This document shows positions 1-57,396 of a stretch of 57,396 bases of DNA, piece after piece. How positions within the stretch are numbered: the first letter of the stretch is position 1; each line of letters starts with the position of its first letter. Source of the stretch: Pseudomonadota bacterium (GTDB taxonomy: Bacteria; Pseudomonadota; Gammaproteobacteria; Burkholderiales; Sulfuricellaceae). Under the pieces are notes generated by a model, which worked only from the letters and a program-made list of their open reading frames with translations, searched no databases and had not been told where the DNA came from. Position numbers and translations under genes: made by a program. Location: NCBI GenBank assembly GCA_021801705.1, contig JAJYXP010000061.1:22677-80072 (forward strand), read 5' to 3'.

Positions 1-54
1 GCCCACCCTACATTTTTCAGGTAAGGTAGCGCCTCCGATTATTGTTATTCCCGT

Positions 55-1308
55 ATGTCTGAAAACTCCCCGAATCTCTGGCGGGCGATCTTTACCCGCA
101 AAATGCTTATCTGCATTTTTACCGGCTTCAGTTCCGGCCTGCCGCTGTATTTCCTGATCAGCCTGGTGCCGGCCTGGCTGCGCTCCGAACAGGTCGACCT
201 CAAAGTGATCGGCCTGTTCGCGCTGATCCAGTTGCCCTATATCTGGAAGTTCCTCTGGTCGCCGCTGCTGGACCATTTCGCCTGGCCGGGCATGGGGCGG
301 CGGCGCGGCTGGATGCTGTTTACCCAGATTGCGCTGCTGCTTTCCGTGCCGCTGTTCGGCTGGTTCGAGCCGAAACTGGCGCTGTGGAGCATCGCCTATC
401 TGGCCCTGGCGGTCGCCTTCTTTTCAGCCACGCAGGACGTCGTGCTGGACGCCTTCCGGCGGGAGATCCTGCTCGACGTCGAACTGGGTCTGGGCAACGC
501 CATCCACGTCAACGCCTACCGCATTGCCGGCCTGGTGCCGGGCTCGCTGTCCCTGATCCTGGCCGACCATTTGCCCTGGAGCAGCGTGTTCCTGATCACC
601 GCCCTGTTCATGCTGCCCGGCGTCGCCATGACCTTGATGGTGAGCGAGCCAGATCTCGTCAAGTCCGGCCCGAGAACGCTGCGGGCGGCGGTGGTCGAGC
701 CGTTCCGCGAGTTCATCAGCCGCCAGGGCTGGCGGGAGGCGCTGCTGATCCTCGGCTTCATTTTCCTCTACAAGCTCGGCGACAGCATGGCCACCGCCCT
801 GGCGACGCCGTTCTACCTCGACATGGGATTCACCAAGACCGACATCGGCCTGATCGCCAAGCACGCCGGGCTGTGGCCCAGCGTCATCGGCGGGCTGCTG
901 GGGGGGGTATGGATGATGCGGCTGGGCATCAACCGCGCGCTGTGGCTGTTCGGCGTGGTGCAGGTCGTGTCGATTTTAGGTTTCGCTGTGCTGGCGCAGG
1001 TCGGCCACGACAAGGTCGTGCTCGCCCTGGTGATCGGCTTTGAAGCCCTGGGGGTGGGCTTGGGCACGGCGGCATTCGTCGCCTTCATCGCCCGCACCAC
1101 CCACCCTCTCTATACTGCCACGCAGTTCGCCCTGTTCACCAGTCTGGCGTCGGTACCGCGCGCCTTCATCAATGCTTCCACCGGGTTTCTGGTCGAACAG
1201 CTTGGGTGGTTTGCCTTCTTTTTGTTGTGTACGGTGTTGGCGTTGCCGGGGATGGCGTTGTTGCTTAAGGTTGCGCCTTGGAAAGAGGGGGAGGATCGGT
1301 ATTTGTAG
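55..1308 (+). CDS. ampG: AmpG-like MFS permease (muropeptide transporter family)
   Basis: This is a 417-residue polytopic inner-membrane protein with about twelve hydrophobic segments along its whole length. The opening (FTGFSSGLPLYFLI, residues ~20-33) and the following GLFALIQLPYIWKFLWSPLLD block match the AmpG branch of the major facilitator superfamily. AmpG proteins import anhydro-muropeptides for cell-wall recycling. The ATG at 55 gives the usual N-terminus. The gene stands alone: what follows is repeat DNA and a transposon, so no operon partner is visible. The family call is firm. The exact substrate is inferred, because related MFS proteins of this type also carry other solutes. Confidence 0.85.
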   Translation: MSENSPNLWRAIFTRKMLICIFTGFSSGLPLYFLISLVPAWLRSEQVDLKVIGLFALIQLPYIWKFLWSPLLDHFAWPGMGRRRGWMLFTQIALLLSVPLFGWFEPKLALWSIAYLALAVAFFSATQDVVLDAFRREILLDVELGLGNAIHVNAYRIAGLVPGSLSLILADHLPWSSVFLITALFMLPGVAMTLMVSEPDLVKSGPRTLRAAVVEPFREFISRQGWREALLILGFIFLYKLGDSMATALATPFYLDMGFTKTDIGLIAKHAGLWPSVIGGLLGGVWMMRLGINRALWLFGVVQVVSILGFAVLAQVGHDKVVLALVIGFEALGVGLGTAAFVAFIARTTHPLYTATQFALFTSLASVPRAFINASTGFLVEQLGWFAFFLLCTVLALPGMALLLKVAPWKEGEDRYL

Positions 1309-1339
1309 TTGGGTTGGGTTGGGTGCGCTGCGCGCGGGG

Positions 1340-1866
1340 GATTGGGTGCCGGGGGCAGCCCGGCGGCTGTACACCTTTCTTGCTTCGCCAAGAAAGGTGT
1401 ACCAAAGAAGGCGACCCCATTCCGCCGCCCTCCGCTACGCTGCGGGTTCCCTGCGTTGCTCGCCAAGCCGGGCGGCTGCGGAACTCGGCCCTTTGGGCCT
1501 CAGACAGTCCTTGCCGACTTCCCCCGGCTTGGCTGTGCTACTCGGCGGCAGAAAAGGGGGAGCCAACACCAAGCACCCCATCCCCACCCTGACCCTCCCC
1601 TTGAAAGGGGAGGGAATGTCGCCCTCTCTCCCCCCGGGAGAGAGTTGGAGAGAGAGGCGGAAGTGGAGAGGATTGACTCAACTATGCACACCACCCGGTT
1701 CCCCCTCTGCACCGCCTCGGTTTTCCGAAAAGATCGGGGGCCGTCGGCGAGGACTGTCTGAGCGCGTAGCGCGAGTTCCGCAGCCGCCCGATCTTTTCGG
1801 AAAACCGAGGGTAGCCCGTAGGGCCGGTGCGGCGGGGTGCCCTTTTGTTTGGTTACTTATATTTTG
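1340..1866. repeat. Long inverted-repeat region interrupted by the transposon
   Basis: This stretch has no credible gene. Two related blocks lie in opposite orientation. One runs from about 1347 to 1550. The other runs from about 1740 to 1858 and continues after the transposon at 13923-13970. Both contain the phrases gggcggctgcggaactcg and cagacagtcctYgccgac, and both end in tgccgggggcNgcccggcgg (1347-1367 and, as complement, 13945-13965). A small hairpin lies at 1370-1401 (12-bp arms, loop gcttcgcc). Smaller ccctcccc/ggggaggg palindromes sit at 1593-1613 and near 1624-1645. Removing the transposon rejoins a hairpin of the form ggttactt...aaagtaacc. Confidence 0.75.
1715..1810. repeat. Perfect 24-bp inverted repeat
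   Basis: The arms at 1715-1738 and 1787-1810 are exact reverse complements. They contain ggttttccgaaaagatcggg on the left and the complement on the right. The 48-base loop has a smaller gcgcgtagcgcg palindrome. No T-run follows, so it does not look like a simple terminator. It is part of the second block of the larger inverted-repeat region. Confidence 0.8.
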
Positions 1867-1891
1867 CGGTATTATGTAGCAACCGCACAAA
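1859..1891 (+). repeat. Transposon left end: 8-bp target duplication plus terminal inverted repeat
   Basis: atattttg (1859-1866) is the target duplication. The terminal repeat is 1867-1891, beginning cggtattatgtagcaaccg. Confidence 0.9.
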
Positions 1892-2148
1892 ACAATAATA
1901 AACAATAAGTTGCAATCAACTTTCAGTTAGAAGCAGCGTTTCTTGAAATAGAGGAGATATCGGCGTTTTACATAACAGTCGTTGGGCGAAGGGCACTCCG
2001 CCTTGCGGCTGCGCACGCTGCGGGTTTGTTGGACGGGAAGGCGGCAACTCGTGCATAATTTGCATGGGTTCGCGTGACCACCATCCGGGATCTAAGGACG
2101 GCTCGATACAACTGAGTTTTAATCTAGCGAAGAATTGCAGCCGATGCC

Positions 2149-2328
2149 ATGAAAAGCAAAACCGAAAAAACACTCAAAGACGAAATCTTAGAGGCCGCCA
2201 AGCGCGGAAGCCAGGAACGTTCACGCGCATTGGTGCGTAGCGGTGAGCGCACACAGGAATCCATGTTCCTGATTGCGCCATCTATCGTTACGACGCTTAA
2301 AATACGCCACAGAACGACCAACTTGTGA
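2149..2328 (+). CDS. Small hypothetical protein (59 aa)
   Basis: This is an open frame from ATG 2149 to TGA 2326-2328, too short for most gene callers. The product is charged and looks protein-like: it starts MKSKTEKTLKDEILEAAKRG, has a helical basic first half, and ends SIVTTLKIRHRTTNL. It lies just inside the left transposon end and points inward. The upstream sequence has only a weak AG-rich ribosome site (gaagaatt). I do not recognise the family. Its composition argues for a real gene, but there is no independent support. Confidence 0.4.
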   Translation: MKSKTEKTLKDEILEAAKRGSQERSRALVRSGERTQESMFLIAPSIVTTLKIRHRTTNL

Positions 2329-2385
2329 TTGAGAGCTTCACATGGCGGTCTTACCGATCGAATGCAGCCGATTCCAGGAAGAGAA

Positions 2386-2622
2386 TCATAGTTTTTCCGG
2401 GAGATTCGGCAAGTAGGTTTCGCCCCTCTCTTCCTCAATTTGCCCCAGGACAATGTGAGTGAGGATTTTGTGGTGCGGGTAACGGCCCATGAATCGCGGC
2501 ACCAGCGCCCCAAAAATCGCTCGCGCAAGCTCATCACGCCCAGCCAATTGAGAGACTAGCAACTCGCCAACAGCCGCGAGAACTTCTTGCTCGCAAGCTG
2601 AATAATCTTTCTGCTTGATCAT
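2386..2622 (-). CDS. Hypothetical protein (78 aa), last gene of the ATPase-exonuclease operon
   Basis: The product starts MIKQKDYSACEQEVLAAVGE and is rich in helix formers; I know no domain for it. I chose the ATG at 2622 rather than the GTG one codon upstream; an AAGGGGGTG ribosome site precedes both. It lies 13 bases after the stop of the 65-residue gene and completes a four-gene minus-strand run that begins with the AAA+ ATPase. A short soluble protein at the end of a defence-type operon could be a regulator or accessory subunit, but nothing in the sequence shows which. Confidence 0.6.
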   Translation of the reverse strand: MIKQKDYSACEQEVLAAVGELLVSQLAGRDELARAIFGALVPRFMGRYPHHKILTHIVLGQIEEERGETYLPNLPEKL

Positions 2623-2635
2623 CACACCCCCTTCG

Positions 2636-2833
2636 CTATTCTTGCTGGCCTAACCAACGCCGCCAATCGCAGATATAAGCGCATTGCTCGTCTGGCTCGT
2701 CGGGGTTGTACGGCCTGGTCTGGTGAAAAATCCATTCCCTGAATTCGTCCCGGTACGGTTGGGGAATATCGGCAAGGTGGATGAACCCGGTGGATTCACG
2801 GGGCCGTACTTGACTCAATAAGTCAGCGTTCAA
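2636..2833 (-). CDS. Hypothetical protein (65 aa), TTG start
   Basis: The start is TTG at 2833, placed seven bases after an excellent AGGAGAAG ribosome site. It overlaps the 3' end of the exonuclease gene by 11 bases, which indicates translational coupling. The product is acidic with several aromatics (EFREWIFHQTRPYNPDEPDE). I do not recognise a family. The tight overlap and strong ribosome site are the main evidence that it is expressed with the exonuclease. Confidence 0.65.
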   Translation of the reverse strand: MNADLLSQVRPRESTGFIHLADIPQPYRDEFREWIFHQTRPYNPDEPDEQCAYICDWRRWLGQQE

Positions 2834-3551
2834 GGTCTTCTCCTATCTTTTTCAGGTTTTCGAGAACGGAGTCATGGTCGTCGCTGATCTGCCTGGAGGC
2901 ATCCTCGATAATTCGCCACGATATTTCAGTGAGAACGCGGTGCATGTGCGCGACAAATTGTGGCGGCAATTCGCCGGACAGAAATATCTTTTCCAATTCG
3001 GCGCGTGTCGGTCCATCGCGGTAACTGACGTTGGCCGCTACCGTTACCGCATCCATCGGGGTCATTCGCTTCGGTTTTGAAGCATCCATCCAAGCAAGCC
3101 ATCCGGCGCGGTGGGCGCAGGCGTCATGCAGGGCGTGGTGCCAAGGGCGACTCGGCTGGTCGTGGAAGCGGCACACGGCGTTGTTGAAAACGCTCGTGTC
3201 GATCAGTGGGCGCAAGTCTTGGGGCTGGCTTACCACATTCGACGGCAATTCTCCGTCGAGGGCATCCAGCAGCAAGTCCCAATCTGTGCGGCTATCACAG
3301 GCAACCACCACCTTGCGCGGCAAGGTGGCGAACCAAGCACGAAGCTGCACGGCAAGCTCGGCACGAGTGGCCACATTGGAGCCATCGAGCAAGGGCAGGA
3401 TGCCCGTCTGCACTATCGGATTGCACCAGGAGCGTTCAAAGTCGCTACGCTCTGCGTAGAACGAATGCCGGCCTGTTTCGTCAACCATGCCAATACTGAT
3501 CAGATCGCACTGGATGAAATCGGTGAACTCGGCATCCAGGAAGATCAGCAT
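2823..3551 (-). CDS. DnaQ-like 3'-5' exonuclease (Rv2179c-like exoribonuclease type)
   Basis: The 242-residue protein carries the three exonuclease motifs of the DEDD superfamily. The first is FLDAEFTDF at residues 4-12 (motif I, D-x-E). The second is VACDSRTDWDLL near residue 85 (motif II). The third is HHALHDACAHRAGWL near residue 140 (motif III with His and Asp). The arrangement resembles the small Rv2179c-type nucleases, which trim RNA 3' ends; whether this one cuts RNA or DNA cannot be read from sequence. It starts three bases after the stop of the AAA+ ATPase gene and overlaps the next gene, so all four genes are almost certainly one transcript. The C-terminal ~90 residues are family-specific and may contact the ATPase. 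Confidence 0.8.
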   Translation of the reverse strand: MLIFLDAEFTDFIQCDLISIGMVDETGRHSFYAERSDFERSWCNPIVQTGILPLLDGSNVATRAELAVQLRAWFATLPRKVVVACDSRTDWDLLLDALDGELPSNVVSQPQDLRPLIDTSVFNNAVCRFHDQPSRPWHHALHDACAHRAGWLAWMDASKPKRMTPMDAVTVAANVSYRDGPTRAELEKIFLSGELPPQFVAHMHRVLTEISWRIIEDASRQISDDHDSVLENLKKIGEDLER

Positions 3552-3554
3552 GGT

Positions 3555-5123
3555 TTAGCAGCCGAAACCAATGGTGCGGCGGCCTTCTGTTTTTGGCAGA
3601 ACCAGCTTGGCAACTTTGTCACCGGACATCATCGCTTTGGTGAAAGCCTCTTTGACCAGTCGAGTGGTTTTTCTGAGGTCAATATCCACCCTCTCGGCCA
3701 GCATTTCACTGGTGCCTCTGTCCATCTTGATCGGCCTCTTCGTCTTGAGGCGCAACAGTTTCGCCTCGGCCCGGATAATACGCCTTCGCTGCTGCGGCTC
3801 TGGACGCGGCACGTTGAACACCTCAACGCGCGACAGCAAGGGCGTAGGCACGCCGTCTAGACTGTTGGCCGTCAGTATGAAAATGATACGGCTGGCGTCG
3901 AACTGCATTTCCAGAAATTCGTCTTTAAATCGCCTGGATGTGTTCGGCTCAAAGAGGTCCAGCAGCACCGGCAAAAACGGGATCTGCGAAGTTTGAATCT
4001 TATCCACTTCGTCAACTACAACCACCGGCGCGGCGGACTTACCTTCGGCCAACAGGGAGACAAGCGAGCCGGGGCGTGCGCTGTTCCAGCTAATATGCGA
4101 GCCGGTCAGCTGGAAGCCGCCTTGTGCGCCGCCAGCACTGACAATTTCCATATTCACGCCCAGCGATTCGGCCAGTTGCATTGCCAGGAAGGTTTTGCCG
4201 ATGCCCGGATCTCCCAGTAGCAAGATGGGGGTGATGCGGAAATCTTCAGGATTCATGGCGCCGGCCAGAACCAAATCAACCTGCAGGCGACTGATCGGCT
4301 CAACCAGGTTCTCGAAACGGCGCTTGGCATCGTCCAGTTTTAGTCCGGCCTTCCTGGTGTCAGGTATGGTGCGATAGCCAGCATTCATCTGTGCATTTTC
4401 CAAAATGCGCTCGCCGCCGGCTTTTTTCTCGTCCTTAACATCGCCCAGCATGGCCCACGCTTTAGCCACGGCGTCCGGTTTGAATACCTGAATTCCTGCG
4501 AGTGCCTTCGTCTTTTTATTTCGAGTTTTGACCGTAGACAAAGCTGTTTGCCATTGGATGTGGCATCGCCTCACGAGACTTTTGGCCCTTTCCTCCGAAA
4601 GACTTTCATTTTTAAGCACGAAATCATGACACCAAATTGCTGCATCAGTTTGTTTGAATGACTCGGAAAGATTGAAATACTGCAACATTTGTTTCGTGGA
4701 ATCCCAACAGGGGTCAATGATGTAATCGAGCATATCTTGGAACCTGCGCCGGTTGTCCGAGTAGGCAATATGCAGCGTGACGCCCACAAACAAGTCTTTT
4801 GAAAACGCGGCGGTGGCGTTGTCCAAATCAGTTTGATCTTTGAGAATCCTCGACGCCAAAGCCGTGGCGTCCGCCAAGTCGTGTTTTGTACCGGTGCGGA
4901 TGCAGGACAAGTCCCCCGAGTTAGCGGAATGAATGACGGGTGGCGGCGGCGGCGCTGGCTTGGATTCGGCAAGGGCACTGACAGGGGAATTGGCGTCCTC
5001 GCGGACAGCAGTAAGTGCGGCTGCGACGGTATGCGGCACCAAAAGAATCGCACGGCTTGACCTGGACGGCGATGATGGCGTGAAACCGCTAAAAAGGCTG
5101 GATGCGTTGTTTTTGTCTTCCAT
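3555..5123 (-). CDS. Lon-like AAA+ ATPase without a protease domain
   Basis: The 522-residue product has a variable N-terminal half and a AAA+ core. Walker A is GDPGIGKT near residue 303, Walker B is VVVVDEVDK near 368, and the sensor-1 segment FILTANS near 414 is followed by LLSRVEVFNVPRP, as in Lon-type ATPases. There is no Lon Ser-Lys protease domain: the protein ends about 100 residues after the AAA+ lid. I chose ATG 5123 because it is preceded by AGAAAGAAGA; the longer frame adds 29 atypical residues encoded by the AT-rich leader. It is the first gene of the operon with the exonuclease. A motor plus a nuclease suggests nucleic-acid remodelling and degradation, possibly in anti-phage defence. 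That role is inference. Confidence 0.8.
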   Translation of the reverse strand: MEDKNNASSLFSGFTPSSPSRSSRAILLVPHTVAAALTAVREDANSPVSALAESKPAPPPPPVIHSANSGDLSCIRTGTKHDLADATALASRILKDQTDLDNATAAFSKDLFVGVTLHIAYSDNRRRFQDMLDYIIDPCWDSTKQMLQYFNLSESFKQTDAAIWCHDFVLKNESLSEERAKSLVRRCHIQWQTALSTVKTRNKKTKALAGIQVFKPDAVAKAWAMLGDVKDEKKAGGERILENAQMNAGYRTIPDTRKAGLKLDDAKRRFENLVEPISRLQVDLVLAGAMNPEDFRITPILLLGDPGIGKTFLAMQLAESLGVNMEIVSAGGAQGGFQLTGSHISWNSARPGSLVSLLAEGKSAAPVVVVDEVDKIQTSQIPFLPVLLDLFEPNTSRRFKDEFLEMQFDASRIIFILTANSLDGVPTPLLSRVEVFNVPRPEPQQRRRIIRAEAKLLRLKTKRPIKMDRGTSEMLAERVDIDLRKTTRLVKEAFTKAMMSGDKVAKLVLPKTEGRRTIGFGC

Positions 5124-5144
5124 CTGTCTTCTTTCTAATGAGCA

Positions 5145-5165
5145 CACTGTTAATTCACTGTTAAT
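5145..5165 (-). promoter_or_regulatory. Tandem operator-like repeats ahead of the ATPase operon
   Basis: cactgttaat occurs twice, at 5145-5154 and 5156-5165, an 11-base period on one face of the helix and 22-42 bases upstream of the ATPase ATG. A TATACT hexamer lies just upstream on the minus strand (5200-5205). This fits a repressor or activator site covering the leader. The XRE protein encoded divergently at 5583 is the obvious candidate ligand. That link is inference. Confidence 0.4.
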
Positions 5166-5313
5166 ATATTGATTTAGCAGCAAAATTAGCCTTTTGGTCA
5201 GTATAAGCACATTTTTTCATGCAGTCATTGCCATAACGGTTTCCGCACACTAATTTTTTTGACCACGTGTCACGCCCCTACTAGCTCACAAAATGAGCCC
5301 GTCACGTATTTAT

Positions 5314-5488
5314 CTAGCCGTTCCAAAAAGGTGTTGATGATTTGACTGAAGGCCGTGCCCATATTGGGTTTTCGGCCTTTTTGTGGAAGAAAAAATCTCC
5401 CCTAATGGCAAGCCCGCCGAGAGCTAAGCTCCGAGCGGGTTTGCGTTGAACCAAGCGCCAAAAATACACACCTTTGCGGAACGGCTAG
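5314..5488. other. Structured intergenic region with long-range inverted repeat
   Basis: The region between the divergent ATPase operon and XRE gene has no open frame. Arms at 5314-5334 (ctagccgttccaaaaaggtg) and 5468-5488 are reverse complements over 21 bases with two mismatches. They enclose two smaller hairpins: a terminator-like stem at 5349-5379, and a stem around 5408-5443 built on aagcccgc/gcgggttt with an inner gagctaagctc. The nested layout is that of a folded RNA or a cruciform. Possible roles are a small RNA, a leader, or a protein-binding site of the transposon. Confidence 0.5.
5349..5382 (+). terminator. Rho-independent terminator-like hairpin
   Basis: aaggccg (5349-5355) pairs with cggcctt (5373-5379), with an inner ccca/tggg stem, followed by a run of five T on the plus strand. 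It may end a short transcript that starts inside the structured region. Confidence 0.5.
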
Positions 5489-5527
5489 CGTATTTATGTA
5501 ATATATAAACCAGAAATAATGCAGCAC

Positions 5528-5563
5528 ATGCATTGAATGTTGTATATAATGCATACTATGCAT
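5528..5563 (+). promoter_or_regulatory. XRE gene promoter with three ATGCAT boxes
   Basis: A TATAAT hexamer lies at 5545-5550, 33 bases upstream of the XRE start. ATGCAT, itself a palindrome, occurs at 5528-5533, 5549-5554 and 5558-5563, around and over the hexamer. This placement is typical of an autorepressor operator. Binding is inferred. Confidence 0.45.
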
Positions 5564-5582
5564 TTGCTCTGGAATCTGTAAC

Positions 5583-5918
5583 ATGGCAATAACAAGCATT
5601 CCTCAACTCATTAAGACCGCCAGGAACGGGCGTAGCCAAGCCGAATTCGCACGCGAACTGGGTGTGGAACAGTCCACACTAAGCCGATATGAAAAGGGTG
5701 AAGCAAACCCGAAGGCTCAGATTATTGAGAAATGTATGCATCTGGTGCATTGGAGTAACCAAGCGCCAGTGCCGTCAGTAGATGAACTTGCGGACAAAGT
5801 TCGGGAACGCCTCGGTCGAGAGGATCAAGCGCCTTTGCGTGTGGTGTTGTCGAAACTTATCGATGGGCTAGTTGCAGAAAAAACAGGGGCTCGCAATATG
5901 AGCCATCATTCAAGTTAG
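5583..5918 (+). CDS. XRE-family HTH transcriptional regulator
   Basis: The 111-residue protein has a helix-turn-helix of the Cro/C1 type at residues ~8-45 (KTARNGRSQAEFARELGVEQ, then STLSRYEKGEANPK). The C-terminal half is helical and probably dimerises. The start at 5583 directly follows a promoter with repeated ATGCAT boxes. It sits 12 bases ahead of the Gp37/Gp68 gene in the same direction, so it probably forms an operon with it. It is divergent from the ATPase operon and could control both. Confidence 0.8.
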   Translation: MAITSIPQLIKTARNGRSQAEFARELGVEQSTLSRYEKGEANPKAQIIEKCMHLVHWSNQAPVPSVDELADKVRERLGREDQAPLRVVLSKLIDGLVAEKTGARNMSHHSS

Positions 5919-5930
5919 GGAGAAGGCGAA

Positions 5931-6677
5931 ATGGCGACTCAATCAAGTATTGAATGGACTGAACAGACATGGAATCCCACGACGGGATGCACAAAAGTTT
6001 CCCCTGGCTGCAAATATTGCTACGCAGAGGTAATGGCGCACCGCCTTCACGCCATGGGGGCGCCAGGGTACGAGAACGGATTTAAGCTGGCGATTCTACC
6101 TGAACGCTTGGTTCAGCCACTCCAGCGGAAAAAACCGACCGTTTATTTCGTTAACTCCATGAGCGATCTATTTCACGAAGACATTCCAGATCAATTTCTG
6201 GATCAGGTGTTTTCTGTCATTCGCCAGACACCGCAACACACCTACCAAATCCTAACAAAGCGGGCTGAGCGCCTGCCCCGCTATTTTGCCGACCGGGGTT
6301 GTCCGCAAAACGTTTGGCTGGGGGTTTCTGTCGAGGATAAGGAATACGGCATTCCTCGCATCGACTATCTGCGACAAGTTGATGCACATATTCGCTTCCT
6401 CTCCGTAGAGCCCTTGCTGGAAGACCTTGGCGAAATAAACCTCACCGACATCCACTGGGTCATCGTCGGCGGAGAATCCGGACACCATGCACGTCCGATG
6501 CGCGAGGAATGGGTAGAAAACATCAAAATACAGGCTGACGTTGCTGGCACTGCATTTTTCTTCAAGCAGTGGGGTGGATGGGGGGTGGACGGTGTTAAGC
6601 GCCACAAAAAAGCAAATGGTCGTGAGTTCAGGGGGCGTACTTGGGACGCTTACCCTGCTATGCAGGCGGTCGGCTAA
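5931..6677 (+). CDS. Phage Gp37/Gp68-family protein (DUF5131), three-Cys motif
   Basis: The 248-residue product begins with the diagnostic stretch IEWTEQTWNPTTGCTKVSPG and has Cys20, Cys27 and Cys30 (C-x6-C-x2-C). This pattern suggests an Fe-S cluster of radical-SAM type. It continues with YFVNSMSDLFHEDIPDQF and IVGGESGHHARPMREEWV, hallmarks of the DUF5131 family found in phages and mobile elements. The biochemical role of the family is not known to me. Its gene is convergent with, and overlaps by four bases, the gene for TcmP, the partner that usually accompanies this family. That pairing supports both calls. An AGGGAGAAGG ribosome site precedes the ATG. Confidence 0.88.
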   Translation: MATQSSIEWTEQTWNPTTGCTKVSPGCKYCYAEVMAHRLHAMGAPGYENGFKLAILPERLVQPLQRKKPTVYFVNSMSDLFHEDIPDQFLDQVFSVIRQTPQHTYQILTKRAERLPRYFADRGCPQNVWLGVSVEDKEYGIPRIDYLRQVDAHIRFLSVEPLLEDLGEINLTDIHWVIVGGESGHHARPMREEWVENIKIQADVAGTAFFFKQWGGWGVDGVKRHKKANGREFRGRTWDAYPAMQAVG

Positions 6678-7534
6678 AACAAGAACGATCCTTGGCCTTC
6701 GGGATTAGCTGCTGTTGTCCAAAATTTGTGTGCCAGATCATGGCGGGCGGCAAGTAGCAACCAATATAAGGGCTGATTCTTCTCACCCGTAATCAATTTC
6801 TGATCGATTGAAGGCCATACCCCGAGACTTGCTACCTTTTCTCGCCAGAATTCGATAAAGCGCCGCCGAATTTCCTGCTGTGAGGCAGTCGTATTCACAT
6901 TTTCTCGCCATCCAGGAGCGATGACGTCAAATGCCGAGTCAGTAGCGGTCAGATTTATCGCCAAATTACGCTGTAAATCCATCGCGCTAAGATGGATCAG
7001 TAGATCAATTCGCTTGAGCGAAGAGAGTTTGTTGATTATTCGAAAATCTAGTGCCTCAAGGCTGTACGGGTCAACAAACGCGAAATGAAGTCCATAGCCG
7101 CTGACTGCTGACACCATTTTATCGACAGCATCAACTGCACTGGCATGGATTGGATGCACCGGCGCACCGAGCTTGCGCAATCGTTCGGCACAGACATTCA
7201 ATTTTTCTTCATCGAGATCCGAGATGTAGATATCTGTAAAAGGCGCATCGCCCTCTTTGCTGGTTTTCCAGGCGGCAACTGCGCCACCATCTATCCACTC
7301 ATTGCCACCTCTTATCCGGGATCGTCCAGTGCCGCAGAATAAGTCGAAATACACGGCACCACCTTTTCCATTCCCGATGTATTTTTTGCGCGTGGAGCGC
7401 GAAATATCCAGATAGCGCCGGAGATAGGTATGTTTTTCTTTTGCCCATATCCCTACTTCATCAGCCGGAAGTCCATCGTCGCCATCGATCAAACCCATTG
7501 CGCTACTCCTTGTTACATCAATCTTCGCTGCCAC
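6674..7534 (-). CDS. tcmP: Three-Cys-motif partner protein TcmP
   Basis: The 286-residue protein has the TcmP signature. The N-terminal EVGIWAKEKHTYLRRYLDIS is followed by VYFDLFCGTGRSRIR near residues 60-74, a methyltransferase-like glycine loop. HFAFVDPYSLEALDF follows near 150, where the D-P-Y resembles a catalytic loop of amino-methyltransferases. The family is defined by its neighbourhood with three-Cys proteins, as seen here. It probably adopts a Rossmann methyltransferase fold, but its activity is unproven. It is transcribed toward the Gp37/Gp68 gene with a four-base overlap of stop codons, so the pair is convergent rather than one operon. It lies 27 bases after the type IIG gene on the same strand, so it may be read from that promoter. 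Confidence 0.88.
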   Translation of the reverse strand: MAAKIDVTRSSAMGLIDGDDGLPADEVGIWAKEKHTYLRRYLDISRSTRKKYIGNGKGGAVYFDLFCGTGRSRIRGGNEWIDGGAVAAWKTSKEGDAPFTDIYISDLDEEKLNVCAERLRKLGAPVHPIHASAVDAVDKMVSAVSGYGLHFAFVDPYSLEALDFRIINKLSSLKRIDLLIHLSAMDLQRNLAINLTATDSAFDVIAPGWRENVNTTASQQEIRRRFIEFWREKVASLGVWPSIDQKLITGEKNQPLYWLLLAARHDLAHKFWTTAANPEGQGSFLF

Positions 7535-7561
7535 ATTAACCCATTTTATATTTAAAGAACT

Positions 7562-10500
7562 TTATTTCAGCAGCGTTAAATACTCTGGCCGTTTACTCTC
7601 CATCACCTTAAAGCTACTCAACAAATGCATAAACTCTACATCGGTAATGCCGTAAAGCTTGGCAACCAATTTATCATTTTGTGCACGCAGAGTATCTTGA
7701 GCCTTGGCGGTCTGCGGTACGTCGTCGGGTTGCACACCAAAAAGAGGGGCAAGTTCCGCAAAGTCGTCCCAATTGGCTAACAAACTCAGTAGCAGTGCGT
7801 TTTTGGCAAGCAAGGCATAATCGAGATTACTACGAATGTCGTCGTCACTGGGTTGTGGCATGGGCAGGCGGTAAAGATAAGTTTGATTGACGTTAATTTG
7901 GATCATCTGTCGCGCCATCCAATCCACCGGCAAGCTGTTGAAACAAGCCATTGCAAACAGCAAGCGCAACGGCGAAGTCGTTTTTGTTGTCACCCCGCCA
8001 TTTGTGTCACGGACATAATTTTTAGGGACGCTATTGTAGATAGAATTTCCTGCGCCACAGCCCTGTGGGAGCAAGGCAAAAATCAAAGTGCGTTCATTGG
8101 TGTCGCTGGCAACCGCGCGAAAGGCCAATCGCACAAACTCACGGTCATAGCGAATCGCAGACTTATGTTTGGCCGCCTCTGCTTTGGGAACGCCCAAATC
8201 TTGCGCCATGCGGTGAAGCTCTTTGCTTTTCAAGCGCGCATCAAATGCGGTCGCGTCTAGCCAGTATTGTGGGGCATCGTACGCATGGCTATATTGCCAA
8301 ATCATTTTGCCTTCAAATAGAGGCAGCAGACCCGGAGCCCCTTTCTCAATGAACAGATCTTTGTCATCAGTCATGTGCAACTCGCGCCGAAAATTCAGCC
8401 AGCTTTCAGATAAAGCGGGGAATGCCGCGTAGCATTTTTGCAAGATGGATAAATCCGAGCCATCGCGCAGCTCCATCAACGCCCAATATTGGGGCGACAA
8501 TGCTTTGAGCGTGGAGAGGGGATACGGCACGTGACGCGCTTCATTGGCTAACTCGGCGGCATCGAGCACATAGAAGGCGGTGTCAATGGTGTTTTCATGC
8601 GCGCTATCAGGTTCGCGGTTGACCACTTGCATGAGGGCAAATTTGTAGCGCGAATCCACGTCAGGGAAGATGCCATTGCGGTTTTCAAAGCTGTAGAAAA
8701 AATGCATCTGGAAACGAGTGAAAATATGCCGACGCAATATCGTCGAACCTTCTTCAAACAACAACGCGCTGGGCAACACATAATTAAGGCTGCCGCCAGG
8801 TGCGAGTAAGCTCAGATTGCGCTCGACGAACAAACGAAACAAATTGCCGTCACCCGCGCCTTTGTTGAGTGGAAATGCGGACGTATAGTAATCGTCGGCT
8901 ACTTCCATCTCATACTGTGCGGCTTTGTATGCGGTGGAGATGTGTTCACTTTCCAGCAATCTTTTTTGCACCGCCGCTTTTTCGGTGTTTTTCAGGCTGC
9001 GATAGTTGCTGTGGTATTGCGGAAAAAAGTCAGTGTCAGAAAACTTGGTTTTGTCCCAAGGCGGGTTGCCCACGATAATGTCAAAGCCTTTACTCTCCCG
9101 CGCAAAAGCTTCGGGAAAAGCGACTTCATAGTGAAAAAAGCGGTAACGCTGTGCATAGGTTTCCACCTGCTTGAGTGCGGTGCTCTTGCTTTTGTTCTCA
9201 TCAAATAAATGAGGAATGAGATCGGCGGTTTTGTCCAGCATTTGGCAGGCTTTGCTGTCGCCTTCTGCCAGCATGGCGCGACGGGTGCAGATAAAACTGA
9301 GTGCTCGTGACAGCAAATTGAGCTTGGGTGCAATGGTATTTTTCCAAAGCTCCTTGGACTGTTCCACCTCTGCTGCCGTGGTGTCGCGCATGGCATCCAG
9401 CTCTTGCATCACGCTACGCAATTCGTCAAAGCGCGCTCCAAGGTTGTCCACAAACAAGTCGTTTTGTGCAACTTCAACGGCATTGTAGTTGATGAAATCT
9501 TGTATAGTCGCGCCCATCAAGGCGTTGCCGTGACGGACATGGTGTTCGATGAACGACAGAGGTGTACCAAAGATAAAGCTATCCATCCACAACGATAAGC
9601 GCGCCAATTCTACCGCGAAGGGGTTTAAATCCACTCCGAAAATGCAGCGTTTCAGCAGGGCGCGCTTGAGTATTTGCGCGTCTTCCGGTTCGTAGTTGAG
9701 ATTGAGAAAATACAGTTGCTCGTTGATTTTGGCGCGTTCCTCCGCCACTAGTTGCTGCAAGTCGGCATCGTGTTCTAGCTGTGCAAGTGCTAAGTCAGTC
9801 AAGTAACCCAATGCCTCAACCAAAAAGTGTCCACTGCCACAAGCATTGTCGAGAATTTTGAGTTCGGTAAACTTTTTGCCGCTTGCGGTGGCGTGGTCAA
9901 TGGCGGACTTAACCAGCGGCTGCGACAAGGCGGGAGGCGTGTAATAACTGGCCGTGGTTTTGCGTGAATTACTAGCACTCTTGAGATATACATCACCTTT
10001 TTTTACCTGGGTTTCACGCCAGGCGCGATAGCCTTTTTCTTTACGGATGTTAGCCATATCGTAGCTGTCAAAGTAGGCTTCAACAGTTTTGCCTTTGGTG
10101 CTGCTGCTTTCGTATTCAAGATAGACAGCCGTTTCAGTAGCGCGCTCAAAATGAAATTCTAACAAGCCTTCATAGATGCGCCCTAAGTGGGTGACACTCA
10201 TGTTTTTGAAATCGCGGCGAGTGTCGAACAGCGTAGTGCCACGGCTGGTTTTATAGAGCAACTTTTCCAACAAGGTACGCAAGGTGGCGTTGTCAAATAT
10301 CTTGGGCGTGAGCAACAAGGGCGCACGTGCCGGATCAAACAAGCCGCCGTTGAACAATGGAATGTCAATGTCTTCTGCCCCCTCATCGAGCATTTCAAAT
10401 AGTTGCTTGAGGGCGTAAATGCCGTCGTGCAACGCACTGCGTTCGGCGGGTTGATTACGGAGGGCATCAAAAATGTTGTTCAGGCTATAGCGCCGGTAGA

Positions 10501-11473
10501 ACGGGTGCTTGGTTAGCAAGTCGTAGTTTTTGTCCTCAAAGTACACCACGAATAGCAAGCGAAACAGCAGCACAACACTGTTCTCATACACGTCGGGGAG
10601 GCTGGCTTTAGGGTTGGCTTTTTGAATGGCACGCCCCATGATTTCGAACAGCGAATCTTCGCCTGCGTAACCGTAGATCACGGCTTTAAGGTTTTCTTCG
10701 ACCTCTAGTGTAAAGTCGTTTGAAGCGGAGATTGCTTGTTCAATGGCACTGACTTGTCCGGTTTCTGTCGGTTGGACATAAGTGTCACGACCAAAGAAAA
10801 AGGCAAACAATGCAAAACCTTGTGCCTTTTCAATATCATCCTCCACCGCCAACAGGCGCTGTATATCAAACTCAATAAAGGTTTTCTTGGCAGTGATTTT
10901 GTCGGTGTCATACACTCGCCAGATGCGACCATTGGTTAAAAAACCAAATCGCACCCGCAAGGTGCTGAGATAGTCCTGAAGCTGATGATGCGGGTTGTCT
11001 TTGCGATCTGCTTTGCCGGTATCCAGGGTTTTACCCCATGCTTTCGATTCGCAAATAGCGGAGATGAAAGCATGATCCTTGCTGGTGATCAGTTTGTCTT
11101 CATCTTCTGGGTTCAACAGCAAGCAGTAGTCGGGTTTGGCAAATTTACCCTGTACGGTAATACCGACTTGATAGGCTTTTGCCCAGCCTAGTTGAGCTAA
11201 CAACGGGGCGATAAATTTTTCTTCCAGTTGCGCCTCGTTGCGGGCTGATAAGTTGGACGCATCGAAATGTTCGGTTAGCCATGAGTGTAGATCGTAAGGT
11301 AGTGGCTTGCCTGCCAGCTCGCTCTGCTTTTCGGCAATAAAGCCGTCATCAAGTAGCGTATTGATAAGCCAGTGTTGTGGAAATAAATCTTGAGTTCCGC
11401 AGGGCATCGACTGATCTTTAATTTCCAGTTTTGTGACGGTTGAGTTAGGGCCGGTTATATTTTTTTTGCTCAT
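7562..11473 (-). CDS. Type IIG-like restriction endonuclease-methyltransferase fusion (Eco57I-type)
   Basis: The product of about 1303 residues fuses nuclease and methylase. Near residues 112-142, KPDYCLLL followed by AFISAICESKAW gives the P-D...E-x-K arrangement of a restriction nuclease. ILDNACGSGHFLVEAL near 540 is SAM-binding motif I, and IIVGNPPWDKTKF near 800 is the adenine-methylase NPPW motif. The C-terminal third probably recognises DNA. I chose ATG 11473 because GGGGGAA, which contains the end of the upstream gene, sits six bases before it; a longer frame from 11521 would overlap that gene. No separate specificity or methylase gene is visible, as expected for type IIG. The reading frame is intact. 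Confidence 0.87.
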   Translation of the reverse strand: MSKKNITGPNSTVTKLEIKDQSMPCGTQDLFPQHWLINTLLDDGFIAEKQSELAGKPLPYDLHSWLTEHFDASNLSARNEAQLEEKFIAPLLAQLGWAKAYQVGITVQGKFAKPDYCLLLNPEDEDKLITSKDHAFISAICESKAWGKTLDTGKADRKDNPHHQLQDYLSTLRVRFGFLTNGRIWRVYDTDKITAKKTFIEFDIQRLLAVEDDIEKAQGFALFAFFFGRDTYVQPTETGQVSAIEQAISASNDFTLEVEENLKAVIYGYAGEDSLFEIMGRAIQKANPKASLPDVYENSVVLLFRLLFVVYFEDKNYDLLTKHPFYRRYSLNNIFDALRNQPAERSALHDGIYALKQLFEMLDEGAEDIDIPLFNGGLFDPARAPLLLTPKIFDNATLRTLLEKLLYKTSRGTTLFDTRRDFKNMSVTHLGRIYEGLLEFHFERATETAVYLEYESSSTKGKTVEAYFDSYDMANIRKEKGYRAWRETQVKKGDVYLKSASNSRKTTASYYTPPALSQPLVKSAIDHATASGKKFTELKILDNACGSGHFLVEALGYLTDLALAQLEHDADLQQLVAEERAKINEQLYFLNLNYEPEDAQILKRALLKRCIFGVDLNPFAVELARLSLWMDSFIFGTPLSFIEHHVRHGNALMGATIQDFINYNAVEVAQNDLFVDNLGARFDELRSVMQELDAMRDTTAAEVEQSKELWKNTIAPKLNLLSRALSFICTRRAMLAEGDSKACQMLDKTADLIPHLFDENKSKSTALKQVETYAQRYRFFHYEVAFPEAFARESKGFDIIVGNPPWDKTKFSDTDFFPQYHSNYRSLKNTEKAAVQKRLLESEHISTAYKAAQYEMEVADDYYTSAFPLNKGAGDGNLFRLFVERNLSLLAPGGSLNYVLPSALLFEEGSTILRRHIFTRFQMHFFYSFENRNGIFPDVDSRYKFALMQVVNREPDSAHENTIDTAFYVLDAAELANEARHVPYPLSTLKALSPQYWALMELRDGSDLSILQKCYAAFPALSESWLNFRRELHMTDDKDLFIEKGAPGLLPLFEGKMIWQYSHAYDAPQYWLDATAFDARLKSKELHRMAQDLGVPKAEAAKHKSAIRYDREFVRLAFRAVASDTNERTLIFALLPQGCGAGNSIYNSVPKNYVRDTNGGVTTKTTSPLRLLFAMACFNSLPVDWMARQMIQINVNQTYLYRLPMPQPSDDDIRSNLDYALLAKNALLLSLLANWDDFAELAPLFGVQPDDVPQTAKAQDTLRAQNDKLVAKLYGITDVEFMHLLSSFKVMESKRPEYLTLLK

Positions 11474-11475
11474 TA

Positions 11476-11697
11476 TTATTCCCCCAGCCTTATCGTCTGG
11501 CACCCAATCACTTCTAGGCATTGAATCATAAACACCGCCGAAAATTTCCCCCGGCTGATCTTGTTTGCAATGTTCTCTGGCGACTCAGATATACCGATAT
11601 CCGCAAGCTTTTCAGCTAACTGCAGATAGGTCACTTCCCGGCGCTTTAATTCCGCTTTGAGCAAACCCTTGACCTTGCTTTCCCAGTTCTGATTCAT
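11476..11697 (-). CDS. DUF6471 small protein, probable regulator of the restriction gene
   Basis: This is a 73-residue helical protein (NWESKVKGLLKAELKRREVT, then YLQLAEKLADIGISESPENI), an XRE-like fold known as DUF6471. The ATG at 11697 is preceded by a strong AAGGAGGA site; the longer frame from 11784 adds an unlikely leader. Its stop codon lies only two bases from the restriction-methylase start, so the two are translationally coupled. Small HTH proteins placed immediately before restriction genes often act as controllers that delay nuclease expression. That function is inferred here. Confidence 0.75.
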   Translation of the reverse strand: MNQNWESKVKGLLKAELKRREVTYLQLAEKLADIGISESPENIANKISRGKFSAVFMIQCLEVIGCQTIRLGE

Positions 11698-11738
11698 GGG
11701 TAATCCTCCTTCGATCCAGCTTTTAATTGCATTTCTTG

Positions 11739-11776
11739 AGACAGGCTCATTCCATGAGCCTGTCTGAGTTTCAGAC
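11739..11776. promoter_or_regulatory. Overlapping palindromes upstream of the DUF6471-restriction operon
   Basis: Perfect 11-bp arms agacaggctca (11739-11749) and tgagcctgtct (11755-11765) flank a five-base loop. A second palindrome, gtctga/tcagac, overlaps at 11762-11776. They sit 42-79 bases upstream of the DUF6471 start, where an operator would be expected. The AT-rich stretch beyond (11800-11920) must hold the divergent promoters, including TTGACA near 11868 for the transposase. Confidence 0.5.
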
Positions 11777-11926
11777 TCATACACGTTGGATATTTGGAAC
11801 TATAAAAAGCAATTATCACGTCATATACGACAATATAGATATCATCATACACGATATAAATATGTTGACAAGCGATGTGAATAGTATATCATTTGAGATA
11901 AGAACATATCGCAAACGGTGATAACC

Positions 11927-12949
11927 ATGTCCCAGCACTTCCTTCTCTCCGCCAAAGCCCGCACCCTCTCGGTGCGCAAAGTCATGGAATTGACCAATGA
12001 CCAAGCCTTTCAGGTCTTCAAGGAACTCCGCTGGGGTGAAGGCGAGGAAGTGGCTTGCCCGGTGTGCGGCACCATCGGCAAACACTACTTCCAGCAGACC
12101 CGCAAGCAATGGCGCTGCAAGGATTGCAATCACACTTTCTCAGTAACCAGTGGGACAATATTCGCTTTCCACAAGCTGCCGCTGCGCGTCTACTTGGCCG
12201 CGATTGCGATCTATACCAACGCCGTGAAAGGCATTTCAGCGCTGCAACTGGCCCGCGATCTCGGCGTTCAGTACAAAACCGCCTTCGTCCTGGCGCACAA
12301 GATCAGGGAGTCATTGATGGAACAACGGGACGATGAAGCGCTGTCCGGTGAGATTCACATGGACGGCGCTTATGTGAACGGCTATGTTCGCCCGAAGAAT
12401 CGCAAGGAAGATCGGATTGACCGCCGCTTGGCAGTGAACCAGCGTCCCGACAAGCGGTGCGTGTTCGTGATGCGTCAACGAGTGGAAACTGTAGGGGACG
12501 AAATCAAGGGTTCCAACAAGACGCTAACCTTCATCATCAAGGCCGAGAATCAGGCCGATGTAAGCCATCTGGCGGAGTCGTTTGTATCCAAGGGATCGGT
12601 GATCTGCGCCGACGAATCCAATGCCTACGACGTTCTGCATGCCAAGTTCGATACCCGCCGCGTCAATCACAGCCAGGAGTACCGAGCTGACGATGGCACG
12701 ACGAACAACTTGGCCGAATCGTATTTCAGCCGCTTTCGCCGGATGCAGTACGGTCAGACACATAAGTTCGGCAATCAGTACCTGGCGAATTATGCCAACG
12801 AAGCTGCTTATCGCGAGGACACACGCCGTTGGACCAATGGCGCGATCTTCACCGATATCACCAAGAAATGCGCCCACACCAAAACCAGCCGCGACTGGTG
12901 CGGGTACTGGCAGGGGAACAAGCGCCAGGAAGAAAGACTGGCCGCTTAA
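11927..12949 (+). CDS. IS1595-family (ISXO2-like) transposase
   Basis: The 340-residue protein starts with a zinc ribbon, CPVC near residue 44 and CKDC near 64, followed by TFSVTSGTIFAFHKLPLRVY, which is typical of the IS1595 family. The catalytic ISXO2 domain shows HMDGAYV (Asp146), CADESNAYD (Asp229) and NNLAESYFSRFRR (Asn261 to Glu264), the DDE/DDN-type triad. ATG 11927 is chosen over an upstream GTG at 11918; no strong ribosome site precedes either, as is common for transposases. The frame is intact, so the element may still move. It is the only transposase between the 25-bp ends. Confidence 0.92.
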   Translation: MSQHFLLSAKARTLSVRKVMELTNDQAFQVFKELRWGEGEEVACPVCGTIGKHYFQQTRKQWRCKDCNHTFSVTSGTIFAFHKLPLRVYLAAIAIYTNAVKGISALQLARDLGVQYKTAFVLAHKIRESLMEQRDDEALSGEIHMDGAYVNGYVRPKNRKEDRIDRRLAVNQRPDKRCVFVMRQRVETVGDEIKGSNKTLTFIIKAENQADVSHLAESFVSKGSVICADESNAYDVLHAKFDTRRVNHSQEYRADDGTTNNLAESYFSRFRRMQYGQTHKFGNQYLANYANEAAYREDTRRWTNGAIFTDITKKCAHTKTSRDWCGYWQGNKRQEERLAA

Positions 12950-13392
12950 AGCAGTCGCCAAAGGATCGGGCCGCCACCCGGCCCTTTGATCCGACCTGCA
13001 ATTTCCACCACACCCCGCTTCCGCATCATCTGAAGTGCCCCAAGCAAGGATTTGGTCAACCGATCACGTTCTTTCGTCCCCGCTATCGCAATGCCCTTAA
13101 GGGCAATTAGTGCATCCGTAATGTCGCAGGTAGAAAGAGGTGTGCTGGCCGTCCTCAAGGCTTCAAGGGTGAGCCGGGTTATCTCGCCCTTGAGAAACCA
13201 AGGATTCGTGCTTCTGATGCCCTTGGGTTTGATGCTCAATAGATCATAATCTGGGTTGAACAACAGCAGCGTTGCATCCAGGTGATCGACATCCATTGAA
13301 ATCTGTCGAATTTGGTACTGGAAATGCTCAATTTGACCGGTCAATTCAGCACGCTTGGCGACCAGACCTGAAACAACATGAGATTCTGACAT
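12946..13392 (-). CDS. Transposon passenger protein A (148 aa), paralogue of its neighbour
   Basis: The product (from ATG 13392) starts MSESHVVSGLVAKRAELTGQ and has a predicted coiled-coil first third. It then has FLKGEITRLTLEALR and a C-terminal segment with a winged-helix look (KSLLGALQMMRKRGVVEIAG). It aligns along its length with the next gene upstream, so the two arose by duplication. A GGAG site overlapping the stop of that gene precedes the start. The 3' end overlaps the transposase stop by four bases in convergent orientation. Function unknown; position next to the transposase and the right end suggests a role in transposition or its control. Confidence 0.7.
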   Translation of the reverse strand: MSESHVVSGLVAKRAELTGQIEHFQYQIRQISMDVDHLDATLLLFNPDYDLLSIKPKGIRSTNPWFLKGEITRLTLEALRTASTPLSTCDITDALIALKGIAIAGTKERDRLTKSLLGALQMMRKRGVVEIAGRIKGPGGGPILWRLL

Positions 13393-13399
13393 TTTAAGA

Positions 13400-13828
13400 T
13401 TACTCCGCAATCTTCCAACGGATGCTGACGCCATCCATGCCAACGCGCTCGACGATGCCCCGGCGCTCGGCAAAACGTAGTGAGTTGTTCACGCTATCCG
13501 TGATCGTCGCTTGCTGTTCGTGCGTCAATCCCTTCTTGTGCATGATGATCTCGGTAATAAGCGTGGTGCTCAACACGGCGTCTGCACGTCGCAGCGCATC
13601 CAGGCAGAGCCGGTAACATTCCCCCTTCTTGAAGATGCGGCTATAGCGGCGGTATTCCGTCGCCTTGATAGATCGGATACGATAGGTAGGATCGAAGATG
13701 CGGATCGCGGCGTCGATCTGGTACAAGCCTTGCCGAAGGCGTTCAATTTCCTTCTGGTGGTGCTCGATCATTCCGGCCATTTCAGAGCGCTTGCCGACTA
13801 GTCCGGATATCGCGTAGGTGTGTCCCAT
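13400..13828 (-). CDS. Transposon passenger protein B (142 aa), paralogue of its neighbour
   Basis: It starts MGHTYAISGLVGKRSEMAGM from ATG 13828, after an AGGGGGAT site. It shares with passenger A the pattern SGLVxKRxE, IEHxQ, the F(D/N)PxY block, SIK, KGE and LDALRxA, then LST and a KGL segment. It ends with a likely winged helix (NSLRFAERRGIVERVG). The gene starts 62 bases from the right transposon end and reads inward, so its promoter must lie at the terminus. The function is not recognised; the conserved pattern of the pair may be used to find homologues. Confidence 0.7.
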   Translation of the reverse strand: MGHTYAISGLVGKRSEMAGMIEHHQKEIERLRQGLYQIDAAIRIFDPTYRIRSIKATEYRRYSRIFKKGECYRLCLDALRRADAVLSTTLITEIIMHKKGLTHEQQATITDSVNNSLRFAERRGIVERVGMDGVSIRWKIAE

Positions 13829-13889
13829 ATATCCCCCTGTGCAATGATTCTTAGTACAGGGAAATTCTACGGGGATGGGGCAGAATATC

Positions 13890-13922
13890 TTTGTGCGGTT
13901 GCTACATAATATCGATATTTTG
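13890..13922 (-). repeat. Transposon right end: terminal inverted repeat plus target duplication
   Basis: The terminal repeat is 13890-13914 (complement of the left end, 24/25 identical). atattttg at 13915-13922 repeats the left target octamer. The flank 13923-13970 is the missing half of the interrupted chromosomal repeat. Confidence 0.9.
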
Positions 13923-14034
13923 GGCAAGCAAAATAAAGTAACCTGCCGCCGGGCAGCCCCCGGCATCTAATCAACTGCGCGAAGCGCACACGATCATCCT
14001 GCGCGATGGGATTTGGGGTGCGCCTCCTATATTT

Positions 14035-14685
14035 TTATTTTTCATCTTGAGAAATCCATGGTACGCGGAAGATTGCCTTCCAGTCGTATTGTCGAGTCGG
14101 TAGCAGGCTACCCATGTTTGATGCGCGAAAGAGCATGAAGTACCGCACATAGAGTTCGTCAAGAAGGTTTATGCATGCATCGACTTCGTTGAAAGTGGGT
14201 AGCTCCTTCGGTTCTTTCTTATCACGATGAGCGACTCGTTTGTCAGCGAAGTCCTCGCAGCGCTTTGTGGCATTACGAAGTCGAGTGAGATCAGCGGCCA
14301 CAAGAGTTGGATCAATGTGTGGCGCCTCTGGCGCAGCAAATTTGTTGAAGTCCTTGTCAGCAAAATTTTCGACAACAGAGCCTTTGTACAAACCAACGTA
14401 GTAACTACGTGTCAAAACTTGAGGCGACTCAATTAGTTCCTCAAACATCCGAGCCATGGAAATGCTCTGGTTGCCACACTTAATTTGCCGACGTAGCCCA
14501 ATGACAACGTGAGAGACATAGGTTCGTGACAAGTAGTCGTAGAATGAATTCGGCTGATGTAGGGCCGGGTTATCTCTGATGAGCTGCTGAACCTCATGGA
14601 ATGTGCGTTTCGCCATTACGAGGTCTTGCACTTCGTCTTTGATGACTTCCAGCCAACGCAACCACTTCTTGAGCTTTGTATCCAT
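14035..14685 (-). CDS. Hypothetical protein (216 aa) with HEPN-like R-x-x-x-H motif
   Basis: I do not recognise this protein with certainty. It is alpha-helical and soluble, without membrane segments or signal peptide. A segment near residue 160, FADKRVAHRDKKEPKELP, resembles the catalytic R-x(n)-H patch of HEPN and AbiU2-type proteins, which are RNA-cleaving or abortive-infection proteins. That resemblance rests on a short motif only. I chose ATG 14685; a GTG at 14712 is possible, and neither has a clear ribosome site. It lies just outside the transposon's right boundary, is moderate in GC, and has no operon partner, so it is probably accessory. Confidence 0.6.
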   Translation of the reverse strand: MDTKLKKWLRWLEVIKDEVQDLVMAKRTFHEVQQLIRDNPALHQPNSFYDYLSRTYVSHVVIGLRRQIKCGNQSISMARMFEELIESPQVLTRSYYVGLYKGSVVENFADKDFNKFAAPEAPHIDPTLVAADLTRLRNATKRCEDFADKRVAHRDKKEPKELPTFNEVDACINLLDELYVRYFMLFRASNMGSLLPTRQYDWKAIFRVPWISQDEK

Positions 14686-14950
14686 GGCTATGAGATCTAA
14701 CGTGGTGTGCACAGTAAACGGTTTGCAACCTGTAATCGTGATGATGAATTATGATCTAACGATTCAACCAGCTGGATGCTGCGAAATGAGTTGTACACCA
14801 TCGAGTAATCCCTCCCCGTCCGGTCGGGTCGCCGAAGCTGTTCGACCGGGTTCGTGATTGCCGCTGCAGCCGTAAGTTCATGGATTAAACGGCGCAATTT
14901 GTTGCGCTGCAAGGACTATTTGCCGAATTTTATGGATGCGGCTGACAAGC

Positions 14951-15730
14951 TCAGAACGACCAGTCGTAATCCACCGTCAGCGGCGCATGGTCGCTGAAGC
15001 GCTGCTCCTTGTAGACCACAGCACCTTTCGCCGCCGCGGCGATGCCCGGCGTGGCGATCTGGTAGTCGATGCGCCAGCCGACGTTCTTGGCCCAGGCCTG
15101 GCCGCGGTTGGACCACCAGGTGTAGGCTTCGCCGGTGGCCTCCGGGTGCAACTGGCGGTAGACGTCCACCCAGCCGATTTCGTCGAATACCTTGGTCAGC
15201 CAGGTGCGCTCTTCGGGCAGGAAGCCGGAATTTTTTTGGTTGGATTTCCAGTTTTTCAGGTCGATTTCCTTGTGGGCGATATTCCAGTCGCCGCACAGCA
15301 CGACTTCCCGCCCGCCGGCCCGCAATGCTTCGAGGTGGGGGGCGAAATAGTCCATGAAGCGGAACTTCGCCGCCTGCCGCTCTTCGCCGCTGGAGCCGGA
15401 AGGCAGGTAGAGCGAGATGACGCTGAGATTGCCGAAATCGGCCTGCAGGTAGCGGCCTTCGGCGTCGATTTCGCTTATGCCCAGTCCTTCAACCAGGTTG
15501 TCGGGTTCGCGCCGGGCGTAAATGCCTACGCCGCTGTAGCCCTTCTTCTCGGCGGGGTGGAAATAGCCGTGCAAGCCTGCCGGTGACTGCATTTCGGGTG
15601 TCAGATCGGGGATCTGCGCCTTCAGTTCCTGCAGGCAGACGATGTCGGCCTGCTGCTGGGGCAGCCATTCGAGCAGCCCCTTGGTGGTGGCGGAGCGGAT
15701 GCCGTTTAAATTCAGGGTTATAATACGCAA
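14951..15730 (-). CDS. xth: Exodeoxyribonuclease III family AP endonuclease (first of two)
   Basis: The 259-residue enzyme cuts DNA at abasic sites and degrades 3' ends. The signatures are [10 protein letters not shown] at the start, CLQELKAQ (metal-binding Glu), [20 protein letters not shown], and [10 protein letters not shown] with the catalytic Asp-His at the C-terminus. The start is TTG at 15730 with GGAG seven bases upstream. It is divergent from pyrE across only 29 bases, so promoters must overlap the coding sequences. A second family member lies at 43310; this copy belongs to the class with the longer [19 protein letters not shown] segment. Confidence 0.92.
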
Positions 15731-15759
15731 TCAATTTCTCCGGGGGCAAAGACAGAACC

Positions 15760-16407
15760 ATGCAGGATTTTCGTCAGGACTTCATCCGTTTCGCCATCGA
15801 ACGCAATGTATTGTGTTTCGGCGAGTTCAAGACCAAGGCCGGCCGGCTGAGTCCCTATTTCTTCAATACCGGCCTGTTCAACGACGGAGAATCCTTGCGG
15901 CAGTTGGCGCAATTTTACGCTAAAGCCATCCTTTCCGTCCCTTTCCCGTTCGACATGCTGTTCGGCCCAGCCTACAAAGGCATCCCGCTGGTGGCGGCGA
16001 TTGCGGTGGCATTGGCCGAACACGGGCGCAACCTGCCATTCAGTTTCAATCGCAAGGAAACCAAGGATCATGGCGAGGGCGGTGCGATTGTCGGCGCGCA
16101 CCTTTCCGGTCGGGTGCTGATCGTGGACGATGTGATCTCGGCCGGCACCTCGGTGCGCGAGTCGGTTACACTGATCAAGGCGCACGGGGCGGTGCCCTGC
16201 GGCGTGGTGATCGCGCTCGACCGCCAGGAGCGCGGCACAGGCGCGTTGTCGGCGACCCAGGAGGTGACGCAGAATTACGCCATTCCGGTGGTCAGCATCG
16301 CTACCCTGGATGACATGATCGGCTACCTGCGCCAGGAGCCGGGCATGGCGCAGAAGCTGGAAGCTGTCTTAGAATACAAAAATCGTTACGGCGTTTCGGC
16401 CGATTAA
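15760..16407 (+). CDS. pyrE: Orotate phosphoribosyltransferase
   Basis: The 215-residue cytosolic enzyme joins orotate to PRPP, giving OMP in pyrimidine synthesis. The PRPP loop [13 protein letters not shown] (near residue 125) and [15 protein letters not shown] (the mobile catalytic loop with Lys and His) are clear. The length is normal for the family. It starts 29 bases from the divergent xth gene and is followed 15 bases later by a DUF4124 gene, a neighbour pair that could share a transcript. Confidence 0.95.
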
Positions 16408-16422
16408 TTTCAGGGGGTTTTC

Positions 16423-17043
16423 ATGCGCTATTTGACCGCTTTTATTTTGCTGGCGCTGGCCAGCTTTCCCGTTGCGGCGAAAATGTACAAATGGGTCGAT
16501 GAACAAGGAAAAACCCATTATGGTGACAGCATTCCGCCGCAATATGCCGGCCAGGGCAGCACGGAACTCAGCAAGAAAGGCATGGTCATCAAGAAAACCG
16601 ACCCCGCTTTGACCCCCGAGCAGCGCAAGGCCCAGGAAGAGGAGTTGGCACAGAAGAAGGAAGCGGAGAGAAAAAAAGAGGAACAGGCGCGTCGTGACAG
16701 GGCGCTGATCAACACCTATACCACCGAGAAGGAAATCGACCTGGTGCGGAACCGCAATCTGCAGCAGGGCGAACTCCAGCTCCAGGGCATGGAAGTGCGC
16801 ATCAAGCAGATCCAGCCGCGCCTCGATCAAGCCCGGAAACAGGCGGAAACCTTTACCGCCAAGAAACAACCGGTGCCGGTCTACCTGCAGCAGGAGCTCC
16901 AGGAAGCTGAAAATGAAACGCAGCGCCTGCAGGAAATGGTGAAGCAGCGGCGTCAGGAGATGGACGCCATCCGCGCCAGGTTCGAGGACGACAAGAAGCG
17001 CTTCCGCGAATTGCGCCAGATCGAAGATAACGCAAAGAAATAG
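16423..17043 (+). CDS. DUF4124-domain secreted protein with coiled coil
   Basis: The 206-residue protein starts with a signal peptide (MRYLTAFILLALASFPVAAK). It continues with the DUF4124 motif, KMYKWVDEQGKTHYGDSIPP, a short domain of unknown function common in gammaproteobacterial and betaproteobacterial envelopes. The remaining ~150 residues are a long charged coiled coil rich in Gln, Glu and Lys. It probably acts in the periplasm. Two other DUF4124 genes occur in the window, at 42763 and 46636. A GGGGG site precedes the ATG. Confidence 0.85.
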   Translation: MRYLTAFILLALASFPVAAKMYKWVDEQGKTHYGDSIPPQYAGQGSTELSKKGMVIKKTDPALTPEQRKAQEEELAQKKEAERKKEEQARRDRALINTYTTEKEIDLVRNRNLQQGELQLQGMEVRIKQIQPRLDQARKQAETFTAKKQPVPVYLQQELQEAENETQRLQEMVKQRRQEMDAIRARFEDDKKRFRELRQIEDNAKK

Positions 17044-17085
17044 CGTGTTGTGCTGCCGGGAGGGGTGCATCCCGGCATTTTGGTT

Positions 17086-18600
17086 TCAACCAGCCAGTTT
17101 CTTCTTCAGGATTTCATTGACTTGCGCCGGGTTGGCCTTGCCCTTGGAGGCTTTCATCGCCTGACCCACCAGGGCGTTGAAGGCTTTTTCCTTGCCAGCG
17201 CGGAATTCTTCCACCATTTTGGCATTGGCGGCGAATACTTCGTCGATGATCTTCTCGATCGCCCCGGAATCGGAAACCTGCTTCAACCCCTTGGCTTCGA
17301 TGATGGCGTCGGCATCGCCTTCGCCCGTCCACATTGCCGCGAACACTTCCTTGGCGATTTTCCCGGAGATGGTGCCGTCCTGGATGCGCTTCAGCAGCCC
17401 GGCGAGTTGCGCGGCGGATATGGGCGAGGCGGCGATCTCCAGGCCATCCTTGTTGAGCTGGGCAGACAGGTCGCCCATTATCCAGTTGGCACAGAGCTTG
17501 GCCATTTCACGTAGCCGCGCAGCGCCCTCGTCCCCCTCTACCGGAATTCCCCTCTCCCCATCCCTCTCCCGCAAGCGGGAGAAGGTTCCGCCCAGGGCGC
17601 TCACCGCAGCCTCGAAATAGGCCGCCAGTTCGCGCGATGAGGTCAGCGTGCCGGCATCGTAAGCGGGCAGGCCGTGGTCGCGCATGAAACGCTCGCGCAT
17701 GGCCTGCGGCAGCTCGGAGAGGGTGGCACGGGCCTGCTCGAGAAATGCCTCATCCACCACCAGCGGCAGCAGGTCGGGATCGGGGAAGTATCGGTAATCG
17801 TTGGCTTCTTCCTTGGAGCGCATCGAACGCGTCTCGTCCCGGTCGGGGTCGTAGAGGCGGGTTTCCTGGACGATGCTGCCGCCGTCCTCGATGATCTCGA
17901 TCTGCCGCCGCACTTCATAGTCGATGGCCTTTTCCATGAACTTGAACGAGTTGAGGTTCTTGATCTCGCAGCGGGTGCCGAGCTTTTCCGTTCCCATGGG
18001 CCGCACCGAAACGTTGGCGTCGCAGCGGAACGAGCCTTCCTGCATGTTGCCGTCGCAGATGCCGATCCAGCGCACCAGGGAATGCAGCGTCTTGGCATAG
18101 GCCACCGCTTCGGCGCTGCTGCGCAGGTCCGGTTCGGTGACGATTTCCAGCAGCGGCGTGCCGGCGCGGTTGAGGTCGATCCCGGTCATGCCGTGGAAGT
18201 CCTCGTGCAGGGATTTGCCCGCATCTTCCTCGAGATGGGCGCGGGTGATGCGGACGGTTTTCTCGTGCTCCCCGACCTGGATCGTCAGGCTGCCCCCGGC
18301 CACGATCGGCAGCTCGTACTGGCTGATCTGGTAGCCCTTGGGCAGGTCGGGATAGAAGTAATTCTTGCGCGCGAAGATGGATTTTCGGTTGATCTTGGCG
18401 CCGATGGCGAGGCCGAACTTGACCGCTTTTTCCGCCGCCGCACGGTTGAATACCGGCAGCACCCCGGGCAGGGCGATGTCCACCGCGCAGGCCTGGCTGT
18501 TGGGCGCGGCGCCGTAGGCAATGGCCGCGCCGGAGAAAATCTTGGATAGTGTGCTGAGCTGGGCATGCGTTTCCAGCCCGATGACGATTTCCCACTGCAT
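17086..18600 (-). CDS. gatB: Aspartyl/glutamyl-tRNA amidotransferase subunit B
   Basis: GatB is the kinase subunit that phosphorylates Glu-tRNA(Gln) or Asp-tRNA(Asn) and passes it to the GatA-supplied ammonia. The N-terminus [20 protein letters not shown], the [10 protein letters not shown] and [16 protein letters not shown] blocks and the C-terminal YqeY-like tail ([20 protein letters not shown]) are canonical. At 504 residues it is longer than the usual ~475-480. The excess maps to residues ~336-362, where a palindromic repeat is read in frame (see 17548-17586). gatB follows gatA on the minus strand after a 77-base spacer made of word-repeats. Confidence 0.95.
17548..17586 (-). repeat. Palindromic repeat inserted in frame within gatB
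   Basis: The arms tctcccgc (17565-17572) and gcgggaga (17575-17582) form a hairpin preceded by ccctctccccatc, the same vocabulary as repeats at 1593-1655, 33049-33160, 34045-34112 and 48760-48795. In GatB it encodes the [14 protein letters not shown] segment, absent from ordinary GatB. Exact borders are uncertain, because duplicated target bases cannot be separated. Confidence 0.7.
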
Positions 18601-18677
18601 GTTTATTTCCTGGTAATGGGTGATGGGGGATGGGCAATGGGTTTCGGTATTGTCTTTTTCGCATTACTCATTACCCA
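18601..18677. repeat. Word-palindrome spacer between gatA and gatB
   Basis: This is built of variants of ggtgatggggg and ggtaatggg on one side and their complements (cattacccattactc) on the other, forming an imperfect long hairpin. Related spacers lie at 20148-20217 and 29767-29868. Confidence 0.6.
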
Positions 18678-20141
18678 TTACTCCTCGCCATGAAGCGGCG
18701 GCATGCGCGTATGCCAGTCGGTCGCCTTCTGGTACCGGTGCGCGACGTTGAGCATTTTTGCTTCGCTGAAATAATTGCCGATGATCTGCAAGCCTACCGG
18801 TCTTCCATCCTTGCCGAAGCCGGCGGGAACGGACATGCCGGGCAGCCCGGCGAGATTGACCGCGATGGTGTAGATGTCGGACAGGTACATCGAGACCGGG
18901 TCGTCGCTTTTTTCGCCCAGGTTGAACGCGGTGGTCGGCGTGGTCGGCCCCATGATCACGTCGCACCGGGCGAAAGCCTCGGTGAAGTCACGCGCGATCA
19001 GGCGGCGCAATTTTTGCGCTTTCAGGTAATAGGCGTCGTAATAGCCGGCGGACAGCACATAGGTGCCGATCAGGATGCGCCGCTTCACCTCCGCGCCGAA
19101 GCCCTGGGCGCGGCTCTTGCCGTACATGTCGGCCAGGTCGGCGTATTCCGGGGCGCGGTAGCCGTAGCGCACGCCGTCGAAGCGGGCCAGGTTGGAAGAA
19201 GCTTCGGCCGGGGCAAGGACGTAGTAGACGGGCACCGCCAGCTTGCTGTTGGGCAGCGACACTGCCACGGTTTCCGCGCCCAGCTTGCGGTATTCGGCCA
19301 GGGCTGCCTCGATTGCCTGGGCCACGTCGGCGGCAAGCCCTTCGGCAAAATATTCTTTGGGCAGGCCGATCCGCAGTCCCTTGAGAGGCTGCTCCAGGTC
19401 GCGGCCGTAATCCTCTTTTTCCCGTTCCAGGCTGGTCGAGTCGCGCGGGTCGAAGCCGGCCATTACATTCATCAGCAGCGCCAGGTCTTCCGCGCTCTTG
19501 GCCATTGGGCCGCCCTGGTCGAGGGATGAGGCGAAGGCGATCATGCCGTAGCGCGACACCACCCCATAGGTCGGCTTGATGCCGGAAATGCCGGTGAGCG
19601 CGGCGGGCTGACGAATCGAACCGCCGGTGTCGGTGCCGGTTGCGGCCGGGCACAGCCGCGCCGCAACTGCCGCGGCGGAACCGCCGGAGCTGCCGCCGGG
19701 AACAGCATTCACGTCCCAGGGGTTCTTGACCTTGCCGTAATAGGAGGTTTCGTTGCTTGACCCCATGGCGAACTCGTCCATGTTGGTCTTGCCCAGGTTG
19801 ACCGCGCCGGCGCGATTGAACTGTTCGATCACGTGAGCGTCATAAGGTGAGACGAAATTGTGCAGCATTTTCGAGCCGCAAGTTGAAAGCCAGCCTTCGG
19901 CGCAAAAAATGTCCTTCTGCGCCACCGGGATGCCGGTCAGCGGCCCCGCCTTCCCGGCGGCGATCAAGGCGTCGGCGGCCTGGGCTTGCGCCAGGCTTTT
20001 GCCTTCGTCCACGGTGATGAAGGCATTGAGGGTCGGGTTAAGCTCGCCGATGCGGTTGAGAAAGGCCTGCGTCAGTTCGACGCTGGAGATTTTCTTGCCG
20101 GCCAGCAGGCCGGATAATTCTTTTAACGAGGCATTGAACAT
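18678..20141 (-). CDS. gatA: Aspartyl/glutamyl-tRNA amidotransferase subunit A
   Basis: GatA is the amidase subunit that releases ammonia from glutamine for tRNA-bound Glu or Asp. The amidase-signature region [20 protein letters not shown] with [12 protein letters not shown] contains the Ser-cis-Ser-Lys catalytic set; the Lys lies in GIPVAQKD. I chose ATG 20141 ([10 protein letters not shown]), which matches other GatA starts and has GGA at a better distance than the ATG two codons earlier. The product is 487 residues. The gene lies between gatC and gatB on the minus strand, with word-repeat spacers on both sides. Confidence 0.95.
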
Positions 20142-20147
20142 TTTCAT

Positions 20148-20217
20148 TTTCCGGTAATGGGGAATGGGTGATGCGTGATGCGTGATGAGGATTCGTTCCC
20201 CCATCACCCATTTTCCA
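20148..20217. repeat. Word-palindrome spacer between gatC and gatA
   Basis: Variants of gggtgatgcgtgatg face complements of the form cccatcaccca across a short centre (20150-20215). It may fold in mRNA between the two gat genes. Confidence 0.6.
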
Positions 20218-20505
20218 TCACTCGATAACCTTGGGTACCAGATATAGCCCCGCTTCGACCTGGGGGGCGACAGCCTGGTAAGCGGCATGCCGGTCGGTTT
20301 CGGTCACGACATCATCGCGCAGGCGCAGCACCACGTCCTGGGCGTGCGCCATCGGTTCGATGCCGGTGGTGTCCACCGCCTGCATTTCCTCGACCAGGCC
20401 GAGGATGTTGGAGAGTTGCTGCAAATAGCCCGGCATTTCGTCCTCTTCCACCGCAATGCGGGCAAGATGGGCAATGCGCTTTACATCGGCCAGATTCAAT
20501 GACAT
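20218..20505 (-). CDS. gatC: Aspartyl/glutamyl-tRNA amidotransferase subunit C
   Basis: GatC is the 95-residue clamp that holds GatA and GatB together. [20 protein letters not shown] at the start, and the C-terminal LRDDVVTE followed by [18 protein letters not shown], are characteristic. I chose ATG 20505; a longer frame to 20553 lacks family similarity. It is the first gene of gatCAB and is divergent from mreB, with a perfect 18-bp palindrome in the intervening 136 bases. An organism with gatCAB usually lacks GlnRS or AsnRS, or both. Confidence 0.93.
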
Positions 20506-20563
20506 AAAATTCACCCGGAGAACTTTAAAGCGATACGCATAAAATGGTATCATGTTTTATTTG

Positions 20564-20609
20564 GAAGCTGTCTCAATAAATAGCACGGGATATTTATTGA
20601 GACAGCTTC
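20564..20609. repeat. Perfect 18-bp palindrome between gatC and mreB
   Basis: The arms gaagctgtctcaataaat (20564-20581) and its exact complement (20592-20609) surround the ten-base loop agcacgggat. It lies between divergent start codons, so a terminator role is unlikely for either gene. It may be a tiny mobile-element remnant or a shared operator. The mreB promoter must lie beside or within it. Confidence 0.75.
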
Positions 20610-20638
20610 TTACGACGCACCTCAATCACTGGAATTAA

Positions 20639-21688
<1,050 letters not shown>

Positions 21689-21695
21689 ATTCAGT

Positions 21696-21780
21696 GCTGA
21701 GCCCTGAGTTGAAAGTCCTGAGTCTGTTGAATTGCTTCGCGATGGTTATTGCTCAGGACTCGGGACTCGGGACTCAGAAC
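21696..21780. repeat. Word-palindrome spacer between mreB and mreC
   Basis: ccctgagttgaaagtcctgagtc on one side faces ggactcgggactcgggactcag on the other: repeats of the word ctgagtc or gggactc in opposing orientation. It is the same architectural idea as the gat and lipB spacers, with a different word. Confidence 0.6.
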
Positions 21781-21783
21781 TAA

Positions 21784-22686
21784 ATGGAAGCGCCCCCCTT
21801 TTTCAAGCACGGCCCCAGCCCGCTGGCGCGCTTCGCGTTTTTTGCCTTTCTTTCCCTGGTGCTGATGGCGCTGGACGCCCACCAGAATACCCTGAATACC
21901 CTGCGCCAAATTCTTTCGGTTGCGGTTGCCCCGTTACAGCGCCTGGCCAATGCGCCTGCCGAGATGATCGGCCGCACCGGCGGCTTTTTCGTTACCCAGG
22001 CGCACATGCAGAACGAGAATGCCGCGCTCGTGCAGCGGCAGTTGCTGCTATCGGCACAATTGCAGCGGATGCAGGCGATGCAGGCGGAAAACGCCTACTT
22101 GCGCAGGATGCTGGGTGTCCAGCAACAGCGCGGCGAAAGGATGGTGGCCGCCGAAATCGTATATGCCGGGCGCGACCCGTTTTCCCAGAAAATTATCGTG
22201 GATAAAGGTTCAAATCATAACGTCAAGGCTGGACAGCCGGCGATTGATGATGTCGGTGTGGTCGGCCAGGTCACCCGCGTCTATCCGTTCAGCAGCGAGA
22301 TCACCCTGCTCATCGACAAGGATCAGGCGCTTCCGGTGGAAATCGTGCGCAATGGCGCCCGTGCGATTGCCTTCGGGCACGGCCAGGACGGCACGCTGGA
22401 GCTGCCCTTCATGGCGGCTAATGCGGATATCCAGAATGGTGACATCCTGGTCACGTCCGGAATCGATGGGGTGTACCCTGCCGGCCTGCCGGTGGCGGTG
22501 GTGTCTAAAATCGAACGCAACTCGGCTTTTGCCAAGATTACCTGCGTGCCGAGCGCGGGCGTGAGCCGCCACAAGCAGCTTCTGATTCTGATCGGTGAGC
22601 CGCGGCAGCCTGCCCTTGCCGGCCAGGCCGGCATGAATGAGGCTGACGGCGGCAAGGCCGGCGCATCCCATCCCCGGAGAAACTGA
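21784..22686 (+). CDS. mreC: Rod-shape determining protein MreC
   Basis: The 300-residue bitopic protein links MreB to the periplasmic synthases. One membrane helix lies near residues 15-35 (LARFAFFAFLSLVLMALDA), a coiled coil follows (residues ~70-110), then the two-lobed beta domain with GAGVSRHKQLL-type ending. The ATG at 21784 follows the word-palindrome spacer, and mreD starts five bases after its stop. Confidence 0.93.
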   Translation: MEAPPFFKHGPSPLARFAFFAFLSLVLMALDAHQNTLNTLRQILSVAVAPLQRLANAPAEMIGRTGGFFVTQAHMQNENAALVQRQLLLSAQLQRMQAMQAENAYLRRMLGVQQQRGERMVAAEIVYAGRDPFSQKIIVDKGSNHNVKAGQPAIDDVGVVGQVTRVYPFSSEITLLIDKDQALPVEIVRNGARAIAFGHGQDGTLELPFMAANADIQNGDILVTSGIDGVYPAGLPVAVVSKIERNSAFAKITCVPSAGVSRHKQLLILIGEPRQPALAGQAGMNEADGGKAGASHPRRN

Positions 22687-22690
22687 TTTG

Positions 22691-23224
22691 ATGAATTCCG
22701 CCAGGGCACCGGAACTGCTTAAACCCGCCAGCATGAGATTCATCCTGCTGACGCTGGGGCTTGGATTGCTGTTCAACCTGTTGCCCTGGTCCGGGTTGGT
22801 TCTGTCGTTCCGGCCTGATTTCGTCGCGCTGACGCTCCTGTTCTGGGCCATCCGCGAGCCGCGCAAGACGGGGATGGGCATAGCCTGGATCATGGGCTTG
22901 CTGATGGATATGGCCGACGGCGCGATTCTGGGCCAGCATGCCCTGGCTTATACCCTCGCTGTCTACGCCGCCATCGTGCTGCATCGGCGCATCCAGAGGT
23001 TTACCCTGTGGCAGCAGGCATTGCATGTCCTGCTGCTGCTGCTCCTGCTGCAAGCCGCGATGCTGCTGAGCAGGCTGTTCGCCGGCGCGGCGTTTCCCGG
23101 TCTTGGGCTTTTTCTTTCCTGTCTTACCGGTGCTGCACTTTGGCCCCCTCTTAGTCTGCTCCTGCAGCTTCCGCAGCGCGGCCGTCCGGATCCCGATTCA
23201 GTGTATTCCGCAGGGCAAAAGTGA
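22691..23224 (+). CDS. mreD: Rod-shape determining protein MreD
   Basis: The 177-residue integral membrane protein has five or six hydrophobic segments. WSGLVLSFRPDFVALTLLFW and GMGIAWIMGLLMDMADGAIL are the conserved MreD blocks. I chose ATG 22691, preceded by CGGAGAAAC and only five bases after mreC. It belongs to the elongasome and helps position the PBP2-RodA pair encoded just downstream. Confidence 0.92.
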   Translation: MNSARAPELLKPASMRFILLTLGLGLLFNLLPWSGLVLSFRPDFVALTLLFWAIREPRKTGMGIAWIMGLLMDMADGAILGQHALAYTLAVYAAIVLHRRIQRFTLWQQALHVLLLLLLLQAAMLLSRLFAGAAFPGLGLFLSCLTGAALWPPLSLLLQLPQRGRPDPDSVYSAGQK

Positions 23225-23339
23225 TTTTATCCCCCATCCGCAGCGTTCACTCGGGCCACATCCGCGCCGGCGGGCATGACGCCCGCTATGCGCCTGCCTG
23301 CTTCCTGGCCGCGTGTTTTTACCTTTGAATGCAATTGGA

Positions 23340-25241
23340 ATGAAGCGCTCGGCCGAACTCAGAAATCACCAGAAGGAGCTCTATTATTTCAGGTGGCGGC
23401 TGGGTATTGCCGCCGCTGCCGCCATGCTGTTGTTCACGCTGCTGGCAGGGCGTTTTTTTTTCCTGCAGGTCGCGCAGTACGACTATTTCCATACCCTGGC
23501 GGAAAACAACCGCATCTCTCTCGTTCCCGTCGTGCCCAACCGGGGGTTGATACTCGACCGCAACGGCGTGGTGCTGGCGCACAGCTACTCCGCCTATACG
23601 CTGGAGATTACGCCGAGCAAGGTGAAGGACCTGGAAGCCACGATCAGCGAACTGGCGGAACTGGTGGACATACAGGCGCGCGACCGCCGGCGCTTCAAAA
23701 AGCTGATGGAAGAAAGCCGCAATTTCGAAAGTTTGCCGATCCGGGGCCGCCTGAACGACATGGAAGTCGCACGCTTTGCCGTCAACCGCTACCGTTTCCC
23801 GGGGGTCGAAATCAAGGCCCGGCTATTCCGCCATTACCCCAAGGGGGAGCTTGCCTCCCATGCAATCGGTCATATCGGCAGGATCAACGATGCCGATCTG
23901 GACCGGCTGGAGGAATCGGATGACCTGGCGAATTACCGCGGCAGCGACCATATCGGAAAACTTGGCATCGAACAAAGCTATGAACGCCAATTGCACGGCA
24001 TTACCGGTTTCGAGCAGGTTGAAACGGATGCCGGCGGCCGCGCCATCCGGACTTTAAGCCGCCGCAACCCGGTTTCCGGCAACAACCTGACCCTGACCAT
24101 CGACAGCCGTCTGCAGGAAGTGGCCGAGCAGGCATTCGACCAGCATCGCGGCGCGCTGGTGGCCATCGAGCCGAAGAGCGGCGAGGTGCTGGCCTTCGTC
24201 AGCAAGCCGGGCTTCGACCCCAACCTGTTCATCGACGGCATCGACCCGGTGAGCTGGGATGCCCTCAACAATTCCCCGGACAAGCCGCTCAACAACCGTG
24301 CCCTGCGCGGACAGTATCCGCCGGGCTCGACCTTCAAGCCGTTCATGGCGCTGGCCGGGCTGGAGCTTAACAAGCGTTCCCCTTCCTACGCCATTTCCGA
24401 TCCCGGCTATTTCATGCTGCCCGGCAACAGCCACCATTACCGCGACTGGAAACCGGGGGGGCATGGCTCGGTGGATTTGCAGAAGTCCATTATCATTTCC
24501 TGCGACACCTACTACTATGGCTTGGCCAACGATCTGGGACCGGACAACATTTTCAACTTCATCGGCCAGTTCGGTTTCGGCAAAAAAACCGGCATCGACA
24601 TCGAAGGCGAAACCAGCGGTCTGCTGCCCTCGCGAGAATGGAAGATGAGGCGCTACAAGCAGAAATGGTATGCCGGCGACACCATCAGTGTCGGCATCGG
24701 CCAGGGCTACAATCTGGCGACCCCGCTGCAACTGGCATTTGCCACGGCCATCCTGGCGAACCAGGGCAAGGTCATCCGGCCGCACATGGTGCGATCCATC
24801 CTGGACAGCGGAACCAATCAGGTGCAACTGGCCGAGACCAAGCCCCAGACCACCCTGACCCTGAAACCGGAAAACCTGGACCTGGTGAAAAAAGCCATGA
24901 TCGGCGTGACCCAGCCAGGCGGCACCGCGCCTCGTGTTGGCGCCAATGCGCCCTATCTGGTCGCGGGCAAGACCGGGACCGCCCAGGTCATCGCCATCAA
25001 GCAGACGGAAAAATACGTGGAAAGCCGGGTGGCCGAGCGCCACCGTGACCACGCCCTGTTTATTGCCTATGCGCCCGCCGATGAACCCAAAATCGCGCTT
25101 GCAATCCTGGTGGAAAATGGCGGCCACGGGGGATCGACCGCCGGGCCGATCGCCCGTGCGGTGCTGGATTATTACTTGCTCGGCAAGCTGCCGGCGCCGC
25201 CTGTTTCCGCAGCGCCGGTGGTGGAGGAGGAACATGATTAA
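23340..25241 (+). CDS. mrdA: Penicillin-binding protein 2 (peptidoglycan DD-transpeptidase)
   Basis: This elongation-specific transpeptidase crosslinks peptides in the sidewall. It has one N-terminal membrane helix (residues ~18-40), a dimerisation domain, and the transpeptidase motifs STFK near residue 330 (active-site Ser), SCD near 387 and KTGTAQV near 543. The start at 23340 (MKRSAELRNHQ) matches relatives; a GTG at 23313 would add nine residues, and neither site has a strong ribosome site. Its last eight bases overlap rodA, so the two partner enzymes are coupled. Confidence 0.94.
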   Translation: MKRSAELRNHQKELYYFRWRLGIAAAAAMLLFTLLAGRFFFLQVAQYDYFHTLAENNRISLVPVVPNRGLILDRNGVVLAHSYSAYTLEITPSKVKDLEATISELAELVDIQARDRRRFKKLMEESRNFESLPIRGRLNDMEVARFAVNRYRFPGVEIKARLFRHYPKGELASHAIGHIGRINDADLDRLEESDDLANYRGSDHIGKLGIEQSYERQLHGITGFEQVETDAGGRAIRTLSRRNPVSGNNLTLTIDSRLQEVAEQAFDQHRGALVAIEPKSGEVLAFVSKPGFDPNLFIDGIDPVSWDALNNSPDKPLNNRALRGQYPPGSTFKPFMALAGLELNKRSPSYAISDPGYFMLPGNSHHYRDWKPGGHGSVDLQKSIIISCDTYYYGLANDLGPDNIFNFIGQFGFGKKTGIDIEGETSGLLPSREWKMRRYKQKWYAGDTISVGIGQGYNLATPLQLAFATAILANQGKVIRPHMVRSILDSGTNQVQLAETKPQTTLTLKPENLDLVKKAMIGVTQPGGTAPRVGANAPYLVAGKTGTAQVIAIKQTEKYVESRVAERHRDHALFIAYAPADEPKIALAILVENGGHGGSTAGPIARAVLDYYLLGKLPAPPVSAAPVVEEEHD

Positions 25242-26340
25242 GATCGACCCGCGGCGCCTGTGGCAGCAGTTGACTGCGAATGTCGACAGCCTGCTGCTGA
25301 GCTTTCTCCTGATGCTGATGATGATCGGGCTGGTGGTGTTGTACAGCGCATCCGGCCAGGATCCCGGCAAAACCGCCAGCCAGATGATCAATATGCTGGT
25401 GGCCCTGAGTCTGATGTGGGGGGTTGCCAAGGTGCCGCCGCAGCACCTCGCCCGTTTGGCCTTGCCGGCTTACGCGGCCGGCCTGCTGCTGCTGGTCGGG
25501 GTGATGCTGTTCGGCGAGGTCAGCCACGGCGCCCGCCGCTGGCTGCACATCGGCGTGACCCGCATCCAGCCTTCGGAAATCATGAAACTTGCGGTGCCCC
25601 TCATGCTCGCCTGGTTCCTCGACATGCGCGAGAAAACCCTCAACCTCAAGGACTACGGCATTGCCGTCCTGCTGCTGGTGGTTCCCGTGGGTTTGATCCT
25701 GAAGCAGCCCGATCTGGGCACTTCCCTGCTGATCAGCGCCTCGGGTTTTTACGTGCTGTTTCTGGCGGGCTTGAGCTGGCGGATCATGCTCGGGATGGTG
25801 GGGATGTTCGCGGGGAGTGCGCCTATCCTCTGGTCGCTGCTGCACGACTACCAGCGCCAGCGCATCCTGACCCTGCTCGACCCTTCCCAGGATCCGCTCG
25901 GCGCCGGCTACCATATCATCCAGTCGTCCATCGCGCTGGGCTCGGGCGGCGTTTTCGGCAAGGGCTGGCTCAACGGGACGCAGGCGCATCTCGATTTTCT
26001 ACCGGAGCGCACCACCGATTTCATTTTTGCCGTTTTTTCCGAAGAGTTCGGCCTGGCCGGCAATCTCATCCTGCTGGCGCTGTTCCTGCTGGTGATCGGC
26101 CGCGGCATGGTGATAGCCGCCAAGGCGCCGACATTGTTCAGCCGCCTCCTGGCGGGCAGCCTCACGCTGACCTTCTTTACCTACGCCTTCGTCAACATGG
26201 GCATGGTCAGCGGCATCCTGCCCGTGGTCGGCGTGCCGCTGCCGCTGATCAGCTACGGCGGAACATCCATGGTGACACTGCTGCTCGGATTTGGTATGTT
26301 GATGAGCATTCAAACCCACAGAAAACTGGTGCAGTCGTAA
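25234..26340 (+). CDS. mrdB: RodA peptidoglycan glycosyltransferase (SEDS family)
   Basis: RodA polymerises lipid II into glycan strands. The 368-residue protein has about ten membrane helices. GARRWLHIGVTRIQPSEIMK, LILKQPDLGTSLL and GVPLPLISYGGTSMV are the SEDS signatures. The ATG at 25234 has a near-perfect GGAGGAGG site inside the end of mrdA and overlaps it by eight bases. rlpA starts on the very next base after the stop codon. Confidence 0.95.
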   Translation: MIKIDPRRLWQQLTANVDSLLLSFLLMLMMIGLVVLYSASGQDPGKTASQMINMLVALSLMWGVAKVPPQHLARLALPAYAAGLLLLVGVMLFGEVSHGARRWLHIGVTRIQPSEIMKLAVPLMLAWFLDMREKTLNLKDYGIAVLLLVVPVGLILKQPDLGTSLLISASGFYVLFLAGLSWRIMLGMVGMFAGSAPILWSLLHDYQRQRILTLLDPSQDPLGAGYHIIQSSIALGSGGVFGKGWLNGTQAHLDFLPERTTDFIFAVFSEEFGLAGNLILLALFLLVIGRGMVIAAKAPTLFSRLLAGSLTLTFFTYAFVNMGMVSGILPVVGVPLPLISYGGTSMVTLLLGFGMLMSIQTHRKLVQS

Positions 26341-27333
26341 ATGGGCAAAGAAAAAATAAAAATAGGGGACAGACCCCGATTTCATGAATCTCGGAATCGG
26401 GGTCTGTCCCCTATTTTTTTGGTGTTGTGCCTGTTGCCCGCATTTTTGACCGGTTGCGGCAGTGTCGCAACGCGGCAGGACGCCCCGGTTGCCGCGGGTA
26501 AGGCGCAAAAACCGGCATCCGCGGCCGTGACCCGGAAAGGGGGCGGCTATTACCTCGATGACGGTCCGGGCGACAATCCGCCCGCCAACATCGATGCCAT
26601 TCCCGATGCCGTGCCCAAGGCCGAGCCGTTGCACAGGTTTGCCAACCGGCCCTATACCGTGCTGGGCCGGACTTATACGCCGGCAACCGGACTCAAGCCC
26701 TACAGGGAAACCGGTGTGGCTTCGTGGTACGGCCGGCGCTATCACGGACAGAAAACCTCGACCGGCGAGGTCTACGACATGTACGCCATGACTGCCGCGC
26801 ACCCCACTTTGCCGCTTCCCAGCTTCGCGCGCGTCACCAACCTCAAGAACAACAAGTCCGTGGTGGTGCGGGTCAACGACCGCGGGCCGTTTCACAGCGA
26901 CCGGCTGATCGACTTGTCCTATACGGCGGCCTACAAGCTGGGGGTGCTCGCCGGCGGCAGCACGCCGGTCATGGTGGAGTCGATCGACCCTGCCAATTAC
27001 AGTGCCGCAGAAGAGAAAAAACCGGGGGAACTCCCGGTTATTGCGCAGGTCAATGATAAGATTGTCCCGTCCGCCATGGCGGAAACGCAGGCGTCTGCGG
27101 CTAGCGGGCATTACCTCCAGTTGGGCGCCTTCAGCGCGGAAGAAAACGCCGAACTCTTCCGCGGCAGGCTCAAGCTTGAACTGGCGCAGCTTTCCGATAA
27201 ACTGCAAGTCCAGGTTGCCGATGGACTGTACCGGGTGCGCGCCGGGCCATTCCAGAACCAGGAGGAAGCCAGCCAAGCGGCAAGCGAAATCAAGCGCTCC
27301 TTAAACATCAAAGCGGTACTCATTCCGCGCTAA
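26341..27333 (+). CDS. rlpA: RlpA septal-ring lytic transglycosylase lipoprotein
   Basis: RlpA is an outer-membrane lipoprotein that cleaves denuded glycan. Here a hydrophobic stretch ends in the lipobox LTGC near residue 40, followed by the double-psi barrel (GVASWYGRRYHGQKTSTGEV, VRVNDRGPFHSDRLIDLSY) and a C-terminal SPOR domain (YLQLGAFSAEENAELF, residues ~255-330) that binds septal peptidoglycan. The ATG directly abuts the rodA stop. The first ~25 residues are encoded by a perfect 24-bp palindrome (26358-26418), which lengthens the n-region of the signal to KIGDRPRFHESRNRGLSPIF. No other in-frame ATG exists before the lipobox. Confidence 0.93.
   Translation: MGKEKIKIGDRPRFHESRNRGLSPIFLVLCLLPAFLTGCGSVATRQDAPVAAGKAQKPASAAVTRKGGGYYLDDGPGDNPPANIDAIPDAVPKAEPLHRFANRPYTVLGRTYTPATGLKPYRETGVASWYGRRYHGQKTSTGEVYDMYAMTAAHPTLPLPSFARVTNLKNNKSVVVRVNDRGPFHSDRLIDLSYTAAYKLGVLAGGSTPVMVESIDPANYSAAEEKKPGELPVIAQVNDKIVPSAMAETQASAASGHYLQLGAFSAEENAELFRGRLKLELAQLSDKLQVQVADGLYRVRAGPFQNQEEASQAASEIKRSLNIKAVLIPR
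26358..26418. repeat. REP-like palindrome inside the rlpA signal-peptide codons
   Basis: The arms at 26358-26381 and 26395-26418 are exact 24-base complements containing taggggacagaccccgatt. This GGGGACAGACCCC/GGGGTCTGTCCCC palindrome is a common interspersed repeat in environmental proteobacteria, usually intergenic. Here it is fully translated. Confidence 0.85.
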
Positions 27334-27349
27334 CTCAGATCGATCCAAG

Positions 27350-28492
27350 ATGAAAAAAATCCTGTTGTTTGTTTTGCTGGTGGCGGCTTTGCCATCCCTG
27401 GCTGCGCCGCAGCCCCCTGTGTCCACCCTTCCCCCCGCACCGGAAATTGCCGCTAAGGCCTATATTCTGGTGGATTATTACAGCGGCCAGGCACTGCTGC
27501 AGCGCGGCGGCGACGAACGGGTGGAGCCGGCATCGCTTACCAAGCTGATGACTGCCTACCTGACCTTTGCGGCCTTGCGCCAGGGCACGATCAAACCGGC
27601 CCAGCAGATGCCGGTGTCGGAGCGAGCCTGGCGCGCAGAGGGCTCGCGCATGTTCATCCAGCCCAATATGCCGGTCACCGTGGATGAGCTGATTCGCGGC
27701 ATGATCGTGCAATCCGGCAACGATGCCTGCATTGCACTGGCGGAAGGCATTTCCGGCAGCGAGGAAGCCTTCGTCCAGCGCATGAACCAGGAGGCTCAGC
27801 GCCTGGGCATGAAAAACACCCATTTCATGAACGCAACCGGGCTTCCGCACCCCAACCACTACACCACGGCGCGCGACCTTTCCCTCCTGGCACAGGCGAT
27901 CATCCGCGATTTCCCCGAGTATTACCCGCTCTATTCGCTGAAAGAATACAAGTACAACAACATCTCCCAGGCTAACCGCAACCGCCTGCTGTGGCTGGAC
28001 CCCACCGTCGACGGCATGAAGACCGGGCATACCGAATCGGCCGGGTTCTGCCTGATCACCTCGGCCAAACGCGAGTCGCGGCGGCTGATTTCGGTGGTGC
28101 TGGGCACCGCTTCCGACAGCATGCGCGCGAGCGAGAGCCAGAAACTGCTGAACTACGGCTTCCAGAATTTCGACACCCACCGCCTCTACCAGAAGGGGCA
28201 GACTGTCGCTACCCTGCCGGTGTGGAAGGGCAGCGACAACAGCCTCAAGGCCGGCGTCGCACAGGATCTATACGTTTCTCTGCCCAAGGGCCTGTATGCG
28301 CGCCTCAAGGCTACGCTGGCCAGCAAGCAGCCGCTGCTGGCACCGCTTTACGCCGGTCAGGCCGTTGGCGCCATCCGTCTGGCCCTGGACGACAAGCCCT
28401 ATGCCGAATACCCGCTGGTGGCCCTGGAGGGCGTGGCCGCGGCGAACTTCTTCAAGCGCGGCTGGGACGGCGTGAAGCTATGGTTCAAATGA
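27350..28492 (+). CDS. dacC: D-alanyl-D-alanine carboxypeptidase (PBP5/6 type)
   Basis: This enzyme trims the terminal D-Ala from peptidoglycan stem peptides. A signal peptide (MKKILLFVLLVAALPSLAAP) precedes the penicillin-binding motifs: Ser62-Leu-Thr-Lys65, SGNDA near 124, and MKTGHTESAG near 223. The last ~100 residues form the PBP5 C-terminal domain and an amphipathic anchor (FFKRGWDGVKLWFK). It is 380 residues, a normal length, and follows rlpA by 16 bases, closing the cell-wall cluster. Confidence 0.94.
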   Translation: MKKILLFVLLVAALPSLAAPQPPVSTLPPAPEIAAKAYILVDYYSGQALLQRGGDERVEPASLTKLMTAYLTFAALRQGTIKPAQQMPVSERAWRAEGSRMFIQPNMPVTVDELIRGMIVQSGNDACIALAEGISGSEEAFVQRMNQEAQRLGMKNTHFMNATGLPHPNHYTTARDLSLLAQAIIRDFPEYYPLYSLKEYKYNNISQANRNRLLWLDPTVDGMKTGHTESAGFCLITSAKRESRRLISVVLGTASDSMRASESQKLLNYGFQNFDTHRLYQKGQTVATLPVWKGSDNSLKAGVAQDLYVSLPKGLYARLKATLASKQPLLAPLYAGQAVGAIRLALDDKPYAEYPLVALEGVAAANFFKRGWDGVKLWFK

Positions 28493-28643
28493 TTCTAAAA
28501 GCAGTTTTGCCACGGATGAACACGGATTACACGGATTTCATGGGGCATTTCCGGCATGCCTCAAGCCCACACTCCAAGGGGATTCTCATGTTCTCGCAAT
28601 CCAATAATTATCCGTGTCAATCCGTGGATAAAGAACCGGATTC
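28493..28643. repeat. Palindromic element, ccacggat word type, between dacC and dat
   Basis: The left arm (28510-28536) repeats ccacggat, cacggatt, acacggat. The right arm (28610-28627) is atccgtgtcaatccgtgg. The left terminus, tctaaaagcagttttgcca, matches the terminus of the elements at 34793, 37651 and 41984. gattc at 28491-28495 and 28639-28643 may be a target duplication, but the right end is degraded. Confidence 0.65.
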
Positions 28644-28646
28644 AAA

Positions 28647-29498
28647 ATGATCTACCTCAATGGAAAATTCATGCCGATCGAAGAGGCCCGCGTGCCGGTG
28701 CTCGACCGCGGATTCATCTTCGGAGACGGCGTGTACGAGCTCATACCCGTCTATTCGCGCCGACCCTTTCGGCTGCACGAGCATTTGCGCCGCCTGCAGC
28801 ACAGCCTGGACGGCATCCGCCTTGCCAATCCCCATGGCGAAGACGAATGGGACCGCCTGATCCGCGAACTGATCGGGCGCAACGAAGGGCAGGATCAGTC
28901 AATCTACCTCCACGTCACGCGCGGCGTGGCCAAGCGCGACCATGCCTTCCCGCCGGGAGTCAGGCCGACGGTGTTCATGATGAGCAATCCGCTGGTGACG
29001 CCACCGCCCGAACTGGTCGCAAGCGGCGTGGCGGTGGTGAGCGCTGCGGACAATCGCTGGCTGCGCTGCGACATCAAGGCCATTTCGCTGCTGCCCAATG
29101 TGTTGCTGCGCCAGCAGGCGGTGGATGCGGGCGCCGCGGAAACCCTGTTGCTGCGGGAAGGTTTCCTGACCGAAGGGGCGGCCAGCAACATCTTCGTGGT
29201 GCAAAACGGAGTCCTTCTGGCGCCGCCCAAGGACAACCTGATGCTGCCGGGCATCACCTACGACGTGATCCTGGAACTGGCCTCCGCTGCCCGCATCCCT
29301 TGCGAGGTGCGGCGGATCGCTGAATCCGAGGTCAGGGCGGCGCAGGAACTGTGGCTGACTTCCTCCGCCAAGGAGGTGCTGGCGATCACCCACCTCGACG
29401 GCAAGCCGGTTGGAGATGGCAAGCCGGGCCCGCTGTTCCGGCAGATGCACCGGCTCTACCAGGATTACAAGGCAAGCGTGATGCGCAAGGATGGTTGA
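28647..29498 (+). CDS. dat: D-amino-acid aminotransferase (PLP fold-type IV)
   Basis: The 283-residue enzyme belongs to the branched-chain/D-alanine aminotransferase class and probably supplies D-Glu or D-Ala for the cell wall. RVPVLDRGFIFGDGVYELIP, the Schiff-base Lys144 in CDIKAISLLPN, and LTEGAASNIFVV with LPGITYDVIL are family signatures. Its position between dacC and lipB is conserved in betaproteobacteria. The product overlaps the following small gene by eight bases. Aminodeoxychorismate lyase is a related alternative but fits the context less well. Confidence 0.88.
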   Translation: MIYLNGKFMPIEEARVPVLDRGFIFGDGVYELIPVYSRRPFRLHEHLRRLQHSLDGIRLANPHGEDEWDRLIRELIGRNEGQDQSIYLHVTRGVAKRDHAFPPGVRPTVFMMSNPLVTPPPELVASGVAVVSAADNRWLRCDIKAISLLPNVLLRQQAVDAGAAETLLLREGFLTEGAASNIFVVQNGVLLAPPKDNLMLPGITYDVILELASAARIPCEVRRIAESEVRAAQELWLTSSAKEVLAITHLDGKPVGDGKPGPLFRQMHRLYQDYKASVMRKDG

Positions 29499-29766
29499 GA
29501 TGGAAGAGCGCACCACCCTGCTCGAATTCCCCTGTGACTTTCCCGTCAAGATCATGGGCGAGGCGCGTGACGACTTTGCCGATACCATGCTGGAGGTCGT
29601 GCTGCGGCATGCCCCTGATTTTGCCGCCGCCAGCATGGAGATGAAAGCGAGCCGCAACGGCAAGTACCTTTCCCTGACCTGCACCATCACCGCCACCTCG
29701 CAGGCACAGCTCGATGACCTGTATCGCGAGATCAGCGCGCATCCGATGGTGGCGATGGCGTTGTAG
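29491..29766 (+). CDS. ybeD: YbeD/DUF493 family protein
   Basis: This small ferredoxin-like-fold protein of 91 residues, or 88 if the ATG at 29500 is used, contains [19 protein letters not shown] and ends [10 protein letters not shown], the YbeD signature. Its function is unproven; in many proteobacteria the gene sits between dacC/dat and lipB, as it does here. The overlap with the dat gene indicates co-translation. Confidence 0.88.
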
Positions 29767-29868
29767 GGGGCGATGGGCGATGGGTGATGAGGAATGGGTG
29801 GAAAACAATCCGGCGGCGAGACGCGCTTCACCCATTACCCATCACCCGTTACCCATCACCAGGCATCT
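29767..29868. repeat. Word-palindrome overlapping the 5' end of lipB
   Basis: gatgggcgatgggtgatgag at 29772-29791 faces cacccattacccatcacccg at about 29828-29847 and beyond. The left arm supplies the only usable ATG for lipB (29780), and the right arm encodes its [11 protein letters not shown] segment. Confidence 0.65.
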
Positions 29869-30448
29869 GGGTTTGGCCGACTACCTGCCGACCTGGCAGG
29901 CGATGCAGGACTTCACCGCGGCGCGCGGCCCGCAGACGCCGGACGAGCTGTGGCTGCTGCAGCACCCGCCGGTCTATACCCTGGGGCTCGCCGGCAAGCC
30001 GGAACACCTGCTGCGGGCAAGCGACATACCCGTCGTGAAGATCGACCGCGGCGGCCAGATTACCTATCACGGACCGGGACAAGTCATCGCCTACCTGCTG
30101 CTGGATCTGAAGCGGCGCGGCATGGGTGTCAGGGAACTGGTGGGGCGCATGGAGCAGGCAGTGATCGGCCTGCTGGCGGAATACGGCGTGAAGGCCGAAC
30201 GGCGCAACAAGGCGCCGGGGGTTTATGTCGGCGGCGCCAAGATCGCGGCGCTGGGGCTGCGCATCAAGAACGGCTGCTGCTACCATGGACTTTCCCTCAA
30301 CGTCGACATGGACCTGTCGCCGTTCGCGGCGATCAACCCCTGCGGCTACGAAGGGCTGGCGGTGACGCAATGCCGCGATGCAGGCATCACAGATAATCTT
30401 GAGGTTGTCGGCGAAAAATTAATTGAGAAATTGAAACAAAACCTTTAA
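29780..30448 (+). CDS. lipB: Lipoyl(octanoyl) transferase
   Basis: LipB moves octanoyl from acyl-carrier protein to lipoyl domains, the first step of lipoate assembly. [40 protein letters not shown] (catalytic Lys) and [16 protein letters not shown] (catalytic Cys) are present. The conserved protein begins around [12 protein letters not shown]; the ~29 residues before it come from a word-palindrome repeat, which also contains the ATG at 29780. The real start may be this ATG or a non-ATG codon close to LGLADY. lipA follows after 85 bases. Confidence 0.92.
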
Positions 30449-30525
30449 CCGCCAAGACGCCAAGGTCGCCAAGAAAAGCTATTGAAAAAACCTTGACGTT
30501 CTTGGCGTCTTGGCGGTTTATCAAG
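30446..30525. repeat. Palindromic element, ccgccaag word type, between lipB and lipA
   Basis: aaccgccaagacgccaagg (30447-30465) and gtcgccaag face cttggcgtcttggcggttt (30501-30519) across a short A-rich loop. It begins at the lipB stop codon and ends ahead of the lipA ribosome site, so it would fold in lipBA mRNA. Confidence 0.7.
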
Positions 30526-30533
30526 GAAATTCC

Positions 30534-31466
30534 ATGGCTGAAAACAGACAAACAGGCGCCGCGAAAACCGCGCGCATCCCGATCAAGATCGTGCCCTCCG
30601 AACCCTTGCGCAAGCCGCGCTGGATCCGGGCGCAGGCGCCGACCTCGGCGAGGTACCAGGAGATCAAGCAGATCCTGCGCAGCGGGAATCTGCACACGGT
30701 GTGCGAGGAAGCCTCCTGCCCCAACATCGGCGAATGTTTCAGCCACGGCACCGCCACCTTCATGATCCTGGGCGACCTGTGCACCCGCCGCTGCCCGTTC
30801 TGCGATGTCGCCCACGGCACGCCGCTGCCGCCAGACCCGCAGGAACCGGCGCAGCTCGCCGCTTCAATCGCGGTGATGAAACTGAACTATGTGGTGATCA
30901 CCAGCGTGGATCGCGACGACCTCAGGGACGGCGGCGCCGGGCACTTCGCCGGCTGCATCCGCGCCGTGCGCGAAAAATCGCCGCACACCCGCATCGAAAC
31001 CCTGGTTCCGGATTTCCGCGGACGGCTGGATGCCGCGCTGGAAGCCATGGACAGCGATTTGCCAGACGTCCTCAACCACAACCTGGAAACCGTGCCGCGC
31101 CTGTACAAACAGGCGCGTCCCGGCGCCGACTATGCCCATTCGCTCAAGCTCCTGCAGGAATTCAGGCGGCGCTACCCGCACATTCCCACCAAGTCCGGCC
31201 TGATGGTGGGGATAGGCGAAACCGACGAGGAAATCCTCGAAGTGATGCGCGACCTGCGTGCCCATGGCGTGGAGATGCTCACCATCGGCCAGTATCTGCA
31301 GCCGACCCGGCATCACCTGCCGGTGGTGCGCTTCGTCGAACCGGCCCAGTTCGACAGGTTCGCGGCGGCGGCTGAAGAAATGGGTTTTTCCAATGCCGCC
31401 TGCGGGCCGATGGTGAGGTCGAGCTACCATGCCGACCGGCAGGCAAAAGAAGCCGGGGCGGTGTGA
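30534..31466 (+). CDS. lipA: Lipoyl synthase
   Basis: This radical-SAM enzyme inserts two sulfurs into octanoyl groups. The auxiliary cluster motif C-x4-C-x5-C ([12 protein letters not shown]) and radical-SAM motif C-x3-C-x2-C (CTRRCPFC) are intact, and the C-terminal Ser cluster ligand lies in MVRSSYHAD. The ATG at 30534 has AAGGA at a good distance; the upstream ATG at 30510 lies in repeat DNA. The product is 310 residues, normal for the family, and the gene is paired with lipB as usual. Confidence 0.95.
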
Positions 31467-33048
31467 ACCCATGCCATTATCCTGGAACGAGATAAGAAGC
31501 CGCGCCCTCGAATTTTCGCGTAAATGGGAGGAGGAAGGTTCGGAGCGTGCCGAGGCGCAAAGCTTCTGGAACGATTTCTTCGCGGTATTCGGCATCGAGC
31601 GCAAGCGCGTGGCGGTGTTCGAAAAGCAGGTGCAACTCGCACGTGCCGGAGAGAAGCTCAAACAGGGCCGCATCGACGCCTTCTGGAAAGGCGTGCTGCT
31701 GATCGAGCACAAGAGCCGTGGCCAGGATTTGGACCGCGCCTTCACGCAAGCCACGGATTATTTCGATGGGATCGCAGAACGCGATCTGCCCCGCTACATT
31801 CTGGTGTCGGATTTCGAGCGATTCCGTCTCTTTGACCTGGTGGAGGACAAGCAGGCGGAATTCCGTCTTGCCGACCTGCACAAGCACATCAAGCATTTCG
31901 CCTTCATTGCGGGCTACCGCACCCAAGTCATTGAGCCGCAGAACCCGGTGAACATCAAGGCCGCCGAGCGCATGGGGCGGCTCCACGACCAGTTGAAGGC
32001 CGGCGGCTATGAGGGCCATCCGCTCGAAGTGCTATTGGTGCGCTTGTTGTTTTGCCTGTTCGCCGAGGATACCGGCATCTTTCAGCCCGCCAGCGCCTTC
32101 CGCACCTGGCTGGAAGAACACACCGTGCCGGATGGGTGCGATCTCGGCCCACAGCTCGCGCAATTCTTCCAGGTGCTCAACACCGCCGAAGATAAACGTT
32201 CGGCCAACCTCGACGACCAGCTCGCCGCCTTTCCTTATGTGAACGGCAAGCTGTTCGAGGAAATGCTGCCCATCGCCGCTTTCGACCCTGCCATGCGCGA
32301 AGCCCTGCTCGACTGCTGCGCGCTGGACTGGAGCGCGATCTCCCCGGCCATATTCGGCGCCCTGTTCCAAAGCATCATGGACGGCAGGGCGCGGCGCAAC
32401 CTGGGCGCGCACTACACCAGCGAGGAAAACATCCTCAAGCTGATCGGGCCGTTGTTTCTCGACGACCTCAAGGCCGAATTCCAGCGCGCGCGCAACAACA
32501 AGAACAAGCTGTTCGAGTTCCACAAAAAACTGCGCACCCTCACCTTCTTCGACCCCGCCTGCGGCTGCGGAAATTTCCTCGTCATCGCCTATCGGGAACT
32601 GCGCAAGCTGGAGCTGGAGGTGCTGCGCGCCAGTTATGACAGCGGCCAGCAAGTGCTTGACGTGCACCAGTTGATCGGCGTGAACGTCGACCAGTTCTAT
32701 GGCATCGAGATCGAAGAGTTCCCCGCCCAGATCGCCCAGGTGGCGCTGTGGCTGATGGATCACCAGATGAACATGCGCGTATCGGAGGAATTCGGCATGT
32801 ACTTCGCGCGCATCCCGCTCAAGAGCACGCCGCACATTCACCACGCCAATGCGCTGACGCTGGACTGGAACGCCGTGCTGCCGGTGGAGCGGGCGAGCTT
32901 CGTGTTCGGCAATCCGCCGTTCGTGGGCGCAAAGTACATGAGCGATGCGCAGCGCGAGGAAACGCGGCAGGTATTCAGCGGCATAGGCAACGGCGGTCTG
33001 CTGGATTTCGTGGCCGCGTGGTACGTCAAAGCAGCACACTACATCACC

Positions 33049-33160
33049 TCCCCTCGCCCCGCACCCGCAAGGAGTGTCCCCGCCGCGAGCGGCAGCGAAG
33101 CTGCTCGCTCTGGCGAGACGGGAGAGGGGCCGGGGGAGAGGGGCCGGGGGAGAGGGGATG
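33049..33160. repeat. Palindromic/tandem repeat insertion that shifts the methylase frame
   Basis: The segment begins with cctcccctcgccccgcaccc and ends with three tandem copies of gagaggggccgggg-like units (33122-33157). The reading frame before it is one of three and after it is another, so its net length is not a multiple of three. It uses the same ctctcccc/ggggagag vocabulary as the gatB insert. Confidence 0.75.
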
Positions 33161-34044
33161 TACCCGCTGCGCCTTCGTCTCCACCAACAGCATCAGCCAG
33201 GGCGAACAGGTCGGCGTGCTGTGGGGCTGGCTGTTGGGCAAGGGCATGCACATCCACTTCGCCCATCGCACCTTCCAGTGGAGCAACGAAGCGAAAGGTA
33301 AGGCGGCGGTGCATTGCGTCATTATCGGTTTCGGCGCCTTCGACGTGGACAAGAAAACGATTTAGGAATATGAGAACATTCGCGGCGAGCCGCATGCGGT
33401 CGCTGTCGCGAATATCAATCCGTATCTGGTGGATGCACCAGATGTGGCGCTAACGCGCCGCTCGACACCTATCTGCAATGTGCCGGAGATCGGTATCGGC
33501 AACAAGCCCATCGACGATGGCAATTACCTGTTTACGACGGAGGAGAAGGAAGCGTTTCTCAAAGTGGAGCCCAATGCGGAAAAATATTTCCGCCGCTGGC
33601 TGGGCGCAGAGGAATTTCTGAATGGCTACGAGCGCTGGTGCTTGTGGCTGGGCGATTGTCCGCCCAACGAACTGCGCCAGATGCCGGAGGCGATGGCGCG
33701 GGTGGAAGCGGTCAAGCGCTCTCGGCTGGCGAGCAAGAGCGCGCCCACGCGCAAGCTGGCGGAAACGCCGACGCGCTTTCATGTGGAATTCATGCCGACT
33801 GAACCCTACATGGTGATTCCCGAGGTTTCATCGGAACGCCGGAAATACATCCCCTTCGGCTTTCTAAACCCCGATACGTTAGCGAGCAACAAGTTGCGGT
33901 TGCTGCCCCACGCGAGCTTGTACCACTTCGGGTTGCTTTCGTCCGCGATGCACATGGCCTGGACGCGCTATACATGTGGTCGGATGAAAAGCGATTATCA
34001 GTATTCGATCAGCATCGTCTACAACAACTTCCCCTGGCCCGATG

Positions 34045-34112
34045 CACCCTCTCCCCAACCCTCTCCCGCTGGCGGGAGAGGGAGGAGCGCAGCGGAGGGA
34101 GAGGGGAAAATC
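34045..34112. repeat. Palindromic repeat insertion in frame near the methylase 3' end
   Basis: ccctctccccaaccctctcc and gctggcgggagagggaggag form a hairpin followed by cggagggagagggg. It is read in frame as SPQPSPAGGRGRSAAEGEGK, between PWPDA and IEAAAQAVLDAR, which are adjacent in ordinary relatives. Confidence 0.7.
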
Positions 34113-34492
34113 GAAGCCGCCGCCCAAGCCGTGCTCGACGCCCGCGCCCAATTCTCCGACGCCACGCTCGCAGACCTTTACGACCCGCTCACCATGCCGC
34201 CCGCCCTGGTAAAGGCGCACCAAAAGCTCGACGCGGCGGTGGACGCGGCTTACGGCAAGAAGAGCTTCAAGAACGATGCCGAGCGCGTGGCGTTCCTGTT
34301 CGAGTTGTATCAGAAGTACACGTCGCTGCTGCCCGGCGCGACGAAGCCGAAACGCGGCTCTGCCAAACGCGGCTGAGCGGCAAAAGCCGGGTCAGCGCCG
34401 CGCCGGGTCGGTGGCCTCAGGCGCACCGGTCAATGAAAAGGATAGAGGAATCAGGCGGCGCGGCGTTGTTCGAAGCGGAGCGCTTCTTCGGA

Positions 34493-34735
34493 TTAATGCC
34501 CCGTGTCCTTGCTGTCCCACGGCTCAAGTTTGTAGCGCGGCGGCTTGCTCATGAAATAGAACACGATGGCGCAGCTCAGGAAGAACACGGTGGTGGCGAA
34601 CAGGCTGGCGGTAAGGACATCGCTGATGCCCCGGGTCAGCAGGAGATAGATGAAGAGCATCAGGCTTACGGCCATGCCGATCAGTGACGCGATGGTGAAG
34701 CCGAAAGCGATTTTCCTGCCGGTAGTTCTGGCCAT
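34493..34735 (-). CDS. Small two-helix membrane protein (80 aa)
   Basis: From ATG 34735 (AAGGAATG site upstream) the product reads MARTTGRKIAFGFTIASLIG, then MAVSLMLFIYLLL, a short loop and a second helix, SLFATTVFFLSCAIVFYFMS, ending in a basic, soluble tail. It has two transmembrane segments in a hairpin. I recognise no family. It lies between the decayed methylase and an interspersed repeat, and has no operon partner. Confidence 0.65.
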   Translation of the reverse strand: MARTTGRKIAFGFTIASLIGMAVSLMLFIYLLLTRGISDVLTASLFATTVFFLSCAIVFYFMSKPPRYKLEPWDSKDTGH

Positions 34736-34770
34736 GGCATTCCTTTGTGTTGATCGATGGGGTGGAAAAG

Positions 34771-35063
34771 TCTGGGAGCCTGTCAACTTGAACCTATAAA
34801 AAGCAGTTCAGCCACGGATTAACACAGATGTATACAGATTATCAATTAAGTCACCTTTCTCATCTCAAGCACCTTCCGGGTGAATAGCCAGCTTCACGCA
34901 ACAAATTGTTTTATCTGTGTTAATCCGTGTTAATCCGTGGCTAATAGCCGTTTTTAGGTTGAAACGACTGTACGTTCTTTGTAGGTGCGAATTCATTCGC
35001 ACATTGGGCCGAATGAATGCGGCCCTACAAGAAAATCACGCACATTCAACATGACGGACTTCT
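34771..35063 (+). repeat. Interspersed repeat 'gtaggtgcgaattcattcgcac', copy A (interrupted)
   Basis: The core at 34964-35053 contains tgtacgttctttgtaggtgc, the palindrome gcgaattcattcgcac, cggccctacaagaaaatcac and cattcaacatgac. Copies lie at 36027-36150 (inverted) and 55528-55654. The left end (cctgtcaactt, near 34779) is separated from the core by another element inserted at 34793-34958. Confidence 0.75.
34793..34958. mobile_element. MITE-like element, ccacggat word type, with 5-bp target duplication
   Basis: The ends are cctataaaaagcagttcagc and, on the complement, cctaaaaacggctattagc; both lead into ccacgg. ttgaa is duplicated at 34788-34792 and 34959-34963. The 166-bp body consists of repeats of ccacggattaacac and their complements, with no open frame. 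It sits inside interspersed-repeat copy A, so it inserted later than that repeat. Confidence 0.75.
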
Positions 35064-35071
35064 GGCGTGAT

Positions 35072-35368
35072 TCAGACTTCGTAGTCGACCACCCGGCGCT
35101 CCATGCGCACCGCTTTTACCAACGGCACGACCTCGGCATGGGCGGGGTGGATCTGGTAGGCGTCCAGCGCCTGCCTGCTCTCGAATTCAGAATAAAGCAC
35201 GACGTCGGAAGATTCGCTTTCGCGGCTGAAATCGATGCCCACTTCCAGGCGCAACAGGCCGGGTATTTTTCCGTTTAGCCCTTCCAGCCGCCGTTTCAGC
35301 CTGAGCGCGTTGTCTGCCTTGTCGCCGGCTTCTTCGTTGAGCCGCCACATGACGATATGCTTGATCAT
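35072..35368 (-). CDS. Dabb-family (stress-responsive A/B barrel) protein
   Basis: The 98-residue protein starts MIKHIVMWRLNEEAGDKADN and has LEVGIDFSRESESSDVVLYS, then YQIHPAHAEVVPLVK: the Dabb ferredoxin-like barrel, which forms dimers. The role in bacteria is not known in general. Its ATG overlaps the stop of the preceding gene (ATGA), so the two are co-translated. The pair is bracketed by inverted copies A and B of an interspersed repeat. Confidence 0.85.
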   Translation of the reverse strand: MIKHIVMWRLNEEAGDKADNALRLKRRLEGLNGKIPGLLRLEVGIDFSRESESSDVVLYSEFESRQALDAYQIHPAHAEVVPLVKAVRMERRVVDYEV

Positions 35369-35973
35369 TTTCCTTCTTCCTTTTTCTCTTCCACGGTGCT
35401 GAAGTCGCAGCGCAGGTTTTCCAGCTCGCGCCGGTAGCCTTCGCCGTCGCCAAAATCCATGAAGCGGCTGTAGCGCGAATGGGCTTGATTTATTCGCTGG
35501 GCGTGCTTGATCGGGCACCAGTACTGCTCGGTGCGCGCCACAATTTCCTTGGTGTAGGAGGCCAGGCCGCTGGCATAGGAGCAGTAGCGGCAGTTGATTT
35601 TTTCGATGCCGTTCAGGTAGGCGAGGTGATTGTGGTCGTAAATCATGAAGTCGCGCCGTTTCACCCTGGGGATGCCGTAAAGGGGAAAACAGATACCCTG
35701 GTAGAGCGTAACGGCCAGATCCAGCAGCAGGAGGATGAAAAAAACGGAATAAATGAACGGCACGGAAACGAGGTGGCGCAGGGGCACATGCAGCAGGTAG
35801 CTTGCCAGGCCGATCTTGAGCTTTTTGTGCTGCAGCAGGACTTCCTGCTCGAAGCGAATTTTCCGGTTCTCGATGCTGAAGCGCAGTTCGGCCCTCTTTT
35901 TGGCCAGCTCTGCTTCGAGCTCCTGTTCGAGACGCCGGATTCCTTCGACGAGCTCGCTGATATTCGGGGGCAT
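35365..35973 (-). CDS. Conserved hypothetical membrane protein with CRYC motif (202 aa)
   Basis: Residues ~1-50 form a coiled coil (EGIRRLEQELEAELAKKRAE). A membrane segment follows (FIYSVFFILLLLDLAVTLYQ, ~75-95), then a soluble region with KINCRYCSYASGLASYTKEI and EQYWCPIKHAQRI, in which three Cys and a His could bind a metal. I recognise it as a conserved hypothetical without known function. It is translationally coupled to the Dabb gene. Confidence 0.75.
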   Translation of the reverse strand: MPPNISELVEGIRRLEQELEAELAKKRAELRFSIENRKIRFEQEVLLQHKKLKIGLASYLLHVPLRHLVSVPFIYSVFFILLLLDLAVTLYQGICFPLYGIPRVKRRDFMIYDHNHLAYLNGIEKINCRYCSYASGLASYTKEIVARTEQYWCPIKHAQRINQAHSRYSRFMDFGDGEGYRRELENLRCDFSTVEEKKEEGK

Positions 35974-36026
35974 CGCTTATCTCCAGGGGTTGCGGAGCAG
36001 GATACTCCAGATACGGCGGTGTTCCG

Positions 36027-36150
36027 CCTAGCAGGCAATCATGTTGAATGTGCGTGATTTTATTGTAGGGCCGAATGCATTCGGCCAAATGTGCGAATGA
36101 ATTCGCACCTACAAAGAACGTACAGTCGTTTAAATTGACTGCCTACCAGG
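36027..36150 (-). repeat. Interspersed repeat, copy B (inverted relative to A)
   Basis: The ends cctagcaggcaatcatg (36027-36043) and tgactgcctaccagg (36136-36150) are imperfect inverted repeats. The centre contains tgcgaatgaattcgcaccta, the complement of copy A. With copy A it flanks the 35072-35973 gene pair. Confidence 0.8.
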
Positions 36151-36402
36151 CTATTTTGTGATCATGATCGTCAAAATCGCCTGCAACTGCTCTGCTACCT
36201 CGCGTCCCAGGGCGGTGAGGTAGCCGCCGTCAACCAGGGTGATCAGCCCTTTGCCGTGCAGGCGCTTCGCCGCGGCGATGACTTCGGGATCGGCGTCCTT
36301 GTGCACCTTGAGCCCCTCCTGCAGGGTGTTGAGGTCGTAGTGGGCGAGGAAATTCATTTCCGATACGAGTTCGGGGGTCAGGCGGGGGATGACGGTCATC
36401 AT
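36151..36402 (-). CDS. TIGR02647 family protein
   Basis: The 83-residue product, LTPELVSEMNFLAHYDLNTL then QEGLKVHKDADPEVIAAAKR and HGKGLITLVDGGYLTALGRE, matches the TIGR02647 family of small proteins with a winged-helix-like pattern. The function is unknown. Two ATGs in tandem are possible starts. It follows the RlmL-type gene on the same strand after 34 bases. Confidence 0.85.
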   Translation of the reverse strand: MMTVIPRLTPELVSEMNFLAHYDLNTLQEGLKVHKDADPEVIAAAKRLHGKGLITLVDGGYLTALGREVAEQLQAILTIMITK

Positions 36403-36436
36403 TTCGGGTCTCTTTCGGTCATTGTTGTCTTAAATA

Positions 36437-37636
36437 TCATTGTGGCACGGATTGGCCGGCAGCTCCATCCGGTCCTGGTGTGCTTTTGGGCTTGCGGTTC
36501 GAGCCCGCCACCATTTCGTATGCGAACAAGCGGCATTCCAGCGCGCCGTTGTAAAGCGGGGTGCGGCGCGAGACCGAAAGCCGTATCAGTTTGGCCAGGC
36601 GCATGTCGGCACTGAAGAAACAGGCGCGCCAGCCGCCGAATTTTTGTTTGAGCAGGTCGCCGAGTCTGGGGTAGAGCTGGGCCAGCGCTTCCTGCTCGCC
36701 GATGCGCACCGCATAGGGCGGGTTGGTGACGATGATGCCGGCGGGTGCGGGTGGCGCGATGTCAAGCATGTTGATCTGCTTCAGGGACACCAGCCCCTCC
36801 AGCCCGGCGGCTTCCAGGTTGGTGCGTGCCGCTGCCAGCGCGGTGCTGGAAACGTCGCTGCCATAAATCGGCAGAGGCTCTTTCGGGCGTTCTGCCGCCA
36901 CGCTCTCCCGGTAAATCCTGTCCCATGCCGCGGCATCGAAATTCTTCAGCTTCTCGAAGGCAAACCAGCGCTCCGCGCCGGGCGCAATGTTGAGCGCCAT
37001 CAGGGCCGCCTCGATCAAAAACGTGCCGCTGCCGCACATCGGGTCGAGCAGCGGCATGCCCGGTTCCCACCCCGCCAGTTTGAGGATGCCCGCCGCCAGA
37101 TTTTCGCGCAGCGGCGCTTCTCCCTGTTCCTTGCGGTAGCCGCGCTTGAACAGCGCCTCGCCGGAAGTGTCGAGGTACAGCATCAACCGGTCGGCGGTGA
37201 GGAAGGCATACACGCGCATGTCCGGCGCGGCGGTGTCGATGCTCGGCCTGTCATTGCAGGCGGCGCGGAAGCTGTCGCAGACGGCGTCCTTGATTTTCAG
37301 GGTGACGAAATCCAGGCTGCGCAGGGGGCAGCGGATGGCGCTGACCTTGACGCGAAAAGTCTGGCCGACATCGAAATAATCCGGCCAGGGCAAGGCGCAG
37401 GCGGTGCGGTAGATGTCTTCCTCGCTGCGATAGGGGCGCTCGGTCAATTTCCACAGAATGCGGCTGGCGATGCGGCTCCCCAGGTTTGCGCGGTAGCACA
37501 GCGCCATGTCGCCGGCGAAGCCCACCCCGCCATCCGTGGGCCGGATATCGCTGGCGCCGAGCACTTTCAGCTCGGCAGCCAGAACCGTTTCAAGACCGCG
37601 CGGGCAGGGGGCGAAGAATTGCTGAATATTTTCCAT
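36437..37636 (-). CDS. rlmL: THUMP-domain RNA methyltransferase (RlmL N-domain-like, m2G)
   Basis: This ~399-residue class I methyltransferase probably forms N2-methylguanosine in 23S rRNA. The N-terminal ferredoxin-like/THUMP region (APCPRGLETVLAAELKVLGA) is followed by LLDPMCGSGTFLIEAALMAL (SAM motif I) and IIVTNPPYAVRIGEQEAL (NPPY catalytic motif). It lacks the second (RlmK) half of the E. coli enzyme, as in many bacteria. I chose ATG 37636 over the ATG three codons upstream. A MITE-like element begins 15 bases before this start codon, so it may have changed the promoter. Confidence 0.88.
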   Translation of the reverse strand: MENIQQFFAPCPRGLETVLAAELKVLGASDIRPTDGGVGFAGDMALCYRANLGSRIASRILWKLTERPYRSEEDIYRTACALPWPDYFDVGQTFRVKVSAIRCPLRSLDFVTLKIKDAVCDSFRAACNDRPSIDTAAPDMRVYAFLTADRLMLYLDTSGEALFKRGYRKEQGEAPLRENLAAGILKLAGWEPGMPLLDPMCGSGTFLIEAALMALNIAPGAERWFAFEKLKNFDAAAWDRIYRESVAAERPKEPLPIYGSDVSSTALAAARTNLEAAGLEGLVSLKQINMLDIAPPAPAGIIVTNPPYAVRIGEQEALAQLYPRLGDLLKQKFGGWRACFFSADMRLAKLIRLSVSRRTPLYNGALECRLFAYEMVAGSNRKPKSTPGPDGAAGQSVPQ

Positions 37637-37650
37637 AGCCGTCATATTAT

Positions 37651-37810
37651 CCCAGAAACGGCTATTGAAACCGCAAAGGCGCCAAGATCGCCAAGAGATT
37701 CATGCTGTTACAGGATGCGGCCAGCCATCGGGTGATTGGGCTAACCCGGTCTTTTCTTCGCCATTACTTGGCGTCCTTGGCGTCTTGGCGGTTTAACTGC
37801 TTTTTATGGG
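37651..37810. mobile_element. MITE-like element, ccgccaag word type, with 5-bp target duplication
   Basis: The ends are cccagaaacggctattgaaa and, on the complement, cccataaaaagcagttaaac. attat is duplicated at 37646-37650 and 37811-37815. The body consists of ggcgccaagatcgccaag repeats facing cttggcgtccttggcgtctt. The following 140 bases up to tal hold nothing I can identify. Confidence 0.75.
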
Positions 37811-37951
37811 ATTATCTCACTGGATGATCGCCGTGGGATGGGGGGGGAACCGCGTAGCTGCTGCGTTAACCGAAGGGCGCCAATCGCTTGACAGGGCGGT
37901 CGAGGAACTTCGTTCCGGCATCGTCAGGGACTTGCGGGCGCATTCCCAACC

Positions 37952-39031
37952 TCACCCCATCAGCCCCAGCAGCTTGTCGTAAGCTTCTACAAACGATCCT
38001 ACCCCTTCGGCCTGTAGTTGTTCGCCTGCATCGGCCAGGTTGATGTCCAGCGCGGCCAGCGCGGCCGCCTGCTGCAGCGCTTCTTCCAGGCCGGTGTCCA
38101 CGGTGCGGGCAACCTTGCCGTGGCGGCGGAAGGCGGCCAGTGTCGCGTCCGGCACGGTATTCACGGTTTCCGGGCCGATCAGGGGCTCGACGTAGAGCAG
38201 ATCGCTGTAGGCCGGATTTTTGGTGCCCGTGCTTGCCCACAGGGGATACTGTGGACGCACGCCGAGGCCGGCGAGCCCGGCGAAGTCTGCGCCGTGGAAC
38301 ATTTCCCGGTAGCGCCGGTAGGCGATTTTGGCCATGGCAACGGCGCTCTTGCCGCGCAGGCCGAGCGCTTCCGGCGTGCCCAGGGCATCGAGTTTTTTGT
38401 CCACCAGGGTGTCCACCCGGCTCAGGAAAATGCTTGCGACCGATTTGAGCGCGCGCGGGTCGCCGCCCCCGTCCACCCATCGGCGGGCGCCTCGGATGTA
38501 GGCCTGGCCCACGGCATTTTCGTGGCGTACCGAGAACATGAGGGTGACGTTGACGTTGATGCCTTCCGCCGTGAGCCGTTCAAAGGCGCGGATGCCCGCC
38601 GCGGTGGCGGGCACCTTGACGAGCAGGTTGTCCCGCGCCACTTCGGCCTTGAGGTGCCTGGCCGCGGCTACAGTGCCGTCCTCGTCGTGGGCGAGGTGGG
38701 GCGAAACTTCCAGGCTGACGTAGCCCGTGTCGCCGGACGTCGCCTGATGGACGGCGCGGAGCATGTCGCAGGCGGCGCGGATGTCGGGAATGGCGAGTGC
38801 TTCGTAGCGGGCCTCGGCGTCCATGGCGCTAGCCTTGAGTCGTTCCAGGTCGTCCTTGTAATAAGGGCTTTCCGAGACTGCCTTGTGAAAAATGGAAGGG
38901 TTGGAAGTGACGCCGTTCACGCCATCCTCCTCCACCAGGCGCTTTAGCGCCCCTTCTTGCAACAGGGTGCGGGAGAGGTTGTCGAGCCAGATGTGCTGGC
39001 CTTGTTCCTTGACGGCAAGGAGAGGGTTCAT
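37952..39031 (-). CDS. tal: Transaldolase
   Basis: Transaldolase transfers dihydroxyacetone units between sugar phosphates in the pentose-phosphate pathway. The 359-residue protein has GVTSNPSIFHKAVSESPYYK, the Schiff-base Lys in NLLVKVPATAAG, and LWASTGTKNPAYSD with the family's C-terminus. ATG 39031 is preceded by AAGGAACAAG and gives the usual MNPLLAVKEQGQHIWLDNLS start. A longer frame to 39151 exists. It contains a 24-bp near-copy of the HIWLDN codons (see 38978-39073) and is more likely leader than protein. Confidence 0.93.
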   Translation of the reverse strand: MNPLLAVKEQGQHIWLDNLSRTLLQEGALKRLVEEDGVNGVTSNPSIFHKAVSESPYYKDDLERLKASAMDAEARYEALAIPDIRAACDMLRAVHQATSGDTGYVSLEVSPHLAHDEDGTVAAARHLKAEVARDNLLVKVPATAAGIRAFERLTAEGINVNVTLMFSVRHENAVGQAYIRGARRWVDGGGDPRALKSVASIFLSRVDTLVDKKLDALGTPEALGLRGKSAVAMAKIAYRRYREMFHGADFAGLAGLGVRPQYPLWASTGTKNPAYSDLLYVEPLIGPETVNTVPDATLAAFRRHGKVARTVDTGLEEALQQAAALAALDINLADAGEQLQAEGVGSFVEAYDKLLGLMG

Positions 39032-39073
39032 GTCTTGTTCCTTTGTGCTGTTGTCGTGCCAGATGTGCCGGCC
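38978..39073 (-). repeat. 24-bp direct repeat straddling the tal start
   Basis: 38978-39001 and 39050-39073 match at 22 of 24 positions (gttgtcgWgccagatgtgcY) and are 72 bases apart. One lies in codons 11-18 of tal, the other in the leader 19-42 bases upstream of the ATG. It may be a partial duplication or a paired regulatory site. Confidence 0.6.
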
Positions 39074-39275
39074 GGATTTCCCGGTGTCAACAAGAGGAAG
39101 ATGCACGGTTCGACCCTCGCCGGCAATGGTTGGTTCATTGCCATGCAGCATAGCGGCGGGGTGTGACGCCTATATGACAGGCTGGGCCATCATGCCTGGG
39201 GCGCTTCTCATGGAATCACCGCGAGGTGTTCGCGACCAGTCTGCCGCTTCAGAGGTCAGTCAGTGGGGCGCTACC

Positions 39276-39824
39276 CTATCCCCGCCGGTAATTTCCCGCC
39301 AATCTGACATAATGCCCGGCCGAATAAGAAAAGTGCGCCAGCTCTTCCCCCGTGAGCGGACGTACCCGCTTCGCCGGGCGGCCCAGATACAAATAACCGC
39401 TTTCCAGTATCTTCCCTTCCGGCACCAGGCTGCCCGCGCCGAGCAGCACGTTCGGTTCCAGCACGGCCCTGTCCATCACGATGGCGCCCATGCCGATCAG
39501 GCATTCGTCGCCGATGGAGCAGCCGTGCAGGATCACGTTGTGGCCCACCGTTACCCGGTCGCCGATCAGCAGCGGCGCCCCGTCCGGGTTTTCCGGGCGG
39601 CGGTGGCTGACGTGCAGGGTGCATAGGTCCTGGATGTTGCTGTCGGCGCCGATGCGGATGGCATTCACGTCGCCGCGCACCACCGCATTGCACCAGATTG
39701 AAGCGCGTTCGCCTATCGCCACGTCGCCGATGATCTGCGCGCTGGGGTGGATGTAGGCCGATGCCGCGATTTGGGGGGCGCTGCCCTGATAGGGCGCGAT
39801 ATTAGTGCCGGCTTGATTTCGCAT
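39276..39824 (-). CDS. Gamma-class carbonic anhydrase-like hexapeptide protein
   Basis: The ~182-residue protein is a left-handed beta-helix of hexapeptide repeats (ASAYIHPSAQIIGDVAIGER). Zinc-ligand histidines appear as LHVSHRR and VTVGHNVILHGC, as in YrdA, PaaY and CamH proteins. Many of these have weak or no carbonic anhydrase activity. The start is uncertain: ATG 39824 gives the normal length, while ATG 39854 would add ten residues. It is divergent from prlC across about 70 bases. Confidence 0.87.
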   Translation of the reverse strand: MRNQAGTNIAPYQGSAPQIAASAYIHPSAQIIGDVAIGERASIWCNAVVRGDVNAIRIGADSNIQDLCTLHVSHRRPENPDGAPLLIGDRVTVGHNVILHGCSIGDECLIGMGAIVMDRAVLEPNVLLGAGSLVPEGKILESGYLYLGRPAKRVRPLTGEELAHFSYSAGHYVRLAGNYRRG

Positions 39825-39895
39825 GCTTCGGGCCAATATGAAATTAATGCACATAGTATAATCCCATCCCGTTTTGCCTAACCAGAGATACCCCA

Positions 39896-41944
39896 ATGAA
39901 CCCTTTGCTCGATTTCTCAGGCTTGCCCCGTTTTTCCGAAATCAAACCCGAACACGTCACCCCGGCGATGGACGCCCTGCTGGAAGAGAATCGCGCCCTG
40001 GTGGACAAACTGGCCGCTGATGCCGCCGCCCCTGCCTGGGAGGCTTTCGTGCAGCCGCTGGAAGACGCCAACGAGCGCCTGTCCCGTGCCTGGGGCCAGG
40101 TTTCTCACCTCAATGCGGTGATGAACAGCCCCGAGCTGCGCGAGGCATACAATGCGAATTTGCCGAAAATAACCGCTTATTACGCCGATTTGTCGCAAAA
40201 CCCCAGCCTGTTCGAGAAATTCAAGGTGCTGCACAATGCGCCGTCATTCGAGGCGCTGTCTGCGCCGCGCAAAAAAATGATCGAAAATGAGCTGCGCGAT
40301 TTCCGCTTGGGCGGCGCGGAATTGTCCGCGGACAAGAAAGCGCACTTCAAGGCGATCCAGGAGGAACTGTCTGCGCTTTCGGCCGGGTTCGAGGAAAATC
40401 TGCTCGATGCCACCAACGATTTCTCGCTGCTCGTCGAGGATGAAGGCGAGCTCGCCGGCATCCCCGCCGATGCCCTGCAGGCGGCGCAGGAGGCGGCGCG
40501 GAAAGATGGCAAGGCGGGCTGGAAATTCACCCTGCACGCGCCGTCTTACATGCCGGTGATGCAGTACGCCGAGAACCGCGGCCTGCGCGAGAAAATTTAT
40601 CGCGCTTACGTGACGCGGGCTTCCGAATTCGGCAAGACAGAATGGGACAACACGGCGTTGATCGCGAAGATCCTCAAGCTGCGGCGGGAAGCGGCGCGAC
40701 TGCTCGGCTTCGAGCATTATGCCGAGGTCTCGCTTTCGACCAAGATGGCGCAATCGCCGCAGCAGGTGCTGGATTTCCTCGCCGACCTGGCTGCCCGGGC
40801 AAAGCCCTATGCGGAGCGGGATTTCGAGGAGCTTAAGCAGTTTGCCCGCGATGAGCTGAATTTGTCCGAGCTGGCGGCGTGGGACGTGGCCTATGCTTCA
40901 GAAAAACTGCGGCTCAAGCGCTATGCCTTTTCCGACAACGAGGTGAAGCAGTATTTCCCGGAAACCGAGGTGCTGCCCGGCATGTTCAAACTGGTGGAAA
41001 CGCTCTATGGGCTGAGCATTACACAAACAGAAGCGCCGGTGTGGCATGAAGATGTGCGCTTTTATACCCTAAAGGACCGCAACGCCGAGCCGGTCGGACA
41101 GTTCTATCTCGATCTTTACGCCCGCGACCATAAGCGCGGCGGCGCCTGGATGGACGACGCCATAACCCGGCGCAGAAAAAATGGCGAGATCCAGGTTCCG
41201 GTGGCTTATCTCAACTGCAATTTTTCAGCGCCTGTCGGCAGCCACCCTGAAGGGCACAAGAAGCCGGCGCTGTTCACTCACGACGAAGTGATTACCCTGT
41301 TCCACGAATTCGGCCACGGCCTGCACCATCTGCTCACGCGCATCGAGGATATGGGCGTGTCGGGCATCAGCGGGGTGGAGTGGGACGCGGTGGAGCTGCC
41401 CAGCCAGTTCATGGAAAACTTCTGCTGGGAATGGGAGGTGGTGCGGCATATGGCCAGGCATGTGGATACGAACGAGCCCTTGCCACGCGAGCTGTTCGAC
41501 AAAATGGTCAATGCCAAGAACTTCCAGAGCGGCATGCAGACTGTGCGCCAGATCGAGTTCTCGCTGTTTGACATGCGCCTGCATTACGATTTCGACCCGG
41601 AAAGCGGCAAAACCGCGCTTCAGTTGCTGGACGAGGTCCGCCGCCGTGTCGCGGTGCTCTTCCCGCCCGAATACAACCGTTTCCCGAACAATTTCTCGCA
41701 CATTTTCGCCGGCGGCTACGGGGCGGGCTATTACAGTTACAAGTGGGCGGAAGTCCTGTCGGCGGATGCCTACAGCCTGTTCGAGGAAAACGGGGTGTTG
41801 AGCCCGGAGGTCGGCCACCGCTTCTGGAGCGAAATCCTCGGCGTGGGCGGCAGCCGTTCGGCGCTGGAGTCGTTTACCGCCTTCCGTGGCCGCGAGCCGA
41901 GCATCGAGGCTTTGCTGCGCCATAGCGGAATGACCGGGCTTTGA
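39896..41944 (+). CDS. prlC: Oligopeptidase A (M3 zinc metallopeptidase)
   Basis: This 682-residue cytosolic enzyme degrades short peptides and cleaved signal peptides. HEFGHGLHHLL (His470, Glu471, His474) is the zinc site, and GVEWDAVELPSQFMENFCWE supplies the third ligand, as in the M3 family. The N-terminal MNPLLDFSGLPRFSEIKPEH is typical. A promoter-like tagtataat lies just upstream on the shared intergenic segment with the carbonic-anhydrase-like gene. Confidence 0.95.
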   Translation: MNPLLDFSGLPRFSEIKPEHVTPAMDALLEENRALVDKLAADAAAPAWEAFVQPLEDANERLSRAWGQVSHLNAVMNSPELREAYNANLPKITAYYADLSQNPSLFEKFKVLHNAPSFEALSAPRKKMIENELRDFRLGGAELSADKKAHFKAIQEELSALSAGFEENLLDATNDFSLLVEDEGELAGIPADALQAAQEAARKDGKAGWKFTLHAPSYMPVMQYAENRGLREKIYRAYVTRASEFGKTEWDNTALIAKILKLRREAARLLGFEHYAEVSLSTKMAQSPQQVLDFLADLAARAKPYAERDFEELKQFARDELNLSELAAWDVAYASEKLRLKRYAFSDNEVKQYFPETEVLPGMFKLVETLYGLSITQTEAPVWHEDVRFYTLKDRNAEPVGQFYLDLYARDHKRGGAWMDDAITRRRKNGEIQVPVAYLNCNFSAPVGSHPEGHKKPALFTHDEVITLFHEFGHGLHHLLTRIEDMGVSGISGVEWDAVELPSQFMENFCWEWEVVRHMARHVDTNEPLPRELFDKMVNAKNFQSGMQTVRQIEFSLFDMRLHYDFDPESGKTALQLLDEVRRRVAVLFPPEYNRFPNNFSHIFAGGYGAGYYSYKWAEVLSADAYSLFEENGVLSPEVGHRFWSEILGVGGSRSALESFTAFRGREPSIEALLRHSGMTGL

Positions 41945-41983
41945 CGTGCCGGTTGTCGGTGCCGGAGTGTTCCGATGAATAAT

Positions 41984-42159
41984 CCTTAAAACCGTAATTA
42001 ACCACGAATGACACGAATGTTCACGAATGAACACAAATAGTTAACAACAAATATCGTCTCACCCAACAGGTGAATCGGGTGAATTTCGTTAATTCCTTGA
42101 TTATTCGTGAACATTCGTGTTTTTTTCGTGTAAATTCGTGGTTAATCGCTTTTTTCAGG
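41984..42159. mobile_element. MITE-like element, ccacgaat word type, with 5-bp target duplication
   Basis: The ends are ccttaaaaccgtaattaacc and, on the complement, cctgaaaaaagcgattaacc. ataat is duplicated at 41979-41983 and 42160-42164. The 176-bp body repeats ccacgaatgacacgaatg and its complements. It lies between prlC and the SH3-domain gene and contains no open frame. Confidence 0.75.
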
Positions 42160-42238
42160 ATAATTTGCAATAAATAACTTGCCATTCCTGTTTTACTTGT
42201 GATATTACTTAAACATATGTCCATAACAAGTTGAGCAT

Positions 42239-42766
42239 ATGAGAGTTTTTCTGTTTTTTCCGATACTGCTGTGGACCGGCGCGGCGCTGGCGCAAACAGC
42301 GCAGGTGGCCGATGTCCCCGGCGTCAACATGCGTAGCGGAAAGGCGGAAAATTATCGCATAATCAGGGTGCTGCCGCCGCGCGCCGAGGTGGAAGTGATC
42401 GAGATCGACCAGGGTTATGCGAAGGTAAAAGCCACGGACGGAGAAGCCGGCTGGGTGCTGCGCAAGCTGCTCGATATCAGCGAGGCGCAAGAGGACAAAG
42501 CCGTGCCCCCGGCAAAATCACCCGAAGTCAAGCAACACCAGGCTGAACTTGAGGCCGCACAGAAAGAGCTGGTAGAAGCGCGGGTAGAGCTGGCAAATCT
42601 GCAGCGCGAAATCGGGCAGATGAATAATCAGCACCCTCAAAACAGCAAAGCGCCGCGTTTCTTTCTTCTGTTGTCGGCTCTGATCGTGTTTGCGGGCGGG
42701 GTGGTGACCGGCATCCTGATCCTTAAGGCCTATTACCGCAAACGTTTGCATGGGCTTCGTATATGA
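42239..42766 (+). CDS. SH3-domain membrane-anchored protein (TIGR04211-like)
   Basis: The 175-residue envelope protein has a signal peptide (MRVFLFFPILLWTGAALAQT), a bacterial SH3 domain (DVPGVNMRSGKAENYRIIRV, ~25-85), a coiled coil (~95-135) and a C-terminal membrane helix (FFLLLSALIVFAGGVVTGIL). The domain order matches the TIGR04211/YgiM group. SH3 domains of this kind bind peptidoglycan or partner proteins in the periplasm. The stop overlaps the next start (ATGA), showing co-translation. Confidence 0.85.
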   Translation: MRVFLFFPILLWTGAALAQTAQVADVPGVNMRSGKAENYRIIRVLPPRAEVEVIEIDQGYAKVKATDGEAGWVLRKLLDISEAQEDKAVPPAKSPEVKQHQAELEAAQKELVEARVELANLQREIGQMNNQHPQNSKAPRFFLLLSALIVFAGGVVTGILILKAYYRKRLHGLRI

Positions 42767-43302
42767 AACTTGCCGTTTTCTTCTGCATTTTCTGTATGTT
42801 CACGGTGTATTCGGCGCAATCCGCCTCCCTCTACCGCTGGGTAGATGCCGATGGCAAAGTGCATTACACCGACCAGCCCCCTCCCCCGAACACCGCCAAA
42901 AAGATCGAGGAGAAGGAAATACACACCCGTTCCGCGGATGATGGCCAACGGCCTTATGCCACGCGTGTGGCGGCGAAGAATTTCCCGGTCACCCTGTTCA
43001 ATTCGGATTGCGGCGAAGTCTGTGCCAAGGCGCGCGCGCATTTGGCGGCGCGCGGCATTCCATTCGGCGAGAAAAACGCCAGTTCACCGGAGGTCGCCGA
43101 GGAACTGAGAAAACTGGTCGGCAGCCTGGTAGTGCCTGTGCTGGCGGTTGGCAGCGTGATTCGCCTGAAAGGTTACGAGGCGTCCGCCTGGGATGCGGCT
43201 CTGGACGAGGCGGGCTATCCCAGGAGTGCGCCGGCGATAGGGTCCAAGCAGAAAGCGCCGGTGCCAGCGGAAGCCAAAGGCGGCGGCGAGGGCAAGCGTT
43301 AA
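42763..43302 (+). CDS. DUF4124 and glutaredoxin-like domain protein
   Basis: The 179-residue protein has a signal peptide ([20 protein letters not shown]), then DUF4124 ([20 protein letters not shown]). A glutaredoxin-like segment follows, with [20 protein letters not shown], a C-x3-C rather than the usual C-x2-C, and [20 protein letters not shown], the cis-proline loop. It probably acts on thiols in the periplasm. It is coupled to the SH3 gene by a four-base overlap and precedes xthA by eight bases. Confidence 0.85.
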
Positions 43303-43309
43303 CCGCCTC

Positions 43310-44071
43310 ATGAAGATTGCTACCTGGAACGTCAATTCACTCAAGGTTCGTCTGCCGCAGGTTCTGGACTGGCTGGCAGCGCATCAGCCGGATGTGCTGT
43401 GCCTGCAGGAAACCAAACTGGAAGATGTGAATTTTCCCGTCGCGGAACTTGCCGCTGCCGGTTATCAGCCGTTGTTCAGCGGCCAGAAAACCTATAACGG
43501 TATGGCGATCCTGAGCAAACTGCCGGCCGAGGAAGTGGCCGTCGGGATCCCGGATTTTGCCGATCCGCAAAAACGCATTCTGGCGGCCACGATAGGCGGC
43601 GTGCGGGTTATAAATCTCTATGTGCCTAACGGCCAGAGCGTGGATTCCGACAAATTCCAGTACAAGCTCGGCTGGCTCGATGCGCTCATGGGTTGGCTGC
43701 GGGATGAGTTGGCGCGTCATTCAAGCCTGGTCGTGCTGGGGGATTTCAACATCGCCCCCGAGGAGCGTGACGTCCACGATCCCAAAGCCTGGGAAGGACA
43801 GGTGCTGTTCAGTCCGCCCGAGCGCGAGGCGTTCCGGAAATTGCTGCAACTCGGTCTCACCGACAGCTTCCGCCTTTTCGACCAGCCGGAAAAATCCTAT
43901 ACCTGGTGGGATTACCGCATGAACGCCTTCCGCCGCAACATGGGGCTGCGCATCGACCACATTCTGCTCAGCGCCGCGCTGGCCAAGACCTGCAAGTCCT
44001 GTGTTATCGATAGGGAGGCGCGCAAGCAGGAGCGGCCTTCCGATCATGCCCCCGTGATCGTCGAGGTTTAG
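43310..44071 (+). CDS. xthA: Exodeoxyribonuclease III family AP endonuclease (second of two)
   Basis: The 253-residue enzyme has [20 protein letters not shown] at the start, CLQETKLED, the metal site [24 protein letters not shown] and the terminal [12 protein letters not shown]. It differs clearly from the copy at 14951, so the two are not a recent duplication and may have different roles in base-excision repair. It follows the DUF4124-glutaredoxin gene by eight bases in the same direction. Confidence 0.93.
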
Positions 44072-44112
44072 CCGTTTCCCGCCGGCTATAACCCCGGCCA
44101 AGCAGCACGCCT

Positions 44113-45513
44113 TTATTCCGGCGCTTCTCCCGGCTCCAGGCCGAGTTCCTGAATTTTACGCGTCAGGGTGTTGCGCCCCAAGCCCAGCAGATGGGCAGCC
44201 TCGATGCGCTTTCCGCCGGTGTGCTTCAGGGCGCGGGCGATCAGTTCTTTCTCGAAATCGTGCGAGAACCCCTCCATGACACCCTGTTCGCCACGATTGA
44301 ATGCGGTCTCCGCTTCGCGCCCCAGCGCTTCCCGCCAGCTTTTTCCGGTGGCCGTGACCTGGTCTTCGCGCAAGTCCGGGGGAAGGTCGGTGATTTCGAT
44401 GTTCTGCCCCGGTGCCATTACCGTCAGCCAGTGACAGACATTCTCCAGTTGGCGCACGTTGCCGCTCCAGTTGTACGCGGTGAGGTAGCGCAAGGCTGAC
44501 GGCGACAGTTTCTTCGGTTCCACACCCAGTTCCAGCGCGCTTTTCTGCAGAAAATGCCTGGCCAGCAAAGGGATGTCTTCGCCGCGTTCGCGCAATGGGG
44601 GCAGGCGCAGGCGGATGACGTTGAGGCGGTGGAACAGATCCTCGCGGAACAGTCCGGCCTTGACGCGCTGTTCCAGATTCTGGTGGGTGGCGGCGATGAC
44701 GCGCACGTTGACCTTGATCGGCTGGTGGCCGCCGACGCGGTAAAACTGGCCGTCGGACAATACGCGCAACAAACGGGTTTGCAGCTCGGGCGGCATGTCG
44801 CCGATTTCGTCCAGGAACAAAGTGCCGCCGTCGGCCTGCTCGAAGCGTCCGCGGCGCAGGGCTTGCGCCCCGGTGAAAGCACCGCGTTCGTGGCCGAACA
44901 GCTCCGATTCCAGCAGGTCTTTGGGAATGGCCGCCGTGTTGAGGGCAATGAACGGCTTGTCCGCACGCGGGCTGTGGCGATGCAGGGCGAGCGCCACCAG
45001 CTCCTTGCCGGTGCCCGACTCGCCATTGATGAGGACGGTGACGTGGGACTGGGAAAGCCTGCCGATGGCGCGGAAAATTTCCTGCATGGCCGGCGCCTGG
45101 CCGAGAATTTCGGGGGGCGCTTCGGCGCTCTCCGATTTGCCTGCCTGCCGTATGCTTTCTTCCAGTGCGCGCTGTATCAGTGTGACGGCGTGGTCCACGT
45201 CGAAGGGTTTGGGCAGGTATTCGAACGCGCCGCCCTGAAAGGCGGAAACCGCGCTGTCCAGGTCTGAATAGGCGGTCATGATGATCACCGGCAAGTCGGG
45301 TAGCCGCTCTTTCAACTGCTGCAGCAGCTCCAGGCCGGACTTTCCCGGCATGCGGATGTCGCTGACCACTACTTGCGGGGTATCGGTTTCCAGTGCGTTA
45401 AGCGCTTCCTGGGCGCTGGAGAACGATCTGAATTCGATTTGTTCCCGTGTCAGCGCCTTTTCGAACACCCAGCGGATGGAGTGGTCGTCGTCGATGATCC
45501 AGACGGCTTTCAT
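44113..45513 (-). CDS. ntrC: Nitrogen regulator NtrC (sigma-54 activator)
   Basis: NtrC, when phosphorylated, activates sigma-54 promoters under nitrogen limitation. The receiver domain has phospho-acceptor Asp52 in VVVSDIRMPGKSG. The AAA+ domain has GESGTGKEL (Walker A) and the sigma-54 contact loop ERGAFTGAQA. The C-terminal Fis-type helix-turn-helix is IEAAHLLGLGRNTLTRKI. The product is 466 residues, and its start overlaps the ntrB stop by four bases. A probable target, glnA, lies upstream in the same block and has two matching sites. Confidence 0.95.
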   Translation of the reverse strand: MKAVWIIDDDHSIRWVFEKALTREQIEFRSFSSAQEALNALETDTPQVVVSDIRMPGKSGLELLQQLKERLPDLPVIIMTAYSDLDSAVSAFQGGAFEYLPKPFDVDHAVTLIQRALEESIRQAGKSESAEAPPEILGQAPAMQEIFRAIGRLSQSHVTVLINGESGTGKELVALALHRHSPRADKPFIALNTAAIPKDLLESELFGHERGAFTGAQALRRGRFEQADGGTLFLDEIGDMPPELQTRLLRVLSDGQFYRVGGHQPIKVNVRVIAATHQNLEQRVKAGLFREDLFHRLNVIRLRLPPLRERGEDIPLLARHFLQKSALELGVEPKKLSPSALRYLTAYNWSGNVRQLENVCHWLTVMAPGQNIEITDLPPDLREDQVTATGKSWREALGREAETAFNRGEQGVMEGFSHDFEKELIARALKHTGGKRIEAAHLLGLGRNTLTRKIQELGLEPGEAPE

Positions 45514-46613
45514 TTGTGAACTCCTTCATTATTTGTCAGCGGCAGTAGCAGCGTAAAGCAGGTATGACCCGGCCGGCTGTCGCATTCTATCGTTCCCTGA
45601 TGCTGGTTGATCAGGGCCTGCGCCAGGGTCAGTCCCATGCCGCTGCCGCCTTCGCGCCCCGATACCAGGGGATAAAAAATCTTCTCGCGGATCTCATCGG
45701 GAATGCCGGGCCCGTTGTCGATGATCTGAAGCTGAATGGCCTTGCGGTAACGTTTTTTTGCCAGCGTCACTTGCCGGGCGATGCGGGTGCGCAGGATGAT
45801 TTCTCCCTTGCCCTGCATGGATTGCACCGCATTGCGAACGATGTTGAGCACCGCCTGGATCAGTTGCTCCGGGTCCGCGATGAGTTCCGGCAGGCTGGTG
45901 TCGTAGTCGCGCCGTATCCTGATTCCCCGCGGCGTTTCCGCCAGGGTGAGGCTGCGCACCCGCTCCAGCACCTCGTGGATGTTGGTGGCGCGCAGGTGCG
46001 GCAGGTGGCTGGGGGTGAGCAGCCGGTCCATCAGCTTCTGCAGCCGGTCGGCTTCCTGGATGATCACCTGGGTGTATTCGCGCAGGCCGGTACGGGGCAG
46101 TTCATGTTCCAGCAGTTGCGCTGCACCGCGCAAGCCGCCCAAGGGGTTCTTGATTTCATGCGCAAGGTTGCGCAGCAGTTCGCGATTGGCCTGCTGTTGC
46201 ACCAGCATGCGCTCTTCCCGTGCGATCTTGAGCTGTTTGTCGATTTGGTGAAATTCGAGTATCAGCCTGATCTCACCGATTTCAACCGGGGTGACCGTGC
46301 AACTGACGGACAGGGTGTGGTTGCCCGGCGTGGATAGCATGATTTCATGCTCGGTGAAGCTGGCGTTGGTGAGCAGCGCCGATTCGACGGCTTTGGGGAG
46401 CGTTTCGGCGTCACCGAAAACCTGTTTCAGCGGCATGCCGGTGACGTGCTTGCTGCTCAGCTTGAACAGGTTTTCCGCGGACGGGTTGAGCCAGGCAATG
46501 CGCAAGTCCTGGTTGAGCAGGAGCACGGCGGTGGCCAGATGTTCCAACCCGGTGAAGGCGTTTGGTGTCACGAAATAGTATTCCTGGGCAATGTCTTCAT
46601 CACAGTCTAGCAA
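45510..46613 (-). CDS. ntrB: Nitrogen sensor kinase NtrB
   Basis: The 367-residue cytosolic kinase/phosphatase has a PAS domain (~20-120), the H-box RNLAHEIKNPLGGLRGAAQL with His152, and the ATPase motifs NIVRNAVQSM, IIDNGPGIPDEIREKIFYPL and GGSGMGLTLAQALI. It lacks membrane segments, as expected; PII protein controls it. It is translated just ahead of ntrC with an overlapping stop and start. Confidence 0.95.
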   Translation of the reverse strand: MLDCDEDIAQEYYFVTPNAFTGLEHLATAVLLLNQDLRIAWLNPSAENLFKLSSKHVTGMPLKQVFGDAETLPKAVESALLTNASFTEHEIMLSTPGNHTLSVSCTVTPVEIGEIRLILEFHQIDKQLKIAREERMLVQQQANRELLRNLAHEIKNPLGGLRGAAQLLEHELPRTGLREYTQVIIQEADRLQKLMDRLLTPSHLPHLRATNIHEVLERVRSLTLAETPRGIRIRRDYDTSLPELIADPEQLIQAVLNIVRNAVQSMQGKGEIILRTRIARQVTLAKKRYRKAIQLQIIDNGPGIPDEIREKIFYPLVSGREGGSGMGLTLAQALINQHQGTIECDSRPGHTCFTLLLPLTNNEGVHK

Positions 46614-46635
46614 GACTCGCGCCAGGAATGGAGGC

Positions 46636-47085
46636 TTAGCGTATGCCCGCGATTTCCTTGGTCAGGGCTTCGATGTTCTTTTCGTGCAAGCTGACGTTGT
46701 CCTTCAATCCTTGCACCCGATCCAGGTATTTCTGGTAGTTGCGTTCGCTGCCCAGGCGAATGGCTTCGCCTTCGGCCAGAGCTTTTTTGGCTTCTTCCAG
46801 CAGTTGTTGTTCGCTAGCCAGTTCCTGTTCCAGAATGCCGCGACGCGATACATCCCGTTTTTTCTGGGTTTCGTTATCCACGCGGGGAAAGTTTTGCGGT
46901 GTGGCAACGGGCTTCGGTTTCGGCGGCGCGATCGTGGAAATGGGTTCAAGATTGAGCTTCTTGGCGCCTTTGATCGGGACATTGGAATAGGTGACGCGGC
47001 CGTTTTCATCCACCAGCTTGTAAATGTCGGCGTAGGCGGCCTGGCTCAGGATCAGGCAGGAAAAAATCAGTAGCTTGTTTCTCAT
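46636..47085 (-). CDS. DUF4124-domain secreted protein (149 aa)
   Basis: A signal peptide (KLLIFSCLILSQAAYADIYK) runs into DUF4124, IYKLVDENGRVTYSNVPIKG. A linker follows, then a coiled coil (SRRGILEQELASEQQLLEEA). It lies between glnA and ntrBC on the same strand, a position shared with other betaproteobacteria. It is the third DUF4124 protein in the window. Function unknown. Confidence 0.83.
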   Translation of the reverse strand: MRNKLLIFSCLILSQAAYADIYKLVDENGRVTYSNVPIKGAKKLNLEPISTIAPPKPKPVATPQNFPRVDNETQKKRDVSRRGILEQELASEQQLLEEAKKALAEGEAIRLGSERNYQKYLDRVQGLKDNVSLHEKNIEALTKEIAGIR

Positions 47086-47148
47086 ATGACGTTCAGCTTA
47101 AGGGATATATTCATTTTTATCAATGTCCCGGGAATATTTTGCGGGCAC

Positions 47149-47176
47149 GAAAAAAAGGGCGGGTTGCCCCGCCCTT
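47149..47176 (-). terminator. Rho-independent terminator of glnA
   Basis: The stem aagggcggg/cccgccctt (47155-47163 with 47168-47176) is followed on the minus strand by a run of six or more T (complement of 47149-47156). It lies 24 bases past the glnA stop. Confidence 0.85.
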
Positions 47177-47199
47177 CTTCGAACCGCCACCCCGTAAGA

Positions 47200-48609
47200 T
47201 TACAGGCTGTAATACATGGCAAACTCGACCGGGTGCGTGGTCATGCGGAAGCGGGTGACTTCTTCCATCTTCAGTTCGATGAAGGCATCGATCCAGTCGT
47301 TGGAGAACACGCCGCCGCGGGTCAGGAACTCGCGATCCTTGTCCAGATATTCCAGCGCCTGCTCAAGGGAAGAACAAACGGTCGGAATCAGCTTCTCTTC
47401 TTCCGGCGGCAGATCGTACAGGTTCTTGTCCATCGCGTCGCCCGGGTGGATCTTGTTCTGGATGCCGTCGAGGCCGGCCATCATCAGAGCGGAGAAGCAC
47501 AGGTACGGGTTGGCCGTGGGATCCGGGAAACGGGTTTCGATGCGGCGCCCCTTGGGATTGGCTACGTGCGGGATGCGGATCGAGGCGGAGCGGTTCTTGG
47601 CGGAGTAGGCCAGCATAACCGGGGCTTCGAAGCCGGGCACCAGGCGCTTGTAGGAGTTGGTGCCGGGGTTGGTGATCGCGTTCAGGGCGCGGGCATGCTT
47701 GATGATGCCGCCGATGTAGAACAGAGCCGTTTCGGACAGGCCGCCGTAGCCGTTGCCGGCGAACAGGTTCTGGCCGTCTTTCCAGATCGACTGGTGGACG
47801 TGCATGCCGGAGCCGTTGTCGCCGACGATGGGCTTGGGCATGAAGGTGGCCGTCTTGCCATAGGCGTGGGCGACATTCTGCACCACGTATTTCAGGATCT
47901 GGGTCCAGTCGGCGCGCTTCACCAGGGTGCTGAACTTGGTGCCGATTTCGCACTGGCCGGCGGTCGCCACTTCGTGGTGGTGCACTTCGACCGGCACGCC
48001 CATTTCTTCCAGCGCCAGACACATGGCGGAACGGATGTCCTGGAAGGAATCGACCGGGGGAACCGGGAAGTAACCGCCCTTGATGCCGGGACGGTGGCCG
48101 ATATTGCCGCCCTCGAACTTCTCGCTGGAGGACCAGGCTGCTTCTTCGGATTCGATCTTGACCGAGGCGCCGGACATGTCGGCATGCCAGGTGACGGAAT
48201 CGAAAATGAAGAATTCGGGTTCGGGACCGAAGTAGGCGGTGTCGCCGATGCCGGTGGATTTCAGGTAGGCTTCGGCGCGCTTGGCGATGGAGCGCGGGCA
48301 GCGGTCATAGCCCTTGCCGTCGGAAGGTTCCACCACGTCGCAGGACATGATCAGGGTGGACTCGTCGAAGAACGGGTCGAGGTTGGCGGTATCGGGGTCG
48401 GCCATCAGCAGCATGTCCGATGCCTGTATGCCTTTCCAGCCGGCGATGGATGAACCGTCGAACGCGTGGCCGGTCTCGAACCAGTTCTCATCCACAACAT
48501 GGGAAGGAATGGAAACGTGCTGTTCCTTGCCACGGGTATCGGTAAAGCGCAGGTCAACGAACTTGACTTCGTTGTCCTTGATCATTTTCAAAACGTCGGC
48601 GACCGCCAT
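47200..48609 (-). CDS. glnA: Glutamine synthetase type I
   Basis: GlnA assimilates ammonia into glutamine as a dodecamer. The 469-residue sequence has [39 protein letters not shown], the metal site [36 protein letters not shown] and the adenylylation site [10 protein letters not shown] (Tyr near 397), so activity should be controlled by GlnE. Upstream there is a sigma-54 promoter and two NtrC-type palindromes, with a dedicated terminator downstream, so it is a single-gene unit under nitrogen control. Confidence 0.97.
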
Positions 48610-48680
48610 GTTTTATCTCCTAACTATCTAAGTTTACAAAATTCACTGCGAGTTCTGGATTTTGACGCTGGGGGCAATCT

Positions 48681-48698
48681 AGCATGAAGCATGCCAAG
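48681..48698 (-). promoter_or_regulatory. Sigma-54 (-24/-12) promoter of glnA
   Basis: On the minus strand the sequence reads cttggcatgcttcatgct: TGGCA at -24 and TGC at -12, with exactly ten bases between GG and GC, as sigma-54 requires. It lies about 72 bases upstream of the glnA ATG. The -12 element is ATGC rather than the ideal TTGC. Confidence 0.85.
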
Positions 48699-48759
48699 CA
48701 AAAGCGTAAAAAAAACCATTTTGCCATAACTGCCAATCAAAACAAATGCCCTTTAACAA

Positions 48760-48798
48760 TTGCCCCTTCTCCCTCTGGGAGAAGGTTGGGATGGGGGC
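48760..48798. repeat. Palindromic repeat between the glnA promoter and its enhancers
   Basis: The arms ccttctccctc and gggagaagg surround a tiny loop, followed by ttgggatggggg. It uses the same vocabulary as the gatB insert. Confidence 0.65.
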
Positions 48799-48817
48799 AG
48801 CCAATCACGAACTTAAC

Positions 48818-48863
48818 GCACCGGAATGGTGCAAAAAAGGCGCGGTACGCACTATTATGGTGC
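48818..48863 (-). promoter_or_regulatory. Two NtrC-binding palindromes upstream of glnA
   Basis: gcaccggaatggtgc (48818-48832) and gcactattatggtgc (48849-48863) both fit GCACY-N5-RGTGC, the NtrC consensus. Their centres are 31 bases (about three helical turns) apart, suiting cooperative enhancer binding, and lie about 130-160 bases upstream of the sigma-54 promoter. The second overlaps the 3' end of the CDF gene. Confidence 0.85.
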
Positions 48864-50030
48864 GTATTGTTGGTGCAAGTGAACGGCAACAAAAAACGGG
48901 TCTTCGCGCAGCATGCGGTTAATGGCATTTTTAAGGATTTTAATCTGCTCCTGGCTGACGTCGCCTGCGAGGAAGATTTCCGCTTCCGCTTTCCCGTCCA
49001 GGTAGTGCAGTACCACCTTTCCCGGCTTGGGCAAGTCCTGTCCGAGTTGCTGCTCCAGATGAGTTATCAATGTTTCTCGATTGGGCAGATGCTGGTTGGG
49101 TTTTGCGGAAGTATCGTCTTCCGGATCGATATGCACCATGACATCAAGCGCATGATGCTGCTTGAGCACCAGTGCGCGGGCGTTTTCGGCAATGTAATGC
49201 CCTTCCGAGACGCTGATGCGCGGGTTGACCAGTACATGCGCATCCACCAGCGCGCGGTCGCCCATGCGGCGGGTGCGCAGTTCGTGCACCCCGCGCACGC
49301 CGGGCGTTGCGGCCAGGGTGGCGCGGATTGCATCCACCTCGTCCTTGTCCAGGCTGGTGTCGATCAATTCTGAAATGGCCTGGTAGCCTTGCTTCCAGCC
49401 CATGCGTATGATCATCGCCGCAACCAGAACCGCGGCCAGGATGTCCATCGAGGTGAAACCGAGCAGGTTGCCCCCGATACCGGCCACCACCACCAGCGAC
49501 GAGGCGGCGTCGGACCGGGCATGCCAGGCATTGGCTTCGAGCATCTGCGAGCGCAGCTTGCGCGCCACATGCAGCATGTAGCGGAACAATGCTTCCTTGC
49601 TGGCCAGGGTCAGGATGGCGATCCATAGTGTGGCGACGTGAACTTTATGCAGCGCGGCGGGGTCTTGCAGGCGCACCACCGCGCCCCACAACAGCGCCCC
49701 GCCGACACCCAGCAGAATCAGGCCCAGGGCCAGGGTGGTGGCGGTTTCGATGCGGGCGTGGCCGTAGGGGTGTTCTTCGTCCGCGTCGCGCGCGCCGTGG
49801 CGGTTGGCGAACAGCACCAGGAAATCGCACAGCAGGTCGGACAGGGAATGCAGGCCGTCGGCGACCAGCGCCTGGGATTTGCCGAAGAGACCGACCACGA
49901 TTTGCAGGATGGTCAGCAACACGTTTACGGCGACGCTGACCCAGGTGACCTTTTGCGCGGCCTGAAAGCGGACATGCCGCTCAGGATGGATTCCGCCGTG
50001 AGGATTGGTATGGGGGTGATGGTGGGCCAT
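48855..50030 (-). CDS. Cation diffusion facilitator (CDF) metal transporter
   Basis: The 391-residue inner-membrane protein exports divalent metals using the proton gradient. It has a His-rich N-terminus (MAHHHPHTNPHGGIHPERH) and six membrane helices. The metal sites are ALVADGLHSLSDLLCDFLVL and NAWHARSDAASSLVVVAGIG, and a C-terminal cytosolic domain follows. Zn, Fe, Cd or Mn cannot be distinguished from this view. The last codons overlap an NtrC site for glnA. Confidence 0.9.
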   Translation of the reverse strand: MAHHHPHTNPHGGIHPERHVRFQAAQKVTWVSVAVNVLLTILQIVVGLFGKSQALVADGLHSLSDLLCDFLVLFANRHGARDADEEHPYGHARIETATTLALGLILLGVGGALLWGAVVRLQDPAALHKVHVATLWIAILTLASKEALFRYMLHVARKLRSQMLEANAWHARSDAASSLVVVAGIGGNLLGFTSMDILAAVLVAAMIIRMGWKQGYQAISELIDTSLDKDEVDAIRATLAATPGVRGVHELRTRRMGDRALVDAHVLVNPRISVSEGHYIAENARALVLKQHHALDVMVHIDPEDDTSAKPNQHLPNRETLITHLEQQLGQDLPKPGKVVLHYLDGKAEAEIFLAGDVSQEQIKILKNAINRMLREDPFFVAVHLHQQYAP

Positions 50031-50132
50031 TGCTCGAATTTCAGATTAAGAAGCAACAAGTTCGGAAACACATGATACGCAAATCAGCGGGGTTTTGCCT
50101 TATAATTCTAAGCCATTTAGTGTGAAATTCTT

Positions 50133-50951
50133 ATGACCGATCATTACGCCGTTATCGGCAACCCCATCGCCCACAGCAAGTCCCCGCTGATTCACGCCGA
50201 GTTTGCCCGCCAGACCATGCAGGACATGGCATACACTGCCATCCTGGCGCCGCTGGACGGGTTTGCCGCGGCGGTGAAAAAATTTCAGGCAGAGGGCGGC
50301 AAGGGGTTGAATGTGACCGTTCCGTTCAAGCAGGAAGCCTGGAAACTGGCATCCCGGCTGACCGAGCGCGCACGCCTGGCGGAGGCCGCGAATACCCTGA
50401 AATTCGAGGAGGATGGGACCATCCTGGGCGACAACACAGACGGTGCCGGACTGACGCGGGATATAGCCGAAAACAGGGGAATTCCCATCGCGGGCAAGCG
50501 TGTGCTGCTGATGGGCGCGGGCGGCGCGGCCCGCGGCGTGCTGCTTCCCCTGCTGTTGCAGAAACCGGGGGAGCTGGCCATCGCCAACCGCACCCCGGAA
50601 AAGGCGCTCGTTCTGGAGCGGCACTTCGCGGCCTACGGCCCGCTCGAAGGAGGCGATTATGCGCGGCTGGCAAAGCGTCAATTCGATATCGTGATCAACG
50701 CCACTTCCAGCAGCCTGAGCGATCAGCTCCCTCCCCTGCCGGAAGGGGTGTTTGCGGCGGGATCCCTGGCCTACGACATGATGTACGGCAAGGGGCTGAC
50801 GCCTTTTCTGCAATTTGCGCGGCAGAATGGCGCGGCGCACCTGGCTGACGGATTCGGCATGCTGGTCGAACAGGCGGCGGAATCATTTTTCCTGTGGCGC
50901 GGCGTGCGCCCGCAAACCTCAGCGGTGATTGCCAAACTTAAACAGCTATAG
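50133..50951 (+). CDS. aroE: Shikimate dehydrogenase
   Basis: This is the NADPH-dependent enzyme of the shikimate pathway. The 272-residue protein has YAVIGNPIAHSKSPLIHAEF, NVTVPFKQEAW (catalytic Lys), GDNTDGAGL (catalytic Asp), the nucleotide loop LLMGAGGAARGVLLPLL and DGFGMLVEQAAESFFLWRG. It is followed by a palindromic element and then mtgA, a frequent betaproteobacterial neighbour pair. Confidence 0.95.
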   Translation: MTDHYAVIGNPIAHSKSPLIHAEFARQTMQDMAYTAILAPLDGFAAAVKKFQAEGGKGLNVTVPFKQEAWKLASRLTERARLAEAANTLKFEEDGTILGDNTDGAGLTRDIAENRGIPIAGKRVLLMGAGGAARGVLLPLLLQKPGELAIANRTPEKALVLERHFAAYGPLEGGDYARLAKRQFDIVINATSSSLSDQLPPLPEGVFAAGSLAYDMMYGKGLTPFLQFARQNGAAHLADGFGMLVEQAAESFFLWRGVRPQTSAVIAKLKQL

Positions 50952-51050
50952 CCACAAAAAAGCACAGAAAGCACAAACGAAAAAAAATGAGGATACTCAA
51001 TTAACGATGAGAATTTTTGTGATTTTTGCGCCTTTTTGCGGCCAAGTGAT
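50944..51050. repeat. Palindromic element, gccacaaaaa word type, between aroE and mtgA
   Basis: gccacaaaaaagcacagaaa (from about 50951) faces ttttgtgatttttgcgcctt and tttttgcggcc near 51012-51043. The left terminus (cttaaacagctatagccac) resembles the other MITE-like ends and contributes the aroE stop codon. No clear target duplication is seen. Confidence 0.55.
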
Positions 51051-51056
51051 CTGCTC

Positions 51057-51755
51057 ATGTTGAGCACCCTGTGGCGCTGGCTGTGGCGCGGCGTGGCCTT
51101 GCTCGTCGCGGCGGTGTTGCTCTACCAGTTGTGGATTTTCGCGCACATCTGGTGGTGGGTGGATCATAACCCCTCAACCAGCGCTTTCATGGCGCAGAGG
51201 CTGGAAGTCCTGCAGGGAAAGAATCCCGAGGCAGGGCTGCGCCACCAGTGGGTGCCTTACAACCGGATTTCCATGAACCTCAAGCGTGCGCTGATCGCGG
51301 CGGAAGATTCGAAGTTCCTCGACCATGAGGGTTTCGACTGGGAAGGCATACAGAAAGCCTACGAGAAGAACCTGAAAAAGGGCAAGATCGTCGCCGGCGG
51401 TTCCACCATCAGCCAGCAACTGGCCAAGAACCTGTTCCTGTCCGGCAGCCGCACACCCTGGCGCAAGGCCGAGGAAGCGGCGGTCACCCTGATGCTGGAG
51501 CAGATGATGGGCAAGCGCCGCATCCTGGAGATCTACCTCAATGTCATTGAATGGGGTAACGGCGTGTTCGGCGCCGAAGCGGCCGCGCGCCACTACTACA
51601 AAACCAGCGCGGCGAATTTGAGCGCCGAACAGGCTGCGAGAATGGCCGCCATGGTGCCCAGGCCGCGCTATTACGACACTCACCGAAATTCACGCGGGTT
51701 GGAGAGGCAGACCGCCGTCATCCTGGCGCGCATGAATCAGGTCCAGGCGCCGTAA
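51057..51755 (+). CDS. mtgA: Monofunctional biosynthetic peptidoglycan transglycosylase
   Basis: MtgA polymerises glycan strands. The 232-residue protein has one N-terminal membrane helix (GVALLVAAVLLYQLWIFAHI) and the GT51 motifs AAEDSKFLDHEGFDW (catalytic Glu), GGSTISQQLAKNLFLS, and KRRILEIYLNVIEWG. I chose ATG 51057 from relatives; the 5' region upstream is repeat DNA without a strong ribosome site. Confidence 0.93.
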   Translation: MLSTLWRWLWRGVALLVAAVLLYQLWIFAHIWWWVDHNPSTSAFMAQRLEVLQGKNPEAGLRHQWVPYNRISMNLKRALIAAEDSKFLDHEGFDWEGIQKAYEKNLKKGKIVAGGSTISQQLAKNLFLSGSRTPWRKAEEAAVTLMLEQMMGKRRILEIYLNVIEWGNGVFGAEAAARHYYKTSAANLSAEQAARMAAMVPRPRYYDTHRNSRGLERQTAVILARMNQVQAP

Positions 51756-52351
51756 CCCCCCGTCAGGGGAATCCTCCATGAGCCGCAATCCATACGCAAT
51801 CGTAATGTGCAGAAATTGACAGTACTTCCCCGCGGCGATTAAAATTCGCATGTTTTCATCATCAAGGGTCGTCACCTTGGACAGTTATAGTTGTAAGGGT
51901 TTTGCTCCACATTTTTTGTTCTAGCGGTTATCCCACCAGCGCCTCTTAGGCCTTGACGGTTTTTCCGCTGGAAAACAGCGGAAAAACGGGCTCAAGCGCG
52001 ACCTCGCCGGCACTGGCCGGCATCTTTCGACTTCCCCCTTTTTCCTGTGATACGCATAGCCCCATGATGCGCCGCCCCGCCCGCGAGGGGCGCCACTGCC
52101 GGGTTCCCCTGCTTTGCAGCGGCCACGGCGAGACAAGGAGGCTCCTGCTTTCTACGGGCTCTTGACCTATGCGCCCCACAGGGGAACGTAGGGAACGCCC
52201 ATGCGGAATCGTGTGTCCCATACAGGGACTCCGACTTTCTATCCGCTCTTGTCCTATGCGACCCGCAGGGGAGTGTAGGGGAAACTACCAGCGGATGAAA
52301 GATCGTATGCTAAAGCCCGTGAAAGATCGTATGCAACAAAAGGATAACGGC
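51756..52351 (+). promoter_or_regulatory. Long mgtE leader with tandem hairpins
   Basis: This 596-base region holds no gene. It contains a perfect 12-bp hairpin at 51959-51987 (gtttttccgctg/cagcggaaaaac). It also has a tandem repeat with a period of 87 bases, at 52142-52197 and 52229-52284. Both units fold as ccta...ccc...ggg...tagg hairpins (52166-52192 and 52253-52279) with a conserved tgcg internal loop. Near the mgtE start, gaaagatcgtatgc occurs twice (52297-52334). A structured 5' leader before a magnesium transporter suggests a metal-responsive RNA, but I do not recognise a known riboswitch class. Confidence 0.5.
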
Positions 52352-53794
52352 ATGTCGGGAATCGAACCAAGCAAGATTCAGGAAAGCCTGCAAGAGGTCT
52401 TGCAACAGGTGATCGAGTTATTGCGCAAGCATCATCTGGTGGAAGGGCTCGTCCACAAACAGGAGATGCCCCGCCACGAGCTGGTGGAAACCCTGGTGCA
52501 CAGGCAGAATCTGGTCGAGCTGCGCAAGAAACTGGATGATCTGCATCCCGCCGACGTTGCCTACATTCTCGAAGCCTTGCCGCTCGAGCAGCGCCTGCTG
52601 GTCTGGGATCTGGTCAAGGCCGAGCGCGACGGCGACATTCTGCTGGAAGTGTCCGACGCGGTACGCGAATCGCTGATTGCCACGATGGACAGCGAGGAAC
52701 TCATCGCCGCCACGGAAAACCTGGATACGGACGAGATCGCCGATCTCGCGCCCGACCTGCCGCAGGACGTGCTGCATGAGCTGATGGTGGCGATGGATAC
52801 GCAGAACCGCAGCCGCCTGCAATCGGCGATGTCCTACGAGGAGGACACGGTCGGCGCGCTGATGGATTTCGATATCGTCACCATCCGCGACGACATCAGC
52901 CTGGAAGTCGTGCTGCGCTACCTGCGGCGCCTGGGCGAGCTGCCGGGCCATACCGACAAACTGTTCGTGGTCGACCGCGACGACAAATTCCGCGGAGTCC
53001 TGCCCCTCAAGCGTTTGCTGGTGCATGATCCGGAGGCGAGCGTGGCGGCGGTGATGGCCGAGGAAGCGGTGACCTTCCGGCCCGAGGACGATGCCGGCGA
53101 AGCGGCGTCGGCGTTCGAGCGCTACGACCTTGTCACCGCCCCGGTTGTGGCCGCCAACAACAGACTGGTGGGCCGTTTGACGGTGGACGAGGTGATGGAC
53201 TTCATTCGCGAGGAGTCGGACAGCGAAATGCTGTCCCTGGCGGGCTTGCGTGAGGAAGAAGACCTGTTCGCCACGGTGTGGAAAAGTATCCAGAACCGCT
53301 GGACCTGGCTGGCCGTCAATCTGGTGACGGCATTCATCGCATCGCGCGTGATCGGCATGTTCGAGGGCTCGATCGAGAAGATCGTCGCCCTGGCGGCGTT
53401 AATGCCCATCGTTGCCGGTATCGGCGGCAACTCGGGCAACCAGACCACCACCATGATCGTGCGCGCCCTGGCGCTGGGGCAAATTCATGGCAGCGGCCTG
53501 CGCAAGCTGTTTCTCAAGGAAGCAAAAGTCAGCCTGGTTAACGGCTTGATCTGGGGCAGCGTCATCGGCCTGATTGCCTATTTCCTCTACCGTAACGCCG
53601 CGCTGGGGGTGGTGATGACCGGCGCGATGATACTCAATCTTCTGCTGGCGGCGCTGATGGGCGTGCTGATCCCGATGTTCATGCACAAGCTCGGGCGCGA
53701 TCCGGCGGTGGGCTCCAGCGTGATGATCACCGCCGTGACCGATAGCGGCGGATTCTTCATTTTCCTGGGCCTGGCCACTCTTTTTTTGCTCTAG
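52352..53794 (+). CDS. mgtE: MgtE magnesium channel/transporter
   Basis: The 480-residue inner-membrane protein has an N-terminal superhelical domain (ILEALPLEQRLLVWDLVKAE), two CBS domains (LMDFDIVTIRDDISLEVVLR; AAVMAEEAVTFRPEDDAGEA) and five membrane helices with GIGGNSGNQTTTMIVRALAL, the pore signature. The CBS-N domains close the channel when magnesium is plentiful. I chose ATG 52352 with AAGGAT upstream. Upstream in-frame ATGs fall in the duplicated leader. It is followed eight bases later by a DUF1614 gene. Confidence 0.92.
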   Translation: MSGIEPSKIQESLQEVLQQVIELLRKHHLVEGLVHKQEMPRHELVETLVHRQNLVELRKKLDDLHPADVAYILEALPLEQRLLVWDLVKAERDGDILLEVSDAVRESLIATMDSEELIAATENLDTDEIADLAPDLPQDVLHELMVAMDTQNRSRLQSAMSYEEDTVGALMDFDIVTIRDDISLEVVLRYLRRLGELPGHTDKLFVVDRDDKFRGVLPLKRLLVHDPEASVAAVMAEEAVTFRPEDDAGEAASAFERYDLVTAPVVAANNRLVGRLTVDEVMDFIREESDSEMLSLAGLREEEDLFATVWKSIQNRWTWLAVNLVTAFIASRVIGMFEGSIEKIVALAALMPIVAGIGGNSGNQTTTMIVRALALGQIHGSGLRKLFLKEAKVSLVNGLIWGSVIGLIAYFLYRNAALGVVMTGAMILNLLLAALMGVLIPMFMHKLGRDPAVGSSVMITAVTDSGGFFIFLGLATLFLL

Positions 53795-53802
53795 GAGGCG
53801 AC

Positions 53803-54462
53803 ATGCCTTTCTCGCCGCTCTATTTGGCGCTGCTGCTGGCCGCACTGGGCCTGCTGGCGGCCTTCATCCAGATCGGCGCCCTCACCCTGGCGTTTGAAAA
53901 ACTCGGTCTGTCGCCCGATTCCGCCATACTGCTGCTGTCATCCTCGCTGATCGGCAGCCTGATCAACCTGCCGCTGTTCACCGTCAAGTCGGAAGGGCCG
54001 CCGCCCCCGCTACCGGCACCATTTCGCAGCCTGCTGCGCCTGCCGCGGATGAAGTTCACCGGCAAGACTGTAGTCGCGGTCAACGTCGGGGGGTGCCTGG
54101 TACCGTTTGCCTTTTCGGTTTACCTGCTGCTGCATAACCCCCTCAACCTGCTTACGGTGATGGGCTCGGTGGGCATAGTGGCATTGGTCTGTCGCCTGGC
54201 GAGCCGGCCGATGCCGGGTGTGGGGATAGGCATTCCCATGTTCGTCGCGCCCATCATGGCGGCAGTCACCGCGCTGGTCATCGATCCGCAACAGAGCGCG
54301 CCGCTCGCCTACATCAGCGGCACGCTGGGGGTGCTGATCGGGGCCGATATTTCGCGCCTGGGCGACATCCGCAAGATGGGTGCGCCGTTTGCATCGATAG
54401 GCGGGGCGGGTACTTTCGACGGTATTTTTCTGAGCGGCATCGTCGCGGTGTTGCTCACTTGA
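53803..54462 (+). CDS. DUF1614 membrane protein
   Basis: The 219-residue protein has about six hydrophobic helices. LGLSPDSAILLLSSSLIGSL, IPMFVAPIMAAVTALVI and GVLIGADISRLGDIRKMGAP with GGAGTFDGIFLSGIVAVLL match DUF1614, a family of unknown function. GAGGCG precedes the ATG, and mgtE lies eight bases upstream, so the two are co-transcribed; a role in metal homeostasis is possible but unproven. A strong terminator follows at once. Confidence 0.85.
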   Translation: MPFSPLYLALLLAALGLLAAFIQIGALTLAFEKLGLSPDSAILLLSSSLIGSLINLPLFTVKSEGPPPPLPAPFRSLLRLPRMKFTGKTVVAVNVGGCLVPFAFSVYLLLHNPLNLLTVMGSVGIVALVCRLASRPMPGVGIGIPMFVAPIMAAVTALVIDPQQSAPLAYISGTLGVLIGADISRLGDIRKMGAPFASIGGAGTFDGIFLSGIVAVLLT

Positions 54463-54509
54463 ACCCGGATTGTCCATACATGGACAATCCGGGTTGAAAA
54501 AATATTTTT
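54462..54509 (+). terminator. Rho-independent terminator after mgtE-DUF1614
   Basis: The perfect 15-bp arms aacccggattgtcca (54462-54476) and tggacaatccgggtt (54481-54495) have a four-base loop and are followed by gaaaaaatattttt. The left arm overlaps the stop codon of the DUF1614 gene. Confidence 0.85.
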
Positions 54510-54588
54510 GTGACGCGGGAATAAATTGCCGGCCGAGGCTGTTTACGTGGGTGTAGTCCCCGTTTTTTCAACCAACAGGAGCAAGACC

Positions 54589-55020
54589 ATGATCAGTTCG
54601 ACTCGCACCCTCGCCGCCGCTGCGGTTCTGTTTTCCCTTTCCGCCGCCGCTTTCGCCGGCCCTGCCGACGATGCCAACACCCACTTCAAGGCGATTGCCG
54701 CCGGCAATGTGGAGCAGATCATGCAAGGCTACGCCGACAACGCCGCCCTGCAATGGGTGGGCGGCCCGCTCGATGGTGCCTATGCCGGCAGCGACAAGAT
54801 CCGCGAAGCCTGGGGCAAGTTCGTCAAGGCCAACGTACCGCTCGAAGTGACCGTCGCCAAGCTGGAAGAAAGCGCCAATCCCAAGGGCAGCACCGTCACC
54901 GCCAATGTCGAATTCAAGGGCAAGGCGGCGATCAAGGTGCGCTACGTGCTGGTTTACCGCGAAGGCAAGCTGGTCAACGAAGTGTGGCAGATCGACCCGA
55001 AACTGGCGCTGGGTTATTGA
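54589..55020 (+). CDS. Secreted NTF2-like/SnoaL-fold protein
   Basis: The 143-residue protein has a signal peptide (TLAAAAVLFSLSAAAFAGPA) and an NTF2-like domain (ADDANTHFKAIAAGNVEQIM, NAALQWVGGPLDGAYAGSDK) of the kind that binds small ligands or serves as an enzyme scaffold in the periplasm. AGGAG precedes ATG 54589. The cytochrome P460 gene starts 24 bases downstream with a strong ribosome site, so the two are probably one transcript. The exact role is unknown. Confidence 0.83.
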   Translation: MISSTRTLAAAAVLFSLSAAAFAGPADDANTHFKAIAAGNVEQIMQGYADNAALQWVGGPLDGAYAGSDKIREAWGKFVKANVPLEVTVAKLEESANPKGSTVTANVEFKGKAAIKVRYVLVYREGKLVNEVWQIDPKLALGY

Positions 55021-55043
55021 TAATTGCTGAGGAGGTAAGCAAG

Positions 55044-55532
55044 ATGAAAAAAATTCTTTGCGGATTGCTCCTGGGCGCCGTCGCCCAGGGAGCCCAGGCC
55101 GCGCAGCCTGCGCCCAATGATATCTCCCTGCCCGAGGGCTACAAGAACTGGCAGTTGATCTCGCCTTCATTTCGTACCGACAAGAATCAACTGCGGGTGA
55201 TCCTCGGCAACGAAGTGGCCGTGCGTGCTGCCCGCGAGGGCAAGGTCAATCCCTGGCCGGACGGAGCAATTCTCGCCAAGCTTGCATGGAGCGTCAAGAC
55301 CGACGAGCGCTGGGCCACGGCGACCGTGCCGAAGGACTTCGTCCAGGCGGAATTCATGGTCAAGGATTCCGCCAAGTACGCAGCCACCGGCGGCTGGGGT
55401 TTCGCCCGCTGGGTGGGCAAGGATCTCAAGCCATACGGCAAGGACGCTTCGTTTGTCCAGGAATGCTTTGGCTGCCACACGCCGGTGAAGGACAAGGATT
55501 ACGTCTTTACTCACCCGGCGCCGCTGCCCTAG
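55044..55532 (+). CDS. Cytochrome P460-family c-type heme protein
   Basis: The 162-residue periplasmic protein starts with a signal peptide (MKKILCGLLLGAVAQGAQAA). It has LPEGYKNWQLISPSFRTDKN and ILAKLAWSVKTDERW of the P460 fold, and a single heme-binding CFGCH near residue 141. Cytochromes P460 carry a Lys-heme crosslink and oxidise hydroxylamine or bind nitric oxide; activity here is inferred. GAGGAGG precedes the ATG. Its stop codon falls at the border of interspersed-repeat copy C. Confidence 0.87.
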   Translation: MKKILCGLLLGAVAQGAQAAQPAPNDISLPEGYKNWQLISPSFRTDKNQLRVILGNEVAVRAAREGKVNPWPDGAILAKLAWSVKTDERWATATVPKDFVQAEFMVKDSAKYAATGGWGFARWVGKDLKPYGKDASFVQECFGCHTPVKDKDYVFTHPAPLP

Positions 55533-55654
55533 TTGTCAGTCAACTTAAAACGATTGTACGTTCTTTGTAGGTGCGAATTCATTCGCACATTTTTGGCCGA
55601 ATGAATTCGGCCCTACAAGAAAATCACGCAAATTCAACATGACAGGCTACTAGG
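55528..55654 (+). repeat. Interspersed repeat, copy C
   Basis: cctagttgtcagtcaac at the left and gacaggctactagg at the right are imperfect inverted ends. The core (tgtacgttctttgtaggtgc, gcgaattcattcgcac, cggccctacaagaaaatcac) matches copies A and B. Confidence 0.8.
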
Positions 55655-55683
55655 CTAGCCATTTGTCCATCAAAGGAAAGCCC

Positions 55684-56193
55684 TTGAGCGAGATCGATCG
55701 CCAGATCGAGGAGCACATTCCCCGCCTGCGCCGCTACGCCAGGGCGCTGGCGGGGGAGCGTGCTCGCGCCGACGACCTGGTGCAGGACACGCTGGAGCGT
55801 GCCTGGGGAAAGTTCCACCTGTGGCGGCGCGGCAGCGACCTGCGCGCCTGGCTGTTTTCCATCATGCATAATGTTCATGTGAACGGTATCAGAAAAAATA
55901 GTGCCGCACCGGCCCTGTTGCCGCTGGGGGATGACGCGCTGCAGATGCCGGCGCGTGCCACTCAGGAGGATGGACTCCAGCTCCGGGATGTGCATGCGGC
56001 GCTCGCCTGTCTGCCGCAGGAGCAGCGCGAGGTGCTGCTGCTGGTCGGGCTGGAGGAAATGCGCTACGAGGAGGTGGCGAAAATTCTGGAGGTGCCGGTC
56101 GGTACGGTGATGTCGCGCCTGTCGCGCGGGCGCGAGCGCCTGCGCCAGATCATGGCGGGCGCCGCCGTCCCGGCCTTGAGGGTGGTGAAATGA
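55684..56193 (+). CDS. ECF-type RNA polymerase sigma factor
   Basis: The 169-residue sigma-70-family protein has region 2 (RLRRYARALAGERARADDLV, QDTLERAW) and region 4 (LPQEQREVLLLVGLEEMRYE, VPVGTVMSRLSRGRERLRQ). I chose TTG 55684, which follows AAAGGAAAG by a good distance; another TTG at 55663 is possible. It overlaps the downstream anti-sigma gene by four bases. Promoter elements must lie in or next to repeat copy C. Confidence 0.9.
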   Translation: MSEIDRQIEEHIPRLRRYARALAGERARADDLVQDTLERAWGKFHLWRRGSDLRAWLFSIMHNVHVNGIRKNSAAPALLPLGDDALQMPARATQEDGLQLRDVHAALACLPQEQREVLLLVGLEEMRYEEVAKILEVPVGTVMSRLSRGRERLRQIMAGAAVPALRVVK

Positions 56194-56954
56194 GTGAGCC
56201 GATGCTGAACGAATCCGAATTGCATGCCTATGCCGACGGTCAACTGGACGAGCGCCGCCGTGCCGAGGTGGAGGCGTGGCTGGCGGCCCATCCCGCCGAT
56301 GCCGAGCGGATGGAAGCGTACCGCCGGCAGAACGAGGCCTTGCACGCCTTGTTCGATCCGGTGCTGGACGAGCCGATACCGCAGCGCCTGCGGCGCCGGG
56401 AACGCCAGCCCTGGAGGATGATGCCGGTGCTGCGCCATGCCGCGGTGCTGGCCTGGATCGCGGTCGGCGGCACGCTGGGCTGGTTCCTGCACGGCGCGCA
56501 GGAAGCGCGCCCGGGCGCCTCCAGCATGGCGCTCGTCCGCCAGGCGGCCGTGGCCCATGTGGTGTACACGCCGGAAGTGCGCCATCCGGTGGAGGTGGGC
56601 GCGGATCAGGAGGCGCATCTGGCAGCCTGGCTGTCGAAGCGCCTGGGGGCATCGGTCAAGGTGCCGCATCTGGGCGAAACCGGTTACGATCTGGTCGGCG
56701 GCCGGTTGCTGCCCGGCACCGCAGGGCCGGCGGCGCAGTTCATGTACCAGGACGGGCGCGGCCAGCGCCTTACCCTGTATGTGCGCACCGACGCCGGCGG
56801 CAGCCGGGAAACCGCGTTCCGCTACGCGCGGGAGAACAATGTCGGCGTGTTTTACTGGATCGACGGGCCGTTCGGTTACGCCTTGTCGGGCGATCTGGAC
56901 AAGCCCGAGCTGCTACGGGTGGCGAAGTTGGTTTACCGCCAGCTCAACCCGTAG
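56190..56954 (+). CDS. Transmembrane anti-sigma factor
   Basis: The 254-residue protein has an N-terminal anti-sigma segment (NESELHAYADGQLDERRRAE, ~7-60) that would hold the adjacent ECF sigma factor. One membrane helix (HAAVLAWIAVGGTLGWFLHG, ~83-102) and a ~150-residue periplasmic domain (LAAWLSKRLGASVKVPHLGE; TLYVRTDAGGSRETAFRYAR) follow. The ATGA overlap with the sigma gene supports stoichiometric expression. The signal sensed is unknown. Confidence 0.88.
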   Translation: MSEPMLNESELHAYADGQLDERRRAEVEAWLAAHPADAERMEAYRRQNEALHALFDPVLDEPIPQRLRRRERQPWRMMPVLRHAAVLAWIAVGGTLGWFLHGAQEARPGASSMALVRQAAVAHVVYTPEVRHPVEVGADQEAHLAAWLSKRLGASVKVPHLGETGYDLVGGRLLPGTAGPAAQFMYQDGRGQRLTLYVRTDAGGSRETAFRYARENNVGVFYWIDGPFGYALSGDLDKPELLRVAKLVYRQLNP

Positions 56955-56967
56955 AATATCTCTATAA

Positions 56968-57112
56968 AACTGGAAAAAGCTATTGAACCGCGGAGGACGC
57001 AAAGGAATTCAAATGCTTGGAGTGAAACGCACTCACCTGGCGGGTGGCTCAGCATAACTTGCCAATGCCTTGTTTTTCCTCTGCGTCCTCTGCGGTGAAC
57101 TGCGGTTTCTAG
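56968..57112. repeat. Palindromic element, ccgcggag word type
   Basis: gaaaaagctattgaaccgcg and ggaggacgcaaagg at the left face cctctgcgtcctctgcggtg and aactgcggtttctag at the right. The termini fit the MITE-like consensus of the elements at 34793, 37651 and 41984. The right border coincides with the CTAG of the next element, so any target duplication is lost. Confidence 0.6.
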
Positions 57113-57270
57113 TGTCTAATTGCATAAGTCTGCGTCAATATCGAGGCCGAGGATTTGGCGCGGATGGCGCGAAGGCAACCGCAGCCATAGCCGCTCTATG
57201 GCGAGGATTGGCGACAAAGCCAGCCGCGTCAAAGACCGGCCGAATATAGCAAGACTTGTGCAATTAGACA
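57113..57270. mobile_element. 158-bp MITE-like element flanked by CTAG
   Basis: The ends tgtctaattgcataagtct (57113-57131) and its complement (57252-57270) differ at one position of 19. CTAG flanks both sides (57109-57112, 57271-57274), a 4-bp target duplication of the YTAR type. The interior is GC-rich with short repeats of cgaggatt and ggcgcg and no open frame. Confidence 0.65.
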
Positions 57271-57337
57271 CTAGTTCTACTGTGTTAAAAAATATGCAAC
57301 AATGCCAAGGATCAAAGTTACGAGCGAGGGATACAGC

Positions 57338-57396
57338 ATGAGCCGGGGTTTTGAATCGCGATTTGAAGCTTATTGTGCGGAGTTGGTCAAAACGCT
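57338..57396 (+). CDS. Partial CDS, possible IS701-family transposase N-terminus
   Basis: The window ends 19 codons into an open frame that starts MSRGFESRFEAYCAELVKT. The SRFEAY...L pattern resembles the N-terminus of IS701-type transposases, and the nearby CTAG sites fit the YTAR target of that family. GAGGGAT precedes the ATG. The fragment is too short for a firm call. Confidence 0.4.
   Translation, partial: MSRGFESRFEAYCAELVKT

Follow-up and report, generated by a model that had tools for sequence, protein, structure and literature searches.

We found that the 57,396-bp stretch of DNA analyzed here (the window) contains a complete passenger transposon of the IS1595 family with exact boundaries. 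The unit spans 12,048 bp (1867–13914) and belongs to a lineage of elements in which a two-gene engine stays constant while the cargo can be exchanged. The engine, as far as the sequences tell, is the transposase together with a conserved coiled-coil/winged-helix gene, and this pairing is new here.

Results

The ends of the unit were located by an inverted-repeat search and an end-pattern search. The 25-nt terminal inverted repeats lie at 1867–1891 on the forward strand (IRL) and at 13890–13914 on the reverse strand (IRR), and they match at 24 of 25 positions (96% complementary over 25 nt). Directly outside them are two exact copies of the 8-bp target-site duplication atattttg, at 1859–1866 and 13915–13922 on the forward strand. 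The end pattern CGRTATTATGTAGCAACCGCACAAA, with up to 3 mismatches allowed, occurred exactly twice in the 57,396 bp and not at all in 100 shuffles. No third end was found in the window even at up to 7 mismatches, where IRL and IRR were still the only occurrences; since there are only these two ends, the transposase does not belong to a shorter IS with a separate left end close before the gene (that is, upstream of 11927), an arrangement that the earlier note had named as incompatible with its reading. A composite transposon was ruled out as well, as there is one such transposase in the whole genome and there are two ends only.

The transposase gene occupies 11918–12949 on the forward strand, with the start likely at 11927. 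Its product matched PF12762 (E = 3.1e-45) and the PF12760 zinc ribbon (E = 1.7e-14) in Pfam and scored 143.8 bits against NF033547, for which the cut-off is 75. In the family alignment, D149, D232, N264 and E267 were invariant in all 42 full-length relatives, the third catalytic residue being N264 or E267, and so were cysteines 47, 50, 67 and 70. No second transposase copy was detected in the same genome at E ≤ 1e-3. The single ISXO2-like transposase with its catalytic residues that had been recognized from the letters is thus one intact IS1595-family gene, and the unit combines all the features that mark the family, namely the transposase domain with its zinc ribbon, the conserved residues, the inverted repeats and the 8-bp duplication.

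The unit interrupts a hairpin repeat, which was recognized from other copies in the same genome. The left arm, GGTTACTT plus the duplicated 8 bp, is at 1851–1866, and the remainder, the loop GGCAAG and the right arm, is at 13923–13943, both on the forward strand. An empty site, which the earlier note had proposed to look for, was found in two forms. Two other copies of the repeat in this genome, L066 and L067, are unoccupied; their sequence is GGTTACTT-ATATTTTG-GGCAAG-CAAAATAAAGTAACC, also given as GGTTACTT-ATATTTTG-GGCAAGCAAAATAAAGTAACC, with a single atattttg. At the corresponding place in the closest relative, G009, the joined flanks align over 235 bp at 89% with no insert. In seven further relatives (G001, G002, G005–G008 and G010), the genes that flank the unit on the left and right are 14 bp to 2.0 kb apart, a spacing too small to accommodate a 12-kb element. 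The ends, the exact duplication, the single-copy target in two repeats of the same genome, the empty place in the closest relative and the 24 similarly built relatives described below all bear out the claim of a complete IS1595-family passenger transposon with intact ends.

Seven credible passenger genes were identified in the unit. The ORFs at 1916–2173 and 2124–2537 were rejected as passengers for want of support. A 242-aa relative of DEDDh-like 3'-5' exonucleases (2823–3551, reverse strand) matched the RNase AS model at E = 1.4e-6, far below its cut-off; D6, E8, D90, H138 and D143, which we take to be the DEDDh motif, were invariant in 5 of 5 sequences, and homologues occur in elements L012 (two), L013 and L023. 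Next to it is an AAA ATPase (3555–5210, reverse strand; PF00004, E = 2e-14) with a Lon-like ATPase region, which matched the lon model at E = 4.4e-29 over residues 329–479 only and below its cut-off. An HTH regulator (5583–5918, forward strand; PF01381, E = 7.3e-11) is followed by a DUF5131 protein (5931–6677, forward strand; PF07505, E = 4.7e-108), a candidate defence partner that matched the PADLOC models PDC-M30B (E = 8.9e-114) and PDC-M41B (E = 4.2e-112). The three-Cys-motif partner protein TcmP (6674–7534, reverse strand) scored 170.7 bits against TIGR04474 (cut-off 53) and matched PADLOC PDC-M41A at E = 3.6e-8. The largest gene (7562–11521, reverse strand, with the start probably at 11473) encodes a candidate type IIG restriction enzyme-methyltransferase. 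It matched PADLOC PDLC03613 at 1086 bits over residues 78–1319, near full length, and PF07669 at E = 2e-22, with methyltransferase domains; the match of its N-terminus to the nuclease-like HSDR_N is weak and sub-threshold (24.5 bits, cut-off 25.1), and the protein is 67% identical to a cargo protein of L030. A DUF6471 regulator (11476–11784, reverse strand; PF20075, E = 1.1e-31) is divergent from the transposase, and both L003 and L023 have relatives of it in this position. The cargo thus appears to include a type IIG restriction enzyme, along with further genes that probably act against viruses. Where the earlier note had spoken of about a dozen passengers, most of a defence type, defence-type cargo is indeed present by profile matches, but the genes number seven and those that are defence-like are the restriction enzyme and the DUF5131/TcmP pair.

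When genomes were searched for kindred ends beside IS1595 transposases, 24 relatives of the same general build were found. The 25 complete elements, the window unit included, range from 3.0 to 13.9 kb and are organized alike, running from IRL through the cargo, the transposase and a convergent small gene to IRR. Both ends and an 8-bp duplication were present at 22 of the 53 relative loci, the duplication being exact at 21 and 7/8 at L051, which has a truncated transposase frame only; L003 and L022, once complete, measured 12,666 and 13,871 bp, and their duplications were exact. The other 29 of the 53 loci comprise 22 without one or both ends in the available DNA and 7 (L019, L021, L026, L038, L048, L049 and L052) at which no matching duplication was found despite end-like sequences flanking the transposase. 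Elements of this lineage are often large, as L003 and L022 illustrate, and a length of 12 kb, which had been thought unusual for IS1595, is not exceptional among them.

Two comparisons speak to how these elements move and change. L034 and L035, which are one element counted twice, are a 6.5-kb element that is more than 99.9% identical throughout in two Acinetobacter species and occupies different sites; the similarity breaks off at the element ends, to within 3 bp, and the duplications differ. Such near-identity at different sites indicates that the unit moves whole. L012 and L015 share a core of 1,567 bp at 87% and the 25 bp of IRL; outside the core and IRL no similarity was detected at E ≤ 1e-3, and their cargo is unrelated.

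Between the transposase and IRR are two ORFs that were considered as cargo and rejected, as they are copies of a lineage-conserved gene. Accessory gene A (12946–13392, reverse strand) is convergent with the transposase and is predicted from the family alignment (44 rows) and a structure model of the window copy (pLDDT 89.7) to encode a long helix and a winged helix. Its paralogue, accessory gene B (13400–13828, reverse strand), starts 86 bp from the right tip. The family is present as an open frame at 52 of 54 loci, a count that takes in two weak matches (L043 and L046) and one split frame (L052), and tblastn located it at a 53rd. In all 27 elements measured, namely the 25 complete ones and two cargo-less plasmid elements of 1,691 and 1,596 bp that also carry the gene, its start codon lies 79–96 bp away from the right tip. 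The right ends of the 25 were found without use of the accessory gene, the ends of the two plasmid elements were sought in stretches picked around the transposase-accessory gene pair, and for the phylum sample the search for the right end was confined to 30–220 bp from the accessory start, so that the gene position there is by construction. Convergence is not constant, since the transposase and the accessory gene are on the same strand in the distant relatives L126, L128 and L133. In both plasmid records examined, the accessory gene is annotated merely as 'hypothetical'. The notion of a defence island mobilized by a minimal transposase thus holds for the defence cargo, as judged by profile matches, but not for the machinery, given the conserved gene near the right tip. 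Judged at the level of sequence, the elements demonstrate transfer as one unit, replacement of cargo on a constant core and a near-universal accessory gene.

A PADLOC match at E ≤ 1e-10 was found in 20 of the 25 elements, and 15 of the 25 had a restriction or methyltransferase match. In all, 57 hand-picked cargo ORFs were scanned, of which 30 had a match at E ≤ 1e-10 and 27 had none; among the cargo ORFs scanned, those of five elements (L006, L014, L033, L041 and L051) gave none.

Discussion

We consider it very probable that the unit is an IS1595-family transposon with a right-hand core and exchangeable cargo that inserts whole with an 8-bp duplication. The core would consist of the DDE transposase and one or two convergent winged-helix accessory genes ending at IRR, and the cargo (restriction enzyme, DUF5131/TcmP, exonuclease, AAA ATPase and regulators) would occupy the space between a bare IRL and the transposase. 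The transposase would join both 25-bp ends and insert the whole unit, probably by copy-out/paste-in through a circle, by analogy with the report for a relative. Its target was a dispersed hairpin repeat, which it entered at the tip. Because its gene always starts 79–96 bp from the right tip, the accessory protein may bind DNA at or near the ends and regulate or assist transposition. The cargo would shield the host from phages and in this way pay for the upkeep of the element.

Alternatively, the IS1595 gene could be present by chance, and the unit could be what is left of a genomic island or a mobilizable element. Some elements with IS1595-type transposases are mobilizable, MTnSag1 and tISCpe8 being described as such in the consulted part of the source (PMC5704250). 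However, no integrase or relaxase was found among the 10 ORFs scanned with Pfam, the window contains no tRNA, and the exact pairing of ends and duplication and the 24 relatives built alike already contradict this origin, which we regard as extremely improbable. The accessory gene, for its part, could be a passenger transcription regulator, like the regulator described in ISNha5, kept for control of cargo or transposase expression and standing outside the transposition machinery. If it served to regulate the cargo, one would expect it to be exchanged together with it; the accessory gene, however, keeps its position in all 27 elements measured despite quite different cargo, two of them lacking cargo altogether, and its constancy counts against such a role. 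We consider this explanation rather unlikely. The accessory protein may act solely as a repressor.

The choice of target also allows two readings. Hairpin repeats of one kind harbour six of the 25 elements (the window unit, L003, L008, L009, L022 and L030), and in all six the duplication is flush with or on the 6-nt loop. These repeats might be merely permissive, probably gene-free landing places for which there is no real preference: 19 of the 25 elements sit elsewhere, the duplications follow a loose consensus rich in A and T (65% A+T), and in a hairpin test of 23 sites only L008 and L030 were at or below 2% of random controls, with L009 at 4.5% and the window site at 7%. Against this stand the six insertions at the loop of one kind of repeat, although its strict form has just 7 copies in the 2.84-Mb genome of the window; the same strict pattern has 2 copies in the L009 genome and none in the L008 and L030 genomes, where the repeats differ in sequence. 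The permissive reading seems to us somewhat doubtful. The defence-rich cargo, similarly, might reflect where such genes occur in these bacteria and no special link to the transposon. PADLOC models also match in the flanks, where 33 families were hit among 129 of 206 mechanically picked ORFs of at least 150 aa around 23 elements (some perhaps not genes, and counted by family), including restriction, methyltransferase, MkoB, LmuB and MADS matches. Relatives from other classes of the phylum bear other cargo by eye, and the more distant L124 has an apparent Czc-type metal efflux set. Yet one or more matches occur in 20 of 25 elements, and restriction or methyltransferase matches in 15, in units of few genes each, and we think this explanation quite unlikely. 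An excess of defence genes in the cargo is likely, as measured with hand-picked cargo ORFs against flank counts by family and not per protein.

IS1595 elements with passengers are known, and the present lineage is a larger, defence-rich variant of them. The ISNha5 group, or transporter IS (tIS), of the family was reportedly described by Siguier, Gagnevin and Chandler in 2009. ISNha5 ends begin with CGG, and elements of this type are about 3.5–7.9 kb long. By description, the present elements are like this group in their IS1595 transposase, 8-bp duplications, passengers and ends beginning with CGG, and genes unrelated to transposition (the type IIG enzyme, DUF5131, TcmP and others) lie between the ends, as they do in a tIS. 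Unlike ISNha5-type elements as described, the present ones are longer, have defence genes as the usual cargo and keep the winged-helix gene constant even without cargo; this constancy appears to be new relative to known tIS. In the consulted parts of two sources, the tIS/ISNha5 group has IS1595 transposases, 8-bp duplications and passenger genes that include a regulator (PMC11891212, PMC8101967). The consulted part of a third describes tISCpe8, with lincomycin-resistance cargo, and MTnSag1, with a reported circular intermediate, as mobilizable elements with IS1595-type transposases (PMC5704250). As described there, both have 25-bp terminal inverted repeats and target-duplication direct repeats in common with the present unit and differ from it in their hosts and in transfer by mobilization, whereas no relaxase is among the ORFs scanned here. 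REP-targeting insertion sequences include IS1397, ISPsy8 and IS621 (PMC1525189) and ISPpu9 (PMC8450116), as far as the parts consulted extend; the portion consulted of the 2006 REP survey names five families (IS3, IS110, IS4, IS256 and IS5) and does not mention IS1595 (PMC1525189). They likewise enter dispersed extragenic palindromes, but a REP-targeting IS is one that inserts mainly in such palindromes, whereas only 6 of 25 insertions in the present lineage are in the hairpin repeat. Transposition genes fixed at one end and exchangeable cargo are also features of Tn7-like elements and other cargo transposons that bear defence islands; these have a multi-protein machinery, where the present lineage has one DDE transposase and a small accessory gene.

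The spread of defence systems between bacteria has mostly been attributed to phages, plasmids and large islands. The lineage described here consists of simple transposons whose ends are exact, and their cargo includes restriction systems as well as Ssp-, Wadjet- and Mokosh-like genes. We tentatively propose, as a possibility somewhat short of even, that a Pseudomonadota-wide two-gene IS1595 lineage serves as an immune-system exchange platform, in which the core stays, the block from the left end to the transposase is replaced whole, and the right-tip partner enables a small transposase to cope with long cargo or directs it to the tips of hairpins. Because the ends are exact, they delimit the cargo to the single base and can serve as a guide to new immune genes, for which the recurring DUF5131/TcmP/exonuclease set is a candidate. 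The constant accessory gene raises a testable question as to what an IS1595-family DDE transposase needs for moving 12 kb.

The element, its ends and its transposase

A complete element with intact ends and an 8-bp duplication had been described in the earlier note, and this description held. The inverted repeats at 1867-1891 and 13890-13914 match at 24 of 25 positions, and atattttg lies on either side (1859-13922 with both copies included). The end pattern occurred at these two places only in the window and in none of 100 shuffles. A shorter IS with its own left end was also sought, and no third end was found in the window even with up to 7 mismatches allowed. The transposase (11918-12949) was likewise confirmed as IS1595-type with catalytic residues: both IS1595 domains were present in profile searches, and every one of the 42 full-length relatives retains D149, D232, N264 and E267. 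No second copy of it was found in the 2.84-Mb genome at E ≤ 1e-3.

Passenger-carrying members of the IS1595 family are termed tIS (PMC11891212), and the features and seven groups of the family are set out in PMC8101967. According to PMC5704250, MTnSag1 and tISCpe8 are also moved by IS1595-type transposases; 25-bp ends are described there, as is a circular form of MTnSag1. The window element is a real and complete element of this known kind, of which it is a larger, defence-rich variant. An accessory gene, small and encoding a coiled-coil/winged-helix protein, lies near the right tip, usually convergent with the transposase; its product is likely a core component of such elements. Our literature search, which did not reach the founding paper, turned up neither a report of an IS1595 lineage that carries defence genes nor one that describes the accessory gene as a constant part.

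Empty sites and targets

The window element is inserted in a dispersed repeat with a core hairpin of 6-nt loop. The same genome contains L066 and L067, two copies without the element that read GGTTACTT-ATATTTTG-GGCAAG-CAAAATAAAGTAACC, that is, the window flanks with one atattttg only; further copies deviate by a base or so. With up to 3 mismatches allowed, a pattern for the right part of the repeat matched at 7 places in the genome, one of them in the window. A composite repeat of about 0.5 kb has a hairpin at each end (L066, L067; window 1400-1866 and 13923-14000), and most genomes of the genus also contain the hairpin part.

The neighbouring genes, identified by eye, encode an ampG-like transporter (left, 55-1308) and exodeoxyribonuclease III (right, 14951-15730), and both were present in 12 of 12 genus genomes searched. 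The left gene is most similar to that of G009 (98%), where the joined flanks align over 235 bp at 89% without an insert, so that a relative with an empty place was found as well; the G009 hairpin sequence differs from the window's. The distance between the two genes is 14 bp to 2.0 kb in G001, G002, G005, G006, G007, G008 and G010 and 6.9 kb in G003 (451 bp of that interval read); in G004, G009 and G011 they are on separate contigs. Between the element and the exodeoxyribonuclease III-like gene lies a 225-aa ORF (14035-14712) with no NCBIfam match.

Hairpin repeats of the same kind, as judged by the hairpin core, host 6 of the 25 complete elements described below. The duplication comprises the loop and its closing pair in L008, L009 and L022, and the 8 bp adjoining the loop in the window, L003 and L030. 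The right-part pattern had 2 copies in the genome of L009 and L022 and was absent from the genomes of L008 and L030. Nineteen elements lie outside the hairpin repeat, and the 25 duplications pooled are loosely AT-rich (65% A+T). A palindrome test of 23 sites yielded no general hairpin rule and did not single out the window site, 7% of controls being as good. Extragenic palindromes are reported as insertion sites for five other IS families (PMC1525189).

A lineage of elements with exchangeable cargo

Relatives were sought in one genome per species across 84,980 species, and 53 loci with related transposases (L numbers) were found. Of these, 22 showed, like the window, both ends together with an 8-bp duplication within the DNA analysed; the duplication is exact in 22 of the 23 elements and 7/8 in one. 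The left ends of L003 and L022 lay beyond the DNA fetched initially; completed from their contigs, these elements measure 12,666 bp, with identical ends (25/25), and 13,871 bp. The complete elements thus number 25 and range from 3.0 to 13.9 kb, the window's being the third longest. Of the 29 loci left out, 22 had one or both ends missing from the DNA analysed and 7 had end-like sequence on either side with no matching duplication.

In 24 of the 25, most of the cargo is to the left of the transposase. The exception is L006, where the 1.6 kb between transposase and accessory gene exceeds the DNA left of the transposase; this interval holds 0.4 kb in L039 and 0.2 kb in L003. In a more distant relative of 10,960 bp (L124:6116-17075), an accessory-like gene was seen at each end, both facing inward.

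Two 6.5-kb elements in different Acinetobacter species (L034 and L035) are more than 99.9% identical apart from a 65-bp length difference. Their homology stops within 3 bp of the element borders, and their duplications are unlike (GAAAAAAG and TAATTTTC). L012 and L015 have in common 1,567 bp of core (transposase and accessory region), 87% alike, as well as 25 bp of left end; there is no other similarity at E ≤ 1e-3. The window and L003 share the core, DUF6471 and 48 bp of left end; the rest of their cargo is unrelated. The restriction enzyme of the window, in turn, shares 67% identity with its counterpart in L030, an element whose transposase is more distant. These comparisons indicate that elements of the lineage move as one unit and change cargo. 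Shared cores and bare left ends with unrelated cargo argue that the block replaced runs from the bare left end to the transposase region.

In L034, 16 TGTGC units (9259-9338) lie in a type III methyltransferase gene whose frame is split into two ORFs; L035 is 65 bp shorter at this run and has a single open frame. The type III system carried by this transposon is therefore probably phase-variable.

Defence genes as cargo

About a dozen passenger genes had been proposed for the window element, of which profile searches supported seven. They encode a DEDDh-like exonuclease relative (2823-3551), an AAA ATPase with a Lon-like ATPase region, an HTH protein, DUF5131 and TcmP proteins (5931-7534), a predicted type IIG restriction-methylation protein of 1,319 aa (PDLC03613 of the PADLOC defence-gene models, 1086 bits) and a DUF6471 regulator (11476-11784). 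The DUF5131/TcmP pair matches PADLOC candidate systems PDC-M41/M30, the TcmP match being weak. DUF5131 homologues occur in five elements (window, L005, L008, L012, L023). Four elements (window, L012, L013, L023) have the exonuclease relative, in which D6, E8, D90, H138 and D143 are kept in 5 of 5 sequences. We regard DUF5131, the TcmP-like protein and the exonuclease relative as a candidate for an uncharacterised defence set. By eye, a TcmP-like gene adjoins the DUF5131 homologue in all five elements.

DUF6471-type regulators lie divergently beside the transposase in the window, L003 and L023 (the latter two by blastp), and by eye in the more distant L120 and L124. S24/LexA-like repressors take this place in L005, L007 and L008, with a profile match for L005 only, and might confer damage-induced control.

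Across the lineage, 57 hand-picked cargo ORFs were compared with the PADLOC models, and 30 matched at E ≤ 1e-10. At least one matching ORF was present in 20 of 25 elements, and a restriction or methyltransferase match in 15 of 25. Other matches were SspC, SspE and SspD (L018), JetD (L003), MkoC (L022), PD-Lambda-2 (L039) and RmrA (L042); JetD is Wadjet-type and MkoC Mokosh-type. As a control, 129 of 206 flank ORFs (23 elements) were scanned, and 33 PADLOC families were hit among them; of the families listed, mad2 was matched by 2 ORFs and the other 24 by 1 each. No match was found among the scanned ORFs of L006, L014, L033, L041 and L051. By eye, L033 (7085-9614) and L006 (8693-9628) have membrane-protein genes in common, and L033 has PAAR and amidase genes in addition; this looks like transposon cargo made up of a type VI effector and its immunity. 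Different genes are carried by the more distant elements found in other classes of the phylum; by eye, these include a set for Czc-type metal efflux (L124) and an RmrA-like pair (L131). With defence matches in 20 of 25 elements and other genes elsewhere, the lineage thus carries predicted defence genes as a rule, with exceptions.
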